In this document: in pieces, positions 1 to 64,000 of the stretch | How the letters are laid out: the number at the start of each line of letters is the position of its first letter | Position numbering within the stretch: position 1 is the first letter of the stretch | From: a virus | DNA: 64,000 nt | Virus record (IMG/VR): IMGVR_UViG_3300044624_000801 | Location: 1-64,000 of that record | Direction: 5' to 3' (one strand) | Notes under the pieces: model-generated | What the model was told of the DNA's origin: nothing | What the model saw: the letters and a program-made list of their open reading frames with translations, nothing else | Databases searched by the model: none | Program-made: the position numbers and the translations under genes

Positions 1-63
1 AATGATCAAGACTTCGGTGAACGCATTGCCAAAATTGCCATGATGGAAAATCTAAAATTATGA
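1..63 (+). CDS. C-terminal end of an unidentified protein (partial)
   Basis: An open frame enters from the left edge and ends with TGA at 61-63. The last residues read NDQDFGERIAKIAMMENLKL. The stop overlaps the ATG of the next gene (ATGA), the arrangement used repeatedly in this window for co-translated genes, so it is probably a real gene in the same operon. Twenty residues are too few to assign a family. Confidence 0.6.
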   Translation, partial: NDQDFGERIAKIAMMENLKL

Positions 64-398
64 TAGCACAACAGCCGGCACAAGGTTTACTGCTGGTAAA
101 CGATTGGGGAACATCCAAAATGTATAAGGCCGTCTGCGAGTGCGGAGATGACGACTGCACACATACCATCGATGTAGAAGCAGACGATACCAGTGTTAAT
201 GTTACTATCTATACACGAACACGAACAAACTTTTGGTCTAAGTCTCGTTGGCAACATATTTGGAAACTACTGTTCAACGGATATACAGATTTCGAAACCA
301 CTATTGTCATGAATAAACAGGTTGCTTTTAACTATGCTAATGTGTTACAATTAGCAGTTAAAGATGTTGAGGAATTGAGGAATGAAAGAAAAAATTGA
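60..398 (+). CDS. Conserved-type small phage protein, unknown function (112 aa)
   Basis: I do not recognise a family. The start ATG overlaps the stop of the gene before, and the 3' end overlaps the next gene by 17 bases, so it sits in a tight operon. A cysteine-rich acidic patch, CECGDDDCTH, near residues 26-35 could bind a metal. The rest alternates short beta-prone stretches with aromatic residues (FWSKSRWQHIWKLLF). There is no signal peptide or membrane segment. Its location among MazG-like and QueE-like genes suggests early expression, but no function can be inferred. Confidence 0.75.
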   Translation: MIAQQPAQGLLLVNDWGTSKMYKAVCECGDDDCTHTIDVEADDTSVNVTIYTRTRTNFWSKSRWQHIWKLLFNGYTDFETTIVMNKQVAFNYANVLQLAVKDVEELRNERKN

Positions 399-660
399 CG
401 AAGTGATGAACATCCTCAGTGAAGAATGTGCTGAGGTTATACAGGCGGTAAGTAAAATTAATCGATTTGGTATAGACAATTACAAACCAGGTAAATCTAA
501 AACCAACCGACAGCATTTAGAAGAAGAACTAGGCGATCTATTGGCAATGGTGGATATTCTAATTGAATTAGGTGTAGTAACCGAATCATCGTTGCAACAA
601 GCAGAAGTCGCTAAGATTGAAAAACTAAAAAAGTGGTCAAACATATATGAGCAAAATTAA
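382..660 (+). CDS. mazG-like: MazG-like nucleotide pyrophosphohydrolase
   Basis: This 92-residue all-alpha protein carries the MazG/dUTPase-like divalent-metal motif: E14-E15-x-x-E18 in LSEECAEVIQ, then E49-x-x-D52 in LEEELGDLLAMV. Family members hydrolyse (d)NTPs to (d)NMP and pyrophosphate. Phage versions have been proposed to clean nucleotide pools or, in cyanophages, to affect ppGpp, although in vitro data favour dNTP substrates. The length fits a single-domain phage MazG. A GAGG-type ribosome site precedes the ATG, which lies inside the upstream gene's 3' end. The frame overlaps the QueE-like gene by 14 bases. Substrate is not deducible. Confidence 0.85.
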   Translation: MKEKIDEVMNILSEECAEVIQAVSKINRFGIDNYKPGKSKTNRQHLEEELGDLLAMVDILIELGVVTESSLQQAEVAKIEKLKKWSNIYEQN

Positions 661-1510
661 AATCGCAGAGTTGTTCTACTCTATACAAGGAGAAGGACGT
701 TACATGGGTGTCCCGAGTGTGTTTCTTCGCACCTTCGGTTGTAACTTTAAGTGTGCAGGCTTTGGTATGCCACGTGGCGAATCTAGCCACGAAGCAACAG
801 ATATTGCCGCAACACATACAATGATTACGCCGTTTACAAAATATGAAGACTTACCTCTAGTAAGTACAGGCTGTGACAGTTATGCTAGTTGGCATCCTGA
901 CTTTAAAGACCTGAGTCCAATGCTAGAAAGTAATGCCATTGTAAATCGTATTATGGAAATTATTCCTCATAACGAGTGGAAGGATGAGCACTTGGTTATC
1001 ACAGGCGGCGAACCTTTGCTAGGATGGCAACGTGCTTACCCAGATTTACTAAGTCATCCTAGCATGGGTAAACTTAAAGAAATTACTTTTGAAACAAATG
1101 GTACTCAGAAACTAACTCCAGAATTTAAATTATTCTTAAAGCAGTGGGCGCAGAATCCTCCATTTACTAGCCGAGAAGTTACATTCTCCGTAAGTGCTAA
1201 ACTACCATGCAGTGGTGAGAAGTGGGAGGAAGCAATTCTTCCAGAAGTAGTTTGTGAGTATGAAGAAGTTGGCACAGCATATCTAAAGTTTGTTATTGCT
1301 ACAGAACAAGACTTTGCCGATGCCGAACGTGCTACTACTGCATTTCGAAAAGCAGGATTCACAGGGCATGTTTATCTAATGCCAGTTGGTGGAGTAGAAA
1401 GCGTTTACGCATTAAACAATCGTGCGGTGGCGGATATAGCAATGAAGGCAGGCTTGCGTTATAGCGATCGATTGCAAGTGCCGTTGTTTAAAAACGAGTG
1501 GGGTACATAA
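647..1510 (+). CDS. queE-like: QueE-like radical SAM protein (7-carboxy-7-deazaguanine synthase family)
   Basis: The N-terminus, KIAELFYSIQGEGRYMGVPS, is the QueE signature, and VITGGEPLLGW matches the radical SAM GGE motif that contacts S-adenosylmethionine. QueE converts carboxy-tetrahydropterin to 7-carboxy-7-deazaguanine, a precursor of queuosine and of phage deazaguanine DNA modifications. The odd feature is the iron-sulfur motif. The expected CxxxCxxC reads C32-NFK-C36-AG-F39, so the third cysteine is Phe. A further cysteine lies at C76 (STGCDSYAS) and could be the third ligand. The 287-residue length is above the ~220 of bacterial QueE. Other deazaguanine genes (queC, queD, folE) are not in the window. 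Function may be divergent. Confidence 0.8.
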   Translation: MSKIKIAELFYSIQGEGRYMGVPSVFLRTFGCNFKCAGFGMPRGESSHEATDIAATHTMITPFTKYEDLPLVSTGCDSYASWHPDFKDLSPMLESNAIVNRIMEIIPHNEWKDEHLVITGGEPLLGWQRAYPDLLSHPSMGKLKEITFETNGTQKLTPEFKLFLKQWAQNPPFTSREVTFSVSAKLPCSGEKWEEAILPEVVCEYEEVGTAYLKFVIATEQDFADAERATTAFRKAGFTGHVYLMPVGGVESVYALNNRAVADIAMKAGLRYSDRLQVPLFKNEWGT

Positions 1511-1983
1511 TGATTAAACAATTTTTTAAAAAAATTACAGGTATTCAAGCAATTGAAGACTTGCGGAAAGAAGCAGAAACTGCCGCTGTCGAAGCAGTTA
1601 AAGCGGCAGCAATGGCCAAGGCAGAATCAGATGCTGCCATTGCTGCATCAATTGCAGAAACACTTCGTGTAAAAAAAGAAGAGGAGCAAGCGAAACTTAG
1701 CCCAAAAGATCGTGCCACTGCCCAAGGGATTCCTTATGTAGCTGTTTTAGATACTCACGTTAACAAAGACAACATCCGAAACGGGTTTTTTGAACTTGAT
1801 TGGAACAGTTTTTTTATTCAAGAGTTAATCAAGGTAGGGTATGGCACTGAGGCAAATCCCGAAGAAGAAACAGTGGATAGGTGGTTTAAAGATCTCGCTA
1901 GAAATATTCTATCCGAAGATGGATACGGGGATAATTCTGCAGGCAGTATAAATGTTGTTAATATTAACGATGGAAGAAAATGA
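1510..1983 (+). CDS. Conserved-type phage protein, unknown, with N-terminal coiled coil (157 aa)
   Basis: The start is the ATG at 1510, overlapping the QueE-like stop as TAATG; a GTG 12 bases upstream in frame is less likely. Residues ~12-65 are Ala/Glu/Lys-rich and look helical or coiled coil (EAETAAVEAVKAAAMAKAE). The C-terminal half contains LSPKDRATAQGIPYVAVLD and WFKDLARNIL, a compact globular-looking region. I recognise the overall look from T4-like marine phages but cannot name a function. It may be virion-associated or a scaffold-like accessory; nothing in the sequence decides this. Confidence 0.7.
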   Translation: MIKQFFKKITGIQAIEDLRKEAETAAVEAVKAAAMAKAESDAAIAASIAETLRVKKEEEQAKLSPKDRATAQGIPYVAVLDTHVNKDNIRNGFFELDWNSFFIQELIKVGYGTEANPEEETVDRWFKDLARNILSEDGYGDNSAGSINVVNINDGRK

Positions 1984-2543
1984 TTGTAGATTATACCGAC
2001 ATTGTTAAAAAATATGATTTTTCCTCTGTAATTTTTCAAGATGAGATTGATCAAACTTGCAACATAGTAAAAGAAATAATCGACAGTGGAAATTATTTTG
2101 AAAACAGTCCCAAATATCAAACCAAAGAAAATTTGTTTGCTCGAAACGAATCAGTTTGGTTAAAGTATAGAATGAGTTTTATGTTTGCTTGTTTTATGTA
2201 TTTGGGCAAAGAGGTCAGTATTAAAGGAATAAATTGCTGGAGTTTTATGACCAGTCATGATGCCAATCAAGATCGATATCAATTATGGCATCATCATCAT
2301 CACGACTTGACAACAGCAAAGATATCAGGTATAATGTATTTAAATATCCCCAAAGATATTGATACGTTTGATACTAGCGGCACTGAGTTTAGTATAGGAC
2401 ATCCAGAAAAAGATCCTACGTTTTTTATTAAACCAGAATACTTTTCTTGGATGATATATCCTAGTAATCTTTGGCATAGGCCCGGACCATGCCCTAGTGT
2501 TCAGAATCGATTCGTTCTTGCAGCAGATATGGAATACCAATGA
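1980..2543 (+). CDS. Putative 2-oxoglutarate/Fe(II)-dependent oxygenase
   Basis: The 187-residue product shows a pattern compatible with the double-stranded beta-helix oxygenases: an H-x-D pair at H107/D109, a distal His at H166 (NLWHRPGP) and an Arg at R177 (QNRFVLAAD) positioned to bind 2-oxoglutarate. The first His belongs to a run of five (WHHHHHD). Such enzymes are common in T4-like marine phages, but their substrates are mostly unknown. The gene overlaps its neighbours on both sides by ATGA. A perfect sigma-70-type promoter lies inside the frame at 2307-2335. The assignment rests on motif order only. Confidence 0.6.
   Translation: MIVDYTDIVKKYDFSSVIFQDEIDQTCNIVKEIIDSGNYFENSPKYQTKENLFARNESVWLKYRMSFMFACFMYLGKEVSIKGINCWSFMTSHDANQDRYQLWHHHHHDLTTAKISGIMYLNIPKDIDTFDTSGTEFSIGHPEKDPTFFIKPEYFSWMIYPSNLWHRPGPCPSVQNRFVLAADMEYQ
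2307..2335 (+). promoter_or_regulatory. Sigma-70-type promoter inside the oxygenase gene
   Basis: TTGACA at 2307-2312, a 17-base spacer and TATAAT at 2330-2335 match the consensus at 12 of 12 positions. It points toward the exonuclease gene 205 bases downstream and would let that gene and its followers be transcribed early, independently of the leftward operon. It lies in coding sequence, so chance cannot be excluded. Confidence 0.6.
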
Positions 2544-3523
2544 CTTTTATCCTTGTAGATACAGCAAATACATTTTTTCGTGCTAGACACGTAATTAAAG
2601 GTGACGCAGATACCAAATTAGGTATGGCCATGCACATTACATTAAACGCTATTAAAAAAGCATGGCAAGATTTTGATGGCGCTCATGTGGTGTTCTGCCT
2701 CGAAGGTCGCAGTTGGCGGAAGGATCATTATGCTCCGTACAAACGTAATCGTCAAGTCACACGAGCAGCCATGACTCAGAAAGAACAAGAAGAAGACAAA
2801 CTCTTCTGGGAAACATTTGACAAATTTAAAGAGTTCATCAGTACCAAGACTAATTGTACTGTGTTGCAACATCCACAATTAGAAGCAGACGATCTAATTG
2901 CTGGATTCATACAATCACACCCCGATGCCGACCATGTTATTATCTCAACCGACAGCGACTTCGTGCAATTGATTGCGCCCAATGTTAAGCAATATAATGG
3001 TGTTGCAGAAACGTTGACTACGCACACTGGTATATTTGACAAAAAAGGTCGGCTGGTTGTAGATTCCAAGACTAAAGAACCCAAGTCTATACCCGATCCA
3101 GAATGGCTGCTATTTGAAAAATGTATTCGCGGTGACACCAGTGACAATGTGTTTAGTGCATACCCCGGAGTGCGTAAAACCAAAATGAAAGAAGCATTTG
3201 AAGATCGTAACAGCAAAGGATTCGCGTGGAACAATCTCATGCTTCAGAGATGGGTGGACCACGAAGGCAAAGAACACAAAGTTTTAGATGACTACAACCG
3301 TAATGTACAACTTATTGATTTATCTGCACAGCCAACAGCAATCAAGACTATAATTAAAGAAACTATAGATATACAGACAACAGATCCAAAAAATGTAGAT
3401 CAAGTAGGAATTAGATTGTTAAAATTTTGTAATCTGTTTGATTTGCAACGTGTTGCAGACAACATTCAGCAGTATGCGCAACCTTTTCAAGCAAAATATG
3501 TATCAGACAACCCATCAGTATGA
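2540..3523 (+). CDS. rnh: 5'-3' exonuclease, T4 RNase H / FEN-1 family
   Basis: The product (327 aa) has the FEN-1/5'-nuclease layout: D7 in ILVDTANTFF, the LEADDLIAGF metal site near residue 115, STDSDF near 137 and RGDTSDN near 197. T4 RNase H removes RNA primers and adjacent DNA from lagging-strand fragments during phage replication. Length is close to T4's 305 residues. The ATG overlaps the upstream stop (ATGA), and a consensus promoter lies 205 bases upstream. The acidic cluster needed for two metal ions looks intact. Confidence 0.93.
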   Translation: MTFILVDTANTFFRARHVIKGDADTKLGMAMHITLNAIKKAWQDFDGAHVVFCLEGRSWRKDHYAPYKRNRQVTRAAMTQKEQEEDKLFWETFDKFKEFISTKTNCTVLQHPQLEADDLIAGFIQSHPDADHVIISTDSDFVQLIAPNVKQYNGVAETLTTHTGIFDKKGRLVVDSKTKEPKSIPDPEWLLFEKCIRGDTSDNVFSAYPGVRKTKMKEAFEDRNSKGFAWNNLMLQRWVDHEGKEHKVLDDYNRNVQLIDLSAQPTAIKTIIKETIDIQTTDPKNVDQVGIRLLKFCNLFDLQRVADNIQQYAQPFQAKYVSDNPSV

Positions 3524-3556
3524 ATACTACCGTGTAACTAAGGAAATAAAAAATAA

Positions 3557-4033
3557 ATGAATATAACAGCAAAACCCATTGTAGATGGTAAATTTTGGAT
3601 AGTTGAAGAAGATGGTGAAAAAGTGGCTACCTTGCACAAAAAAGAAAACAACAAATTTATGTTGAGTTCTAAAACAGGCGAAGCCACATTTAATAAAAAA
3701 GATGATCTAATAAGAAGATTTGGCAAAGATTTTTTTCAATCTAAAATTAAAAGCGGGCCGCCTAGTGCGCAGGACAATGACGTACATACATTTCCCTCAG
3801 CGTCTAAGCCATATAATGCCATGTACGATGTTCAGAGAAAATTGCCGCTGTATACCAAAAGTTCTCAAAGCAAAAGTTTATATTGTGCAGGATATTATGC
3901 CATTCAGTTTAACAAAGGATGGGTCAAAAGTTTTTGTCCTAAATTAATTACTGTAGAAAGATATCCTTACAAAGGACCATATCGAACAGAACTAGAATTA
4001 AAACAGGTGTTGAGCAATGTCAAACCCGATTAA
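3557..4033 (+). CDS. Conserved-type T4-like marine phage protein, unknown (158 aa)
   Basis: It starts 33 bases after the exonuclease gene with AAGGAAAT as a ribosome site. The sequence begins with a compact beta-rich segment (VDGKFWIVEEDGEKVATLHKK) and ends in a basic, aromatic region (YYAIQFNKGWVKSFCPKLITVERYPYKGPY). Proteins of this look recur beside replication genes in T4-like marine phages, by my recollection. No catalytic motif, membrane segment or signal peptide is visible. The 3' end overlaps the next gene by 17 bases. Confidence 0.75.
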   Translation: MNITAKPIVDGKFWIVEEDGEKVATLHKKENNKFMLSSKTGEATFNKKDDLIRRFGKDFFQSKIKSGPPSAQDNDVHTFPSASKPYNAMYDVQRKLPLYTKSSQSKSLYCAGYYAIQFNKGWVKSFCPKLITVERYPYKGPYRTELELKQVLSNVKPD

Positions 4034-4262
4034 TACCTATCCTATAACGTCTCTAATACAACAGATAAAAGCAGCGGATATCAGCCAACAAAAAGAGATT
4101 AGAATAGACATAAAGAATGCAAAATTGTTGTCTTATGCGTTGGGAGAAATTCTTAGCAAAGTCAATCAAGACTACGAATTGTTGTTAAAAAATCTACAAA
4201 AAAGCACAGGTGACACTGTTACTGTACAATTAGACGGGGGTGGGTTTTCTAATCAGCAGTAG
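4017..4262 (+). CDS. Small unknown protein (81 aa)
   Basis: The ATG lies within the 3' end of the gene before it, suggesting translational coupling. The product is mostly helical, with a heptad-like region around LLSYALGEILSKVNQDYELLLKNLQKS, and ends in a Gly/Gln-rich tail. I do not recognise a family. A late-promoter-like box starts at its final base. Confidence 0.7.
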   Translation: MSNPINTYPITSLIQQIKAADISQQKEIRIDIKNAKLLSYALGEILSKVNQDYELLLKNLQKSTGDTVTVQLDGGGFSNQQ

Positions 4263-4269
4263 ATAAATA
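4262..4269 (+). promoter_or_regulatory. Possible T4-type late promoter (GATAAATA)
   Basis: GATAAATA matches the TATAAATA late box at 7 of 8 positions. It lies 23 bases before the ATG at 4293, so a transcript starting about 6 bases downstream of the box would have a short leader. It is the only late-like box seen in the left block, so it could be chance. Confidence 0.35.
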
Positions 4270-4292
4270 TATACGTAGTTTATGGAGAACTT

Positions 4293-4577
4293 ATGAGCAG
4301 ACCAAAGCCACGTATATTATTAGAATATGTCAACAAGAAAAATTACAAGTGCGAGCAAATACTCGATGCTGATGCTATTTGGGCGGTGTTTTATAAAGAA
4401 AAACCATTTAACTTAAAAAGTTTTAACAGTTTAGTAAACTATCCTGGCCCAAAATATAAAAAAGTAAGTTTCAGCAATCCCGGACATGCTGTTAATCTTG
4501 CTAAAAAATTGAACAGTCAATTTCAATGTCAAGATTTTACTGTAGCGGTGCTGACCAGCGGCACCACACTTAAATGA
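4293..4577 (+). CDS. Conserved-type T4-like marine phage protein, unknown (94 aa)
   Basis: The product begins SRPKPRILLEYVNKKNYKCEQ and contains YPGPKYKKVSFSNPGHAVNLA, a segment I associate with a small conserved protein of T4-like marine phages without known function. It is basic and beta-rich at the N-terminus, with one helix (GHAVNLAKKLN). ATG is preceded by GGAG. It overlaps the following gene by ATGA, so the two are likely translated together. Confidence 0.75.
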   Translation: MSRPKPRILLEYVNKKNYKCEQILDADAIWAVFYKEKPFNLKSFNSLVNYPGPKYKKVSFSNPGHAVNLAKKLNSQFQCQDFTVAVLTSGTTLK

Positions 4578-4969
4578 TTACTCAAGAACTTTATACCAAA
4601 ATGTTCTTAAAAGAGTGGGGCAAAAGTGTTGACCCTGCAAATATTCGCTTGTACAAACACACATGGTGGTTCAACACTAGAACCAAAAAAGAAGGCGGAC
4701 TACGCCTAACAGACAAGGGATTTGAGTTTTTAACCGATATATTAGAACTAGCATCCTACGAAGTTCCATTTACAGATCAGATTGAGTTAAGTCCCCAAAT
4801 TATAATATTTTTGGACAAATTTTTGGATTGTCCATATTTTTTAGATTATGCAAGTCTAACCGTTTTTTCGGAAAAAAAATCTTTTGAACTTTACATGTTT
4901 TCCGACGATATCCGAAAATATGGGTTAATCAAAGCCATAAACAAACAAAAAAAATCTGAAGAGACTTAG
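4574..4969 (+). CDS. Conserved-type T4-like marine phage protein, unknown (131 aa)
   Basis: The start overlaps the previous stop (ATGA). Recognisable segments are WWFNTRTKKEGGLRLTDKGF, LDKFLDCPYFLDYASLTVFSEKKSFELYMF and DDIRKYGLIKA, typical of a conserved protein of unknown role in T4-like marine phages. The GLRLTDKGFEFL stretch resembles a winged-helix wing, so a nucleic-acid-binding role is imaginable but unsupported. A sigma-70-type promoter begins 11 bases after its stop. Confidence 0.75.
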   Translation: MITQELYTKMFLKEWGKSVDPANIRLYKHTWWFNTRTKKEGGLRLTDKGFEFLTDILELASYEVPFTDQIELSPQIIIFLDKFLDCPYFLDYASLTVFSEKKSFELYMFSDDIRKYGLIKAINKQKKSEET

Positions 4970-4979
4970 CCAAAATAAG

Positions 4980-5008
4980 TTGACGGGCTCCGTGTTTTGT
5001 TATACAAT
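4980..5008 (+). promoter_or_regulatory. Sigma-70-type promoter for the AAA+ ATPase gene
   Basis: TTGACG at 4980-4985, a 17-base spacer and TACAAT at 5003-5008 match the consensus at 10 of 12 positions. It lies in an intergenic gap immediately before the ATPase gene (ATG at 5042, AAGGAG ribosome site), so both position and direction fit. Confidence 0.75.
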
Positions 5009-5041
5009 AAGCACTTAAACAGTTTTTTACAAGGAGCTAGT

Positions 5042-6133
5042 ATGTCAGAAATATCCACCCGTACAGTAGGACCCAAGGCCGCTAAACGTGCCGTCCAAAA
5101 AGCATTTAAACATAATCGTCCTCTATTCTTGTGGGGCCCTCCTGGTATTGGCAAAAGTGAAATTGTTCATCAAATTGGCAAAACAATTGATGCTCACGTG
5201 ATTGATATTCGACTGAGTCTATGGGATCCTACAGACATTAAAGGCATTCCTTACTTTGATTCAACTATCAACAAAATGGTATGGGCTCCTCCATCAGAAC
5301 TGCCAGATGAACAGATGGCAAGCCAGTATAAAAATGTAATTCTTTTCATGGACGAAATGAATTCGGCTGCTCCTGCTGTACAGGCTGCGGCTTATCAATT
5401 GGTGTTGAATCGCCGAGTTGGTACTTACAAATTGCCAGATAACGTGCTGATTGTGGCGGCTGGTAATCGTGAGGCAGACAAGGGTGTTACTTATCGTATG
5501 CCTGCTCCGTTGGCTAACCGCTTTATTCACTTGGAAATGAAAGTGGATTTTGACGATTGGTTTGACTGGGCTACTGCCAATCGTATTCACAAGGATGTTG
5601 CAGGATTTTTGCAATTCTCCAAAAAAGATCTGTATGACTTTGATCCTAAAAGTAACAGCAGGTCATTTGCTACACCTCGTAGTTGGACATTTGTATCCGA
5701 TTTGTTGGCAGACGACGATGGTGACGAAAACACTTTGGCAGATTTAATTTCTGGGGGTGTTGGAGAAGGCTTGGCAATCAAGTTTATGGCACACCGCAAG
5801 GTTTCAGGCAAACTGCCCAATCCAAGTGACATTCTTAAAGGTAAGGTTAAGAAAATGGACACTAAAGAAATCTCCGCTATGTATTCATTAACTGTGTCAT
5901 TGTGTTATGAACTCAAAGACGCTGCCGACAAAAATGCCAAAGATTGGAACAATCAAGTCAATTGTTTCTTTGAATTCATGATGAATAACTTTGAAACCGA
6001 GTTGGTTGTTATGGGTACTAAACTTGCATTAACTCAATATCAACTGCCGTTGGATCCGGACGAGATTACCTGCTTTGATGCCTTCCATGCCAAATATGGT
6101 AAGTACATTAGTCAAGCAACCGAACGCCGCTGA
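5042..6133 (+). CDS. MoxR-type AAA+ ATPase
   Basis: The 363-residue product carries Walker A GPPGIGKS at residues 32-39, Walker B with ILFMDEMNSA near 100-108 and a sensor-1-like VAAGNREADKG near 140. This is the MoxR/dynein-related type of AAA+ ATPase. MoxR proteins usually work with a VWA-domain partner as chaperones that insert cofactors or remodel complexes, and the next gene encodes such a partner. The ATG at 5042 is chosen over an in-frame ATG 45 bases earlier because it has AAGGAG just upstream and lies after the promoter at 4980-5008. The phage role of such pairs is unknown. Confidence 0.88.
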   Translation: MSEISTRTVGPKAAKRAVQKAFKHNRPLFLWGPPGIGKSEIVHQIGKTIDAHVIDIRLSLWDPTDIKGIPYFDSTINKMVWAPPSELPDEQMASQYKNVILFMDEMNSAAPAVQAAAYQLVLNRRVGTYKLPDNVLIVAAGNREADKGVTYRMPAPLANRFIHLEMKVDFDDWFDWATANRIHKDVAGFLQFSKKDLYDFDPKSNSRSFATPRSWTFVSDLLADDDGDENTLADLISGGVGEGLAIKFMAHRKVSGKLPNPSDILKGKVKKMDTKEISAMYSLTVSLCYELKDAADKNAKDWNNQVNCFFEFMMNNFETELVVMGTKLALTQYQLPLDPDEITCFDAFHAKYGKYISQATERR

Positions 6134-6149
6134 TCTAATTCAAAATCAA

Positions 6150-6178
6150 TTGACAGGACCTTAGGGTCCTGTTATAAT
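6150..6178 (+). promoter_or_regulatory. Perfect sigma-70-type promoter for the VWA-peptidase gene
   Basis: TTGACA at 6150-6155, a 17-base spacer and TATAAT at 6173-6178 match the consensus at 12 of 12 positions in the gap between the ATPase and the metallopeptidase/VWA gene (ATG 6204, AAAGGA ribosome site). The spacer is filled by an inverted repeat described separately. Confidence 0.85.
6154..6171 (+). repeat. Inverted repeat between the -35 and -10 boxes; operator or terminator candidate
   Basis: CAGGACC (6154-6160), loop TTAG, GGTCCTG (6165-6171) forms a perfect 7-base-pair inverted repeat lying between the two promoter boxes and overlapping the end of the -35. As DNA it could be a repressor site. 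As RNA from upstream it would be a hairpin followed by UUAUAAU, a weak intrinsic terminator for the ATPase message. Which applies cannot be decided by reading. Confidence 0.6.
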
Positions 6179-6203
6179 ATATACATTATACAAAGGAACA
6201 ATT

Positions 6204-7385
6204 ATGTCTGAATTAGATCCCATTGTCGATAAAATTGTTGTGGCTCGAATTGGTCTACTGCTACGTCATCCATTCTTTGGTAACATGGCTACTCGTTTGC
6301 GAATTGTAGATGGTAGCGAATGGTGTAACACTGCCGCAACTGACGGTAGATCATTATTTTACAGTCGAGAATTTTTCCAAGATCTTACTCCAAAACAAGT
6401 AGAATTTGTCATTGCACATGAAATTTTACACAATGTTTTTGATCACATGATGCGTGTAGAAGGTCGCAATCGAAGCATCTGGAATGCCGCTGCCGACTAC
6501 TGTGTCAATGGACAATTAGTGCGTGATAAAATTGGGGAAGTTCCACCTAAAATTAAAATTTTCCACGATCCTAAACATTACGGTAAAAGTTGTGAACAAG
6601 TATACGACGAAATTTACGATGAAGAAGATGAGAAAAGTCTTGCCGCATTGGGTCAATTGTTAGACGAACACATTGATTGGGAGAAAGACAGTGACGGCAC
6701 TAACCGACCCCAACACAGCAAAGAAGAATTACGAAAAATTCGAGATGAAGTAAAAGATGCAGTGATGCAGGCAGCGAGTGCGGCAGGTGCTGGTAATATT
6801 CCGTCATCTGTGTCTCGAATGATCAAAGACATGACCGAGTCTAAAATGAATTGGCGGCAAATTATTCGGCAGCAAATTCAAAGCACTATCCGTAATGACT
6901 ATACATTTGCTCGTCCCAGTCGTAAGGGATGGCACATTGGTGCAATACTGCCAGGCATGAATTATCTCGAAACAATTGACATTGCAGTCAGTCTTGATAT
7001 GAGTGGCTCTATTTCAAACGAAATGGCACAGGACTTTCTCGGCGAGATTAAAAACATCATGGAAGAATTTAAAGATTACAAAATTAAATTGTGGACATTT
7101 GATACTCGTGTGTACAATGAACAAGACTTTGATGCTCACGGGGGTAGTGATCTTTTAGATTATGATATCCAAGGTGGTGGTGGAACAGAATTCGATGTTA
7201 ACTGGGACTACATGAAGGAACATGATATTAATCCTAAAAAGTTTATCATGTTCACTGACGGATATCCGTATGGTTCATGGGGTGATGAAAACTACTGCGA
7301 TACTGTATTTGTCATCCACGGCAATGAGTCAATTGTTCCGCCATTTGGCACTGTAGCATACTATGACGCAATTACTGAAGATTGA
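6204..7385 (+). CDS. Putative metallopeptidase fused to a VWA-like domain (DUF2201 type)
   Basis: The N-terminal domain has a zinc-peptidase helix, FVIAHEILHNVFDHM (HEILH at residues 72-76), followed by WNAAADYCVN, which can supply a third ligand. The C-terminal domain has IAVSLDMSGSISNEM near residues 262-275, the DxSxS metal site of VWA domains, and GGGGTEFD, which may complete it. This two-domain layout matches the DUF2201/VWA-like family, commonly encoded beside MoxR ATPases, as here. I infer that the ATPase and this protein act together on a protein target. Whether the peptidase is active is unknown. The 3' end overlaps the next gene by 23 bases. Confidence 0.85.
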   Translation: MSELDPIVDKIVVARIGLLLRHPFFGNMATRLRIVDGSEWCNTAATDGRSLFYSREFFQDLTPKQVEFVIAHEILHNVFDHMMRVEGRNRSIWNAAADYCVNGQLVRDKIGEVPPKIKIFHDPKHYGKSCEQVYDEIYDEEDEKSLAALGQLLDEHIDWEKDSDGTNRPQHSKEELRKIRDEVKDAVMQAASAAGAGNIPSSVSRMIKDMTESKMNWRQIIRQQIQSTIRNDYTFARPSRKGWHIGAILPGMNYLETIDIAVSLDMSGSISNEMAQDFLGEIKNIMEEFKDYKIKLWTFDTRVYNEQDFDAHGGSDLLDYDIQGGGGTEFDVNWDYMKEHDINPKKFIMFTDGYPYGSWGDENYCDTVFVIHGNESIVPPFGTVAYYDAITED

Positions 7386-7944
7386 TGCGGATGCGTTCTC
7401 GGCGGGTCAAATTGAAAGTAAAATTTGGGCCGCTGAGCAATTGGAATCGATTGTTAACGATCTCAATATTAGTCCGCTAAGAATGTATGTTCTCGGTGGC
7501 TGGTATTCTCTTTTGCATTTTATTCTATCTGTTAGAAAAAACATTGATATTGAGTATTGCAGAAGTGTAGACCTAGATCCCATAGCGTCTTACAATGCCA
7601 ATAAAATCAACAATGCATGGGAAATCAAAGATTGGAAATTTCGTGCTTATCCGTCTGATGCTAATAAATTAGAATACACTTACGATACCGATAAAATTAA
7701 TTGTGTTGTAAATACCAGCAGTGAACATTTTAAATCTAAATTATGGTATAGTTTAATTCCCAAGGGAACTTTAGTATTACTACAAGGCAATGATCTTAAA
7801 ATATCAGATCATGTATCAAGACCAAAATCATTGAATGATTTTATCAAAACTTATCCATTAACTGATTTAAAATTTTCTGGAACAATGAATTTTCAATTTA
7901 AAAATGTGTCTTATAATAGACATATGATTATTGGTATCAAATGA
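7363..7944 (+). CDS. Possible class I SAM-dependent methyltransferase-like protein (193 aa)
   Basis: YVLGGWYSLLHFIL near residue 42 looks like the glycine-containing first strand and loop of a Rossmann-type methyltransferase, and VDLDPIASYNANKIN near residue 69 resembles the acidic strand-2 end that binds the ribose. The spacing is right, but the glycine motif is degenerate (GGW rather than GxGxG). The C-terminal half (KLWYSLIPKGTLVLLQGND) fits the strand-5 region of the fold. The substrate is unknown. It overlaps both neighbours. Confidence 0.55.
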   Translation: MTQLLKIDADAFSAGQIESKIWAAEQLESIVNDLNISPLRMYVLGGWYSLLHFILSVRKNIDIEYCRSVDLDPIASYNANKINNAWEIKDWKFRAYPSDANKLEYTYDTDKINCVVNTSSEHFKSKLWYSLIPKGTLVLLQGNDLKISDHVSRPKSLNDFIKTYPLTDLKFSGTMNFQFKNVSYNRHMIIGIK

Positions 7945-8213
7945 ATAAACTCAAAGTAAATCCGTTAAATATTTTTGATATTAGACGTGTCCAATTTCCA
8001 GCACACCATTTTTTTTACACAGACGAAGTTTCAACTACTAATTTAAAAAAAATAGATGACTGGATTTATCGACATCTTAAAGGAAGATATTTTACAGGCG
8101 ATGGGCTTGTACTACATAACAATACCATTGAATATATCCATAAAATTGGATTTGAAGTTGAAAAAGAATTAAGTTTCTTCAAACTTGCCTGTCCGCATTT
8201 AGTACATAGATAA
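7941..8213 (+). CDS. Small unknown protein (90 aa)
   Basis: The start overlaps the previous stop (ATGA). No recognised motif. The product is lysine- and aromatic-rich with short segments such as RRVQFPAHHFFYTDEV and WIYRHLKGRYFTGDG, suggesting a small folded domain. AT content and codon use look like its neighbours. Confidence 0.65.
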   Translation: MNKLKVNPLNIFDIRRVQFPAHHFFYTDEVSTTNLKKIDDWIYRHLKGRYFTGDGLVLHNNTIEYIHKIGFEVEKELSFFKLACPHLVHR

Positions 8214-8234
8214 TTAAAGTAAAGGAGATGTCAT

Positions 8235-8468
8235 ATGACTGAAAACACAACACAAGAACCAACACAACAACCAATCCCTCCAGAAGGTACTGCACCACCG
8301 GCTGACAACGATTTAAATATCAGCGATCTCAATGCTATGAAAATGATCATTGATGTTGCCAGTACACGCGGTGCCTTTAAGCCTAGTGAAATGGTCTTGG
8401 TAGGACAAACGTACAACAAACTAGTGAATTTTTTAAATTCCGCACAGAAAGGACCAGCAAATGGTTGA
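8235..8468 (+). CDS. Conserved-type small phage protein, unknown (77 aa)
   Basis: A strong ribosome site (AAAGGAGATG) precedes the ATG. The first ~28 residues are a Pro/Thr/Gln-rich disordered tail. The rest (DLNAMKMIIDVASTRGAFKPSEMVLVGQTYNKL) is a compact helical unit that I associate with a conserved unknown protein of T4-like marine phages. It overlaps the next gene by 8 bases. Confidence 0.75.
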   Translation: MTENTTQEPTQQPIPPEGTAPPADNDLNISDLNAMKMIIDVASTRGAFKPSEMVLVGQTYNKLVNFLNSAQKGPANG

Positions 8469-9030
8469 ACTTAAACATGTAGGCAGAGTCAAAGCCACAG
8501 GCAAAAAATGTCTTGTGGCCTATCGAACACTGCCAGGCGATGCATATCACGCCGTTATTATTCCTACTGAAAATTTACCAGATAGTTATCACGATGCACT
8601 GATTCAACTGGTAGAATCTAGTTCAGCACAGGATAGTTATGAACTGGCTGATGTATTGAGCAGAACTAATTTTCCTGATGGTTCGACAATGTTGGCAGCA
8701 CTACATACACAAGGCCGTATGGTTCGTGTTCCTACTAGCGATATCTCAATGACACCTACACTGAGTGAAAGCATTAATCTTGACGAACTCAATGCGTTAA
8801 TTGCCGAACAACGTGGTATTGCTATAGATGATCTTCATGTTAAATCTGAAAACTCACAAACTGAGATCAAAGAAATAGTAGAAGTAAAAGACATTACTCC
8901 TCCTAAAGATGAAGAACACATGACTTCTGTTGATCGTGCAGCCAAATATAGAAGTGAGGCTGATAGATTATACAAAGAAGCAGCTAAACTTAGAAAAATG
9001 GCTTTAGAATTGGATCCAAAAGAAAAGTGA
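8461..9030 (+). CDS. Conserved-type phage protein, unknown (189 aa)
   Basis: The N-terminal part (HVGRVKATGKKCLVAYRTLPGD) is beta-rich, and the middle (FPDGSTMLAALHTQGRMVRVPT) looks like a second small domain. The C-terminal ~50 residues are a charged helix likely to form a coiled coil (DRAAKYRSEADRLYKEAAKLRKMA). Similar proteins recur in T4-like marine phages, by my recollection, with no known role. An AAAGG ribosome site lies in the 3' end of the gene before. Confidence 0.72.
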   Translation: MVELKHVGRVKATGKKCLVAYRTLPGDAYHAVIIPTENLPDSYHDALIQLVESSSAQDSYELADVLSRTNFPDGSTMLAALHTQGRMVRVPTSDISMTPTLSESINLDELNALIAEQRGIAIDDLHVKSENSQTEIKEIVEVKDITPPKDEEHMTSVDRAAKYRSEADRLYKEAAKLRKMALELDPKEK

Positions 9031-9344
9031 TTTTAAAAAAAACTTTGCCTAAAGAAGTAATAGATCATTGGCCTGAAGTTTTTGGAGAAATTAATTTAAA
9101 AGTTATTCCAATAAAATATTTGGATTCAATACTCATTAGTTTTAAAGACGGCAGATCCTGGAGTATCTCTGTGAGATCAAAACTTAGGGGCAATGATTCT
9201 TCGAAAGTAGAAGCAGAACTTCAAGAATTTTTCACTGCATACGACGATGCTATTAGTAATATTGATTTCAAACTAGATACCGAAAAAGTAAAACGTGATA
9301 TATTAAAGATCACAGGTAAATTTTTAAAGAAAAGAAAATTGTGA
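9027..9344 (+). CDS. Small unknown protein with GTG start (105 aa)
   Basis: The chosen start is GTG at 9027, which overlaps the upstream stop as GTGA, the same coupling pattern as the ATGA overlaps elsewhere. The product is basic, with a beta-rich core (ILISFKDGRSWSISVRSKLR) and a helical, lysine-rich C-terminus. I know of no function. It precedes thyX and overlaps it by GTGA. Confidence 0.65.
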   Translation: MILKKTLPKEVIDHWPEVFGEINLKVIPIKYLDSILISFKDGRSWSISVRSKLRGNDSSKVEAELQEFFTAYDDAISNIDFKLDTEKVKRDILKITGKFLKKRKL

Positions 9345-10033
9345 AAATACAACTGGTAAGTCATAGTCAGCCAACTGCTGAATTTCAGAAACTAAAAATC
9401 AATGATGCACAAGATCTTGTAGCGTATTGTGCCAGAGTAAGTAATCCTGCTAATCAATTTAACACAGAAACCAGTGAAAAACTAATTGGCTACTTAATCA
9501 AACATCAGCACTGGTCGCCTCTCGAAATGGTCAGTATGTGTTTGGAAATCGAAACTACTAGAGACATTGCACGACAAATTTTACGCCATAGAAGTTTTTC
9601 GTTTCAAGAATTCAGTCAACGTTATGCTGATCCCACAGCAGAGATGACCGAAGCGTTTGTTGTTCGTGAAGCAAGATTTCAGGACACAAAGAATCGACAA
9701 AACAGTGTTGAGTTTGATATGAACGACGAAAGCCAACGTTTACTGGCTATTGAATGGGAACGTGCTCAAAAACGAGTATTATACACTGTTGAGAAAGAGT
9801 ACAAATGGGCCATTGCTAACGGCATTGCTAAAGAACAGGCTCGTGCTCTATTGCCAGAAGGACTTACTATGAGTCGTATGTATATGAACGGAACATTACG
9901 TTCATGGATTCATTATATTGAACTGCGTAGTTCTAATGGCACACAGAAAGAACATATGGAAATTGCTAAAGAATGTGCAGCGGTAATCAGCACAATATTT
10001 CCGCTGGCTAAAAAATTGCTTAGTGAGCAATAA
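9341..10033 (+). CDS. thyX: Flavin-dependent thymidylate synthase ThyX
   Basis: The ThyX signature RHRxxSxxxxSxRY is present as RHRSFSFQEFSQRY at residues 82-95, and the C-terminal helix with GTLRSWIHYIELR supplies the nucleotide-binding arginines. ThyX makes dTMP from dUMP using FAD, NADPH and methylene-tetrahydrofolate, replacing the T4 td (ThyA-type) enzyme. The 230-residue length is normal. The start is GTG, overlapping the previous stop. The gene ends the leftward plus-strand block and overlaps the convergent glycosyltransferase gene by 14 bases, with no terminator visible. Confidence 0.95.
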   Translation: MKIQLVSHSQPTAEFQKLKINDAQDLVAYCARVSNPANQFNTETSEKLIGYLIKHQHWSPLEMVSMCLEIETTRDIARQILRHRSFSFQEFSQRYADPTAEMTEAFVVREARFQDTKNRQNSVEFDMNDESQRLLAIEWERAQKRVLYTVEKEYKWAIANGIAKEQARALLPEGLTMSRMYMNGTLRSWIHYIELRSSNGTQKEHMEIAKECAAVISTIFPLAKKLLSEQ

Positions 10034-11033
10034 ATAATTTAGGATATGCTTCTTTAAACTGACTATGCAGCCATGCATAGTCATTTATTTTGGCTATTTT
10101 TAGTGTATCTAAACTATTAGATAATGCATACTTATTGCCAGCCTTGGCTCCTAACACTGCATAGCCTCCATTGGGTTTAGAGAGACCTTTGGTCATCCAG
10201 ATTTTTAATCTTTCTTGACTATCAGCGTCGTCTTGTAGTGTTAGTTTAACTGCTTCTCTAAATCCTGTGCGCCATGCAATATAGGGGCGGTTTCCGATAC
10301 AATGTATGCTAGCTAATTCTGATAAAATTTTTATCTGGTCACTTAGACTTGTAGTAATATCAACTTTGCCTGTGTGTTCAATATCAAATAAAAACTTTGG
10401 TAATAATTTAATGCCACCATTACCATATACTGCATCATTGATATCGTTTTTACTGTGCCATATATGCACAACATCAAATTCTACAGGATCAACTTTATAA
10501 GTAAACTTAAAGTTTTCTAAAACTATTGTATCAGCATCTACGACCCAGAAATGACTAGTTGACGACTTAATAGCCGCCACTTTATGAGCTGCATATATAC
10601 CTTTTACACCGTCTACTCGTTGTGCAGTTGGGAATCGATTTTTTAATATGTGAAAATGTTCGTTAGCAAACGGTTCGCCGCAACTTATAAAAAAGATATC
10701 GTATTCTGGTTGTTTATAAAATACTGATGTAGATTCTATAATTTTTTTATTTTCAAATTCGCCATACGAATCTTTTTTAAATTTGTATCTATAGGGAATT
10801 AAGTATAATCCTTTAACACCATTATTTTCAAATTGATGTATGTAAGTTTCGTCCCACTCGTTGATAACAAACTTTAAAGAAAAGTTTACGTCTAAAGTAA
10901 CATTATAATCAACATACCAACAATATTTTGTAGAATAACAATCGTCAATTGATTCTACAGGAATTGCATTAGGATACTTTTCAAGTAGCATTGATGCCGC
11001 CTTGCTATTTTTTTGATAAAAAATATCAATCAT
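10020..11033 (-). CDS. Glycosyltransferase-like protein, pair A member 1 (337 aa)
   Basis: The C-terminal two thirds resemble a GT-A glycosyltransferase: FFISCGEPFANEHF, then VDGVKGIYAAHKVAA, then a DxD-type metal/nucleotide-sugar site in FWVVDADTIVLE and YGNGGIKLLPKFLF. The same motif order occurs in the next gene upstream, so the two are paralogues. The N-terminal ~110 residues are an extra, unrecognised domain. The donor and acceptor are unknown. The location beside tail-fibre genes suggests sugar addition to a virion protein or a host surface glycan. The ATG overlaps the upstream stop (ATGA). Confidence 0.65.
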   Translation of the reverse strand: MIDIFYQKNSKAASMLLEKYPNAIPVESIDDCYSTKYCWYVDYNVTLDVNFSLKFVINEWDETYIHQFENNGVKGLYLIPYRYKFKKDSYGEFENKKIIESTSVFYKQPEYDIFFISCGEPFANEHFHILKNRFPTAQRVDGVKGIYAAHKVAAIKSSTSHFWVVDADTIVLENFKFTYKVDPVEFDVVHIWHSKNDINDAVYGNGGIKLLPKFLFDIEHTGKVDITTSLSDQIKILSELASIHCIGNRPYIAWRTGFREAVKLTLQDDADSQERLKIWMTKGLSKPNGGYAVLGAKAGNKYALSNSLDTLKIAKINDYAWLHSQFKEAYPKLFIAH

Positions 11034-11950
11034 TCTTTTTCCAAAAATCCATAATTTGATCTATTAGAATTTTTAAAGACACCTTTGAAAAATTTACTGG
11101 CATCCGCATCTAGATCACAAATTTCAAGATCTAATCGTTTCTTCAATTCATTGCCATAAAAAGTAATTTTATCAGACAATTCTTCTGTTGTCATACCGTT
11201 GACTTCTTCATTCCAGAAATCTGTTAAGTATTCAAAGTCTCTAACTTGTATGTAATCCCAATCAGTGCAATTGGTCATATAGCAACCTTGACGAGCTCCT
11301 AATATAGCCCATTCACCGTTGTCAGAATCTTTACCGATGTTAAGCCACACTAATAAACGTTGCATATTTTTCCAATGTATACTGGTCTTGAATGTTCTAT
11401 TTTCTAAACGAACACCTCTTTCTAATGACATCTTTACACCTTCACGAAATCCTGCTCGCCATGCTTGGAACGGACTAGCATTATTATAAACATCACTGAA
11501 GCATCTATTCATCTGTATGTATTCAGCATCCCAACAAAAATCCACCTGTGCATTAGGATCGTCGGCGGGTGCGTTTTCATGAGTTTTCATGTCTAAAACA
11601 TATTGTTTTGGCCATAGTTTTAATCCGCCGTTGCCATACATAAGTCCGTTGACTACATTATAACCTGCCCACGATATAACGCACTTTGATAAATCTTTGT
11701 GCTCATCAAAGTTTACTTCTTGATTAAGGAAATCTTCTCGTATAACGTTATCACCATCTACAGTGACAAAACGATCTGTTTCACTGAGATTTGCACAGGC
11801 TTTGTGTGCGGCATCGCTGCCTTTGACTCCGTGGATACGTTTTGCCCAAGGCACTTTTGCCAACAAGTCTGCATAATTTTTTTCAGCGTTCGGTTCGTCG
11901 TAGCTGAGATAGATAATGTCGTAATCAAGAATTTTAACTGTTTGAGTCAT
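11030..11950 (-). CDS. Glycosyltransferase-like protein, pair A member 2 (306 aa)
   Basis: It shares with its downstream neighbour the ordered motifs YLSYDEPNAEKNY, IHGVKGSDAAHKACA, FVTVDGDNVIRE (DxD site) and YGNGGLKLWPKQYV, so it is a paralogue lacking the extra N-terminal domain. The C-terminal region has AWRAGFREGVKMSLERG, also mirrored in the partner (AWRTGFREAVKLTLQ). The fold is inferred to be GT-A. ATGA overlaps on both sides place it in one operon with the unknown gene upstream. Confidence 0.68.
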   Translation of the reverse strand: MTQTVKILDYDIIYLSYDEPNAEKNYADLLAKVPWAKRIHGVKGSDAAHKACANLSETDRFVTVDGDNVIREDFLNQEVNFDEHKDLSKCVISWAGYNVVNGLMYGNGGLKLWPKQYVLDMKTHENAPADDPNAQVDFCWDAEYIQMNRCFSDVYNNASPFQAWRAGFREGVKMSLERGVRLENRTFKTSIHWKNMQRLLVWLNIGKDSDNGEWAILGARQGCYMTNCTDWDYIQVRDFEYLTDFWNEEVNGMTTEELSDKITFYGNELKKRLDLEICDLDADASKFFKGVFKNSNRSNYGFLEKE

Positions 11951-12564
11951 GGCGCAATTAATCCGTATGATTTAAAAAATGGTTTAGTATAAAATTTTAT
12001 TTTGTTTGACGATTGTTCTGTCAATGTGACGTGATCTATATATACAGTGTCATTGTATGCTAAATCAATAGTGTCAATTTTGATTGTACGTATTAGATAA
12101 CTAGCATTCTTTAAAAATGTTACATAGAATTCTAACTTGGAATTAATCTTATATTTTTTTATATACGATTTTTCTTCTTCGTTGAGTTTAAATGCCCATT
12201 GTTTAGTATTGGTATTATTCTTAATAGATAATGCACCAGCAAAAGATTTCAACACAGGGATTTGTAATAACACTCGTTGATCATCATTTTGTGCATCTTT
12301 TTGCACAATCTTAGATTCTGTAGGACTAGTATATGATACTCGATAGGTAGAATAATTTATTTTACCACTTAGAAAATCTTCAATATCCGTAGATGGAACT
12401 TCTATATGATGAGAATAAGCCGAGTTAACTTCATTTGTGATAGCGTAAATATCACCAGTAATGTTATCAAAATATATTTTATAAAGACCGTTGCTCTCAG
12501 TAGAACTAGAAATTCGAAGAATTTCTTCGTCTGTAATAATTGTGTTGTCGTGTTCAGCCAGCAT
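11947..12564 (-). CDS. Unknown protein between glycosyltransferase genes (205 aa)
   Basis: I do not recognise a family. The sequence is beta-rich, with many Asn/Thr/Ser residues (SIKNNTNTKQWAFKLN) and a conserved-looking N-terminal segment (GLYKIYFDNITGDIYAIT) typical of small virion or adhesin domains. It has neither a DxD motif nor a signal peptide. Its place between two glycosyltransferase pairs and its overlaps with both suggest a linked role, perhaps as substrate or fibre component, but this is inference. Confidence 0.65.
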   Translation of the reverse strand: MLAEHDNTIITDEEILRISSSTESNGLYKIYFDNITGDIYAITNEVNSAYSHHIEVPSTDIEDFLSGKINYSTYRVSYTSPTESKIVQKDAQNDDQRVLLQIPVLKSFAGALSIKNNTNTKQWAFKLNEEEKSYIKKYKINSKLEFYVTFLKNASYLIRTIKIDTIDLAYNDTVYIDHVTLTEQSSNKIKFYTKPFFKSYGLIAP

Positions 12565-13381
12565 GGTTGATATAATCTTCTAAAAATGAATTCTCTATAT
12601 AATGCAGCACACCTGTTTGTTTAAATTGATTAATATATATCGTATCAAGATCAATTATTTCAACTTGTGCAACTTTGGTCCAATCGGGGTGAACACTGTG
12701 CCACCCCTGTATTAATGACTTCATGTGAGTGAAACTACAAATTTGATTTGAATCAAAACAGTTTTCAAGTCCTAAAATTTTAGCCGCAATGCTTATTGTA
12801 ACATCAAGACTGTAAAATTTTTGATAATTTTTAGGACTAAATTCACCATAAAATTTTTCCCAGTTGTATGTTATAAATTCGACTAATTTCCAAAATTCTA
12901 AACTTTCATCTGATTTTTTAAAATAACAAAATCCACTGTAAAGATTAGGCAAAGAATTTTCTATAAATGTTTTTCGATAAACTCGATCAGTGAGTATATC
13001 TCCCCTGAAGTTTTTAACTTGACTGGTAAAATATAAATTTTTATCTTGCAACTGTTTCCAGACATTGTCTAAATCTGACAATATCAACATGTCTGCATCT
13101 AGTAAAATAGTGCGTTCATACGGTGTAGCATGATATGCTTTCCATCTATTTTGCACTTTCCATTCACTGTTTAGTGCATGGTCTTCAAATGGAATTTTAA
13201 TTATTTTATCAAAAGCAGAAACATACTCCGCAGGCACTGTGTCGTTAGTCATAAGTGATATGTTTTTTATAGTTGACTGGCTGCGGTTAATACTTTTGGC
13301 AAGATAGTATGCTTGTTTAACATAGTCACAGTCTAACGAATTTTGTGCTACAACAAAAAATCCTTGATTACTTTCCGTCAT
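12554..13381 (-). CDS. Glycosyltransferase-like protein, GT8-type, pair B member 1 (275 aa)
   Basis: The start GFFVVAQNSLDCDYVKQAYYLAKSI and the motif RTILLDADMLILSDLD near residue 95 are the first strand and DxD metal site of GT-A enzymes like GT8 (glycogenin/LgtC type). SGFCYFKKSDESLEFW follows in the expected place of the acceptor loop. It is a paralogue of the gene upstream (GFLIFAQNNSDVDYC, TIILDSDYIV). The donor sugar cannot be deduced. The 14-base overlap with its partner suggests co-translation. Confidence 0.68.
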   Translation of the reverse strand: MTESNQGFFVVAQNSLDCDYVKQAYYLAKSINRSQSTIKNISLMTNDTVPAEYVSAFDKIIKIPFEDHALNSEWKVQNRWKAYHATPYERTILLDADMLILSDLDNVWKQLQDKNLYFTSQVKNFRGDILTDRVYRKTFIENSLPNLYSGFCYFKKSDESLEFWKLVEFITYNWEKFYGEFSPKNYQKFYSLDVTISIAAKILGLENCFDSNQICSFTHMKSLIQGWHSVHPDWTKVAQVEIIDLDTIYINQFKQTGVLHYIENSFLEDYINHAG

Positions 13382-14213
13382 CGATTAACCTCAACAAACT
13401 ATACTTGTTCATAACATGCACATCTATCCCTTGAGTTTTTAACGCAATATATTCGCCTAGATATTTTTCTTTTTCTAACAAAAATTTAAACTTATCATCT
13501 GAAATGTCAATCATTACATCTTTATCTAAAGTGTAAAACTTTTTGCCTGGCAAAATTGACACTACTGGGCTGTCAATGTTTCCGTTAAAAATATGTATTG
13601 CAATACTAAATGCAAAATCGTTTCTATACATTTTTGAATCAATTTTATAAAGCAATCTATAGTAGCCCCAATTTTTTCTAATGTGTTTTAACAACTCAAA
13701 AAATGATTCTGTAAATTTATTTTTTCTAAAAAATACAACTGTAGCCCAATAAAACGGAATACTCTGATCATTGATAAATTCAAATGATTCTACATTTCGC
13801 CATTGTGCTAAATCGTGACTATTTCTAAATAATGCTAAATCATTTTCGTGATCGAATTGGTGTGCAAGGTAATCGGAAGAAACAATGTAGTCACTATCTA
13901 AAATAATTGTTTCGTCATAGGGACTTAGATCATATGCTTCCACCCTGGAAAGATTTTTCCAGACTAATTGTTTGCTGTATAAAGATCCATCACTAAATCT
14001 TCGTTGCTGTGTAGTGTCAGTGTATGCTGTGATAATTTGATCAAATAATTCAACAGCATCTGGCTGACTAGTTAATAACCATTCCTTACTGTCAGTTACC
14101 AATGTGATTGGCAAATCAATGTATTTCTTAAGACGACGGGCGCAAAATGTGGCGATCTTGCAGTAGTCAACATCAGAATTATTCTGAGCAAAAATTAAAA
14201 AACCTCTAGTCAT
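13368..14213 (-). CDS. Glycosyltransferase-like protein, GT8-type, pair B member 2 (281 aa)
   Basis: It has the same layout as its downstream neighbour: an N-terminal nucleotide-binding strand (GFLIFAQNNSDVDYCKIATFCARRL), a DxD site in ETIILDSDYIVSSDYL and a WATVVFFRKNKFTESFFELL segment matching the partner's acceptor-loop region. Divergence between the two is high, so the duplication is not recent. It overlaps the small gene upstream by 4 bases. Confidence 0.66.
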   Translation of the reverse strand: MTRGFLIFAQNNSDVDYCKIATFCARRLKKYIDLPITLVTDSKEWLLTSQPDAVELFDQIITAYTDTTQQRRFSDGSLYSKQLVWKNLSRVEAYDLSPYDETIILDSDYIVSSDYLAHQFDHENDLALFRNSHDLAQWRNVESFEFINDQSIPFYWATVVFFRKNKFTESFFELLKHIRKNWGYYRLLYKIDSKMYRNDFAFSIAIHIFNGNIDSPVVSILPGKKFYTLDKDVMIDISDDKFKFLLEKEKYLGEYIALKTQGIDVHVMNKYSLLRLIDDGK

Positions 14214-14554
14214 AGATTAATTAAATTAGAGATATTTCTTTGCTTTTTTATGTTGTTGTATTTGGCAAGATATTTCTCAGATTCTTTTTTGTATAATGTT
14301 AAACATTTATTCAAAAAATCTTTTAAATCTGCTACTTCCATAGGAATATTATTATTATCAACAACGATTGCAGATTCTTCATGCAAAGACAACATGTGAA
14401 TTTTAGTTATTGTTTCTAAATCTGCAGTAAAACTACAACCATTTTGATAGAATATTAGACCTTGTTTAAATTCTTCAAAGGCAGTTTTGCGTGAAAGATT
14501 TAAAGTAGCCATAAAATTGGCTGTTTGAAATGCTTTTTCTAAGCGTTCATCCAT
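14210..14554 (-). CDS. Conserved-type small phage protein, unknown, near fibres (114 aa)
   Basis: The product begins MDERLEKAFQTANFMATL and is mostly helical, with the segment IVVDNNNIPMEVADLKDFLN and a basic C-terminal helix. I associate this type with a small conserved protein encoded next to tail-fibre genes in T4-like marine phages; a fibre-assembly chaperone role is a guess. Its ribosome site (AGGAAA) abuts a 12-base inverted repeat just upstream, which may affect translation. Confidence 0.7.
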   Translation of the reverse strand: MDERLEKAFQTANFMATLNLSRKTAFEEFKQGLIFYQNGCSFTADLETITKIHMLSLHEESAIVVDNNNIPMEVADLKDFLNKCLTLYKKESEKYLAKYNNIKKQRNISNLINL

Positions 14555-14563
14555 AGAAATTTC

Positions 14564-14589
14564 CTAGATAGTTACAAGTAATTATCTAG
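14564..14589. repeat. Near-perfect 12-base inverted repeat between fibre and small gene
   Basis: CTAGATAGTTAC, two bases, GTAATTATCTAG: 11 Watson-Crick pairs plus one G:T (plus-strand reading). On the minus-strand message it lies directly before the AGGAAA ribosome site of the 114-aa gene and could mask it. On the plus strand it is followed by a run of A, so it is not a conventional terminator in either direction. Confidence 0.6.
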
Positions 14590-14616
14590 AAAAAAATAGT
14601 GAGTGATTTGTTTTGA

Positions 14617-15582
14617 TTAAATCAGACCAGAGCCCGATGCTGTGGGCGTTGGTACTGACACGTTGGATCCTGATGGGCGAACTTGGCGGATTAAACTTTG
14701 CAAATTGCCATCAATATCTTCGTCGATATTTGGATTAGGACCTGCATCATCTTTGAATTGAATGGTAAGAATTAGTTGGGTAGACCCTGCATCTCTACGA
14801 GCATATACTTCATAATCATTGGCAGCGTAGTTGCCTGCAGGTGCTGCTTTGTTAAAAATCAGTTGGTCACTGGTAGACAGGTCGTACCATCCAATACCGT
14901 ATGTTGTACCAGCAGATGATGCTGTGCCAACAACTGTGGTAGTAGCAGTATAGTTAAAAGATATAGTACCAAATCCACTAGGAGTAGTGCCGTCTCCTAA
15001 CATTGTGGTCCACGTGATGTTTTTAGATGCTGACGTAGATCCGCCACTTTTTGCTGCACTGATTAAAATTTGGCCACCACCATTAAAAAATGCTCGTGCA
15101 TGATTAACTGCACTGACTGTTAACCCACCAGTGGTATATCCAGGAAAAGTTATTGTTACAGTGTGTGTTAATGTACCATTCCAACTGGCGGTTCTAGTTT
15201 GATTTACTAATGTTTCTGTAGAACTGTTGCCTCCAGTGGTTGCTAATGTTAATCTAGACGATCTTACAAGATTAGCAAAAGTAAAATATTGATTGGCCAA
15301 TGTGCTGTCGATACTGATAGCACTAGATGCTAATGCCAAATTGCTGCTTTCACTTACTCCAGTTTGATGTTGCCTGGCTAGAATCATATCGGTACGCAAT
15401 CTTGACCATTGAATAACTTGTGCAGTAGTGCCTGGAACAATCTGACTACTAACAATTTCTTGTCCGTACCCTTCATCTCCTGCACCTATACCCATTACTG
15501 CAGCTATGGTAGACTGTATGGTATTATAATCGGCTGCAAAAATTAATTCGCCTGTTACTTTTGGAAATACACCAGATGGCAT
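14617..15582 (-). CDS. Tail-fibre-like virion protein (321 aa)
   Basis: The start is the ATG at 15582 (AAAGGA ribosome site), not the GTG one codon earlier. The N-terminal part (GELIFAADYNTIQSTIAAVMG, then WSRLRTDMILARQHQTG) resembles a module of T4-like marine phage fibre proteins. The remainder is Ser/Thr/Gly-rich and beta-structured (STSASKNITWTTML, FNYTATTTVVGTASSAG), as expected for an adhesin shaft or head. It lies last in the three-gene fibre run, closest to the glycosyltransferase genes. The receptor is unknown. Confidence 0.7.
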   Translation of the reverse strand: MPSGVFPKVTGELIFAADYNTIQSTIAAVMGIGAGDEGYGQEIVSSQIVPGTTAQVIQWSRLRTDMILARQHQTGVSESSNLALASSAISIDSTLANQYFTFANLVRSSRLTLATTGGNSSTETLVNQTRTASWNGTLTHTVTITFPGYTTGGLTVSAVNHARAFFNGGGQILISAAKSGGSTSASKNITWTTMLGDGTTPSGFGTISFNYTATTTVVGTASSAGTTYGIGWYDLSTSDQLIFNKAAPAGNYAANDYEVYARRDAGSTQLILTIQFKDDAGPNPNIDEDIDGNLQSLIRQVRPSGSNVSVPTPTASGSGLI

Positions 15583-15592
15583 CACTAATCCT

Positions 15593-17044
15593 TTATAATA
15601 TTACACATTCAACTAGTTTGATACCAGCATCTGCATTTGTTTCTAGAGCAATAGCAAACACATTTGAATTATGTGCTGCTGAAATAACAGCAGTACCATC
15701 ATTGGCCGCTACCAATCTCTGTCCTTTGATCACAGTGCCTGCAACTTTTACAGGAACTCGTCCTTTCAAGGCAACATACACTCCTCCCTCTAAATCCTTG
15801 TTCATCATAAACGCTGGATTTTCACTGATTACACCTATTGCTCTGTCACCCGAGTTACTGGCTGTTATTTCTTTGCTGCCACCGACCGACACAACAGTTC
15901 CTACAGAATATTCTGCATCTGGCAGATATTTTTCAGCCAAGTCAGCATATTGCGCAGAAGTTGCTGTTCCATTAAAAATATTAGCAGCCAGATTACCTGA
16001 TCCGTCTCTTACTGCTACTGTGTTGATTGTAGCAGCAACTGCGGCTGTTCGATATGTTCCACCAACATTTAAACTGTCAGATTGCGTAGCAGGCCCGTTA
16101 AAACTGTTTGCATAAACAGTGGCAAATTTTAAAACTGAAGATCCTAAATCTGTAGTGTTGTCTACACCAGGTAACACATCTTCTGCTACTAATTTCAGCG
16201 GAGTTACTGTGGTGCTGGCTGATGTGGTTTGGAAGGTAATAGTATTACCAACTTGGTTTTGAATCGTAGGAGTATCACCGCCTGAGACAAAAACTCGTAG
16301 ATCATTATCGTTACCTACTCTAAAGCCCACGTCTGCAAAACTAACAAGACCGCTAAAGTTAGATGCCGATGCTAACACAAAATCACTAGAACTTAATCCG
16401 TTTAATTTTAAAGAATTACTAGAAGTTCCCCAATACACATGATCTGTTGATGTTATTCCCGAACTTGAATAAATTAAGGTAATTCCTTTTTTAACTAAAC
16501 TATAGCCAGTAATTGCATTGCTAACGTTCAAGGTAAATTCATCTGCAGAAATTATAAAAATTGTGACGCCATCGACGATGGATTCAATAACAGCATGACT
16601 ATTACCCAGTGTATCTAACACATTTCTAGATCGAAATTGTGTGGTACCGGCACCAGAAACCCCTAACGGACCTACTAGAACAAATGCGCCGCCGTCCCAT
16701 GAGTACAATTGTTTATTAACATTGTCCCACCAAAAATCACCAGTAGTCAGTCCACTAGGAGCATTAGGGCCAACTTCGGCGCCACCCGTGGTTCTAAATT
16801 TGATGCCATCGTAAAATTTAAGTTTACTGTTGGAACTGTCAAACCAAAGTTGCCCGCTTAATGGCCGAGCAGGTGCATCGGCTCCTGAAAAGTTTTCTAA
16901 TAAATGTACAAAATTTTCATTTTGTAACTCTCCATAACCGGCATAATTTTTACCAATTAATTTGATATCTAAACTACTATCAATGGTGCCGTCCTCAACT
17001 GTATAAGTTGCTGACCCGCGATATCTATCTACACTATAGGACAT
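15593..17044 (-). CDS. Tail fibre protein with shared N-terminal domain (483 aa)
   Basis: The first ~80 residues (LIGKNYAGYGELQNENFVHL, then GQLWFDSSNSKLKFYDG) are shared with the next two genes upstream and presumably attach the fibre to the baseplate. The C-terminal ~110 residues (AEKYLPDAEYSVGTVVSVGG, GRVPVKVAGTVIKGQRL) form a compact beta domain of a type found at fibre ends and resembling self-cleaving trimerisation domains of the Peptidase_G2 sort; that match is tentative. ATG 17044 is chosen over an in-frame TTG at 17050 because of the AAGGGG ribosome site. A late promoter lies at 17065-17072. Confidence 0.78.
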   Translation of the reverse strand: MSYSVDRYRGSATYTVEDGTIDSSLDIKLIGKNYAGYGELQNENFVHLLENFSGADAPARPLSGQLWFDSSNSKLKFYDGIKFRTTGGAEVGPNAPSGLTTGDFWWDNVNKQLYSWDGGAFVLVGPLGVSGAGTTQFRSRNVLDTLGNSHAVIESIVDGVTIFIISADEFTLNVSNAITGYSLVKKGITLIYSSSGITSTDHVYWGTSSNSLKLNGLSSSDFVLASASNFSGLVSFADVGFRVGNDNDLRVFVSGGDTPTIQNQVGNTITFQTTSASTTVTPLKLVAEDVLPGVDNTTDLGSSVLKFATVYANSFNGPATQSDSLNVGGTYRTAAVAATINTVAVRDGSGNLAANIFNGTATSAQYADLAEKYLPDAEYSVGTVVSVGGSKEITASNSGDRAIGVISENPAFMMNKDLEGGVYVALKGRVPVKVAGTVIKGQRLVAANDGTAVISAAHNSNVFAIALETNADAGIKLVECVIL

Positions 17045-17064
17045 TACCAAACCCCTTTATTCTA

Positions 17065-17072
17065 TATTTATA
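17065..17072 (-). promoter_or_regulatory. T4-type late promoter for the 483-aa fibre gene
   Basis: The minus strand reads TATAAATA exactly, 21 bases before the ATG at 17044, in a 34-base intergenic gap. Late-box identity 8 of 8 and correct distance support a gp55-dependent promoter giving a leader of about 15 bases. Confidence 0.75.
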
Positions 17073-17078
17073 TCAAAA

Positions 17079-18926
17079 TCACAGTCCGAGGCCCGTGGTA
17101 TAGCCAGCACCACGTTCTATGGTCTTAGCCCAGACTCCGCTTTGTATTTGAAACTGCTTGAATAGTCGTGTAACTGTGATAGTAGCACTACCAGTAGGAA
17201 CACTACCAATACTGAAATCTTCTAACACATTTTCTTGTGTAGAACCGTCTATACTTAATACGGCTTTGTAAGTTCTAGAAATCTGACTGGCTACATCAAT
17301 AGCCGTAAACTGGGCTTGAGTGCTGGTACACAGCACTTCAGCAAGAGTTCCGTTTTGATAGGATCCAGGCGGATACAGTGCAGTTAAAATAATACCCACT
17401 TTAGTGTCAATATTACCCACTGTAAAATCACTACAATCAATTGTCACTGCAAGAGTTCTGCCTTTAACAAAAGTTTCTACAGAATTTTTAGTAGCTGCAT
17501 CTTGTGCGCCAGACGGATCAGTAACATTAATAATGCGGCTGGAAACAACATCGACAACTCCAGTGCCTTGAGGAGATAATATCAAATTACCATTAACGTC
17601 CGTAGTAGAAATAGTATTACCGTCTATAAGGATATTATCAACTGTTAGTTGTGTTTGTGGTCCAAAACTAGTAATACCAGGAGCACTGGTAATACTTGCT
17701 CCTAAACTTGTTGAACTTAATACCAATTGTCCGTTTATGCGGATTTCTTTGCCAACCAATAAATTGACATTATCGCTGATATTAAATTGGCCACCACTGA
17801 CTCCATTGTCTTTTTCCCATAACATAGAGTGATTTGGTGTACCTGTAACAATAAACCCGCCACCATCTGCATAATCTTCACTGGCAGTGCTGTCACTAGA
17901 TTTTGCTAAAGTAATAACTCTATCTTCAACAGTTAAATTAGTAGTTTCTATTGTGGTAGTTGCACCTTTAACTGTTAAGCTGCCGCTGATAAAAACATCG
18001 CCGCCCACATCCAATGTGGCCACTGGGTTGGATTTATAGATACCTATTCTTTGATCAGTAGTACGGATTGTAAAAGCATCTTCTAAACCAGCACCTGTTT
18101 TGGTTCTAATTTTAAAATCTTGCCCTGTGTTGTTACTGATGTGTTCTATCAAAGTTAAACTGGTTCTAATTTCATTATTTTGATTAGGACCAAGTATTAA
18201 AGGTGTAGAGTTTTGAATTGTAACAGTGCCTACTGTGCTGGTATTTTCTTCAGTAAGCATGAAACTGCTGGTAGTTTTTAATGCACCACTAGGTGCTACC
18301 AATGCATCAGCAGCAGATGCTGTAACGTAAAATTTCTGACCAGTTAATGTACCAGGATTAAATCCTCGTCTAATTTGTCCAGTAAATCCCGTGATCGGAT
18401 TTAAAGGAGTATATGCAGTGTCTTTGCTGAAAATTCCAAGTAGACTATTACCTATCCATAGAAAAACCGCAGTGTGTTCAATCAGAAATGAATCTACTAT
18501 TGTAATAACTTCAAAACCACTTTTTCCCTGAGTATCTTTATAGACTGGACCTGCCAATGTTAAATCGACACCATCATAAAAATATAGTTGTTTATTGATA
18601 TTGTCGATCCAAAAGTCACCTTCGACAAAACTAGTAGGCTGTGATCCTGAAACAATAGGGCCACTGCCTACTCCAAAACCGGTACCGTTATATACTTTAA
18701 GACGTCCGCTTGTTGTGTCATACCATAACTGTCCTGCTATGGGATTGTTGGGTTGTGTCGAACTGGCAAAATTTTCTAGAATTTTTATAAAATTTTCATT
18801 TATATATTCACCATACCCACTGACGTTTTTACCAATTAAAGTAATATCAGTAGATGTTTGGTCAATTGCAGAATCTGCTACTTGTGCTAACAATGATCCA
18901 TCAGTTTTGTTAATATTATACGTCAT
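17079..18926 (-). CDS. Tail fibre protein with shared N-terminal domain (615 aa)
   Basis: The N-terminus (LIGKNVSGYGEYINENFIKI, then GQLWYDTTSGRLKVYNG) matches the other two fibre genes. In the middle, SLTVKGATTTIETTNLTVED and a following ITLAKSSDS segment resemble a block in the post-capsid gene at 62626, so the same module is used in two virion proteins. The C-terminal third (GTGVVDVVSSRIINVTDPSGAQDAATK) is typical of phage fibre shafts. It follows its upstream neighbour with a 5-base gap and no obvious promoter. Confidence 0.78.
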   Translation of the reverse strand: MTYNINKTDGSLLAQVADSAIDQTSTDITLIGKNVSGYGEYINENFIKILENFASSTQPNNPIAGQLWYDTTSGRLKVYNGTGFGVGSGPIVSGSQPTSFVEGDFWIDNINKQLYFYDGVDLTLAGPVYKDTQGKSGFEVITIVDSFLIEHTAVFLWIGNSLLGIFSKDTAYTPLNPITGFTGQIRRGFNPGTLTGQKFYVTASAADALVAPSGALKTTSSFMLTEENTSTVGTVTIQNSTPLILGPNQNNEIRTSLTLIEHISNNTGQDFKIRTKTGAGLEDAFTIRTTDQRIGIYKSNPVATLDVGGDVFISGSLTVKGATTTIETTNLTVEDRVITLAKSSDSTASEDYADGGGFIVTGTPNHSMLWEKDNGVSGGQFNISDNVNLLVGKEIRINGQLVLSSTSLGASITSAPGITSFGPQTQLTVDNILIDGNTISTTDVNGNLILSPQGTGVVDVVSSRIINVTDPSGAQDAATKNSVETFVKGRTLAVTIDCSDFTVGNIDTKVGIILTALYPPGSYQNGTLAEVLCTSTQAQFTAIDVASQISRTYKAVLSIDGSTQENVLEDFSIGSVPTGSATITVTRLFKQFQIQSGVWAKTIERGAGYTTGLGL

Positions 18927-18931
18927 TTTTA

Positions 18932-21028
18932 TTATCTACCAGTGTAAATGATATAGTTAACTGTCATGTAGGGATTCATGATACTGAAAGCAACCCCTAG
19001 ACTACCAGCAGTGTCAATGCCGCCACTAGTTGGAAGATATTGCCCAGTGCCGGATGCCGTAGGACCTTGTCCTGTGATATAGTTAGTATCAGGAATAACA
19101 GTGCTTGAGTTTCTAAATGCAAAAAACTGTGTTCCTGCATTGGCTCTTAAATCATGTTCGTGATCAGGAATATTAGACAATGTTAAAGATTTTTCAGCAG
19201 TACCAGACCCTGTACCCAGTGTATCAGCAGAAACATCAGTTACTCTATCTGCGTTACCTCCGCCAGCATCAATTAATATAGTCGGGTCAGCAATACTAGG
19301 TACAGTGTTGCCGTTGTCCATATTGTCTCTGCCCAATGCAAATCTTCCTCTTAAATCTGGAAGTGCAAAAGTGGCACTGCCAATAAGCAAAGATGTGGCT
19401 TTGAAGGTATAGCCTATAACTGCAAAAAGTTCAGGATAATCACCGATTCTAATTTCACTACCGTCACAGAACAAATAGCCCAACGGGGGTGCTGAACCAC
19501 CAAAGCCCATAATTGTTCCAATTGGCATAGTTGCTACGCCTTGCAACAGTGTTGTCTTGGTGAGTTTTCTTAATCCTGTACCGGGTCGATTAATTAAAAT
19601 TTCATCATTAAGTTGACTAGTAAGTGTTTCTGTTCGATTAGTTAAAAAATCTTGACTGATAGTAGTGGTAAAAGTTGCAAACCCTGCAGTACTTTGTCCA
19701 TCAAAACTTACAGTGTTGCTGGAAACTTCGCCAGCAAGTTGAAAAACAGTAGGTGAACTTAATTTACTAGCAGATCCTGTAACATTACCAGTAACACTGC
19801 CTGTTAAATTGCCAACAAATTCTTGTGATAAAATTTGATCAGCATATATCCTACGCCATGCTTTGCCGCCAGTCAGCGGTTCTGTTCCTAAATCATAAGT
19901 TCCGTCGGCGTCTGGAATCACATGATATGTAGTCGACGTGCCAGTGACTGCAAAATTACCACCTACTCTTAAATTTTTAGTTATGGCTGCGCCGCCTGCA
20001 GTCTTAATACTGCCCGTGACTAAACTAGTAGAATCAGTAGTTCCTGCAACAATTAAACTGTCACTGATTCTGATGTTACCAGTAACGTCTAACGCTTCAG
20101 CAGGTGCTGTATTGTTAATACCAACAGCCCGTGTGCTGTCGATACGCAGCACTGTAGAAGTTACTCCGTTATTGACTGTTTTAAAATCAAATGCTGATCC
20201 GTTGGCCTTGTTGTTAAATGTAGGGATATTACTGTCAATGGTGATACTTAATTCACCTGAACTACCAACAGTAAGTCCACTGGGGTTTCGAACGTTGAAC
20301 TGAAAATTTGTTGTACTTGCTGTGTCGCCACGTAAAAAACTAGAAGCCGATACTGCATTTCCACCAATTACTAAAGAATCAGCCTTTTCACTAGTGCCCC
20401 AAAACTTGTTTGGTAAACTGTTACTGTTAAAATCTTTACTAGATAGATTAAATCCTTGTCTAATTTCACTAAATCCAGAAATTGTAGATTTTGGAATAAA
20501 TGCATCTTTACTGATAATGCCGACTTTTTCGTCGCCAACAAACAAATTCAATACACTGTGAGTAATGTTACTTGCATCAACAACACTTTCAACTTCGGCA
20601 CCAGTTCTTAATCCACTGCTAAACTGTGGTCCAACCAATACCCAGTTACTGCCGGTGAACAAATAAAGTTGTTGATTATCAGTATCCGCCCACAAATCAC
20701 CTAGATTGCTGTTGGCCACTGCAGGAGCAGTGTTAGATTTTTTAATACTACCAGCAGGAGCCCAAGTTGTGCCGTCATATACCTTTAATTGATTTACCCC
20801 AGCACTGTTATCATACCATAACTGTCCTTCAACAGGATTAGTGGGTGCAGAAGTTTTGGCAAAATTTTCTAAAAGATGTAAAAAATTCTCAGCAATAATT
20901 TGTGCATAGCCAACATAATTTTTTCCCACAAAAGTTACAGGTAATTGTTGGTTAAGAGTTTGATCCTCAACTGTTATATCTGGTTTTTGAGGATTACCTG
21001 TTTCAGTATATTTGATAGTGTATGACAT
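18932..21028 (-). CDS. Tail fibre protein with C-terminal tail-collar domain (698 aa)
   Basis: It begins with the shared fibre domain (FVGKNYVGYAQIIAENFLHL, GQLWYDNSAGVNQLKVYDG). Near the C-terminus, PIGTIMGFGGSAPPLGYLFC and ATFALPDLRGRFALGRDNMD are the tail-collar signature found in T4 gp12 and many short-tail-fibre tips. This suggests the receptor-contacting or tip-folding end of a short fibre. The central region contains repeats of short beta segments (GNLTGSVTGNVTGSASKL). The start overlaps the upstream stop as TAATG. Confidence 0.85.
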   Translation of the reverse strand: MSYTIKYTETGNPQKPDITVEDQTLNQQLPVTFVGKNYVGYAQIIAENFLHLLENFAKTSAPTNPVEGQLWYDNSAGVNQLKVYDGTTWAPAGSIKKSNTAPAVANSNLGDLWADTDNQQLYLFTGSNWVLVGPQFSSGLRTGAEVESVVDASNITHSVLNLFVGDEKVGIISKDAFIPKSTISGFSEIRQGFNLSSKDFNSNSLPNKFWGTSEKADSLVIGGNAVSASSFLRGDTASTTNFQFNVRNPSGLTVGSSGELSITIDSNIPTFNNKANGSAFDFKTVNNGVTSTVLRIDSTRAVGINNTAPAEALDVTGNIRISDSLIVAGTTDSTSLVTGSIKTAGGAAITKNLRVGGNFAVTGTSTTYHVIPDADGTYDLGTEPLTGGKAWRRIYADQILSQEFVGNLTGSVTGNVTGSASKLSSPTVFQLAGEVSSNTVSFDGQSTAGFATFTTTISQDFLTNRTETLTSQLNDEILINRPGTGLRKLTKTTLLQGVATMPIGTIMGFGGSAPPLGYLFCDGSEIRIGDYPELFAVIGYTFKATSLLIGSATFALPDLRGRFALGRDNMDNGNTVPSIADPTILIDAGGGNADRVTDVSADTLGTGSGTAEKSLTLSNIPDHEHDLRANAGTQFFAFRNSSTVIPDTNYITGQGPTASGTGQYLPTSGGIDTAGSLGVAFSIMNPYMTVNYIIYTGR

Positions 21029-21639
21029 TATGCTACCTCACTCAGACCGGTTAAACTTTGAATACGCACAGTATAGTCAATTTGAATAAGTCGGTTTAAT
21101 GATTTTTGCACAGGATGAAAAATTACATGCGTCAATAACTTACTTTGACCCGTGGCGCTGTATGATTTCAGCCCTAGTTCGTCAAAAACAAAGGCACTGT
21201 CAGTGTTACTACTAGTATCAATGGCATCTTGGCCGCTAGGTTCGCCGTAATCTAATAGACAAGTGATAAACACATCCGTGTAGTTAGTACCAGTTACATG
21301 TCGTGTTTCAATTTTATTTCGTGTAGGATCAACATTGGCCACGGCTCTGTCGTCAATTACTTTGGTATAAGTTTGATTGTACAATGCTGCATTGGTGCCA
21401 ACACTGTTGGGAGTCAAATAGGTAATTATACCGGTAGGATCAACGGCTGTGCCGCCGTTACCAAAGGCCATTTCGTAAATGAATCCCTGACCTGAATTGC
21501 CAATGCTATCTGCTAATGCTACACTCATATTCTCATAATGAATGGCATTGCGTTTATTAATGGCAATTTCACCAGATTCGGGGTACCATATCTTGATGTG
21601 TCCCTCGATGTTTAATCCTGAAAAATCTCTGCTAAACAT
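21028..21639 (-). CDS. Conserved-type virion structural protein in the gp8/gp9 position (203 aa)
   Basis: The N-terminus (SGLNIEGHIKIWYPESGEIA, then NKRNAIHYENMSVALADSI) and EMAFGNGGTAVDPTG are features I associate with a conserved structural protein of T4-like marine phages. It lies between the giant gp7-position gene and the fibres, where T4 has gp8-gp9. The sequence is too divergent to equate with either. A late promoter overlaps the end of the upstream gene, and the start has a GAG-type ribosome site. Confidence 0.72.
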   Translation of the reverse strand: MFSRDFSGLNIEGHIKIWYPESGEIAINKRNAIHYENMSVALADSIGNSGQGFIYEMAFGNGGTAVDPTGIITYLTPNSVGTNAALYNQTYTKVIDDRAVANVDPTRNKIETRHVTGTNYTDVFITCLLDYGEPSGQDAIDTSSNTDSAFVFDELGLKSYSATGQSKLLTHVIFHPVQKSLNRLIQIDYTVRIQSLTGLSEVA

Positions 21640-21659
21640 AATTTGCTCTCATATTAATG

Positions 21660-21667
21660 TATTTATA
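21660..21667 (-). promoter_or_regulatory. T4-type late promoter overlapping the giant gene's stop codon
   Basis: The minus strand reads TATAAATA exactly at 21667-21660, 21 bases before the ATG at 21639. The last codon of the 4552-aa gene (TAA at 21663-21665) lies inside the box, so promoter and stop codon share bases. Confidence 0.75.
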
Positions 21668-24600
21668 GTGGCCAAACACCGGGCGCTGACTTTATAAAAT
21701 TAGCGATATTGTTGGTGCTATCCACTAAACTGGTGTCAAGATCACTCCACATTTTTCCAATCTTTTTCACAACTACAATCTTGGTATCATCGGGCGGAGT
21801 TGTTGTGAGTCTTACTGTAGAAGTTTCACCGTCAACACTGAATTCTGATTCATATTGTACATCGCCTTCGGGACTTTCTAAATGCACCGTGATATCATGC
21901 AGTTTATAAGGAACTTTCTTCAAGCGATATCCAGCCACAAAAACTTCAATTTGATCACATTGACCAAAATTTGACGGAATAGTGTTTCTATACCAAGGAG
22001 TATATACAGTACTGCCGTCATCAATAGTTGCCGGTGTTGCCTCTGGAACAAAGTTAGTGTGCAGTACATTACTGCTGTCAGTTGAAACAAAAGTTTCTAT
22101 TACTAGTTCGTCCTTGTACGGAATAGTTTCTGAAATACCAATATTGATAATATCTGTACCAGAACGATGCACAGTAGGTACACCTGTACCTAATGTACCT
22201 CTTCGCAATCTACTTAACACGTTGCCAGTTTTAGCAAAATATTCGATACGTTCACCGTTGATATACACAATACCTGGTAAATTTCCTTCAGGATTAGGAT
22301 CGTCTAGTACACTAGCGTTGTCAACTGTTATGCCTATGTCTGTTTGATTTAGATCATTTACAATAAACGTTTGCTTATTTTTATTCAATCGTTTGTAGTG
22401 TGTTCTATTCAGCATGTCTTTGAACTGCATATAAGAGTATTGTTCTGTTACAGCAGTTGGATTATATCCTATCACTGACAATTTGTCATTAGGTAATACA
22501 TCTTTAACTTCTATTGTTCTGCGATCTGCTAACAATTTCCAGTCAACGCTGTGTGTTAACAAATTACCATTTTTAATTACCCAAACAAAATCATCAGACA
22601 CAGTTGTCCTGTCTAAAACAAATAGTCCTCTTTCTTTATTTCTAAAAGTAAAATAATCAACTGTACCTGCAGTCAAACTGATTGCCGATGTAATAGTATC
22701 CGACTTACGTTGAATATCCATAACGTCGTGATTGTAAAAACTAACAATTTCAAATTCAGTTCCCGCTGGCCATACTGTGTTGACAAATTGAATAGTGCTG
22801 GCAGTCATTTTGTATTCTGCATCAGTATCAACTACTACAATTAATTTTCCGTTGTCAATATATTTACTACTGGTCAACACAACACTCACTGTGCCAAAAT
22901 CAAAAATGTATTCACTACCAACAATCAATTGTACTCCATTTAGATATACTTTTAAATTAATTGGGGCAAAAGAATACGGTGCAAATTTATGCTGTGGTAA
23001 CGAATAAATTAAATTGTTGTTAGTCAGTGTAAAATATTCAGCACTAGATGATCGTAAAATTGTTTGTCCAGTACGTACTATAACATTATTTTCATATATG
23101 TCATTGAATCCCACAACGTTTGTTAAAGAATATACAGTTGTAGATCCGTCTGTAACAATAGTTTCAGATTTAACTACGCTTGTTTTTTGTAATTCTGTAG
23201 AGTCATCACTAAAAAATTGTCGCTGAATTAGATAATTTACAATACTGCCAGATGGTGGTGGTGAAACAAATCTTATTCCAACTCGATAAGCACTTTGGTA
23301 TGTGATATCAGTTTGAAATAAATCATAGTTTAATAAATCGCCGTTGACCAATACTATAGATGTAGCGCCAGCAATCCAACTAGTATTGGTAATAAATTCC
23401 ATTGTACTACCATCTCCTACAAAATAATCAAGATCTAAAATGCCTTCGCCATTGAATGAGAAACTAGATACGGCTACATCTGAATCCAGTACAGGAGGTA
23501 CAGTAAACACTACATTTGAATTTTGCCAATCAACAGTATAATCAATGCTTTGTTCTTTGACGATGCCGTTGACTAATACTGTAATTGCCTGTTTAGAATT
23601 AGCATATTGTTTTAAACTAAAGTTTACATTAGTGCCATTGCCTTTGTAGTTGTTCCATTTAATTTTGGCACTGCCATCTCTGCTCATTGCATAAACTTTG
23701 ATAGCCACTGCATCTAAAATTTGTCCAGGGACTAATTCTTCAGGACCATGGCTGGTATCAGGAGTAACAAAATTATCACCATCTAATATAATATCATCAG
23801 GTGCAATACCAGTAGCGGTAGTGTACGCTAAGTTTCCGCCTTGTAAAATAGTATCATATTCATTTTCATTAGGTAAGAAACTGCCGTCGCTTGTGCTCTT
23901 ACGGAAAATAATCTTGTCCCCATCGTTGATGTTTAATGGATACGGATCTGTTAGATTAGGTAAATCTATAACATTTGTTATTCCGTCTCCAATAAAGGTA
24001 GACATTACTACCCAATCTTGTGCTAATTTTCTACCGTTGGGTTGAATAGTTGAGCCATCATATAGATCAAAATATGGATCATCTATACGTAAACCATTTA
24101 CATAGATGTTGATTTCTTGACCCAGTGTTGGGGTGTAAGGCAGAGTGAATACATAGGTGCTGTCGCCAACGGTTACTATATAATCATCAAAAGCAGCATC
24201 AAAGCCGTCCCACTGATCAGAAAACCAAGGCAGTGCATCCCATCCTGCACCGGCACCAAATCCTAAACCAGTAACATTGACGCCGCCGTAATCAACACCT
24301 ACTAAAAGTTGTCCAAGGTCGTTGCCTAACTGTCCTGTTGTAGGATTGTAAAAGAAATTAATTCTATCTGCCGCAGATAATAATGTAACATCTTTATAAT
24401 AATTTACTGAAACTGTTTCTCCAATGGCTGGGGCTTCATCCAAAGTAAGAACACTGTAATATGCAGTATATCCTCTAGTCACTGAAGATTTTTTAGTTAT
24501 TGTATAATTTTCTCTCAGAATTTCTTGGCCTGCTACAGTTATTGTAGATTTACCAACTTTAACATCAGCGGGCCACTTTAATATAAACTGTTTTAAACTT

Positions 24601-27600
24601 CCAGATCCAGTAAATGTTTCAGTTTCTGTAAGTTCGGTGATATAATAATTTTTACTAGTTCTGTCAAACTTTACAGACACATGCATAGATCGTACAACTT
24701 CACTTTCTATAATAGCAACTGCTTGTGCAGCAACTCCGTTTTCAGCAAGGCCGCCATCTAATATCACTGTAGGCGCTGACAAGTAACCTGTACCAGGATT
24801 AATAATTTTAATTCTGTTTACTTTTCCGTTGGCAATAAATGCTGATGCAACTGCTCCAGTGCCGTTACCAGAAATTCTTACCACAGGTGGAATAACATAG
24901 CCGCTGCCACCGTTGACAATTTCTATAGATTTAATTTTAAATCCAACATTGTCGTACCAGTTTTTCCAAGGATATTCTAACACTTGAGAACTGTTATAAA
25001 TTACAGTGTTATCAATATATCTAACATTTATTGGTTCAATTTTTCCTTCGCTGTTATATACTTGAGGCAAATCAAAATCTGAAATCATTGACGGTGCACC
25101 ATCTACTTTACTGTATGCACTGATATATTCTCGAACTTTGGTTCTGTAAGGTTTAACTTCGTTAATATAATCTTCATAATTTTCAAGATTATCATTGTTG
25201 TAGTTTACTTTTTGCTTTAGTTCTCCAGCATTGTGTGTTGCTTTAATAAAACTAGTTTTCATTAGCCAGTCAAGATACGACTGTTCACTGAGTGCATATC
25301 TAAACCCAACAAATAATAAATCTAACCAGTATTGTCTATAGTTGTCAACGAATATCTTGTTCTTTAAAGTTTCTAAAATAATGCGTAATTCGATTGTGGC
25401 TGAATTGTCATAACTGTTATTGTCATATAATCCTCCATCGAAAGTCAGTAGACTGTTTGTTAGTTTATAAAGACTAGAACTAAATTCTATTGTGCCGCGT
25501 TGACGACCAATAACTTTATAACTCTGAGTATAATCTTGACTGTTTACCTGTGCATATTTTTCTAACAATAGCCAGCCACCAGTCCCAACGTTGAAAACTT
25601 TGACAGTCTCACCTATGTTTGACTGTATCAATGGAATTTGATAAGTGTAATTTACACTGTAATCTATTTGAGTAAACTGATTGTATCCTTCAGCAAACCA
25701 ATCAATATAATTCCAGAAATTAGTTACATCGTAACTTTGACTTTTTACACGACTCCAAGTTAGAGATCCAGTGTCATAAGCATATACACTCCATCTGTTT
25801 AGTGCTTGACTATCTGACGTAACCAACACACTGTAAGGTCGCACTGACAGTGTAGTAGATGCCGTATAACCTATGCCACTGTTCAACACAGTCACTCCTG
25901 TTATTCTACCTTGTGCATCCAATGTAGTTTTTAACGAAGCATCTATACCCTTGCCTGAAATTTTTACATACGGGGCATTAGTATATCCAATTCCAGAATC
26001 TATCACTGTGGCACCTATAATTTTTCCGTCAACAATGATAGGCGTCAGTCTAGCAGACCGTAATCCGTTTGTAGATATAAATCTAATTTCTGCATCAGTG
26101 TCTAATACTCTGTCGTATACTCCTCTGGATGCTGCAGGAATATTTTCTGCTTGTTGTAAATCTGTTAGATCAAAATCATCAACCACTAATAAATTCTGTA
26201 GTATGCTGTTGGTACGTTCAATAACTTGTTTTAATGCTTCGTATCTATAGACAAACATACTTTGTCTTGGTCTAAATTCAATTCCATATTTTTTCTTAAC
26301 TGGTAAATTGATATCTGGCACAAGTCTATCATTTTTGTCTTTTCCGACAAGACTGTCAATCCATTTATTTTCAATAGCAGCCGGCACAATGCAGTCTGCA
26401 TCTTGTCGTATTAACTTCCACTGACTGTGAATGTTTACAGTATCATTGGGTACTAGCCAATACTGTACATTTAATTTAACACTGTCTGCAGACAACAGAT
26501 TTTTGCAATTAAACAAATGAATACTATTTGCCGAACCGAATGCTACAAATTTGTAATTTTGAGATTTTGGATCAGAGATCAATCGACTTACGGCTAATGC
26601 AGAAAGTGTTCGACCCTCTATATTTGCAGGAATAGTAGTTTTGTTTTTTACCCAAAAGTAATAACTGGTTTTGAAATTTTTAGTTTGCGTGTCATATCTA
26701 CGCTTTGTGCTGACAATGTTATCACCATATCTGGCTTGGCCACTAATTCCTTGCGCCAATCCTTCTTCAGTATCTGCAAGTTCATTCCATCGCGAAGGAG
26801 TAAATTTACTTTTTACCCATTCAAACACATCTATGCTGGCAGTTTCATACAGCGTGTTCCAGGTGGTATTTCTATATGCAACATCACTGTCGTAATGATC
26901 TAGAAACTTTGCACGAGTCAGATCCCACCACAATGTGCCTACAAATTTATCAGTCCAATTGGCGCCATCATCTACTATTACACTGTCAATACCTGTGCTG
27001 TAAGTTGCAGGATCGTAATATGTTTTGTACTTTATTTCTTGATCTGCAACTCCTGCAATTTTTCCCCTAATAGGATCAATAGTATCAATATAACTGATTA
27101 ATTGATTAGTATCAGCATTATAAAAATATAACTTTTTAATCTTATCAATGTCAACATAGTCCGCTTGCTGATGCAGAATAGACCAACTGTAACTAGTACC
27201 TGGACGATTATACAACCATATTGCACCGGCAGACGGTAAATTATTATAAGTTGCTAACGGCGCAGACACTAGAACATTGTATCTTGATGTTTCTATTACA
27301 GAACCATATCCATCATCTTGTATTTCTAGATAAGTTTTTAAACTTTCACCATATACATAGTTGTTTAGATATTTGTCATAGATATCAACCCGGCCACTGT
27401 CAACGAATGTGTCTGTCAGCGACATGTTGTTTCCGTCGAACGTAGTTGGTGTGGCCAAACTGATATCAAACGTAATTGTTATTGAACTGTCGCCACGTTT
27501 GGCAAAAATTGCTAGAGATTTGTCGTCATCAAAAAATCTCACCGTGCTGCCAAATTGCTCAGCAACTTCTGCATATTTCTTTTTAATAATTTGTAAATCG

Positions 27601-30600
27601 TCAAATCTATTTAAAGTATTGTTGTAATTAAAAACAAACACCGCACCCTGATCTGATGTTTGATCATCATACAATATTGATCCCACTGCCAGTGTACTGC
27701 CAGATCGGGTTAATGAAACACTTTCGCCAAATCGGCACTGTTGGTCTATGTTGAAATCTCTACTGCTGAGAGTATCAATCAATTGAAAAGTGTCTTGGGT
27801 ATAGGTGTACACAAACACTTTACCCTTGTCAATTGCTGTTAAGTCTAAAGGTGTCCATTTATCATAATTGAAATTTCCAGCATTAAAAATTTTAGTAGAA
27901 TCTTCTATTGCTGTGCTGTCACCTTCTTCACCATAAGGGCCTGTAAATTGCCAGTATTGACCATTATAAATTACTATTTCGCCAATAAAGTAGGCCATGT
28001 CACTACGGTATGGACCTTTGTATCCGTCGTAATTGAGATTGTCACTGTGTGGGGCCGACGCAACCAACATTGATCCGTCTGTTGATAGATCAAACTCATA
28101 ACCAAATTTGTCGCCGGCAAACACAGACTCTACATTTTCTGATTGTAGTAAAGTTGTACTGCCATCGTTTATTACTTGTTCATCTATATCCAGTGTTGTT
28201 ATCAATTTAGGAACAAAACATTGTATATTTGTGTTGTCTATTTCTTGCCATAAACTAGGATTGTTTTCAAAAGGATCTGTTGGCACTTGTGCAATTGCTT
28301 GGTATATCTTGAAATCATAATACACAATGTCACCGACATTATATTCAAATCCTGGATTATGATAACCACGATATGCTCTGTTGTAATCCATGTGCCACTC
28401 AAAGCCGCTGTCTACAGATACATCGCCGTATCTAAAGAAATACAAGCGACCTTGATTGGCGTTGGTACCGGGGCTGCTAATTACCGCTAGATATTCACCA
28501 TTGTTTTCTGTGATTTTTATTTTTGATCCAAACAATTCACTTTGTGCAGGGTACGGACTTACAATAGAGTGATTTAAAATGTAATTTCCAGTATCGTCTC
28601 GTTGGTAGATATACACCATACCCTGATTGGTCAATCCGCTGCCAGTGCCCGACAACTCAGCCTCAATTAATCTTGCTGGCTCCCAGTCGTCAAGAAATTC
28701 AGTAATAACAGCACTGTCTGCACCTAAATTATACATTGCTCGCCAATGCGATAATCCGCTTTGTACTATTGCACCTTGTGGATAACTTTGTGGAAATTGA
28801 AGATTACCAACAAACTTTGTTTTAACATCCGTAGCAGTAGGTGCACCTACGAACAACCATCTAGCATCTTTACTTAAAGTCACAGATGCTCCAAATCTAT
28901 TACCTGCTGCAGATAGATTTTGCAGTTGTTGAATTGTTTGTTTTTGTACCCAATTACCTTCAGGACTTTTTGCAAAAATAAACACAGATTGTAATGCAGT
29001 CGAAACTGCCATAGTATTTGCAGCGTCATCGATAGAAAAACTTGTTCCAAATTTTTGCTGTGCAACAGGCAAACCCTGATCCATTTGGTCTATTGAGAAA
29101 ACTGAATTATTTTGCCAAACCGTCCATTTGTTGTTGTTGTCTGTCCACAACAACTCATTTCTTTTTAAATTTTCAGGAAGACGATCATTGGCGTCATCAA
29201 TGTTGGTTTCTAATCTAGCAGATACAAATTTATAAACCAGTATCTGACTGCTGTCTCCAGCATCGTGAGTACCTTTGTTAGTATTTGTTAATGTTATTTT
29301 TCTTCCTACAATTTGAGAAATTTTGTAGAAACCGTTCAGACTAACAGTATTAGCAATGCCAATGATATCGCCCACTGCAAGATCTGTAAGTTTTGAAAAA
29401 TCAAGTTGTACTGTTGTAGTAGTAGTTTCTATTACTTCAACGCTGTTGACTATTTTAGTATATCTATAAACGTTCCAATCTATGCCGTCAAACACTGTCC
29501 AAACATAGTCGCCTTCTTTCAAAGTCACAGACGAGTTTGCAGGCAACAATAAATCTGCCAACGAATCAATATTCAATGCCACATCATTATATCGCACATA
29601 GCCGGCATTTCTTAACAATTTCGAAGATGTTGTTAGTGTTGGCCAGAAATCATATGTAAAGTTTACTGGTTTTAAATATATGTCGTTGATATTTTGTCTA
29701 ATTATAAAATCAACATTGTCAACTGATGTGTTACTAGTCAGTTCAAGGCCTTGTGGATTTGTTTTAAATTGTTCTTCATCTAAAGTAAATTCAATTTCTT
29801 CATAGGCGGCACTGCCACCGTATTGTCCTACACGAACTGCCCATTCTTCGTCAAGTGTTAAACTTTCTTGAGTAGTTGCACTTAAAACATCAAATAATTT
29901 ATTGAATACATTTTCTGTACCCTTTTCAATAATCATGCCTTGATAAAATTTATATTGGCTGACATCGTCTTTGATTATGTTTTCAAGATAGGTACGCTTT
30001 TGATATCCAATAAGGTGTTGTGCAACCTTTTGCTGATTGGTATCAAAATTGTCAGTATTTAAATCGTAGAAATCATTAAACTGTTCGGCCTTGTAATCCC
30101 AGTTAGGCAATAGACCTTTTTGAGGCTTGTCTTCTAATATATTCCAATTGTCGTTGTCGAATTCTAAACTACCCGGAGTAAATTTCTTTGCTGCGTAGTA
30201 ATATTGTTTATATTGTACAATGTCTCCTAGATAGTAATCAGTCCAAGATTTCCAAACTTCAACTTTGGCTTCGTCATATATAAATCCTGGAATGTTAAAA
30301 CCACCATCCCAATTGTTGGAAAGATATCCCAACACTTTAATTCTTTCTTGTCTGTATCCAGGTTGTAGATCATAAATCACATCATTAAACTGTGTGATAT
30401 TATCTAACAACAATACATGTTCTTTTTGTATGAGATAAAAAGATGCACCATATATTCCTTGCCCAGTATTTTTTGGCGATAATGAGTAGACATTGTCTTC
30501 TCTATTAGTGTTGATAAAGTCAGCAGACAATGGCTGGCCGTCACTTTGTAAAATAGAGTAAGGATAAAATATATCAAAAATATTGTTAATTTGTGCAAGT

Positions 30601-33600
30601 TCTGTTCGCAAGGAAATTTTCAATGCACTAGGACTCAAACACAATACTGTGCCAACAGTCCAATTCTGTGTTAACCAGAATGCAAACTCTTTAGCACTGG
30701 TTTCCCAGTTGGTTATTGTGTTAAGTGCAGAGTTGAAACTGTCAAAAATAAATCCTAATGTTTCTAAACGTTTACCGTAGCCGATTAGAAAATCTACAAC
30801 ATCTTGATACTCTGTAAATTTTGTTCCGTACGGTACTCTAGTAATAGAAGTTGCAAAAGACTTTTTAATCACAATGTCTCTGCCGCCAGAGATAGGCAAA
30901 GCACTCAGTCTAATAAACTTAGTTTGATCAAAACTGTCGGTACTGGTGTGTGAAACAGTGCATTTAAAAAATTGATTATTTTCTCTAACAATTGTTTGAA
31001 TACGATAAACTTGGCCAGCTGACCAATTTAGAAACGATTCACTTATACCCCCGATATTCACTACTCGGCCAGCACCTTGAGGTTGATAATAATCAAAATA
31101 CGGATCATCAAAATTATATCCGCGGACTTCAAATCCGTCAACAGACTTTTGTATTACTACACCGCTATAATTTATTTTTTGTATTGGCGAGTTAGTGTTT
31201 AAGAAAATATCATAATTTTCGTCAGGCACAAATACATTTGATGTACTAGACGGACTCTTGCTATCTAACAGTAACCTAAATTTTTCTTTACTAGTGAATC
31301 CACCTAACTTACTAGTTAATCCGCATGTGATATTTTTAAGATCATATTTGTAACCATTGTAAATTTCAACATTAACTCCTGTTTGCGAATCTACAATCCA
31401 ATTGATAATTCCAGCAGTATATGTTCTATCAGTAGACTGCACAGTTGCCGGCAAAATTATGTCTTTAAATTTTATTCTTAAATTAGTGTCAGCATAAACA
31501 AATTGTCCTGTAAGATTTTTTACAGTACGTGATCTATCAAGATAAAGGCCTAATGTCTTATTAGGATACATCAACAATGCGGTTTGTATTACTGCAAATG
31601 CATAATAACTAGATCGTGACCATGCAGTTTCTGTAGGGGCGCTGTCTCCGAACACAAAATCATTGTTAGCGTCAACTTGAATAAATCCAAAAATTGAATT
31701 ACTCAGCAAGGGGCTTGTCAAGTTTCCATCCTGATCAACTGGGATTCTTGACAACAACCCGGGTCTTACAAATTTTTCTCGAGTAACTACAGGTGTATTA
31801 GGTTCTCTAACATAGCCGTTTTGCAAATCTTCCCAAAGAATTAAGTTATCCGAAGTATACGGTCTTGGACCGTATACTGATTGCCACCAACTAGGTTCTA
31901 TACTAAATCCTAAACATTCCCAAGGATGAGTATGAGGCCTATCAGTGTCTAATAGATATCTGTAAATTCCTCTCCAAAATCCAGGACTGTCTTCCCCGTT
32001 AGGCAATTTATTTTGATTGTAATTAAAAGTAAAAGGATCTAATCTATCAAAAAAATCATTTACGACAATATTATTATCTATTAATGATGCCCATCGATAA
32101 AAACTACCGCTCAAGATATCTAAAAATTCTTGACGAGAATATTCTGTTGCTCGAGAATACCCTGGAATAATATCATAGATATCTATGATTTCAGAATCAT
32201 AGTTGACTTTTATATTATTGTAAATTCGTTTTTCTAATTCTAATATTAAATCATCTCGGTAATCATTAAATGCCAAAGTTATACTACCGTCGTGACCTTG
32301 TATTACTCGAGTAGATTCTAAATAGGTGTCATCATTATAAATTTCAGGAACAAATTTTGGATACAGTCCTAACTTAGACGGAGTAGATGGGATAAAACAT
32401 CCGTCAGTAGAATCATATTCTGCAATGTCAATTGTATCACCTTCGGCTAAACTTATAAGAATGTTTACAAATCCCTGACTATTGAATTCATAATCTTTTG
32501 CAAAAATAAGTTGTTCGCCATTTAGATATACTAATACAGCATGATTCGACAGCGTCGACATATCAAAATTAAAAGACAAAGGATATGTTGAAATCTCAGA
32601 ATCTAGTACAGTGAATTGATAATTCTGTAAACCGGTATGAGGCACCATATCACTGAGATAATATTTTTCAGTATTAGATTTTGATTTATTAATTTCATTT
32701 AATACTAAATCTACAAAGTCTCGAGGAGTAGTGTCAATGCCGAGATTTTCAGCAGTCATTAAAAAATTTCTTTTGAATTTGCCGTAATCATCTCCCGCAG
32801 TATCAATTGCATTTACGGCGTTCGATGTTCTACTGCCAATATGATACAAACTGTTAACCAAGGGGCCGCTGTGTTGAATGAACCGTGTGCCGTACTGTGC
32901 AATTGAACCTAAATCTCGTAAATTATTGTTTCCAGGAAATACTCCTTCAAAATTTGTAAGATTGTTGATAATGCTGTCAACATGATTATTAACTTGTCCC
33001 AATGTAAAAATGTTGACATTTTCATTCAATGGATTGTTTTGTAGACTAACTGGTAACTCATAATATCCGTTGATGTTTTTTGCTTGAGTAGCCAATGTTT
33101 TTATCACAATAACATCATTGAGATCAGCACTGACATTTAGTACAATGTATTTGAATTTGATACCATCTTCAATTACATATTGTGTATTTGATAATCTGAT
33201 TCCATTTAGATATACACTGACTCTTAAATCTGCAAGATCATTTATATCATCATACACATCTATATTAAAATTATTTGTTTGGACTTGACCTTTATAAATT
33301 CTAATAACTCTTTGAAAATCGTCGTAGTAATTTGTTATCCATCCGTTAGTGTAAGTCTCAGTGTCATCTAACACAATTTTTAAATAATTTGTTGACACAT
33401 CGACTGTTATTAATTCAGCGGCTTGTTTGTAAGAAAATTTATCTGTTGTATAATTAAAATTAAAAACCACATCTCCAATGTTGTTGATGTTTCTATATGT
33501 CAATGGAAATTTTAATACACTATCATCAATTCCTGTACCTCGTTGATAGGAAAAAACTTTTGTACCTACAAACGTACTGCCTTCGTATTTGTTAATGTCC

Positions 33601-35321
33601 GATATACCAACGTTATCGTTGTCATAAACATCAAATAATACATCTTGATTTATGCTGATTTTTTCTTGGCCTAATTTCCAAGTAGCACCGTCAAACCAAT
33701 ACATCTTGCCTTGATTGGTTCCTAGTTTAACCAATACTGTTTGATCCCGTTGAGGCTCTGTATCATCAACTTCGATTAATGTTATTTGTTTTTGACGACC
33801 TAATCCGAATTGTACTTCGATAAATTTTACTTGAAAAATTCTACCCACTACTCTAATGTCAGTGTCAGCAGTAACTAACAATCTGTGTCCGTCGGCTAAA
33901 TTAACTCCGTCTACATTATATCCTAAACTGCCTTCGATAGTACTGAAAACATCAGTAGTAAACGTATCAATCAAGTCGATATTTTTTTTGGCGTTGGTTC
34001 CAAAATTATAAAGTTTAATTCCAGCCGCAAATTCAATAATTGGTCGCTTGGCTCTTGCGCTCTGATCTAACTCTGTTGTTATTCCGTTGATCGTAGATGT
34101 AATATCTATAATGCCTTTATGAAACCATCTGTTATAACGACTCCACGGATTTCTATCTGGGCTTGCTCGATTAACTGTAATATAGTCTTGATCTCCAGCA
34201 AATGCAGTAGCATCATCGAATGGTAATTCATCGAATGCTGTGTCATCAAACAACACTGATCTCTGCTCGCTGTAACCACTGACAATTTCTAAATCATCTG
34301 CAGACACTAAACGAATTTTATCACCAACTCCCTCAACATACCAATATCCTAAAGCATATTTCGATGGCGATACCTCGCCAACAAAGTTTACTTTCATGCC
34401 ATTACTAAGCGGATATCCATTACCCATGGTATATGTTTTTTTGCCTATAATTTCTTCGTCAACATCAATTTCTGTATTCTCTTCTATATTTTGAATTTGT
34501 AATACGCCACCGACATTGACATCATCTTCGCTGACATAGAATAAAACATTAGGGGCATCTAGCGGAATTTCAAAAGTCAATATTCCAGACTCTACAGCAG
34601 TTGCTCCACTATCATCAACTGATATACCCGAAGTATATCGACTCAGTGTTCCACCTATTCTCTGAGTTTTGATACTAAATGCTTGGTTTGGCGCTGTAAC
34701 ATTAAATTTGTATGTTTGGCCTCTGTATAATTTTAATACTGGATTTCGAGTCAGTCCATCAGGATTAAAAATATAAGCAAAATTATCTCCCTCGTCTACT
34801 AAACTTACAGTGTATTCGCTTTGAATTGTTTTTTGTTGGCCGTAAACTGGGATAGCAGCAGGTCCGTAAGGCAACCAATAGTATTGTTGAAAATTTACAA
34901 ACTTATCCCAATCTATCAATGGATTCCAACTGTAAAATTCTTGTTTGTTTAATCTACGATGATTATTTGTTATACCACCTTGCACACTAATATGGTTGAT
35001 ATGATCTAGATAATCTTTGTTAAACACAACATTATCTAGATCATCTTTGATGATAGCACTGGGTTCTAATTGATAATTTTGTCTGTCAGTAGTAGAAGTT
35101 TGAACAAAGATATCATCAGCAGTGGTGGCTTTGCTGTCTTGACGACCAATAAATCCGTTGACTTTTTTTACAGTGCCAGGCTGTAACAATTGTTCTAATG
35201 TAGCGTGAACAAATTTTTTGTTGCTGTCAGATCTATAAAAACGAGGCAGTAGGCTAGAAATTTTTCTTGAAGAAGGATCTATCGGAACTGGGTATTCGTT
35301 TTGACTGTTGTCGTATGCCAT
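21663..35321 (-). CDS. Giant baseplate-associated virion protein in the T4 gp7 position (4552 aa)
   Basis: One uninterrupted frame of 13.7 kb follows gp6 by 9 bases, the place T4 gp7 (1032 aa) occupies. The N-terminus (SSLLPRFYRSDSNKKFVHAT, LEQLLQPGTVKKVNGFIGR) resembles the start of very large structural proteins of T4-like marine phages. Residues ~2085-2700 hold seven FG-GAP-like repeats. Residues ~3090-3165 and ~3460-3535 hold GxGY-type repeats (GSGYVIPPVVRISG, GTGYLSAPTVILDG). VYLNG/VLVNG beta units occur near 710, 930, 3745, 3925, 4000, 4130, 4250 and 4350. It is likely a wedge or a large surface appendage. Homology to gp7 itself is not evident by eye. The start has AAAGGT upstream. Confidence 0.85.
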   Translation of the reverse strand: MAYDNSQNEYPVPIDPSSRKISSLLPRFYRSDSNKKFVHATLEQLLQPGTVKKVNGFIGRQDSKATTADDIFVQTSTTDRQNYQLEPSAIIKDDLDNVVFNKDYLDHINHISVQGGITNNHRRLNKQEFYSWNPLIDWDKFVNFQQYYWLPYGPAAIPVYGQQKTIQSEYTVSLVDEGDNFAYIFNPDGLTRNPVLKLYRGQTYKFNVTAPNQAFSIKTQRIGGTLSRYTSGISVDDSGATAVESGILTFEIPLDAPNVLFYVSEDDVNVGGVLQIQNIEENTEIDVDEEIIGKKTYTMGNGYPLSNGMKVNFVGEVSPSKYALGYWYVEGVGDKIRLVSADDLEIVSGYSEQRSVLFDDTAFDELPFDDATAFAGDQDYITVNRASPDRNPWSRYNRWFHKGIIDITSTINGITTELDQSARAKRPIIEFAAGIKLYNFGTNAKKNIDLIDTFTTDVFSTIEGSLGYNVDGVNLADGHRLLVTADTDIRVVGRIFQVKFIEVQFGLGRQKQITLIEVDDTEPQRDQTVLVKLGTNQGKMYWFDGATWKLGQEKISINQDVLFDVYDNDNVGISDINKYEGSTFVGTKVFSYQRGTGIDDSVLKFPLTYRNINNIGDVVFNFNYTTDKFSYKQAAELITVDVSTNYLKIVLDDTETYTNGWITNYYDDFQRVIRIYKGQVQTNNFNIDVYDDINDLADLRVSVYLNGIRLSNTQYVIEDGIKFKYIVLNVSADLNDVIVIKTLATQAKNINGYYELPVSLQNNPLNENVNIFTLGQVNNHVDSIINNLTNFEGVFPGNNNLRDLGSIAQYGTRFIQHSGPLVNSLYHIGSRTSNAVNAIDTAGDDYGKFKRNFLMTAENLGIDTTPRDFVDLVLNEINKSKSNTEKYYLSDMVPHTGLQNYQFTVLDSEISTYPLSFNFDMSTLSNHAVLVYLNGEQLIFAKDYEFNSQGFVNILISLAEGDTIDIAEYDSTDGCFIPSTPSKLGLYPKFVPEIYNDDTYLESTRVIQGHDGSITLAFNDYRDDLILELEKRIYNNIKVNYDSEIIDIYDIIPGYSRATEYSRQEFLDILSGSFYRWASLIDNNIVVNDFFDRLDPFTFNYNQNKLPNGEDSPGFWRGIYRYLLDTDRPHTHPWECLGFSIEPSWWQSVYGPRPYTSDNLILWEDLQNGYVREPNTPVVTREKFVRPGLLSRIPVDQDGNLTSPLLSNSIFGFIQVDANNDFVFGDSAPTETAWSRSSYYAFAVIQTALLMYPNKTLGLYLDRSRTVKNLTGQFVYADTNLRIKFKDIILPATVQSTDRTYTAGIINWIVDSQTGVNVEIYNGYKYDLKNITCGLTSKLGGFTSKEKFRLLLDSKSPSSTSNVFVPDENYDIFLNTNSPIQKINYSGVVIQKSVDGFEVRGYNFDDPYFDYYQPQGAGRVVNIGGISESFLNWSAGQVYRIQTIVRENNQFFKCTVSHTSTDSFDQTKFIRLSALPISGGRDIVIKKSFATSITRVPYGTKFTEYQDVVDFLIGYGKRLETLGFIFDSFNSALNTITNWETSAKEFAFWLTQNWTVGTVLCLSPSALKISLRTELAQINNIFDIFYPYSILQSDGQPLSADFINTNREDNVYSLSPKNTGQGIYGASFYLIQKEHVLLLDNITQFNDVIYDLQPGYRQERIKVLGYLSNNWDGGFNIPGFIYDEAKVEVWKSWTDYYLGDIVQYKQYYYAAKKFTPGSLEFDNDNWNILEDKPQKGLLPNWDYKAEQFNDFYDLNTDNFDTNQQKVAQHLIGYQKRTYLENIIKDDVSQYKFYQGMIIEKGTENVFNKLFDVLSATTQESLTLDEEWAVRVGQYGGSAAYEEIEFTLDEEQFKTNPQGLELTSNTSVDNVDFIIRQNINDIYLKPVNFTYDFWPTLTTSSKLLRNAGYVRYNDVALNIDSLADLLLPANSSVTLKEGDYVWTVFDGIDWNVYRYTKIVNSVEVIETTTTTVQLDFSKLTDLAVGDIIGIANTVSLNGFYKISQIVGRKITLTNTNKGTHDAGDSSQILVYKFVSARLETNIDDANDRLPENLKRNELLWTDNNNKWTVWQNNSVFSIDQMDQGLPVAQQKFGTSFSIDDAANTMAVSTALQSVFIFAKSPEGNWVQKQTIQQLQNLSAAGNRFGASVTLSKDARWLFVGAPTATDVKTKFVGNLQFPQSYPQGAIVQSGLSHWRAMYNLGADSAVITEFLDDWEPARLIEAELSGTGSGLTNQGMVYIYQRDDTGNYILNHSIVSPYPAQSELFGSKIKITENNGEYLAVISSPGTNANQGRLYFFRYGDVSVDSGFEWHMDYNRAYRGYHNPGFEYNVGDIVYYDFKIYQAIAQVPTDPFENNPSLWQEIDNTNIQCFVPKLITTLDIDEQVINDGSTTLLQSENVESVFAGDKFGYEFDLSTDGSMLVASAPHSDNLNYDGYKGPYRSDMAYFIGEIVIYNGQYWQFTGPYGEEGDSTAIEDSTKIFNAGNFNYDKWTPLDLTAIDKGKVFVYTYTQDTFQLIDTLSSRDFNIDQQCRFGESVSLTRSGSTLAVGSILYDDQTSDQGAVFVFNYNNTLNRFDDLQIIKKKYAEVAEQFGSTVRFFDDDKSLAIFAKRGDSSITITFDISLATPTTFDGNNMSLTDTFVDSGRVDIYDKYLNNYVYGESLKTYLEIQDDGYGSVIETSRYNVLVSAPLATYNNLPSAGAIWLYNRPGTSYSWSILHQQADYVDIDKIKKLYFYNADTNQLISYIDTIDPIRGKIAGVADQEIKYKTYYDPATYSTGIDSVIVDDGANWTDKFVGTLWWDLTRAKFLDHYDSDVAYRNTTWNTLYETASIDVFEWVKSKFTPSRWNELADTEEGLAQGISGQARYGDNIVSTKRRYDTQTKNFKTSYYFWVKNKTTIPANIEGRTLSALAVSRLISDPKSQNYKFVAFGSANSIHLFNCKNLLSADSVKLNVQYWLVPNDTVNIHSQWKLIRQDADCIVPAAIENKWIDSLVGKDKNDRLVPDINLPVKKKYGIEFRPRQSMFVYRYEALKQVIERTNSILQNLLVVDDFDLTDLQQAENIPAASRGVYDRVLDTDAEIRFISTNGLRSARLTPIIVDGKIIGATVIDSGIGYTNAPYVKISGKGIDASLKTTLDAQGRITGVTVLNSGIGYTASTTLSVRPYSVLVTSDSQALNRWSVYAYDTGSLTWSRVKSQSYDVTNFWNYIDWFAEGYNQFTQIDYSVNYTYQIPLIQSNIGETVKVFNVGTGGWLLLEKYAQVNSQDYTQSYKVIGRQRGTIEFSSSLYKLTNSLLTFDGGLYDNNSYDNSATIELRIILETLKNKIFVDNYRQYWLDLLFVGFRYALSEQSYLDWLMKTSFIKATHNAGELKQKVNYNNDNLENYEDYINEVKPYRTKVREYISAYSKVDGAPSMISDFDLPQVYNSEGKIEPINVRYIDNTVIYNSSQVLEYPWKNWYDNVGFKIKSIEIVNGGSGYVIPPVVRISGNGTGAVASAFIANGKVNRIKIINPGTGYLSAPTVILDGGLAENGVAAQAVAIIESEVVRSMHVSVKFDRTSKNYYITELTETETFTGSGSLKQFILKWPADVKVGKSTITVAGQEILRENYTITKKSSVTRGYTAYYSVLTLDEAPAIGETVSVNYYKDVTLLSAADRINFFYNPTTGQLGNDLGQLLVGVDYGGVNVTGLGFGAGAGWDALPWFSDQWDGFDAAFDDYIVTVGDSTYVFTLPYTPTLGQEINIYVNGLRIDDPYFDLYDGSTIQPNGRKLAQDWVVMSTFIGDGITNVIDLPNLTDPYPLNINDGDKIIFRKSTSDGSFLPNENEYDTILQGGNLAYTTATGIAPDDIILDGDNFVTPDTSHGPEELVPGQILDAVAIKVYAMSRDGSAKIKWNNYKGNGTNVNFSLKQYANSKQAITVLVNGIVKEQSIDYTVDWQNSNVVFTVPPVLDSDVAVSSFSFNGEGILDLDYFVGDGSTMEFITNTSWIAGATSIVLVNGDLLNYDLFQTDITYQSAYRVGIRFVSPPPSGSIVNYLIQRQFFSDDSTELQKTSVVKSETIVTDGSTTVYSLTNVVGFNDIYENNVIVRTGQTILRSSSAEYFTLTNNNLIYSLPQHKFAPYSFAPINLKVYLNGVQLIVGSEYIFDFGTVSVVLTSSKYIDNGKLIVVVDTDAEYKMTASTIQFVNTVWPAGTEFEIVSFYNHDVMDIQRKSDTITSAISLTAGTVDYFTFRNKERGLFVLDRTTVSDDFVWVIKNGNLLTHSVDWKLLADRRTIEVKDVLPNDKLSVIGYNPTAVTEQYSYMQFKDMLNRTHYKRLNKNKQTFIVNDLNQTDIGITVDNASVLDDPNPEGNLPGIVYINGERIEYFAKTGNVLSRLRRGTLGTGVPTVHRSGTDIINIGISETIPYKDELVIETFVSTDSSNVLHTNFVPEATPATIDDGSTVYTPWYRNTIPSNFGQCDQIEVFVAGYRLKKVPYKLHDITVHLESPEGDVQYESEFSVDGETSTVRLTTTPPDDTKIVVVKKIGKMWSDLDTSLVDSTNNIANFIKSAPGVWPL
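27250..29065 (-). repeat. Seven FG-GAP-like protein repeats in the giant protein
   Basis: Repeat starts along the protein read FGTSFSIDDAANTMAVS, FGASVTLSKDARWLFVGAP, FGSKIKITENNGEYLAVIS, FGYEFDLSTDGSMLVASAP, FGESVSLTRSGSTLAVGS, FGSTVRFFDDDKSLAIFA and YGSVIETSRYNVLVSAP. The pattern FGxxxxxxxxxxxLavgaP is that of integrin-alpha FG-GAP blades. Seven copies would make a complete seven-bladed beta-propeller of about 600 residues. Confidence 0.65.
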
Positions 35322-35330
35322 TGTTTACCT

Positions 35331-38300
35331 TTAAGAACTAGAAATTTGATTTTTGTTTGCAATTTTTTCGGTTGTCGTAATTGCACCGATGGCTTTTATT
35401 TTACTTGCTGTAATACTGGATACAATTTCGATATCATCAACTGTTGCTCCATTTACAAAAATTTCATCTTTTTCACATGTGATTTCAAACAAACTACCAA
35501 AATATAAATTGTCTGCTTTGGGCACAATGACGAAACTCACTATAAACGGTGAAAGTTCTGCTAATACAAATGTTGATAATTCCCCGAAATAAAATGTATT
35601 TCCAAAATCCCAATTTTCAATTGAGAAAAATTTTGTTATAGAATTTAATATTCGTGTTTTAACATCATTGTCACTGATAACTTGTTCTGTGTTTTTTACC
35701 ACTTTGAATGTGGCCTGCAAATCTATTTTTGCAAGACTGCCAAACAATATTTTAAATTTCACAGGATGATAAATGATTTCGTCACTTATAGATTTAATTT
35801 TTCTTAATGTAGGATGAAGATCATTATATAAACTGTCACTGCTAGGAGGTAGCGGTTCTTCTTCGATTGAACCGTTGACATATTGTCTATATGCAGTGTC
35901 GTATTCTTTAGTTAAAATAAAAATATCAATAATGTTTGTAATTCCAGGATCAATTCTAGTTTCATAATCTGCATTATGAATATACTGGAATTTTAATCTA
36001 TCTCGACCAACTAATACTTTGTATTGCAAACTTGGTATCAGCGTAGACGCAACTTTGTCTAATTTTTTTACTACATCAGTGTCAATAAAATAAAAATGTT
36101 GTGCTTCTACGTATTGAGAATAAGAAGAAATTGAGGTCTCTGACGGTAAAATTATAACTACAGGATTAGTTAAATCATTATAGATGTATCGATAATCTTC
36201 CTGACGATCACCGATAGTATATTTTTCTTGTATAATATATTTTCTCTGAAGGACTTCAAGATTTGTTTCTGTAACAGAAGGAGGATCAACAATATCATTA
36301 AAGATATCTGGATTATCTACAACACTGTCTTCGTCCGTATCGGTAAAAGTAATTTCAATTTTCTTAGTGTCAACGTATCCATCTAATCCACTGTATTCTT
36401 TGAGAATAGACCAATCTCTATCAAAAGTATAAGCAGAAGTCAATGGTGCGGGCGCAGTGTTTATACTTAAAACTTTTATCTTATCTTTGGCCACTGTGTT
36501 TGTTCTAGTGTCATAAATTTTATCACTGCTGTCGTAATAAAATCTAATTTGTTGATCACTCTCAAATATGTAACGAAGTTTTCTAGAATTAACTGTGTAA
36601 AATTCATCGTCTGGTGTGAACAAAATTAACCAACTAGAATCTAACTTTTGATTAGATCTGTCACCTGCTTTACCTAGACTAAACAGATTAGACACATTTA
36701 AATTTTGTTCAAAAACAATTTTCCAAGTTCTAGTTGTTCTGTCATATCTCAGACCAAATGGTCTATTATCAAACACTAGATCAATAATAGTTGTAATTGT
36801 GCTGCTTTCGATTGTATTTTTATATTTAGGAATAATTCTAGATAATCTAGCATCATTAGGAACAATGTCATTTAATATAATAGGACCAAAACCGGTAGAC
36901 AAAGTGCCGGTGTTGTTGGCAGTGCCGTCACCGGTCACAGATACAACTTTAGTCCATAATACTGTAGATCCGTTAGATGGAATTCCGCTTGACGGAATTG
37001 TTTCTAATTTATTATTGGAAGATTTATTGAAATACTGACCAGTAGGCGCAGTAAATTTAACCAATGCTCCCGATTCAACATAAGTTAAATCAGTGCTGGT
37101 AAATTGTCCGGTTGCATACGGAATAGTGTCTACTATATTTCCAAAATATCCAGTGCTTTGATTAGTGTCTACTGTCTTAGAATACCATCTTGAAATAATA
37201 GTTGCAGATGTATCAATTTCGTAATTGGCATAGAAATAATTTTTTAAGTTATCATCTTTGATAACATTGAATAATTGATTATAAACTACAAACTCAATAT
37301 CAGTTTTAGTCACATAAGAAAATCTAAAACTGTCAGAATACAATTCTTTATAAACTACGCCGTCATCAGAAAATAAATTTGTTTTACTGTATTTTCCTGT
37401 AGGATCCACTAGATCAAAATAACGACTTATTCCGCTGGAACTTCTATTAACTGCTTTGATCTTGAGAATTTCCTGACTCACTGCTAAAGGACTAATATTA
37501 TAATCCTCTCCTGTGATCATTCTATTTTGAGTGTAATAACTGGCCGGCGCATTAGTTTTGATACTGTCATTAGTTTCTGTGGCGGCTGCATTGACCACAG
37601 TGGACAACAAACTCATGTTAATTGTTAATACTTCAATTTGACCTGTATTACTGACATAAGAAATATCCACACTTACTGAACGAATGTCTTTGGGATTAAT
37701 AGTGTAGGAAAATCCATTGCTGGTTCTATAGTAGATTCTAAAAGTGCCTAATGGCAACGTGCCGAATACTCCGTCAGAAAAATTCAAACTTATTCTATCA
37801 CCAACACGGGTAATGACACTATAGATGTTTCTTATATTTTTTTCTAAACTGTTGTAAATGGTGTTGTTGCCTTTGAAATCAGATACCGGAGCCCAGTACT
37901 GAGATTCTCTACCGTTGTTGTCTAATTTGTATAGCCATACATCTGTGTTGTTGATGTTGGCAGCATCTATGTCAACAATTTCATTTGACCCTGGTTGATC
38001 TAGTGTAAATGTGCCGGTATTAAGTTGGCCCTGTCTAAAGTGAAAGAAAAATCCAGTGTTACTTGACCCAGTGCCCTTGCCATCATCCTTGTAGATAAAA
38101 GCAGGTGTTACGCCCAATGCTGGTGGCTCTTCTTTCACCACGGAATTCAACGTGTCTATAACTGTGCTGGTAATTTCAAATTGCATGTTTCGGCCATCAA
38201 CTGCTTTAGTAAACCCAAACACTGGCACATCGGTGCTGATGCCTTTAAATCTATACTGCTCTGTAGGAACTCCTACTATGGTGGCCTTGGCATCAGGTTT

Positions 38301-38813
38301 ACCAAATTGTCTGTTGGGTTCCAATGCCGAATTAATTACTTTGATAAATTGCTCGTTCCAATTGGCGTTGGTGGGGTCATTCCATGCTACTGTGATGCCT
38401 GAAAGATTTCTGTTGTTAGAATCAATCACTGCTTCTGTAGTTTTTACGCTGGTAAATTTTAAAAATCCGTTGGCTGCTAAATTCCGCTTGGCATTGTAAC
38501 TTAACAGTCTTGCTAATCTCAATACACTTTCGCGACGTTCTGCTAGTTCTAAAAAATTATCACGGGCATTTAAATCTACACGAAATGCTATGCTTTGTCC
38601 TAAAAACGCAATAAGATCTATCAACGCTAGGTATTCAGAACTTTCAACATAGTCATTAAAATCTTCAGGGTAGTTTTCTCTAATGTAAGATATCATTACT
38701 CTGCGAAGATTTTCAAAGTCGTAACTTTGGAAATCAGCATTTCTAAAAGTCTGATATATGCGTTTCCAGTCTTCAGCAACTAGTAATCGATTCTGACGAT
38801 CGGTAGATGACAT
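35331..38813 (-). CDS. 6: Baseplate wedge protein gp6 (1160 aa)
   Basis: The N-terminal region (EDWKRIYQTFRNADFQSYDF, YPEDFNDYVESSEYLALIDL, then FRVDLNARDNFLELAERRES) is the hallmark of T4 gp6 / gpJ-like baseplate wedge proteins. It continues with the conserved VLRLARLLSYNAKRN and a long C-terminal part. gp6 dimers join the six wedges into the hexagonal baseplate. It is about 500 residues longer than T4 gp6 (660). Genomic order gp25, gp6, giant protein supports the assignment. The start has an AAGGAT ribosome site and a near-consensus late box upstream. Confidence 0.88.
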   Translation of the reverse strand: MSSTDRQNRLLVAEDWKRIYQTFRNADFQSYDFENLRRVMISYIRENYPEDFNDYVESSEYLALIDLIAFLGQSIAFRVDLNARDNFLELAERRESVLRLARLLSYNAKRNLAANGFLKFTSVKTTEAVIDSNNRNLSGITVAWNDPTNANWNEQFIKVINSALEPNRQFGKPDAKATIVGVPTEQYRFKGISTDVPVFGFTKAVDGRNMQFEITSTVIDTLNSVVKEEPPALGVTPAFIYKDDGKGTGSSNTGFFFHFRQGQLNTGTFTLDQPGSNEIVDIDAANINNTDVWLYKLDNNGRESQYWAPVSDFKGNNTIYNSLEKNIRNIYSVITRVGDRISLNFSDGVFGTLPLGTFRIYYRTSNGFSYTINPKDIRSVSVDISYVSNTGQIEVLTINMSLLSTVVNAAATETNDSIKTNAPASYYTQNRMITGEDYNISPLAVSQEILKIKAVNRSSSGISRYFDLVDPTGKYSKTNLFSDDGVVYKELYSDSFRFSYVTKTDIEFVVYNQLFNVIKDDNLKNYFYANYEIDTSATIISRWYSKTVDTNQSTGYFGNIVDTIPYATGQFTSTDLTYVESGALVKFTAPTGQYFNKSSNNKLETIPSSGIPSNGSTVLWTKVVSVTGDGTANNTGTLSTGFGPIILNDIVPNDARLSRIIPKYKNTIESSTITTIIDLVFDNRPFGLRYDRTTRTWKIVFEQNLNVSNLFSLGKAGDRSNQKLDSSWLILFTPDDEFYTVNSRKLRYIFESDQQIRFYYDSSDKIYDTRTNTVAKDKIKVLSINTAPAPLTSAYTFDRDWSILKEYSGLDGYVDTKKIEITFTDTDEDSVVDNPDIFNDIVDPPSVTETNLEVLQRKYIIQEKYTIGDRQEDYRYIYNDLTNPVVIILPSETSISSYSQYVEAQHFYFIDTDVVKKLDKVASTLIPSLQYKVLVGRDRLKFQYIHNADYETRIDPGITNIIDIFILTKEYDTAYRQYVNGSIEEEPLPPSSDSLYNDLHPTLRKIKSISDEIIYHPVKFKILFGSLAKIDLQATFKVVKNTEQVISDNDVKTRILNSITKFFSIENWDFGNTFYFGELSTFVLAELSPFIVSFVIVPKADNLYFGSLFEITCEKDEIFVNGATVDDIEIVSSITASKIKAIGAITTTEKIANKNQISSS

Positions 38814-38832
38814 CGTTTATCCTTGTTCAGTA

Positions 38833-38840
38833 TATTTATT
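38833..38840 (-). promoter_or_regulatory. Probable T4-type late promoter for gp6
   Basis: The minus strand reads AATAAATA (7 of 8 against TATAAATA), 20 bases before the gp6 ATG in a 46-base gap between gp6 and gp25. Position and spacing match the exact late boxes elsewhere in the window. Confidence 0.6.
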
Positions 38841-38859
38841 TGTAAATTAAACTACGCAT

Positions 38860-39303
38860 TTAACTTATTAGACCATTGTCTTGATCAAATTTAAATTGCA
38901 AACTTTCACTTATATTGAAATTTAAATATACCAATTCACATTCAATTTGTATCCCACTTTCGTATTGATTTACAATGATTTGGTCGGCCTTGATCCGAGG
39001 ATCGTAATTTATAATATCTTCAACATTTTTTACAATGGCATTTCGAACTTCGGGAGTAAATGGTTCATACAATAGGTCCCAAATCACTGTGCCAAATGTT
39101 GGATTTTCTAACTTTTCGCCTTGGCGAATGTGAAAATGATTTACTATGTCTTGTTTGATCAATGCGAGATCATACAATCCAAAATTTTCAGTAGCATTAC
39201 TAATTGTACTGAAACCTTTGTAAATTTTTGTGTTGGGAGTTTGTTGAGATTGACCTGGTCCCTTGACTGTGATTCTATTATATAATCTGTTGTTGATTGT
39301 CAT
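38860..39303 (-). CDS. 25: Baseplate wedge protein gp25 (147 aa)
   Basis: The GPW/gp25 signature is clear: LIKQDIVNHFHIRQGEKLEN followed by PTFGTVIWDLLYEPFTPEVR and VEDIINYDPRI. T4 gp25 (132 aa) sits at the core of the wedge and helps initiate sheath polymerisation through its EPR-like segment; here the equivalent reads YEPFTPEVR. The length is close to T4's. The ATG overlaps the upstream spike gene's stop (ATGA). Confidence 0.93.
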   Translation of the reverse strand: MTINNRLYNRITVKGPGQSQQTPNTKIYKGFSTISNATENFGLYDLALIKQDIVNHFHIRQGEKLENPTFGTVIWDLLYEPFTPEVRNAIVKNVEDIINYDPRIKADQIIVNQYESGIQIECELVYLNFNISESLQFKFDQDNGLIS

Positions 39304-41255
39304 ATTTCGCTTGCTCCTGAAATTTTAGCAAATGTATCTGTTCCAGTAGTGTATTTTTTCCAATATTCAGACGTATCGGCGATTGACGAACTATTTCCCT
39401 CGTTCCTATCATCGATATCCCTATCAGTCTGATCAGGTTTAAATTTTACCGGGTCAAGATTTTCATGATGTGGCCAAGGCTCGTGTGTGGGTATTCTACG
39501 CATGATCGACTGCGTTAATTCACTGCCTTCTTCATCTGGTAAACTGTGAGTTTTTAATTCTTTTGGTAGTTCTGCTTCGCTGGCCTCACTTGCAGAGTCG
39601 GCGCCGCCAGGTGCTGCGGCAACTGCTGCCGTAACTGCTGTGGGTGCTGCTGGACCATTAAGATTAATTGTACCAGCACTAAGCACCAATGATGCTCCGC
39701 CAATGCTGGTTGCGCCACCACCGGTCCATCTACTGTCTCCGCCACTTTTAATATCTAGTGACCCGCCAGATGTGATTGCAGTGTTGCCGCCAGTATTAAT
39801 ATCTAAATTACCAGTAGTAGTAATTTTTCTGTTACCTACTACAGTATAATCAATATTACCTGTTCTTTTAATAACTTCACTTCCAAAAATGGTAGAATTT
39901 ACAGTTGCGCCGCCGCCAGACCCACCGCCTACGTCCCAGTTGAGTCCTTGTTGAAAGTTCCAGTCTACTTGGCCTGTTACTTTATGTTTCCAGTTGGCAT
40001 CGTACACCCAGTCTACATCGCTTTTTACATGATGTAGATAATTTGCATCAAACAAAATATTAACATCTTCTTTTACATGGTGAGTGTATGTTGTATCATA
40101 TGTTATATCTACTGCTGCTTTAATATGAATTTTTTGATTAGCATCAACGATTAAAATTTGATCTCCAATAACATGTGTGTGCATTTCACCTGCAACTTTA
40201 GTATTAAAATTTCGTCCTGCCTCAAAATTAATATCTCTATCGGCATAGAAATTTAAATCTTGTTTAGTGTGCAAACTTACACTATCTTCAGCATAGATAT
40301 CTATTTTGCCATCACTGGTCATTTCAATCCAACTGGTGCCACGAGCATTGCCAATATAAATTAAATCTTCTGTATTGTGTAGCAGTATTTGATGACCTGT
40401 ACGTGTTCTAAATCTTAATAAATCATTGTGGGGTCTATAAACATCACCGTCAGTTTCATCTTGTTCAACTGCTGCGTATTCAGGAGGACCTTCTGACGGT
40501 GATGTCTTACGAAGAAATTTATCATCACCGTCGTCCATAACAAAACTTGAGCCGCCAACTCTGCTGATAAATGCTTCGTTAATAGCATGCTCAAATTTTC
40601 CAACTTTTCCACGTGGACCTTTTTTATCAATTGGGCCAGGAGTCGATATGCCAAACACAGCACTGGGAATTTCTCTTCTAGCACTGGATGTGGTAATACC
40701 TCTAATGTCATCCTCTAACAGGCCTTGTTCAAGATATCTGTCTTGCAAAAATGGATGAAAAGGTTTCAACAATCGTGTGGTATCTTTAGCACTGATATCG
40801 TTTGCTTTTTTATTATATTCAGCAACGGGAGTTCTTGATTTATCGCCGTCTACATTAAATGATGTAGCAGCATACCCCGGTACCATAAAGTTTACATTAG
40901 GATCTAACACACACCCAATCCAAAATCCTCTTCTAGGATCCCCGTCTATAAAGATTACTACAACTGTGTTGCCAATATCGGGCGGCACCATCCACATGCC
41001 GTATGATTTTTGTGTGCTGTTGTATTCGTTGTTTTCGTCCACATATGCCACACTGGTACTGCCAGCAAACGGACTTAGGTATTTGACCTGATGCACTTGG
41101 CCTTCTCTAGCATTTTGATTGCCAGACTCGTGTAACAGTTCCACTTCCAATGTGCCCATATAATAGGGATCAGTGATACTGACCACTCTGGCTAAAAAAG
41201 GTCCAGGACGAGAATCCGGTTTAGCGCCTTCTGCTAGTCTATCGTCATTACTCAT
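39300..41255 (-). CDS. 5: Baseplate central spike protein, gp5-like without a visible lysozyme domain (651 aa)
   Basis: Residues ~15-120 form an OB-fold-type start (GPFLARVVSITDPYYMGTLE, MWMVPPDIGNTVVVIFIDGD, GFWIGCV) like T4 gp5 and VgrG. Near residues 330-540 are many short repeats (GDQILIVDANQKIHIKAAVD, YTHHVKEDVNILFDANYLHH, TGNLDINTGG) expected for an intertwined triple-stranded beta-helix needle. The lysozyme domain found in T4 gp5 is not recognisable. The start is ATG 41255 overlapping the upstream TAA (TAATG); an ATG 12 bases earlier is less likely. It forms the membrane-piercing spike. Confidence 0.8.
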   Translation of the reverse strand: MSNDDRLAEGAKPDSRPGPFLARVVSITDPYYMGTLEVELLHESGNQNAREGQVHQVKYLSPFAGSTSVAYVDENNEYNSTQKSYGMWMVPPDIGNTVVVIFIDGDPRRGFWIGCVLDPNVNFMVPGYAATSFNVDGDKSRTPVAEYNKKANDISAKDTTRLLKPFHPFLQDRYLEQGLLEDDIRGITTSSARREIPSAVFGISTPGPIDKKGPRGKVGKFEHAINEAFISRVGGSSFVMDDGDDKFLRKTSPSEGPPEYAAVEQDETDGDVYRPHNDLLRFRTRTGHQILLHNTEDLIYIGNARGTSWIEMTSDGKIDIYAEDSVSLHTKQDLNFYADRDINFEAGRNFNTKVAGEMHTHVIGDQILIVDANQKIHIKAAVDITYDTTYTHHVKEDVNILFDANYLHHVKSDVDWVYDANWKHKVTGQVDWNFQQGLNWDVGGGSGGGATVNSTIFGSEVIKRTGNIDYTVVGNRKITTTGNLDINTGGNTAITSGGSLDIKSGGDSRWTGGGATSIGGASLVLSAGTINLNGPAAPTAVTAAVAAAPGGADSASEASEAELPKELKTHSLPDEEGSELTQSIMRRIPTHEPWPHHENLDPVKFKPDQTDRDIDDRNEGNSSSIADTSEYWKKYTTGTDTFAKISGASEI

Positions 41256-43726
41256 TATCCGTTCCAATCGCCTAGTGCGGCATTGTTATTTGTTATTTCT
41301 TGGTCGCTTATAGTAGATTCCGAACCAACACTGTCTGCTTCAATATTAGCAATGGCCTGTTCATAATCAGGATCATCAGATTGCAGCGAAGTGTCGACTG
41401 GGGGACCAGCATCTTGGTTAACACCCAGCGCAACTTCTGGTGCATTTCTGTCTACCAATTCTTGATGTACTTGTCTAATAATTTCTAATGTCTGCGTAAA
41501 TTTGCCACCAGAAAACCTGCTTTCTACAAACTTTATCTTATAAAGCCCACTGAAACTTTGTACCAACATAGAACTAGATTGTAAATTTTTGTAAACGTTG
41601 GTACCTTCTTGAATGTCTGTAGGTGTTCTAAAATTAACAACTATATAGATTTCAGTATTCTGATAATTCATACTGCCGTCACTGTTGATCATCCTATAAT
41701 TTGTTTCAGGACTGGTATAATTTCCAATTCCGCTATCACCAAGAAAATAAGGATCTCCATGAATTTTCAAATCTGTATTCACTAGATCCTGTCCCAACAC
41801 CAGTGCATCCATAAAATTTCTAGCTATTCGTGTGGAAATATCTTCTTGGCCGCCGCCACCTTTTTTATCTGTACCACTTTGATCAGCAGTATATGACACT
41901 TGTCTTGTTGTAGCATTGGCAATGTTATTAGCACCACTGTCAAATGTGGGCTCTTTGTCTACTTCTGTTGCATCTTGTCCTGTTTGTTGTTTAGTTTTAG
42001 TATCTTGAGATGATTTAAATCCGTCAGGGGCCACTGCTTTTCTAAAAGTAGCATCAAGATTAATTTGGAAATCAATTACTTCAGTATTCTTACCTGTGTA
42101 GATATAGTCATAAACTTTGATTGCTTCTTCTTTTAATTTCTTAGCACCTTTTGGTGCTGCACCGGGAGGTAACAGTATTGCCGAATTGACCTTGTATGCC
42201 ACTACCCTGAACACTATCAATTTGGGAAGTCTGCCGGTTTTGCCTAAGTTTGCTGTGGTTTTCTTTTCGTATACTTGCGGATCAATACGCCACCACGGTA
42301 TCATACCTGCATCATCAACCTGCCCGTCACGTAGAGCCTGTTTAGCGTAGTCACTCATTAACACCACTTGATTGATTACGTTGGTAATGTCAGTGCCTTG
42401 TAAAAATTTAAAATCGCTAGTGGTCACGTTGACTTCTAAATTTCCTCTTACGTAAACACCTTTTTCTTTATCGTAGATAGCATTGTCTTTGCCAAACGGA
42501 CTGTCGCCTTGCCTCGCCGAAGTAAATCCCATGCTGGCTGATCCAACAGTGTTAACCGAACCTGTTTCTTGCACCTGAGTTTTGTTTAATTCTCCAGTGC
42601 TTCTTTTTAATTTTAATTTACTGTAGATGTCGTTGCTTCCAGCAGAGTTTTTAGGATTTTTTGTTGCAGCATTGATATCTTCAGCGGCTGATTGCAGGGG
42701 TGAAGACGGATCTTGTGGGAATAATATCACAATTTCATCTGGTTCACGATTGTCAGTTTTTGCTTGTTCTATGAGATAATCATTAATCACACGTTGTAAA
42801 CTTTTTTCTCCAGTTTGCAACATTTCTTGAACTGTTTCTCCGCTGATGTTCGTATCACTTTGAATTACATGAAAACCTCTGTTAAATGCCTGTTGATTAT
42901 GAGGATTGGCTACGATTTCATATTCTGTGCCTTTGGTAGTAACTCGGGCATTGATTGTAGCAAAAGTAAAAGGATATAATCTTCTTTCTAGAGGCAACGA
43001 AGCAGCCAATTGATCTTCTGTGTGCCCAGCAAAGTCAATGGTTAATAAAAATGGTGTGTTGCTTAAGTAAGTTGAATATCCTGCGTCTTCAGCAGCAACT
43101 TGTAATGCCTGCGCAAATAATCCCATACTGTAAGGTTCAATAACTTTAAATCGAAATGTCATATTGTTGGTATTGACAGCGTCTTTGCTGAATGAACATG
43201 TATGTGGTATGGTTAAATCATCCATAAAAAAATCATATTTTCCGAATGCCGTGTTGACTCGATTTTCTGGATTTATTGAGCCGCTGGCCAGCACCAACTG
43301 ATTAAATCTTCCGGCGCGGTATGTAGAATCAGGAAAATTTATGCTTTGATTATCAAGACACGATATAGTAAAAATATAATTGTAACTGGCAAATTTACTT
43401 AGAATATTAGCAAATGGAGGTTTTTGAGAAATTGTGTTTTTTGTTTTTGCACCTTCAGCATTTTCATTGATATTACCAAGATTTACTTTTAACTCAGGAA
43501 CAAAATTTCCCAAGGCACGCAATACTCCAGCACCACCTAGCAATTGTCCGGCTGCCGAGGCCAATTGATTACCTAGTTGTGGAACAATACTAGTTGGGTT
43601 GGCTATTGCTCCTGCAAGACTTTTTACAGCATTAACGCCTTGTACAATACTAGCACCGGTTAATACTGTTGAGACTGCCTTAGTTGCGGTGGTTGCACTT
43701 AATTTGTCAAGACCAAAATTAGACAT
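41255..43726 (-). CDS. Large virion protein, probable baseplate hub component (823 aa)
   Basis: The gene lies directly upstream of the spike gene, as hub proteins commonly do. The N-terminal ~80 residues are Ala/Gly/Leu-rich and helical. The middle (YNYIFTISCLDNQSINFPDS, then LTIPHTCSFSKDAVNTN) and INARVTTKGTEYEIVANPHN look like hub-type beta domains. A Q/G/D-rich linker lies near residues 560-640, and the C-terminal part ends in an acidic tail. T4 gp27 (391 aa) would be the functional counterpart, but I cannot show homology by eye. It is separated from gp53 by one base. Confidence 0.65.
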   Translation of the reverse strand: MSNFGLDKLSATTATKAVSTVLTGASIVQGVNAVKSLAGAIANPTSIVPQLGNQLASAAGQLLGGAGVLRALGNFVPELKVNLGNINENAEGAKTKNTISQKPPFANILSKFASYNYIFTISCLDNQSINFPDSTYRAGRFNQLVLASGSINPENRVNTAFGKYDFFMDDLTIPHTCSFSKDAVNTNNMTFRFKVIEPYSMGLFAQALQVAAEDAGYSTYLSNTPFLLTIDFAGHTEDQLAASLPLERRLYPFTFATINARVTTKGTEYEIVANPHNQQAFNRGFHVIQSDTNISGETVQEMLQTGEKSLQRVINDYLIEQAKTDNREPDEIVILFPQDPSSPLQSAAEDINAATKNPKNSAGSNDIYSKLKLKRSTGELNKTQVQETGSVNTVGSASMGFTSARQGDSPFGKDNAIYDKEKGVYVRGNLEVNVTTSDFKFLQGTDITNVINQVVLMSDYAKQALRDGQVDDAGMIPWWRIDPQVYEKKTTANLGKTGRLPKLIVFRVVAYKVNSAILLPPGAAPKGAKKLKEEAIKVYDYIYTGKNTEVIDFQINLDATFRKAVAPDGFKSSQDTKTKQQTGQDATEVDKEPTFDSGANNIANATTRQVSYTADQSGTDKKGGGGQEDISTRIARNFMDALVLGQDLVNTDLKIHGDPYFLGDSGIGNYTSPETNYRMINSDGSMNYQNTEIYIVVNFRTPTDIQEGTNVYKNLQSSSMLVQSFSGLYKIKFVESRFSGGKFTQTLEIIRQVHQELVDRNAPEVALGVNQDAGPPVDTSLQSDDPDYEQAIANIEADSVGSESTISDQEITNNNAALGDWNG

Positions 43727-43727
43727 A

Positions 43728-44036
43728 TCAAATTCCCAATGTTGAAACTAATCCAGATTTTTTAGGGATAAAAATCTGAGTACCTGCAATAAAATCAAAC
43801 ACAGGATCTTGTATTATATCTAGATTTCGTTGTGCAAATACCCACCAAAGTTTGGATGTGCCATACAGATCAAACGACAACAGATCAGGTCTGTAGGTAT
43901 ATTGAGGTTCAATAGTGTAAAGATAATCATCTTGTTCTGCAGACACTGGTCTAATTTTTAATATGTCAAGATAGTCCTTGGCAATTCTAGTAGAAAACCA
44001 AGGACTGGTGTTAGTATAGATGCTGTTAACTGACAT
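43728..44036 (-). CDS. 53: Baseplate wedge protein gp53-like (102 aa)
   Basis: PQYTYRPDLLSFDLYGTSKL, followed by WWVFAQRNLDIIQDPVFDFI and GTQIFIPK, is the gp53/LysM-like wedge signature. T4 gp53 (196 aa) joins wedges during baseplate assembly. This version keeps only the core and lacks the T4 C-terminal extension, which is common in marine relatives. Start and upstream stop overlap as TAATG. Confidence 0.85.
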   Translation of the reverse strand: MSVNSIYTNTSPWFSTRIAKDYLDILKIRPVSAEQDDYLYTIEPQYTYRPDLLSFDLYGTSKLWWVFAQRNLDIIQDPVFDFIAGTQIFIPKKSGLVSTLGI

Positions 44037-45073
44037 TAGATATATCCTGTTCCGTTAGATTTAACATAGTCACCGTTGACGAATTTTTGTAGACTAAATG
44101 TTCTAGCACTGTCTCTACTGTATATTGGTTGCAATGAAATTGACATTGAACTTTTTGTAGGTACATACGTTTTGCTGCCGCTTGTGCCACCACCAGCATT
44201 GGCCAATTGACGAGCAAAACTGTTGGCTACGCCCGAAATCCCTTGTATAACATTGTTTGCTTTGCTTAATGCTGCTCCGGCTCTTGGATTTATTGCTCCC
44301 AGTATGCCCACTGTAGCGTCAGCTAATCCAAATGCTGCACCAAATGTGTCCACGTTGGCTGCTTCTGACATGTCTGTGGCAATATAATCGCTGGCAGCAT
44401 CAAGATCCACACTGACATTGGTAACCACTACTGGTATATTTTTAAAAACAAAATCACCATAGGCACTGAAATATAAAATTGGGGGCGGGTTACCTGCTAA
44501 TGCATCTTGGCCGCTGAACATCTTAGTCACTGATCTTAAAAAATGCACCATAGATACCCAATATGCTGCTTGCACACTGTCTTCACAATAGAAAGGTGCA
44601 GTGATGTTAATTGAGTCTGCTTGACTGTTTACATAACTTTGAAATGCAAAATTTTGATGTATTGGTTTGGTCGCATCATAATTTGCACTGTTACTGATTC
44701 TTATAGTAGGTGTATACGGGAACACTGCGCCGCCTGCGGCTCGTAACGGTGCCAGTATCGGACTACTGGTGAAACTGTCTATACTAGGAATACTTAATCG
44801 CACACGCCAGTCCGTATCACTAAACGTAGCAGCAGCATTGTTTATTTTACCAGTAGGCTCACCTTTAGATGGAAGATTGATACTTCTAATTGAACTAATG
44901 ATGCCGCCTACTGCTGCTAAATTATTAAGAGCGCCGCTGAGTCTGTTGGCTGCGCCGCCAATGGCTCCAAGATTGCCTGTGGCTAGGCCCGAAATAGATC
45001 CAATAGATCTAGCCGCGGTTGCCAGTGTGGCAGCGCCGGATCCGAATCTGTTACTGTCAAAAATAGATGCCAT
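44036..45073 (-). CDS. 48: Baseplate-tail-tube junction protein, gp48/gp54-like (345 aa)
   Basis: The segment ITAPFYCEDSVQAAYWVSMV, then HFLRSVTKMFSGQD, PPPILYFSAYGDFVFKNIPV and VSVDLDAASDYIA is characteristic of gp48 and gp54, which cap the baseplate and start the tail tube. Which of the two T4 proteins it equals is uncertain; marine relatives are usually labelled gp48. ATG 45073 (GGGAG ribosome site) is chosen over two ATGs further upstream. The N-terminal ~70 residues are Gly/Ala/Leu-rich. It heads the minus-strand baseplate operon. Confidence 0.78.
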   Translation of the reverse strand: MASIFDSNRFGSGAATLATAARSIGSISGLATGNLGAIGGAANRLSGALNNLAAVGGIISSIRSINLPSKGEPTGKINNAAATFSDTDWRVRLSIPSIDSFTSSPILAPLRAAGGAVFPYTPTIRISNSANYDATKPIHQNFAFQSYVNSQADSINITAPFYCEDSVQAAYWVSMVHFLRSVTKMFSGQDALAGNPPPILYFSAYGDFVFKNIPVVVTNVSVDLDAASDYIATDMSEAANVDTFGAAFGLADATVGILGAINPRAGAALSKANNVIQGISGVANSFARQLANAGGGTSGSKTYVPTKSSMSISLQPIYSRDSARTFSLQKFVNGDYVKSNGTGYI

Positions 45074-45100
45074 GTGTACTCCCAATATCATCATATTTAG

Positions 45101-45129
45101 TTGACAAAATTAACTGTATAGTTTAAAAT
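45101..45129 (+). promoter_or_regulatory. Sigma-70-type promoter for gp55
   Basis: TTGACA at 45101-45106, a 17-base spacer and TAAAAT at 45124-45129 (11 of 12) sit in the divergent gap before gp55 (ATG 45148, AAGGAAAG ribosome site). It would place the late sigma factor under the host's primary sigma factor. Confidence 0.8.
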
Positions 45130-45147
45130 AGCATAAGGAAAGATATA

Positions 45148-45969
45148 ATGAAAATAAATTATTTGAACAATAAAGACATTTTAGAAGAGATACATCGCAG
45201 TAAAAATTCATTTAGTTCTTATACACAACCAGAATTTCATCAATACGATATTATTTTACCAACTGTAGAAAAGATCAATATTCGTACTGTTGCAGAGGCT
45301 AAACGTGCTAAAGCAAAACGATTAGGGGATGCTGAATATCATCGACGTAAAGCAGCCGGTGAAAAAGTCAAACAAGTAGACACAGAAGTCGATTATAAAA
45401 AAATAGCAAAGACTGATGTAATTTTTAGAATCATGACCTATGAGCATATTCCTGCAAATTCTACTAGAAAACGCAATCCAAAGAGTGAAGCAGATAAAAG
45501 AGATCGAGTAAATTTTCCGGCGTTCCAGCATTGGAAATTCGATGAAAATGATCAATTAATATGTGTGGGCAAAAGTCATTGGCAAGGCGCATTAGACACT
45601 GGGCATTTTAATAAAGATCACGGACAAATTACACCCACATTGGCACGTATGTTTTTGAAACTGTGTGAACGTTATGCCACTCGCGGCAATGTGCGTGGTT
45701 ATACTTACAACGATGAAATGCGTGGACAGGCTATTTTGCAATTGACGCAGATCGGCCTACAGTTTGACGAATCAAAATCAAACAATCCGTTTGCCTATTA
45801 CACTGCTGCCGTAACTAACAGTTTTGTTCGAGTTATTAATATTGAAAAACGTAATCAAAGTATTCGTGATGATATTTTAGAAATAAACGGAATGAATCCT
45901 AGTTATTCAAGAACTGGGGCCGGTGAACACGCTGCTGCTATCAAACGATTTGACGAAACAACCGATTGA
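45148..45969 (+). CDS. 55: Late-transcription sigma factor gp55 (273 aa)
   Basis: Residues ~165-270 contain the gp55-type block: LARMFLKLCERYATRGNVRG, YTYNDEMRGQAILQLTQIGL, then NPFAYYTAAVTNSFVRVINI and EKRNQSIRDD. This corresponds to the sigma region 2-like core that recognises TATAAATA late promoters together with gp33 and the sliding clamp gp45. T4 gp55 is 185 residues; here an extra N-terminal ~80 residues precede it. Several late boxes in the window are its expected targets. The divergent neighbour is the baseplate operon. Confidence 0.92.
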   Translation: MKINYLNNKDILEEIHRSKNSFSSYTQPEFHQYDIILPTVEKINIRTVAEAKRAKAKRLGDAEYHRRKAAGEKVKQVDTEVDYKKIAKTDVIFRIMTYEHIPANSTRKRNPKSEADKRDRVNFPAFQHWKFDENDQLICVGKSHWQGALDTGHFNKDHGQITPTLARMFLKLCERYATRGNVRGYTYNDEMRGQAILQLTQIGLQFDESKSNNPFAYYTAAVTNSFVRVINIEKRNQSIRDDILEINGMNPSYSRTGAGEHAAAIKRFDETTD

Positions 45970-45994
45970 TCTCTGTTGGTCATTGTTGTATAAT
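45966..45994 (+). promoter_or_regulatory. Sigma-70-type promoter at the gp55/gp47 junction
   Basis: TTGATC at 45966-45971, a 17-base spacer and a perfect TATAAT at 45989-45994. It starts in the gp55 stop codon region and lies 19 bases before the TTG start of gp47. The -35 matches only 4 of 6, but placement and spacing agree with the other early promoters. Confidence 0.6.
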
Positions 45995-46012
45995 AGCAAA
46001 AAGGAATTTACA

Positions 46013-47026
46013 TTGAGCAATCTTTTTAAAAAAGTAGCGTGTTTTACAGACATACATTTTGGTCTTAAAAGCAATTCATCAGTCCACAATCAAGATTGTG
46101 AGGACTTTGTTGATTGGTATATACAAAAAGCCAAGGAGCAAGGATGTGACACAGGTATTTTTATGGGCGATTGGCATCACAACCGCAATAGTCTTAATAT
46201 TACAACTATGGACTACTCCCTTCGAGCACTGGAAAAACTCGGACAGGCTTTTGATCAGTTTTATTTCTTTCCTGGTAATCATGATCTTTACTATAAAGAT
46301 AAGCGTGATATCCACTCTGTAGAATTTGGCAAATATATTCCTGGCATCACTGTGGTGCATAAACCTATGACTCAAGGCGATGTTACACTGTGTCCTTGGC
46401 TTGTTGGAGAAGAATGGCGACATATTGGCAAGAAGGGTGGCAAGTATATCTTTGGACATTTTGAATTGCCCAGTTTCTTTATGAACGCCATGGTGCAGAT
46501 GCCGGATCATGGAGAAATAAATCTTGAAAGTTTCAAAGGTTATGAATTAGGGTTCAGTGGACATTTTCATAAACGTCAACAACAACGTAATATGATCTAT
46601 ATTGGCAATGCATTTCCTCACAACTATGCAGATGCATGGGACGACGAACGTGGTATGATGATATTAGAGTGGGGTGGACAACCAGAATATATCAATTGGC
46701 CTGACTGTCCTAAATTTAGAACTATCAAACTAAGTCAACTTATTGATCAAGCAGACAATTTGTTAAGCAGTAAGATGCATCTTCGAGTTACATTAGATAT
46801 TGATATCAGTTACGAAGAAGCCAGTTTTATCAAAGAAAAATTTGTTAATGATTACGACATTAGAGAACTTACACTTATTCCAGAAAAGAAAGAAGTTGAG
46901 ATGAACACTAGCATTGATGTTCAAAGTTTTGAAAGTGTTGATCAAATTGTTAGTAAACAATTGATAAACATAGAAAGTGATACTTTTGATACCAAAGTAC
47001 TATTGAGTGTATATAATAATTTATGA
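46013..47026 (+). CDS. 47: Recombination endonuclease subunit gp47 (Mre11/SbcD-like)
   Basis: The phosphoesterase motifs are in order: FTDIHFGLKS (motif I), FMGDWHHNR (II), FFPGNHDLYY (III, GNHD), then GHFELPS and GFSGHFHKRQ (IV/V). gp47 with gp46 resects DNA ends for recombination-dependent replication. I place the start at TTG 46013, with AAGGA 8 bases before it; this gives 337 residues (T4: 339). A longer open frame from 45923 would overlap gp55 and precede the promoter. The 3' end overlaps gp46 as ATGA. Confidence 0.93.
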   Translation: MSNLFKKVACFTDIHFGLKSNSSVHNQDCEDFVDWYIQKAKEQGCDTGIFMGDWHHNRNSLNITTMDYSLRALEKLGQAFDQFYFFPGNHDLYYKDKRDIHSVEFGKYIPGITVVHKPMTQGDVTLCPWLVGEEWRHIGKKGGKYIFGHFELPSFFMNAMVQMPDHGEINLESFKGYELGFSGHFHKRQQQRNMIYIGNAFPHNYADAWDDERGMMILEWGGQPEYINWPDCPKFRTIKLSQLIDQADNLLSSKMHLRVTLDIDISYEEASFIKEKFVNDYDIRELTLIPEKKEVEMNTSIDVQSFESVDQIVSKQLINIESDTFDTKVLLSVYNNL

Positions 47027-48801
47027 TTCGTATAAAAGATCTAACTGTAAAAAATTTCATGAGTGTGGGTAATCAGACTCAGGCTGTAAACTTTGATCGA
47101 GAACAACTGACATTGGTACTAGGTGAAAACTTAGATCAAGGCGGCGACGACAGCGGCAGTCGCAATGGAACTGGTAAAACTACCATTGTAAATGCATTAA
47201 GTTTTGCATTGTATGGTCAGGCACTAACTAATATCAAAAAAGATAATTTAATCAACAAAATCAACAACAAAAACATGTTGGTCACGTTGACATTTAACAA
47301 AGACGGTGTTGATTATCGTGTAGAGCGTGGGCGTAAACCCAACGTTATGAAATTTTTTGTTAATAATCAAGAGCAGGCATCTGAATCATCTGACGACAGT
47401 CAAGGCGACATGCGAGAAACTCAGAAAGATCTAGACGAATTGTTGGGTATGAGTCATACCATGTTTCGACATATACTGGCTTTAAACACATATACCGAAC
47501 CGTTTCTGTCGATGAAAACCAACGAGCAGAGAGAAATTATCGAACAACTGTTAGGCATTACTCTACTCAGTGAGAAAGCAGAATCTCTTAAAGAACAAAT
47601 ACGCATTAGTAAAGACAGTATCTATCAAGAAAATGCTGATATCGAGGCTGCTAAAAAATCAAATGAAAAAATTCAGATCAGCATTACTGGTTTAGAAACC
47701 AGACAAAAAGCATGGTATAGTCAACAGAAAGACGATTGTGCAAAAATTATACAGAGTATTGCCGAACTGCAGAGTGTAGACATTGAAAAAGAATTAGAAC
47801 AACATGCTAAACTTAAAGTTTATGATGAGCAGAGTGCTAAGATTAAGAGTCTTAACAAAGAAAAAGCCACATTAGAAACAGCAGTAGTTCAAGCAGATAA
47901 GTCTGTAAACAAATATTCTAAAGAAGTTGAACAGTTAAAGAATAAGACATGCCCGGCATGTGAACAAGAACTGCACACGCACAAGCATGAAGAAATGACT
48001 GCTGGTGCTGAAAAGAACTTGATCGATGCACAAACTTATCTTGATAAAGTCAGCAACGATTATGCTGCCGTTGTTTTAGAGTTAGAGACTATTGGTGATA
48101 TCAATGGTAGACCTAAAATATACTATGATTCGTTAGAAGCGGCATTGAAACATCAAAATAATCTTGCAAGTTTAGAATCAGCACTGTCTAGTAGACAAGT
48201 TGAAGTAGATCCTTATCAAGAACAAATTGATGATTTGAAACATACTGCTATTCAAGAGATCAATTGGGATAATATCAATGCCATTACCACATTGAAAGAT
48301 CATCAAGAGTTTCTTTTAAAGTTATTAACCAGTAAAGACAGTTTTATTCGTAAGAAGATCATTGATCAAAATCTTGCCTATCTAAACAATCGGTTAACTT
48401 ATTATCTTGACAAGATGGGATTACCGCATCAAGTTAATTTTCAAAACGATCTCAGTGTAGAAATTACACAGTTGGGTCAAGATTTAGATTTTGACAACCT
48501 AAGTAGAGGCGAACGCAATCGTTTAATTTTAGGATTGTCATGGAGTTTCCGTGATGTATGGGAAAGTCTATATCAAAATATCAACTTGTTGTTTATTGAC
48601 GAATTAATCGACAATGGTTTAGATTCTGCAGGTGTTGAAAGTGCATTGAGTGTTTTGAAAAAGATGGCTCGAGAGCGCAACAAAAATATCTATCTAATCA
48701 GCCACAAAGACGAATTGATAGGTCGTGTTACTAATGTTCTCAAAGTTATCAAAGAAAACGGATACACTTCATACAGCAATGACATTGAAATAGTAGAATG
48801 A
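47023..48801 (+). CDS. 46: Recombination endonuclease subunit gp46 (Rad50/SbcC-like)
   Basis: Walker A GSRNGTGKTT is at residues 45-54, a zinc hook CPAC near 310 sits in the coiled-coil middle, the ABC signature LSRGERNRL is near 492 and Walker B LLFIDELIDNG near 522. This is the complete Rad50 layout at 592 residues (T4: 560). gp46 is the ATPase partner of gp47. The start overlaps gp47's stop and the 3' end overlaps the next small gene, both as ATGA. Confidence 0.95.
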   Translation: MIRIKDLTVKNFMSVGNQTQAVNFDREQLTLVLGENLDQGGDDSGSRNGTGKTTIVNALSFALYGQALTNIKKDNLINKINNKNMLVTLTFNKDGVDYRVERGRKPNVMKFFVNNQEQASESSDDSQGDMRETQKDLDELLGMSHTMFRHILALNTYTEPFLSMKTNEQREIIEQLLGITLLSEKAESLKEQIRISKDSIYQENADIEAAKKSNEKIQISITGLETRQKAWYSQQKDDCAKIIQSIAELQSVDIEKELEQHAKLKVYDEQSAKIKSLNKEKATLETAVVQADKSVNKYSKEVEQLKNKTCPACEQELHTHKHEEMTAGAEKNLIDAQTYLDKVSNDYAAVVLELETIGDINGRPKIYYDSLEAALKHQNNLASLESALSSRQVEVDPYQEQIDDLKHTAIQEINWDNINAITTLKDHQEFLLKLLTSKDSFIRKKIIDQNLAYLNNRLTYYLDKMGLPHQVNFQNDLSVEITQLGQDLDFDNLSRGERNRLILGLSWSFRDVWESLYQNINLLFIDELIDNGLDSAGVESALSVLKKMARERNKNIYLISHKDELIGRVTNVLKVIKENGYTSYSNDIEIVE

Positions 48802-49031
48802 CAGACAGTCACGACGAGTTATATCGAGCATTTCAACAATACTTTAAGTATAATCAAATTTGGGTCACTAGGGGAACCAAAAGAAGTGCTATGGATACTC
48901 GTTACTGGCTCAGTGAGATAAGAAGAATATGCAGTCAACGTCGTGTAGAAATACAAGATTGGCGGCATGAAAAAGATAAATTTAAGGCAATTCAAAAGGC
49001 AGAGCAGTCTGAAGATAAAGACACTAACTAG
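48798..49031 (+). CDS. Small conserved-type phage protein, unknown (77 aa)
   Basis: The start overlaps the gp46 stop (ATGA), so it is translated with the recombination genes. It is highly basic and aromatic (QYFKYNQIWVTRGTKRSAMD, RYWLSEIRRICSQRRVEIQD), as in small DNA-associated proteins, with an acidic tail. I associate it with an unnamed gene found near gp46 in related phages. No motif defines a function. Confidence 0.72.
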   Translation: MTDSHDELYRAFQQYFKYNQIWVTRGTKRSAMDTRYWLSEIRRICSQRRVEIQDWRHEKDKFKAIQKAEQSEDKDTN

Positions 49032-49034
49032 TTA

Positions 49035-49460
49035 ATGTCATGGACTTATCAGAATGAAATTATCGAAACACTTCCCGAAGAGTGTATCGGATTTGTATAT
49101 CTTATAACCAATGTCATCTCTGGCAGAAAATATATAGGCAAAAAACTTGCAAAATTCTCTAAGACTACGGTTAAAACTGTAAAACTAAAGAACGGTACCA
49201 AGAAGAAAAAGAAGATTAGAAGCAAAGTCGACAGCGACTGGCGTGACTATTACGGAAGTAGTCCTAATCTTCAAAAAGACATAGACGAATTAGGCAAAGA
49301 AAATTTCACAAGAGAAATCTTATATTACTGCAACTCAAAGGCGCAATGCTCTTACATCGAGGCCAGAGAACAATTCTCCCGTAAAGTATTAGAATCAGAC
49401 GAGTATTACAACGGACACATACAAGTTCGTGTACATGGCTCACATATATTAAAATCTTAG
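49035..49460 (+). CDS. GIY-YIG nuclease-domain protein (141 aa)
   Basis: GFVYLITNVISGRKYIGKKL at residues 18-37 is the GIY-YIG hairpin, followed by a basic stretch rich in lysine and DWRDYYGSSPNLQKDIDELG with the family's conserved YGSS segment. GIY-YIG proteins in T4-like phages include the Seg homing endonucleases. This one lacks a clear DNA-recognition tail, so it may be a minimal nuclease with another role. It follows the previous gene by 3 bases and immediately precedes the gene-free structured region. Confidence 0.82.
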   Translation: MSWTYQNEIIETLPEECIGFVYLITNVISGRKYIGKKLAKFSKTTVKTVKLKNGTKKKKKIRSKVDSDWRDYYGSSPNLQKDIDELGKENFTREILYYCNSKAQCSYIEAREQFSRKVLESDEYYNGHIQVRVHGSHILKS

Positions 49461-49947
49461 GCTCATTTAATCTAACACCCAAGGTTGGCGGGCCAGTTTG
49501 TAATACCGCTGTGGAAAAACCGGGGAATAACCGGACACGTAACATATTGATGCACTCCCGTGGAGGTAATCCACTATGCTGAAAAATTGCAAGAGAGTCT
49601 AAGGGTTCGAACCATACGCCCAACGCATTGATATAGTATGAATGTTAGCATACGAAAAACCGTGCTATAAAAACTTAAACACTAGGAACGAGGTTTAAGA
49701 CGCTGTAATAAGCGAGTCGATGTAGGTTGGGAAAGATCAGAGCCCATTAGCATTACGGTAAAACACCTATTTCCAACGTCTCGGCTGTGACAACTCACAT
49801 GAAGACAAAAAGATGGAACCGTGCAAAACGGTTCCGTCTGACTGAAACAATCTACATGAATTTAAACTACTTCGTAGTTATTGTTCTAAGAATAATGTGT
49901 TGAGCGTTAGCGAAAACACAGACGAACTTAGTTCGTCTCATATAAAT
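49461..49947 (+). ncRNA. Gene-free region rich in hairpins; candidate structured RNA
   Basis: No convincing gene is present in about 490 bases, a rare gap in this packed genome. Inverted repeats include 49484-49490 with 49617-49624 (long-range, one bulge), 49632-49636 with 49665-49669 enclosing 49636-49640 with 49649-49653, 49674-49680 with 49693-49699 (7 pairs), 49711-49716 with 49780-49786 enclosing 49726-49734 with 49770-49777, 49815-49822 with 49828-49835 (8 pairs), 49865-49870 with 49874-49879, and 49921-49927 with 49931-49937 (7 pairs). A GGTTCGAACC patch at 49604-49613 looks tRNA-like but does not form a T arm. Function and boundaries are unknown. Confidence 0.4.
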
Positions 49948-49948
49948 A
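49941..49948 (+). promoter_or_regulatory. Exact late-promoter box abutting a start codon
   Basis: TATAAATA matches 8 of 8. Its last base is the A of an ATG at 49948, and a second in-frame ATG lies at 49954. With the usual T4 spacing, transcription would begin around the second ATG, giving a leaderless or nearly leaderless message. A chance match is possible. Confidence 0.45.
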
Positions 49949-49953
49949 TGTAC

Positions 49954-50991
49954 ATGAAAGTCTATGAAATTTTATCAGAAACCACGACATTGCAAGAAGC
50001 ACTGGCTAATGTGATTAAAACTGGATTCATGAAATATCAGGTAATGAAACCTAATGGTGTTTTAGATCCCAAGATCTTTAGATCGGCTAAAGGTGCTATT
50101 CAACACAAGTCACGATTTTACATGACTAAATCTCAAAGAGATGCTAAGATAGCCGCTAAACAACGTCAAGGTGCTGGCGGAGAAGCGCCGCTGATCAAAG
50201 GTGCCAAGGACAAAATCAGTCCTATTAAGAGAGCACCTAACGGTAAAATTTACACTATGGTAGACGGACAACGTCGATACTATTCAAGTTACGCTGACTA
50301 CATTAGAAAAAGCAAAATCTGGGGACCCGGTGTTGCAGCCGCAAGCAAACGTACTGCCGCATTTTGGGAGAAATCTTGGGTAGGATCAACACTGTTGGGT
50401 CTTGGTGCCAACTTGGCTGTACCTATCTTAGAATGGCGCAGTGAAGTAGATGCCATTCATGCAGGATACGTTAATGGAGAATTTAGCAAAGAAGATGCTG
50501 AGTGGCAAATCAAGGACATTACAGATTTAACTATTGCCAAGTTTGTTACAATATTTTTAGGTCTAGGCGCAGCAAGATTAGTTGCTGCAAAATTTCCAAT
50601 AGATAAAATACTGACATGGGTGTATGGAAAAATACCCGGGGGTTCTTGGATTGCCGCACTAGACAAACCTGCATTGACTTTGCTAGTTCAATCAGTGTTA
50701 ATGAAACAACCTATAGTTGAGGATCTTGCTAGAGCAGCGTTGCGACTTATTTATGAATACACACCATATGAAGAATACAGTGATAATTTTTGGTATCAAT
50801 TATTTCGAGTCACTGGTTATGAAATGGTCAACGGTGAATTAGACAAACAACGTATTGCTAGCACAGGATCCACCGCAGGTACCACTTCTGGGCAGACCAA
50901 ACCACCAGTTGCTAAACCAGAAGATAACGACATTGATTTTGGGGTTCCTGGAACTGCCGATAGATTGATCAAGCAGTTTGGTCTAGACTAA
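49954..50991 (+). CDS. Unknown phage protein with hydrophobic central helices (345 aa)
   Basis: I place the start at 49954 (MKVYEILSETTTLQEALANV); the in-frame ATG at 49948 is equally possible, and a GTG at 49897 is unlikely. The MKVYEILSE start is a recurring N-terminus in T4-like marine phage proteins. Two hydrophobic stretches (STLLGLGANLAVPILEW and IAKFVTIFLGLGAARLVAA) could be membrane helices. The N-terminal region is basic. The C-terminus is a Thr/Gly/Pro linker ending in an acidic segment. A role in the virion, perhaps ejected at infection, is possible but unproven. It converges on the next gene with a 4-base overlap. Confidence 0.7.
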   Translation: MKVYEILSETTTLQEALANVIKTGFMKYQVMKPNGVLDPKIFRSAKGAIQHKSRFYMTKSQRDAKIAAKQRQGAGGEAPLIKGAKDKISPIKRAPNGKIYTMVDGQRRYYSSYADYIRKSKIWGPGVAAASKRTAAFWEKSWVGSTLLGLGANLAVPILEWRSEVDAIHAGYVNGEFSKEDAEWQIKDITDLTIAKFVTIFLGLGAARLVAAKFPIDKILTWVYGKIPGGSWIAALDKPALTLLVQSVLMKQPIVEDLARAALRLIYEYTPYEEYSDNFWYQLFRVTGYEMVNGELDKQRIASTGSTAGTTSGQTKPPVAKPEDNDIDFGVPGTADRLIKQFGLD

Positions 50992-51209
50992 AGCGGCAAC
51001 TTGGTTTTTTGTATAGTTTCAATGTTGTCTTTGATTAAAGAACTTAACAACATCCTGTCTTCGTAAGAATATATGTGAAACAGTTCTTGTGCGGATACAC
51101 CCCCACGCATATACCAACTGATTTTAAAAATTTCTTCTTTGATACCCTTGACAGTAGATTCTAGTCGCTCAACATATTTGCCTATGTCAGAGTTCGACAT
51201 AGTCGTCAT
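50988..51209 (-). CDS. Small baseplate-hub-associated protein, unknown (73 aa)
   Basis: The start overlaps the gp26 stop (ATGA), so it is translated with the hub protein. The product is helical (DIGKYVERLESTVKGIKEEI, then WYMRGGVSAQELFHIYSYED). T4 encodes the hub-assembly factor gp51 near gp26, and this gene could fill that role by position only. Sequence identity with gp51 cannot be judged by eye. Confidence 0.7.
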   Translation of the reverse strand: MTTMSNSDIGKYVERLESTVKGIKEEIFKISWYMRGGVSAQELFHIYSYEDRMLLSSLIKDNIETIQKTKLPL

Positions 51210-52033
51210 TTTCTTACGAAAAAACTTGCTTGATCCATGGTGATTTCCAAGTCAGCGGCAGTGCCGCAGTTACTACATTGAGATTTTACTGCGGGCAGTT
51301 TCCAATTTTTTCTATTGTTTTCTATACAATCTTTAATTTTTTCAAACAATTCTGATTCACTGTTGGTAATCCATTCTTTGATATAAGCCTGTTGATTGAC
51401 CACAGCATCGGGAATTTCTACACTGTCGATACTTTGAATAAACACTTCAGTTTGCAGTGCGGCTATTTTGGTGTACAAATCGTTGACAGTTTTTTGATTT
51501 TCAGGGTTGTCAAAATTTTGTGCAGACTGGATCAACATTTTTTGCAGTGTGTAGTTTTCTAAATTAAAAGTGGTCATCTCTTTATAGGTTAAAGGTCTAA
51601 TTTTTACTTTGACATCACCAAGATCCACAGTGTCATGAAACTCTACATGATTGAAATGATCATTTAACAAGCCTAGATCAATCTCATATTCATTTTCGGT
51701 ACTGCAATTGCCACAGGTATGTTCAATAGTCATCATGTTGCCATATGTGGCAATCCTGATAGCAATCAATAGATGGTCTAAATCAACAGCATTTATTTGC
51801 CAGCCATCGGTAATGGTAGCACAACAACTTTGAATAACTTTCACTGTGGATTCACCGTTGAACAATGCATCGGGAGTTTTCAACAGAATTTCATCCATGC
51901 CGGTCATAGAATACACTGGGATCTGTGTAGGATCTCCTTCAACAACATCTGGTGCAGTATACAAACCTTTACTGGGCAATGACACATACAGTTTGGGTTG
52001 TCTAAAATATTTTTGCAATGGATTTTGGCTCAT
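51206..52033 (-). CDS. 26: Baseplate hub protein gp26-like (275 aa)
   Basis: The N-terminus MSQNPLQKYFRQPKLYVSLP and the segment TGMDEILLKTPDALFNGEST are typical of gp26 in T4-like phages; LLIAIRIATYGNMM follows. Two Cys pairs, TCGNCST near residue 107 and CSNCG near 255, could bind one zinc. gp26 takes part in baseplate hub assembly. T4 gp26 has 208 residues. The start is ATG 52033, placed after the minus-strand late box at 52061-52068, rather than an in-frame ATG upstream. Confidence 0.85.
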   Translation of the reverse strand: MSQNPLQKYFRQPKLYVSLPSKGLYTAPDVVEGDPTQIPVYSMTGMDEILLKTPDALFNGESTVKVIQSCCATITDGWQINAVDLDHLLIAIRIATYGNMMTIEHTCGNCSTENEYEIDLGLLNDHFNHVEFHDTVDLGDVKVKIRPLTYKEMTTFNLENYTLQKMLIQSAQNFDNPENQKTVNDLYTKIAALQTEVFIQSIDSVEIPDAVVNQQAYIKEWITNSESELFEKIKDCIENNRKNWKLPAVKSQCSNCGTAADLEITMDQASFFVRK

Positions 52034-52043
52034 ATTAACTCCG

Positions 52044-52051
52044 TATAAATA
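52044..52051 (+). promoter_or_regulatory. T4-type late promoter for the tape-measure-like gene
   Basis: TATAAATA matches exactly, 41 bases before the ATG at 52093, with a TAGGA ribosome site in the leader. It sits inside the divergent promoter pair. Confidence 0.75.
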
Positions 52052-52060
52052 TAACATAGG

Positions 52061-52068
52061 TATTTATA
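52061..52068 (-). promoter_or_regulatory. T4-type late promoter for gp26
   Basis: The minus strand reads TATAAATA exactly, 27 bases before the gp26 ATG at 52033. It is divergent from the plus-strand box at 52044-52051, with only 9 bases between the two boxes, so the two polymerases would face across each other's start regions. Confidence 0.75.
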
Positions 52069-52092
52069 TACGTAGTTTTTAGGATAGAAATT

Positions 52093-55000
52093 ATGACGGC
52101 ATTGACCAAAGATGATTTAGTAGACGCACTTAGACAAGTAGCTCGTAGTGCTCCTGCCGCGGCGCCAGTAAATTTGGGTCCTGGAGGCGGAAAAGATTTT
52201 CTAAAAAACCTAAGCGAAGGTGCTAACATTGCCGGCGGCGCACTGAGAGGAGTCATAGAGGGCGGCGTTAAGTTCGGCGATACTGTAGGTGGTGTTGGAC
52301 AATTAATTGGCAGAATAGGCGACAAAAGTAAAATTGCAGGCGATGCATTGTCTTACATGGGTCAATATGCACAACAGTCAGTTGATGCCATGCGAAATTT
52401 TGGTAAATTTGGTGCTGGATTCAACGGCGATGCTATTGCTATGCGCAGTAGTATTGCACAAACCAATATGAGTTTAGAAGAATACGGCAAATTTTTAAAC
52501 AAAAATACCAGTATTCTCAATGCTATGGGCGGATCTGTTACTCAAGGTGTTGCAAGATTCAATGAGTTCAGTCAGGCATTCTTTGATCAACAGGCTAAAC
52601 AAGGAGATTCATTTGGATCTGTTAGTGATCAGTTAAGAAATTTAGGAATGACATCAGAAGAAATCAATGGCACACTGGCCATTGAACTGGCGTCAAGACG
52701 ATTTCAAAACATGGAAGATACCAAAAGTAGAGAAGATGCCATTGCATCGGCTGCATCAATGGCTACGGAGATGGATAAAATTGCCAAATTAACTGGCAAA
52801 AGTAGAGAAACACAACAGGCAGAAATGGCACTATTAGAAAAAGACGGCCAGTATCAAGCCAACTTACGTATGCTCCAACGTCAAGGCAATACATTTGCCG
52901 TCGAAGGCATGACGAAAGCCATGACCAGTATGCAACAATTTGGTCCAGGCGTTCAAAATCTAATGAAAGATTTTCTAGCATTTGGCACAGCCACTAAAGA
53001 GACACAGGATACATTGGCGGGATTGGGACCAGCGGGTACCGAATTGCAAAATGCCATACAAATGGTCAAGTCGGCAAAAACAGAAGAACAAAAAATTGCT
53101 GCAGAAGCAGCAGTGAAACGTGCAGAAGAAGCGATCAAATCTCAAATCCTTAGCGATGATTTTACAGCGGCGGCTGGAATGAATACCAAAGGCTTTAGGC
53201 AATTAGCAGACCAGACAACTACTATAGCCGCAGGTATGGACAAAGTGGCTACAGCAAACAACTTGAATCTAAGTTTGGAAGCAGATCGCCGTAAAGCTAA
53301 TCAAATACTAAATGCACAGGCTAAACAACAACAAGACGATGCAAGAACACTGGCAAAGCCAGGTGAAGCAGATGCTGGCAAAGCCACAACCCAAGCAGTG
53401 GTACAGTTTGAAAAAGTCATGCAGAATGCCACTGCTGCGGTTCAAGATCAGTTTGTCAACAGATTGAACGGCGAAATTGCGACAGGCATGATTGAATTTA
53501 CAAAGTTTTTGAAAGCGCCAGGATTCAGTAGAGAACGTATGGCGGGTGGTGTAGAAAAAGGCTACACTGGAATTAAAGAAGCATTTAATAACCCAGGCAG
53601 TCTAATTCCAGGAAAAGATCCTAATAACCCCGATGCTAACCGTAGACCAGGAAGGCCAGAAGAGCGCTCAGAGGGAACCTACGGTGCTGGAAAAATGTTT
53701 GAAAATGTTGGATCAATACTAGAAATTACCAAACCCGGTGAAGTTGTACTGAACGGCGAACAACAAATGAATCTAGCCAAAGGCATGATGGACAAAGGTG
53801 CTGCCACTGCATTTAATAACTTGTCAAAGAATTTAGATCTTAGCAAACTGTCAGCAGGCATGCCCAAGTTTGAAATGCCTAAGTTTGAAATGCCTAAGTT
53901 TGAAATGCCTAAGTTTGATGCTTCGGCACTTAAAGGCACAATAACTGAAAACGGTAAGACTAGAGAAATGTCTCAGGCAGATTTAAGCAAGGCCACAAAT
54001 GATATTAGCAAGATGATGGGCAATCTTGATTTGACTCAACTGAGTAAAAAATTTACTACTGAGATTAGTTCGGTTACTGGTGGCGGCGCCAGCACAGTCA
54101 AAGGTCCAGACATAAAAGAATTATCAAAACCTTTTGAAAAATCTTTTGCCGATATGCCCGCAACAGGTTCACAATTGACACAATCAGCATCTGTTGAAAA
54201 ACTTGCACAAGAACAGGCATTGGCATCAAAGAAACAACAAGCAGAAGCCAGTGTTGAATCTGCTAAAATTTACAAAGACTCGTCTGAAAAATTTGTTTCT
54301 TTCTTAGAAAAAGATATTGCAGCCAAAGAACAAGAACTGGCTGCTACTGACAGTGAAAGAACAAAACGTCGATTAGAAAATGAGTTGACAACTCAGCGAA
54401 CCAAGTTAGATGGTGCAAAATCTCAAGTGATTGAAGACACTAAAAATTTATTAACTGCTGAAAAAGAGTTGGCCGATGCTCAACAACAATCTGTCGCTGC
54501 AGAAGCCAGCATACGAGAAGAAACTATTCAGCAGACTAATAATATTGCAGAACAGACACAGTCAATGTTGGCAACTAAAAAAGAGTTTTCTGATTCTGAA
54601 CTACAACAAATTGGACACGAATTATCTACTCTGGCTGACGAAAAGCAAGTGCAATCAATACGACAAGCCAGTGTTCAGACTAGCCTAGATAAATTACAAG
54701 CACAAAAAGATATCTACGAAAATAATCAACGGTATGAAGAAAAAGATCTTGCAGAGTCTAACGAAGAATTGGCTATGCTGCGCAATAGAATTGACAATTC
54801 AGAATCAGCAGCAGAAATTCAAGAACTACAAGCGCAAATAGCCGATGAAGAAAGTATAAATCTATCTTTGCAAAATCGTATTGCTGAACGAAATCAAAAC
54901 ATTTTAAATGCCACTGCTGATATTGCAATAAAAGAACAAGAACTGCAAGATCTCAAAGAAGAAATGGCTGACACTGAGATTGCCATTCAAGACAAACAGT

Positions 55001-55572
55001 CTAAACTGTTAGATCATGTCAGCAACCAAGGCGAAATAGTAACAGAGTCTGATGAAGACTTAGCATTGTATGGTGCTAATCAACCGGAAATTACTGAAGA
55101 GTCTCCTGAAGATTTGGCATTGTATGGCGCTAATCAGACACCTCGTGACACTGAGTTTGGTGATCTAGCAGGTGCTATTGCAAAAAATAAAACTCAGACT
55201 ACCACAGGACGAGATCCATTTGCCAGCATGCTGGATAGATTTATGGGTCCAATGGCAGGACCTGCCAGTGCTACTGCCGGTGTTGATGCTGCTAAGAATT
55301 CAGCAGTGAAAGATGCTGAGAAAAAAGATGCAGAGGCCAAACAACAGGCGCAGACTGCTAAAACCGCAACTGCAACTGCAACTGATGCCAAACCAAAAAC
55401 TACCGCAGGTGCCGGCAAAGAAACAACCTTATCTGATGTAGTGGCCAGCCTAGATACGTTAAATATGCAAGTAGGCAAACTGTCTGGTGAAATGTCCAAG
55501 TTGCCAAATTTAATGGAAAAAGCAGTGTCAGCAACCAAATCGTTGAATGGCAATCTTAATATGAGAGCATAA
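52093..55572 (+). CDS. Tape-measure-like tail protein (1159 aa)
   Basis: The N-terminal part is Gly/Ala-rich with hydrophobic helices (GGALRGVIEGGVKFGDTVGG). Residues ~130-430 are long helices (MSLEEYGKFLNKNTSILNAM). Residues 590-609 hold four MPKFE repeats, and residues ~715-990 are a charged coiled coil (KEQELAATDSERTKRRLENE). An EDLALYGANQ segment occurs twice near residues 990-1015. Length, helix content and a position between hub and portal genes fit a tail tape measure, whose length sets tail length (T4 gp29: 590 aa). Sequence homology to gp29 is not evident. Confidence 0.65.
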   Translation: MTALTKDDLVDALRQVARSAPAAAPVNLGPGGGKDFLKNLSEGANIAGGALRGVIEGGVKFGDTVGGVGQLIGRIGDKSKIAGDALSYMGQYAQQSVDAMRNFGKFGAGFNGDAIAMRSSIAQTNMSLEEYGKFLNKNTSILNAMGGSVTQGVARFNEFSQAFFDQQAKQGDSFGSVSDQLRNLGMTSEEINGTLAIELASRRFQNMEDTKSREDAIASAASMATEMDKIAKLTGKSRETQQAEMALLEKDGQYQANLRMLQRQGNTFAVEGMTKAMTSMQQFGPGVQNLMKDFLAFGTATKETQDTLAGLGPAGTELQNAIQMVKSAKTEEQKIAAEAAVKRAEEAIKSQILSDDFTAAAGMNTKGFRQLADQTTTIAAGMDKVATANNLNLSLEADRRKANQILNAQAKQQQDDARTLAKPGEADAGKATTQAVVQFEKVMQNATAAVQDQFVNRLNGEIATGMIEFTKFLKAPGFSRERMAGGVEKGYTGIKEAFNNPGSLIPGKDPNNPDANRRPGRPEERSEGTYGAGKMFENVGSILEITKPGEVVLNGEQQMNLAKGMMDKGAATAFNNLSKNLDLSKLSAGMPKFEMPKFEMPKFEMPKFDASALKGTITENGKTREMSQADLSKATNDISKMMGNLDLTQLSKKFTTEISSVTGGGASTVKGPDIKELSKPFEKSFADMPATGSQLTQSASVEKLAQEQALASKKQQAEASVESAKIYKDSSEKFVSFLEKDIAAKEQELAATDSERTKRRLENELTTQRTKLDGAKSQVIEDTKNLLTAEKELADAQQQSVAAEASIREETIQQTNNIAEQTQSMLATKKEFSDSELQQIGHELSTLADEKQVQSIRQASVQTSLDKLQAQKDIYENNQRYEEKDLAESNEELAMLRNRIDNSESAAEIQELQAQIADEESINLSLQNRIAERNQNILNATADIAIKEQELQDLKEEMADTEIAIQDKQSKLLDHVSNQGEIVTESDEDLALYGANQPEITEESPEDLALYGANQTPRDTEFGDLAGAIAKNKTQTTTGRDPFASMLDRFMGPMAGPASATAGVDAAKNSAVKDAEKKDAEAKQQAQTAKTATATATDAKPKTTAGAGKETTLSDVVASLDTLNMQVGKLSGEMSKLPNLMEKAVSATKSLNGNLNMRA
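53860..53919 (+). repeat. Four 15-base tandem repeats coding MPKFE in the tape-measure-like gene
   Basis: Units at 53860, 53875, 53890 and 53905 code MPKFE, MPKFE, MPKFE and MPKFD. The first unit has CCC instead of CCT and the last ends GAT. Copy number could change by slippage. Confidence 0.85.
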
Positions 55573-55574
55573 CT

Positions 55575-57299
55575 ATGTCGTGGAAAAAATATTTTACCCC
55601 TGTTAATACTGGTGCGTTAACTGACGGCACGTGGAGTCCTATGAGCAGCCAGAACTCCAGCAGACCAGGACCTGCTAGAACAAACTACAGTAGTTTTTTG
55701 CCGGATGTCTATACAGGTAGCCCCAACAGAGTCGAACGATATCTGCAGTATGACACAATGGATATGGATCCAGAAGTAAATGCAGCGTTGGATATTTTAG
55801 CAGAATTTTGCACACAGAAGAACAAAGAAAACAATACACCGTTTAATTTATTTTTTAAAAACAAAGCAACCAATACAGAAATACGTATTCTAAGAGAATA
55901 TCTACAGCAATGGTCAAAGTTGCAAGAATTTGACACACGAATTTTTAGAACTATTCGTAATCTTTTCAAATACGGCGATGCATTTTTTGTACGTGATCCA
56001 GAAAATCAAAAGTGGATGTATATAGATGCTGGTAAAATTACCAAGATCATAGTAAACGAAAGTGAAGGCAAAATGCCTGAACAATATGTAATCAAAGACC
56101 TCAATATCAATTTAAAAGATCTTGCAGTGACGATGATACATCCCAACACTACTAATACACAAAATAGAGGAACTACCTATGCTGCCGGCGGCAGTAACGG
56201 CAGTGCAGGCCCTGGTGGTGCATACAATGTTTCAACTGGATCTAGATTTGAATTAACACAGATGGAAGAAGCAGTAAATGCTGAACATGTGATTCATCTC
56301 AGCCTCAGTGAAGGACTAGACAACAACTATCCGTTTGGCAACAGTTTGTTAGAACAAGTATTCAAAGTATTCAAACAAAAAGAGTTATTAGAAGATGCTA
56401 TCATTATCTATCGTGTACAACGTGCGCCAGAACGCCGAGTGTTCTATGTTGACGTAGGTAATATGCCCAGTCACTTGGCTATGGGATTTGTTGAGCGTGT
56501 TAAAAATGAAATACATCAACGTAGGATTCCCAGTAGCACTGGCGGTGGTACTAACGTTATTGATTCAGCATACAATCCGCTGAGTATTAACGAAGATTAC
56601 TTCTTTCCACAAACTGCTGAAGGACGTGGAAGTAAAGTTGAAACTTTACCAGGAGGAACGAATCTTGGTGAGATTGACGACTTAAAATTCTTTACAAACA
56701 AGTTGTTCCGTGGTTTAAGAATTCCCAGTAGTTATTTGCCCACAGGCGCAGACGACAGTCAAGCGCAGTACAACGATGGCCGTGTGGGCACAGCGTATAT
56801 TCAAGAATTTAGATTTAACAAATATTGTGAAAGACTACAGAGTTTAGCAGCCAGTATATTTGACGAAGAATTTAAATTATATCTACACAACAGAGGAGTC
56901 AATATTGATTCCAGTTTGTTTGAATTGAAACTACAACCTCCAATGAACTTTGCAGCATATCGTCAAAGTGAAGTAGATGGCCAGCGTATCAATACATTTA
57001 ATACTATTCAAGCAGTACCGTTCATCAGCAAACGATTTGCACTAAAACGTTTCTTAGGACTGAGTGAAGAAGAGATGGCAGAAAATGAATTGTTGTGGAG
57101 CGAAGAACAAGGCAAGAGTGATCCAATACCCACAGACAGCAGTGGAGAACTAAGATCTATTGGCCTAAGTCAAGGAAATATTGCTGCTGATGTTGATGCT
57201 GCTACTGATACTGAAGGTACACCCGAACAATCTGATGCAATACCAGAACCTGGAACTGAACCGTTACCAGTAACCCCCGCAACTCCGCCAACAGCATAA
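55575..57299 (+). CDS. 20: Portal vertex protein gp20 (574 aa)
   Basis: YLQYDTMDMDPEVNAALDIL, then LFKYGDAFFVRDPENQKWMY and VIHLSLSEGLDNNYPFGNSL, VQRAPERRVFYVDVGN and LPGGTNLGEIDDLKFF are core segments of the T4 gp20 portal family. The dodecameric portal nucleates the head and forms the DNA channel. T4 gp20 has 524 residues. The C-terminal ~50 residues are a Pro/Thr/Glu-rich tail. It follows the tape-measure-like gene by 2 bases and precedes the prohead genes as in T4. Confidence 0.94.
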   Translation: MSWKKYFTPVNTGALTDGTWSPMSSQNSSRPGPARTNYSSFLPDVYTGSPNRVERYLQYDTMDMDPEVNAALDILAEFCTQKNKENNTPFNLFFKNKATNTEIRILREYLQQWSKLQEFDTRIFRTIRNLFKYGDAFFVRDPENQKWMYIDAGKITKIIVNESEGKMPEQYVIKDLNINLKDLAVTMIHPNTTNTQNRGTTYAAGGSNGSAGPGGAYNVSTGSRFELTQMEEAVNAEHVIHLSLSEGLDNNYPFGNSLLEQVFKVFKQKELLEDAIIIYRVQRAPERRVFYVDVGNMPSHLAMGFVERVKNEIHQRRIPSSTGGGTNVIDSAYNPLSINEDYFFPQTAEGRGSKVETLPGGTNLGEIDDLKFFTNKLFRGLRIPSSYLPTGADDSQAQYNDGRVGTAYIQEFRFNKYCERLQSLAASIFDEEFKLYLHNRGVNIDSSLFELKLQPPMNFAAYRQSEVDGQRINTFNTIQAVPFISKRFALKRFLGLSEEEMAENELLWSEEQGKSDPIPTDSSGELRSIGLSQGNIAADVDAATDTEGTPEQSDAIPEPGTEPLPVTPATPPTA

Positions 57300-57306
57300 A
57301 TATCAT

Positions 57307-57546
57307 ATGATTCTAAGAGAACTGTTTTACGTTGACAATGACAAAAAATCTCTGTCCAATGACATGAGATACGAACCTCGCCGAGACAAAACCGCAATAT
57401 CTAAAAACGACACTAGAAAAACTAGATTAACATTGGGTCAAATTAATCAATTGAGAAAAACTAGTGAAGCACACATCTTAGAACAAGAACAAGAATTGCA
57501 ATTTGTAAAAATAATGTACGGTGCGCCACCTCCGGCACCACAATAA
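57307..57546 (+). CDS. Small conserved-type protein in the gp67 position (79 aa)
   Basis: The product (MILRELFYVDNDKKS, DTRKTRLTLGQINQLRKTSE, FVKIMYG) is a small charged protein that I associate with the same locus in related T4-like marine phages. T4 encodes the prohead core protein gp67 here. It is helical and charged like core proteins but not as acidic. A CATAAATA box overlaps the portal stop but is too close to the ATG to be a convincing promoter. Confidence 0.68.
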   Translation: MILRELFYVDNDKKSLSNDMRYEPRRDKTAISKNDTRKTRLTLGQINQLRKTSEAHILEQEQELQFVKIMYGAPPPAPQ

Positions 57547-57580
57547 AATCTCTTTGATAAATTAATACAAGGAGATTAAT

Positions 57581-58162
57581 ATGCGTTGTTTTGTGCTAGG
57601 CAACGGCAAAAGCCGTCTTGCAATACAGCCCCCAGATCTAAAAGCATACGGAAAAATATACGGATGCAATGCTTTATATAGAGAATTTGATCCAGATTTT
57701 TTAATTGCAGTAGATCCCAAAATGGTTATGGAACTAAACAGTGTCGGTTATCAACACCAGCATTCAGTGTGGACCAATGGCAATGCTAGATACAAAGCAT
57801 TTAGGGGATTCAACTATTTTATTCCCAGTCTAGGATGGAGTAGCGGACCAACAGCATTGGATATGGCTTCTCGATCAGGTGTAGACGAAATATATATTTT
57901 GGGGTTTGACTATGAAGGTGAAAATGGCAAACTAAACAATGTCTATGCCAACACAAAAAATTACAAACTATCTAGTGACGTGGCCACTTACTATGGTAAC
58001 TGGATGCGACAAACAGAAAAAGTTATTCGAGACAACAAGCATATAAAATATTATCGACTAGTTGGTGATAAATATTTTGACACAAATTGGCACTTCTCAA
58101 ACTTTAAAAATTTAAACTACACAGAATTTAAACAAATATCCAAGACTTGGCCTAAAAACTAG
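57581..58162 (+). CDS. Rossmann-like protein resembling DUF115/MptE-type, in the head gene cluster (193 aa)
   Basis: GNGKSR at residues 7-12, then KIYGCNALYREFDPDFLIAV and GPTALDMASRSGVDEIYILG with FDYEGENGK are features of the DUF115/MptE-like group, related to pterin and glycan enzymes. It has a strong AAGGAG ribosome site and lies between small head genes, where T4 has nothing comparable. It could modify a nucleotide or sugar, or be virion-associated; the sequence does not decide. The assignment is tentative. Confidence 0.5.
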   Translation: MRCFVLGNGKSRLAIQPPDLKAYGKIYGCNALYREFDPDFLIAVDPKMVMELNSVGYQHQHSVWTNGNARYKAFRGFNYFIPSLGWSSGPTALDMASRSGVDEIYILGFDYEGENGKLNNVYANTKNYKLSSDVATYYGNWMRQTEKVIRDNKHIKYYRLVGDKYFDTNWHFSNFKNLNYTEFKQISKTWPKN

Positions 58163-58200
58163 CATTTTAAGGCCATTTCACCCCATTTATTACAATTAAA

Positions 58201-58208
58201 AGTAAATA
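58201..58208 (+). promoter_or_regulatory. Weak late-promoter-like box before the prohead core gene
   Basis: AGTAAATA matches TATAAATA at 6 of 8 and lies 34 bases before the ATG at 58243 in an 80-base gap. Position is right for a late promoter driving the prohead and capsid genes, but the match is weak. Confidence 0.35.
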
Positions 58209-58242
58209 TATCAACAGCCTTGTAACCATAGGAGACAAAACA

Positions 58243-59133
58243 ATGACTGATCGAAACAAATTTGAACAGATGCTTGAGTCTTTGGTCAATGACGACCAAG
58301 CCAGAGCAAAGGAATTATTCCACCAAATCGTGGTAGAAAAATCACGTGAGATTTATGAAAATCTTCTTGCTGAAGAATTTGACGAAGACGTTGAAGAAAC
58401 TAGAGAAGATAATGACATGGAAGAATCTATGGCAGATGAAGACATGGAAGAATCTATGGCAGATGAAGACATGGAAGAAGGCATGGACGAAGAAACTGAA
58501 GAAGGTTTTGACATGTCTATGGAAGCCGAAGACGACGAAATGCCAATGGATGGCGACAAAATGTCATCAATGGACAAAAGCGATGATTTCATCGATGATG
58601 TCACTGGTGATACAGGTAGCCCACAGGAAGTAGTTGCTGACATTGGTGCAGCAGTTGATGACTTAGATGCATTGGTTGCTGAATTAGAAAACGCTATTGC
58701 AGCATTTGATGGCAGTAAAGAAGATAATGCAGAAATGGATGATGAAGATGATATAATGTCCAAAGAACAGTATGCATTTGAAGATGAGCAAATGATGCGT
58801 GAGTATGTAGAAAAAGTAGGCGAAGCCTACAAAGGCGGCAAAGTTGCTAGCACAAGCGAAGCAGGCGGCGCCAATACAAAAAGTATCTTAGCCAAGAAGA
58901 ATGACATGGGCGGCACAACTGCTAACATTGCCAAGGGCGGTGAAGGCGGCGGTAACAAAACCAGCCTACCAGGTCATGCAAACGCCAAGACTGAAAATCT
59001 TGGCAACATAAATGTTCCAGGCGGCAAAGCTGGTGTGAAGCATCTTAAGGGTGTGCCAGCAGGTCACGGAGCAGAAAAGAAAGGCAGTGGCGACACTGCT
59101 ACCAATAAGAAAAGTATAATTGGATCTAGATAA
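58243..59133 (+). CDS. Acidic prohead core protein, gp68-like by position (296 aa)
   Basis: The N-terminal ~45 residues (DRNKFEQMLESLVNDDQARA) are helical. Residues ~45-110 are extremely acidic and contain a 9-residue repeat (DMEESMADE), and the C-terminal 100 residues are Gly/Lys/Asn-rich. Strong acidity and position between portal and protease genes match prohead core proteins (T4 gp67/gp68), which are degraded or cleaved by gp21 in head maturation. The AGGAG ribosome site is good. Confidence 0.75.
   Translation: MTDRNKFEQMLESLVNDDQARAKELFHQIVVEKSREIYENLLAEEFDEDVEETREDNDMEESMADEDMEESMADEDMEEGMDEETEEGFDMSMEAEDDEMPMDGDKMSSMDKSDDFIDDVTGDTGSPQEVVADIGAAVDDLDALVAELENAIAAFDGSKEDNAEMDDEDDIMSKEQYAFEDEQMMREYVEKVGEAYKGGKVASTSEAGGANTKSILAKKNDMGGTTANIAKGGEGGGNKTSLPGHANAKTENLGNINVPGGKAGVKHLKGVPAGHGAEKKGSGDTATNKKSIIGSR
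58414..58467 (+). repeat. Two perfect 27-base tandem repeats in the prohead core gene
   Basis: Units at 58414-58440 and 58441-58467 are identical and code DMEESMADE twice; a third, diverged unit (DMEEGMDEE) follows. Perfect DNA identity implies recent duplication or recent correction. Confidence 0.85.
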
Positions 59134-59765
59134 TGTTATTACTTCGTGAAAACCTTTCGTTTACACAAGCCGGTATCGTTGTTGAATCAACTGACAACGA
59201 GACTGGCGGTAAAAGTTTGTACATGAAAGGTATTTGCATACAGGGCGGCATTAAAAACGCTAACCAAAGGGTATATCCTGTGGACGAGATTGGCAGGGCT
59301 GTTAAGACTCTAAACGATCAGATTGCCAATGGTTATTCTGTATGCGGTGAAGTAGATCATCCAGACGATCTAAAAATTAACCTAGACCGTGTCAGCCACA
59401 TGATTACCTCAATGTGGATGGACGGTCCAAATGGTTATGGCAAAATGAAAATATTACCTACCCCTATGGGCATGCTGGTCAAAACTATGTTAGAAGCCGG
59501 CGTTAAATTAGGTGTAAGTAGCAGAGGTTCCGGAAACGTCCGAGATGACGGGTCTGGTCACGTCAGCGACTTTGAAATCATTACGGTGGATATAGTTGCT
59601 CAACCAAGTGCTCCCGGTGCGTATCCTACACCAATTTACGAAAATCTCATGAACACTCGTGGCGGTTTAAGTAGCCTTCGTATAGCGAAGGAGGTGCAGG
59701 GCGACCCGAAAGCGCAGAAGTATCTCAAGGAAAGCCTATTAAGAATAATAGGCGGTCTCCAATAA
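59133..59765 (+). CDS. 21: Prohead core protease gp21 (210 aa)
   Basis: The gp21 catalytic His is in SVCGEVDHPDDLKI (H76) and the serine is in KLGVSSRGSG (S130), as in the herpes-like prohead proteases. ITVDIVAQPSAPGAYPTPIY is the conserved third region. gp21 cleaves scaffold and capsid proteins during head maturation. T4 gp21 has 212 residues, almost the same. The start overlaps the upstream stop as TAATG. Confidence 0.94.
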   Translation: MLLLRENLSFTQAGIVVESTDNETGGKSLYMKGICIQGGIKNANQRVYPVDEIGRAVKTLNDQIANGYSVCGEVDHPDDLKINLDRVSHMITSMWMDGPNGYGKMKILPTPMGMLVKTMLEAGVKLGVSSRGSGNVRDDGSGHVSDFEIITVDIVAQPSAPGAYPTPIYENLMNTRGGLSSLRIAKEVQGDPKAQKYLKESLLRIIGGLQ

Positions 59766-59777
59766 TAGGAGGAATAC

Positions 59778-60869
59778 ATGTTGGATTCGTTAAAAACTTT
59801 GTTTGAAAACAATGTGATTTCTGAGGAGATGAGAGCAGAAATTGAACAAGCATGGGATCGCAGAGTTGTTGAAAACCGTCAAGAAGTTACACAACAATTA
59901 CGCGAAGAATTTGCTCAACGCTACGATCATGACAAACAAGTCATGGTAGAAGCCATGGACAAAATGATCAGTGAACACTTAGCTGTTGAAATTCAAGAGT
60001 TTAAGGAAGACAAGGCACAATTGGCAGAAGCAAAAGCCAAGTATGCTAAGAAGATGAAAGACGATGGCAAGAAGATGAAAGAATTTATGGTTCATCAACT
60101 GGCTAAAGAAATTTCAGAACTACACGAAGATCAGAAACAGTCAGCAGATAAATTCCAAAAACTTGAACAATTCATTATAGATGCTCTATCTGAAGAAATT
60201 GCAGAGTTTTATCAAGACAAGCAAGACCTGGCTGAAGCCAAGGTCAAATTAGTCAAAGAAGGTAGAGAACAGATTTCTGCATTAAAACAGAAATTTGTAA
60301 AACGTGCAGCAAGCATGGTAGAGTCTATGATCGGTAACAACCTATCTAAAGAAATTACCCAACTCAAAGAAGATATTGAGAGTGCTCGTCGCAACGACTT
60401 TGGACGTAAATTATTCGAAGCTTTTGCTTCTGAATACCAAGCAAGTTACCTAAACGAGAAATCTGAAACTTCAAAATTACTCAAGGTCATAGACCTGAAA
60501 GATCTAGCCATTACTGAAGCAAAAACTGCGGTAATAGCGACACAAAAGATTTTAGAAAGTAAAGAGTCAGAAGTCAACCGTTTACAAGATGCTATGCAAA
60601 GACAGACCACAATGGCTGAACTTTTTGCTCCACTGAGCAAGGATCAGAAAAACATTATGTCTGAGCTGTTAGAAAGTGTGCAAACACCAAAATTACAAAA
60701 TAGTTTTGAAAAATATCTACCAGCGGTAATTGCCGGCGAAACAAAACCAAAACAAAAACAGGCACTAGTAGAGGCAAAAGAAATTACTGGAAATAAGGTT
60801 TCCAGTACTCAAGTTAGTGGCGAGTACGATTCTAATATCAGAAGTATTAGACGTCTTGCTGGATTATAA
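59778..60869 (+). CDS. 22: Prohead scaffold protein gp22-like (363 aa)
   Basis: The protein is almost entirely charged helix (EIQEFKEDKAQLAEAKAKYA, then KEGREQISALKQKFVKRAAS), as expected of the major scaffold, and lies between gp21 and gp23. Conserved features near the end include FAPLSKDQKNIMSELLESVQ and LQNSFEKYLPAVI. T4 gp22 has 269 residues. It has an AGGAGG ribosome site. The assignment rests on composition and gene order. Confidence 0.88.
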   Translation: MLDSLKTLFENNVISEEMRAEIEQAWDRRVVENRQEVTQQLREEFAQRYDHDKQVMVEAMDKMISEHLAVEIQEFKEDKAQLAEAKAKYAKKMKDDGKKMKEFMVHQLAKEISELHEDQKQSADKFQKLEQFIIDALSEEIAEFYQDKQDLAEAKVKLVKEGREQISALKQKFVKRAASMVESMIGNNLSKEITQLKEDIESARRNDFGRKLFEAFASEYQASYLNEKSETSKLLKVIDLKDLAITEAKTAVIATQKILESKESEVNRLQDAMQRQTTMAELFAPLSKDQKNIMSELLESVQTPKLQNSFEKYLPAVIAGETKPKQKQALVEAKEITGNKVSSTQVSGEYDSNIRSIRRLAGL

Positions 60870-60889
60870 AGTTTAAGGAGAAAAACTAA

Positions 60890-62065
60890 ATGTCAGATCT
60901 ACTAAATGGTCGTTGGCAAGAGACCAAAGAGGCTCTATTAGAAGGCCTAAACGGTACCCGTAGAAGTTCGATGTCTGTAACTCTAGAAAATACTCGCAAG
61001 TATTTGGCTGAGTCAGCATCCGCAGGTGCTACCTCTGCCGGTAATGTCGCAACACTAAACCGTGTGATATTGCCAGTTATTCGTCGTGTCATGCCAACCG
61101 TTATCGCTAACGAGTTGGTTGGTGTTCAGCCAATGACAGGTCCAGTTGGACAAATTCACACTCTACGTGTGCGTTATTCAGATACATCAGCAGGCGCTGG
61201 TGTTCTAGCAGGTGAAGAGGCTCTAAGCCCATTCAAAATTGCTGCTAGTTATTCTGGTAACGAGACAGCAGCAACACCCCGAGCAGGTAGCACCGCTACT
61301 TTAGAAGGTGCTGCTGGTAAGCGTATGAGCATCCAGATCCTAAAGCAAGTAGTTGAGGCTAAAACCCGTAAACTAAGTGCTCGTTGGACATTTGAAGCTG
61401 CGCAAGATGCACAAGCCCAACAAGGCATTGACATCGAAGCAGAAATCATGGCTGCTTTGGCACAAGAAATCACTGCTGAAATTGATCAAGAAATCTTAGG
61501 ATCTCTACGTTCATTAGCAGGCACAGCCGTTGAAACATACAACCAGGCTGCAGTTTCTGGTACAGCAACATTCGTTGGTGATGAGCATGCCGCATTGGCA
61601 GTTCAAATCAACCGTGCTGCTAACTTGATCGCTCAGCGTACACGTCGTGGTGCTGGTAACTACGCAGTGGTTAGCCCAATGGCATTGACAATTCTTCAAA
61701 GTGCTACAACTAGTGCGTTTGCTCGTACTACTGAAGGTACTTTCGAAGCACCTACAAACACCAAGTTTGTTGGTACATTGAACAGTGCAATGCGTGTTTA
61801 TGTTGACAGTTATGCTAGCGACAGCACAGGCGTATTGATTGGTTACAAAGGTTCTAGCGAATCTGATGCACCAGCATTCTACTGCCCATACATTCCATTG
61901 ATGAGCAGTGGCGTTGTGTTAGATCCATCAACATTCGAGCCAGTCGTGTCATTCATGACACGTTATGGTTATGTTGAACTAACCAACACAGCATCATCTC
62001 TTGGTAATGCTGCTGATTACTTGGCTAACGTTGCTATCACAAACGCAAACGTTCGATTCAGTTAA
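60890..62065 (+). CDS. 23: Major capsid protein gp23 (391 aa)
   Basis: The HK97-fold T4-type capsid is recognisable from TLNRVILPVIRRVMPTVIAN, ELVGVQPMTGPVGQIHTLRV, ARWTFEAAQDAQAQQGIDIE and YAVVSPMALTILQSA. Possible gp21 cut sites (LxE followed by a small residue) are LLE/G at 18/19 and LAE/S at 41/42. At 391 residues it is about 130 shorter than T4 gp23 (521) and shows no room for the T4 insertion domain. The AAGGAG ribosome site is strong. A terminator follows at 62092. Confidence 0.95.
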   Translation: MSDLLNGRWQETKEALLEGLNGTRRSSMSVTLENTRKYLAESASAGATSAGNVATLNRVILPVIRRVMPTVIANELVGVQPMTGPVGQIHTLRVRYSDTSAGAGVLAGEEALSPFKIAASYSGNETAATPRAGSTATLEGAAGKRMSIQILKQVVEAKTRKLSARWTFEAAQDAQAQQGIDIEAEIMAALAQEITAEIDQEILGSLRSLAGTAVETYNQAAVSGTATFVGDEHAALAVQINRAANLIAQRTRRGAGNYAVVSPMALTILQSATTSAFARTTEGTFEAPTNTKFVGTLNSAMRVYVDSYASDSTGVLIGYKGSSESDAPAFYCPYIPLMSSGVVLDPSTFEPVVSFMTRYGYVELTNTASSLGNAADYLANVAITNANVRFS

Positions 62066-62091
62066 TCAAATCTTTTTTAAAAGAAAAACAA

Positions 62092-62117
62092 AGCGGGTGG
62101 CAACATCCGCTTTTTTT
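62092..62117 (+). terminator. Rho-independent terminator after gp23
   Basis: AGCGGGTG, GCAA tetraloop, CATCCGCT (8 pairs including one G:U), then a run of seven T (the first also closing the stem). It lies 26 bases after the capsid stop. It is the clearest intrinsic terminator in the window. The 113 bases that follow hold a 5-pair hairpin (62182-62197) and a weak late-like GCTAAATA box (62135-62142) before the next gene. Confidence 0.85.
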
Positions 62118-62230
62118 ATGACTTGAGCAAAATGGCTAAATATCATGTCTAAAAATGATTTTGTTTACCAGCAAAACTTATGCAGTAACCCCACTGCGTA
62201 GACCTAGAACGTCAACATAAGGAGAAACAA

Positions 62231-62611
62231 ATGGGACGTCCATTAAGAAAAGATGTATTAGGTACTGATGTTATCGGCACCCCGGTCAGCGACACTGGCA
62301 TCAAAGTTCAGTCACATGATGGCAGCACTCTAAGTGCAGCTTCGTTTATTATTAAGCAGCGCGGCGCAAAAACGTTTGTTATTACAACTAACGGAACAGA
62401 TCGTCAAACTTGCGTGTTACAAAGTACAACACCGGCCGCAGCAGGCCAAATGTTAATGATGGGATTTACACAACCTTATCAAGCAGATGCAAATGCAGTA
62501 CCTATCGCTAAAATTACCAAACGTGTTGCTACTGATTTTAGCGGTGTTCGTTATACATGGTATTTAGAAAATGATTCGTCAACTGACGTTATTGTGCTGA
62601 CAGCAATCTAA
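62231..62611 (+). CDS. Small conserved-type post-capsid structural protein (126 aa)
   Basis: The product begins MGRPLRKDVLGTDVIG and has a central FIIKQRGAKTFVITTNGTDR and QMLMMGFTQPYQADANAVPI. I associate this type with a protein encoded after the capsid gene in T4-like marine phages; decoration of the head is plausible but unproven. It is beta-rich with no helix-rich stretch. It has AAGGAG before the ATG. Confidence 0.7.
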   Translation: MGRPLRKDVLGTDVIGTPVSDTGIKVQSHDGSTLSAASFIIKQRGAKTFVITTNGTDRQTCVLQSTTPAAAGQMLMMGFTQPYQADANAVPIAKITKRVATDFSGVRYTWYLENDSSTDVIVLTAI

Positions 62612-62625
62612 TTTAGGATACTGCG

Positions 62626-63627
62626 ATGAAAGTTGTTCACGTCAAAGATGGTGGCTATAAAGTAATAGTGCAGTCTGGTGGTACTATTGTTCTAGACACC
62701 GGTTCTACGATTGGTAATGTGTTGGTCACTGGTAATCTCACAGTCAACGGCACTACTACCACTATTAATTCTTCTACTTTGACTGTGGACGACAATATCA
62801 TAGTAATCAATGAAGGCGAAGGCGGTGCTGGAATCACATTGGTGCAGGCAGGTATTGAAATTGATCGAGGATCATTGCCTAATGCAGAAATATTTTTTAA
62901 CGAATCAATAAGTCATTACAGTCCTACATTGGCAACTACAGTGTCGGGAACTTTTGTTTTTAGAAATCAATCAGGCACTTTGTTGGGTCTAAGAACCAAC
63001 AGTATCATGACCGGTGGTAGTAATTTAGCATTGGTAGGATCAGGTTCAGGTGTTATCACAGTGCAGGGCACTACTAACTACGAACAAAATGTATTAGATT
63101 ATAGTGATCCTTTAAAACAACCAATAAACGGGGATTTCATTCCCAATGCACAAGCAATGGTGGACTATGTTACTGCTTCGTTTACAGGAATTTTGCAACC
63201 TGGTATTGAAGATGGTGATACCAGTGTGCGTACCAAAGATCAAAGCAATTTGAATAATCCATTGCCCAGCGTTATTGAATTTAAAGTAGACAACGTGTTG
63301 ATTGGTGAAATTAACTCCAGCGGATTAGAAATTGGTAATATTGTCATCGGCGGCGATACCATTACTGATAGCAGTGTTAACAATTTGACCATTACCAGTA
63401 ACACCGGTGAAGTGGACATGGATGCTGTGTTAAGTTTGTTGGATCAATCAGACCCAACACCCACAGCAGGCGCTTGCAAAATTTATACAAAAACAGCAGT
63501 GGGCAGCGGCAACACTGGCCTGTATTATGTCAATACAAAAATTGACTTTGATGGTTCAACTGTGATAAATTTACAAGACGAGTTGGTAAGTAAAAATCGT
63601 GCGTTATTGTTTAGTATGTTATTTTAA
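62626..63627 (+). CDS. Head- or tail-fibre-like structural protein (333 aa)
   Basis: The N-terminal third contains NVLVTGNLTVNGTTTTINSS and TLTVDDNIIVINEG, a beta module of phage fibres, also seen in the fibre gene at 17079-18926 (SLTVKGATTTIETTNLTVED). The middle and C-terminal parts are Ser/Thr/Gly-rich beta repeats (GNIVIGGDTITDSSVNNLTI). Its place after the capsid gene suggests a head-associated fibre. It follows the small gene by 14 bases. Confidence 0.7.
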   Translation: MKVVHVKDGGYKVIVQSGGTIVLDTGSTIGNVLVTGNLTVNGTTTTINSSTLTVDDNIIVINEGEGGAGITLVQAGIEIDRGSLPNAEIFFNESISHYSPTLATTVSGTFVFRNQSGTLLGLRTNSIMTGGSNLALVGSGSGVITVQGTTNYEQNVLDYSDPLKQPINGDFIPNAQAMVDYVTASFTGILQPGIEDGDTSVRTKDQSNLNNPLPSVIEFKVDNVLIGEINSSGLEIGNIVIGGDTITDSSVNNLTITSNTGEVDMDAVLSLLDQSDPTPTAGACKIYTKTAVGSGNTGLYYVNTKIDFDGSTVINLQDELVSKNRALLFSMLF

Positions 63628-63636
63628 GGAAAAATC

Positions 63637-63969
63637 ATGGCGGTTCAGAGTGTAGTAATCAACAATACAAATACAAACTTGTTTGTGTCATCTGGCAACA
63701 ATGCCGTGACAACAATTATGATTTGTAACAGAATACCGTTTGATCCGTTAGACCCAGCAGCAGATCAAACATATCTGTATTTGCACATTGTGGCCAATGG
63801 CGACGGAGTGACAGATACTAATCTAGTGGTCAATAAACTGTTGGTGCCAGCAGGTGAAACAGTGACATTTGACACTGAAAAAATAGTGTTGGCTAACGGA
63901 GATAGACTCGTGGCCAACACAGAGTTGCCTGCAAATTTAGTAGCCACAGTGAGTACATTGGTGTTGTAA
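63637..63969 (+). CDS. Small beta-rich structural protein (110 aa)
   Basis: The product (VVINNTNTNLFVSSGNNAVT, then LVPAGETVTFDTEKIVLANG, DRLVANTELPANLVATVSTL) looks like a small immunoglobulin-like beta domain of the kind found in phage head or tail decoration proteins. It has AAGGA upstream of ATG and overlaps the next gene as TAATG. Confidence 0.72.
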   Translation: MAVQSVVINNTNTNLFVSSGNNAVTTIMICNRIPFDPLDPAADQTYLYLHIVANGDGVTDTNLVVNKLLVPAGETVTFDTEKIVLANGDRLVANTELPANLVATVSTLVL

Positions 63970-64000
63970 TGCGATATCTACAAAGACAATTGTTGAACAA
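63969..64000 (+). CDS. Start of a further gene, truncated by the window edge
   Basis: An ATG at 63969 overlaps the previous stop (TAATG) and reads MRYLQRQLLN up to the end of the window. Ten residues cannot be assigned. Confidence 0.5.
   Translation, partial: MRYLQRQLLN

Follow-up and report, generated by a model that had tools for sequence, protein, structure and literature searches.

The 4552-residue virion protein encoded in the gp7 gene position of this viral DNA is best explained as a baseplate wedge subunit of the gp7 type that has grown about fourfold, a reading to which we assign a probability of about 0.62. The proposed location of the gp7 core within the protein is the new part of this reading; giant proteins of this kind in the gp7 place were already known. 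The window analyzed, 64,000 nucleotides long, is most of a 66,923-base IMG/VR virus record.

The giant gene is one ATG-started frame of 4552 codons (window positions 21663-35321, minus strand) coding for a protein of 513 kDa. It occupies 21% of the window, and this share, together with the PHROG matches of its neighbors, confirmed the initial annotation of a 13.7-kb frame that fills more than a fifth of the window after gp6 and before fiber genes. At the window GC content of 37.5%, the probability of a chance frame of 4552 codons is ~10^-137. Near-identical copies spanning residues 1-4552, with 100% in the best segment, were found on three other viral contigs, showing that faulty assembly of this record does not account for the frame; in relatives at about 45-50% identity the frame was likewise unbroken across 4200-4900 codons. 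An origin of the frame by chance or through a mis-assembled fusion has nothing in its favor beyond sheer size and a few metagenomic relatives broken in two frames. It is refuted by the intact frames in many independent contigs and isolates and by the peptides recovered from virions of a relative (see below), and we consider it virtually impossible. In four metagenomic relatives the giant frame was split into two or more long frames, probably because of assembly or sequencing indels. A blastn search with 7322 bases of the gene against phages gave no match, and self-comparison of the protein for internal repeats returned no rows.

On the minus strand, the giant gene is preceded, in this order, by genes for a gp53-like baseplate wedge subunit (43728-44036; phrog_7145), a gp5-like hub or tail lysozyme (39300-41267; phrog_13211, phrog_430), a gp25-like wedge/sheath initiator (38860-39303; phrog_261, phrog_43) and a gp6-like baseplate wedge protein (35331-38813; phrog_10646, 960 bits; phrog_219, 67.5 bits). 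It is followed on the same strand by a gene for a conserved 203-aa protein in the place of T4 gp8 (21028-21639; phrog_11259, 239 bits), by one for a collar-domain fiber protein (18932-21028; Pfam Collar and tail fiber PHROGs) and by two more for fiber-like proteins whose N-termini match the same PHROGs (17079-18926 and 15593-17050). Genes for the portal, the major head protein, a late sigma factor and gp46/gp47-like proteins, located elsewhere in the window, identify the virus as a T4-related myovirus.

Several other genes in the region were recorded. A gene of ~198-201 aa, likened to phrog_11259 by place and size, lies shortly downstream from the giant in PA5oct (gp357, marked ESI-MS/MS), SCTP-2, Phosso, Vibrio 2.275 and Atu_ph07. 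Downstream from the fiber genes of the window are five head-to-tail genes (10020-14213, minus strand), four without a PHROG match and one with a weak match. On the plus strand, a 1159-aa protein without a PHROG match is encoded ahead of the portal gene (52093-55572), with a 15-bp tandem repeat of 3.9 copies at 53860-53918, and a 296-aa protein, also without a PHROG match, is encoded in the head gene block (58243-59133), with 27-bp tandem repeats at 58384-58479.

Profile comparison places the giant protein in a known, widespread jumbo-phage family, phrog_10938 ('virion structural protein'), which it matched with 1074 bits in four stretches. A tblastn search with residues 1-1686 detected 61 phage records (at least 80% of the query covered in 17 of the 61, all below 60% identity). 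Ten jumbo-phage records were opened, and the relatives in them span 3313-4555 aa: PA5oct, 3857; Atu_ph07, 4449; RaK2, 3326; Phosso, 4555; SCTP-2, 3807; CBB, 3340; GAP32, 3341; Vibrio 2.275, 3771; 121Q, 3323 as annotated or 3333 from an earlier start; and XacN1, 3313. With 4552 aa, the window protein stands at the long end of this range. The isolate proteins (PA5oct gp355, Atu_ph07 gp180, RaK2 ORF070, CBB_236, GAP32_230 and 121Q 582) are homologous to it over most of their length at 20-27% identity, are virion proteins and share its gene place. In all ten records the giant adjoins the gp25/gp6 position, the order that is found in the window, and in eight the adjacent upstream gene is annotated as baseplate wedge or gp6. 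The exceptions are Vibrio 2.275, whose upstream gene is annotated by a carbohydrate-binding module, and SCTP-2, where gene 141 (stretch L041, 24272-33562) in the gp6 position codes for a hypothetical protein of 3096 aa, itself a giant, with no BLAST similarity to the gp6 of the window at E 1e-3.

A profile scan of viral contigs confirmed at least 593 relatives among the matched stretches listed, which number at least 599; 80 relatives were kept. The PA5oct and Atu_ph07 proteins, used as further queries, added few or no contigs. In an alignment of 20 family members, residues 1-2000 and 2700-3660 were mostly shared and residues 2100-2700 were the least occupied. Sequence searches, including four with alignments of residues 1460-2000, 2690-3460 and 1-200 and of the cyanophage core, found no confident PDB relative. 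The family is thus widespread in viral metagenome contigs and without a confident PDB relative by sequence.

Presence in the virion, implied by the initial annotation, is supported for relatives. CBB_236 was detected in virions by mass spectrometry with 21 peptides and 7.72% coverage, according to a passage of the CBB report (PMC5259590), and the record of PA5oct gp355 carries an 'ESI-MS/MS' note. Among cyanophages, the counterpart gene SSM1_102 of S-SM1, the phage with a 6180-aa giant, is marked T4-GC 969, and an excerpt of a 2010 paper (PMC3037559) places T4-GC969 in S-SM1 virions. A virion protein could, instead of being a wedge component, form a structure added to the surface, for example tail whiskers or a skirt at the far periphery, and whisker-like structures are mentioned in portions of the descriptions of CBB and Atu_ph07 (PMC5259590, PMC6102473). 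However, the family also occurs in PA5oct-type phages; MIJ3 is described with a collar, a spiky baseplate and thin long fibers, whiskers being unmentioned in that part of its description; and the gene has the position and synteny expected for a wedge gene. We therefore regard an appended structure as improbable.

T4 gp7 has 1032 aa, in agreement with the ~1030 stated in the initial annotation, which had regarded a protein four times larger as unusual. This view of the size did not hold. All eight annotated cyanophages opened encode a protein of 3007-7312 aa directly after gp6, which in two of them is annotated gp7. In Sf-CH5 this is a 4878-aa 'baseplate wedge subunit' that matches phrog_2885 (also 'baseplate wedge subunit') with 3238 bits. 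The sizes of the other seven, computed from annotated coordinates, are 3007 aa in S-SSM7 (annotated gp7), 4314 in S-CAM7, 4225 in ACG-2014f, 4067 in SynMITS9220M01 (annotated baseplate wedge initiator), 6180 in S-SM1, 7312 in P-SSM3 ('similar to gp7') and 6817 in ACG-2014d. A ninth record, AG-345-E02, carries no annotation and lies outside this count. With the ten jumbo phages, these cyanophages show that a giant protein in the gp7 place is neither new nor rare; proteins of 3000-7300 aa are the rule there in the phages opened, and size itself was rejected as a novelty.

Two further records were noted. In S-SSM7, two closely spaced giant genes, of 3007 and 3001 aa by coordinates, both carry the annotation gp7 (stretch L169, 13075 onward; SSSM7_103). 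The megaphage LR756511 was rejected as a carrier of a giant after gp6, the longest open frame in the 40-kb stretch having 1641 codons.

Assuming the copy number of T4, six copies of the window protein would weigh 3.08 MDa, against 0.72 MDa for T4 gp7. It is a fair inference that a wedge protein of this size would imply an enlarged baseplate.

The cyanophage giant gp7 proteins (phrog_2885; S-SSM7, P-SSM3, Sf-CH5) resemble the window protein in standing directly after gp25-gp6, in sharing some small repeat domains and in carrying a short box of the pattern FY..KGT..S...LF..LYG, but the two kinds of protein have no global similarity. In the window protein this KGT box covers residues 1772-1818 (29868-30008, minus strand) and is the sole part for which a link to cyanophage gp7, and from there to T4 gp7, was detectable: the T4 and cyanophage boxes matched each other with a probability of 97.2 and a pairwise E of 3e-11. 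The family profile was scanned in 298 overlapping windows of 81 residues, with 200 column shuffles for comparison. With the cyanophage gp7 box as query, the box of the giant (residues 1772-1813 in this match) took ranks 1-6 with a score of 26.1, the next unrelated window scoring 15.1; none of the 200 shuffles reached the score of the giant's box, and the same was found with a narrower cyanophage profile. A combined T4 and cyanophage profile placed the box at ranks 1-5 of 298 when all 127 rows were used and at ranks 1-4 when the window protein and the ten isolates alone were used, with 0 of 200 shuffles as good.

The match extends over 18-42 columns, with giant-versus-cyanophage hhalign probabilities of only 9-59% and pairwise E values of 1e-4 to 4e-3, marginal over ~300 overlapping windows. 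Since the box is short and the absolute probabilities are in this range, we grade the support for the KG[TI] box of the gp7 core in the giant, via cyanophage gp7, as moderate. In the 20-sequence alignment, the K and G of the box were invariant, and the box was nearly invariant across the family, including the distant forms of RaK2, Atu_ph07 and XacN1. In the giants with a pattern match it lies at 1474-1887 (2335 in XacN1), the strict pattern having missed 8 of the 20 giants. In the cyanophages it lies at 194-202, after a short insert, or at 697-707 (S-SM1, P-SSM3 and ACG-2014d), in contrast with about 1800 in the window protein.

T4 gp7 itself shares with the window protein the gene order 53-5-6-7 and a short KG box, connected by way of the cyanophage proteins; it differs in length and in the lack of significant direct sequence or profile similarity, full-length or in the box. 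Whole-protein hhalign against a 28-sequence T4 gp7 profile gave a best probability of 0.1%. Sliding 300-residue segments likewise failed to connect the two, the best value (1.7%) falling at residues 3026-3077, away from the box, and the giant box against T4 gp7 alone reached up to 3.4%, with 19 of 200 shuffles as good. The conserved N-terminal residues 1-60 (35142-35321, minus strand) are proposed to supply helices of the core bundle. Their helix-turn-helix ranked first against the core bundle with the narrow cyanophage profile and fifth, with 5 of 200 shuffles as good, with the broader one; joining the N-terminus to the box did not lengthen the match. Synteny and, by way of the cyanophages, the box speak for the position after gp6 and the wedge identity proposed in the initial annotation; direct similarity to T4 gp7 does not. 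Desulfovibrio phage 7757, which gave a weak gp7 match, was left out of the analysis. Our literature search found no paper plainly about a gp7 link of the jumbo-phage giants, which is not a claim that none is in print.

A separate observation concerns the T4-like contig IMGVR_UViG_2974739009_000001, which apparently carries two gp7 copies with 80% identity to T4, ~14 kb apart; this appears to be a duplication or an assembly artefact.

The domain content of the protein is of the kind found in fibers and adhesins. A carbohydrate-binding module 5/12 was identified at residues 1432-1462 (30936-31028; Pfam PF02839, with a structure match to chitinase modules), and VIA-align rows indicated a second CBM5/12-like module at residues 1688-1731 (30129-30260; model residues 677-724). 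The variable region of low family occupancy at residues 2100-2700 (27222-29024) contains an FG-GAP repeat of beta-propeller type (PF14312, residues 2530-2564), which had no such Pfam counterpart in PA5oct, RaK2 or Atu_ph07, and a possible chitin-binding-like module at residues 2320-2360 (phmmer 2rts, E 0.16). A GGSGY-type repeat region at residues 3462-3540 (24702-24938) is common to cyanophage and other tail proteins, and residues 4304-4378 (22188-22412) resemble a small domain that interrupts the core of cyanophage gp7. All these features are on the minus strand.

The CBM5/12, FG-GAP and GGSGY domains, as well as the lack of a significant direct match to T4 gp7, are what would be expected if a giant fiber- or adhesin-like virion protein unrelated to gp7 occupied the gp7 gene position. 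In that case gp6 by itself or some other small protein would complete the wedge, and chance or a common small motif would explain the KGT resemblance. Against this stand the near invariance of the box in the family, the fact that the cyanophage gp7 box matches it best, and the adjoining gp25/gp6 position in every jumbo-phage record opened. We consider an unrelated protein possible, though distinctly less probable than an enlarged gp7-type subunit.

AlphaFold models were obtained for residues 1010-2010 (72 sequences, mean pLDDT 75) and 2690-3560 (68 sequences, mean pLDDT 80). Foldseek against the PDB gave no match with E up to 0.001 among 388 and 264 matches, respectively. The conserved module at residues 2690-3460 (24942-27254, minus strand) was modeled confidently without a clear PDB match. 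The VIA rows of the first model corresponded to the CBM5/12 modules and to weak Ig-like or other small domains. The top row, a baseplate chain of phage Milano, aligned with an rmsd of 30.8 across two separate modules, and was for that reason taken as no more than CBM-type similarity. The Foldseek and VIA matches listed for the two models contained no gp7, gpI or TssG chain, a result that excludes nothing, as the box was modeled at low confidence.

Residues 1770-1779 were the best-conserved block of the 1,001 residues of the first model, with a mean column identity of 0.92, and the blocks of the box region (identity 0.92 and 0.87) had pLDDT values of 29-47 although helical. The correlation of block conservation with model confidence was -0.39 for the first model and -0.03 for the second. 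The highly conserved residues 1743-1841 (29799-30095, minus strand) are helical in the model with pLDDT under 50, and residues 3350-3409 (25095-25274, minus strand) form a second highly conserved stretch that AlphaFold fails to place. Being conserved yet of low pLDDT, both may be interfaces that fold only with their partners, and residues 1743-1841 are likely to be the gp6-contacting segment.

In the enlarged gp7-type subunit, what can still be recognized of the gp7 core would be residues ~1772-1818; in contractile systems, the wedge arises by joint folding of this core and a gp6 dimer. Inserted or appended domains, among them the carbohydrate-binding modules and the FG-GAP region, would account for the ~1700 residues ahead of the box and the ~2700 beyond it. 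By analogy with T4, one copy would be present per wedge and six per baseplate. The giant would nucleate the (gp6)2-gp7 wedge through a presumed contact with gp6, and its extra domains would build the outer baseplate, carry the fibers, which may dock there, and passively touch surface glycans; upon adsorption, the wedge ring would open and sheath contraction would start.

A minimal form of this plan is found in Vibrio phage XM1, whose gp7 homologue gp17, of 242 aa, can be likened to the giant on the basis of excerpts of its published description (PMC10457771). There, a discontinuous core domain is formed by residues 1-79 and 107-133, and two sets of tail spikes are anchored on the inserted loop and on the C-terminal tail. 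The simplest account is that the giant would follow the gp17 plan with a far larger insert and tail. A more detailed and rather doubtful version is that the outer baseplate of the jumbo lineage has been taken over by a single polypeptide: its gp7 core would be split, with its first helices N-terminal and the KGT box ~1700 residues later, and the inserted or appended domains would replace periphery proteins of the T4 gp8, gp9 and gp11 type.

If this is true, insertion at the spike-docking point of minimal phages would make giant size a repeated, independent outcome of the insertion of receptor-binding modules, with one permissive site used in jumbo phages and twice in cyanophages (box at ~200 or ~700). 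Should the KGT box correspond to the gp7 core, it would show where in these proteins of 3000-7000 residues the wedge interface is to be sought, and it would suggest that the baseplates of jumbo phages and cyanophages grew by the enlargement of one wedge subunit.
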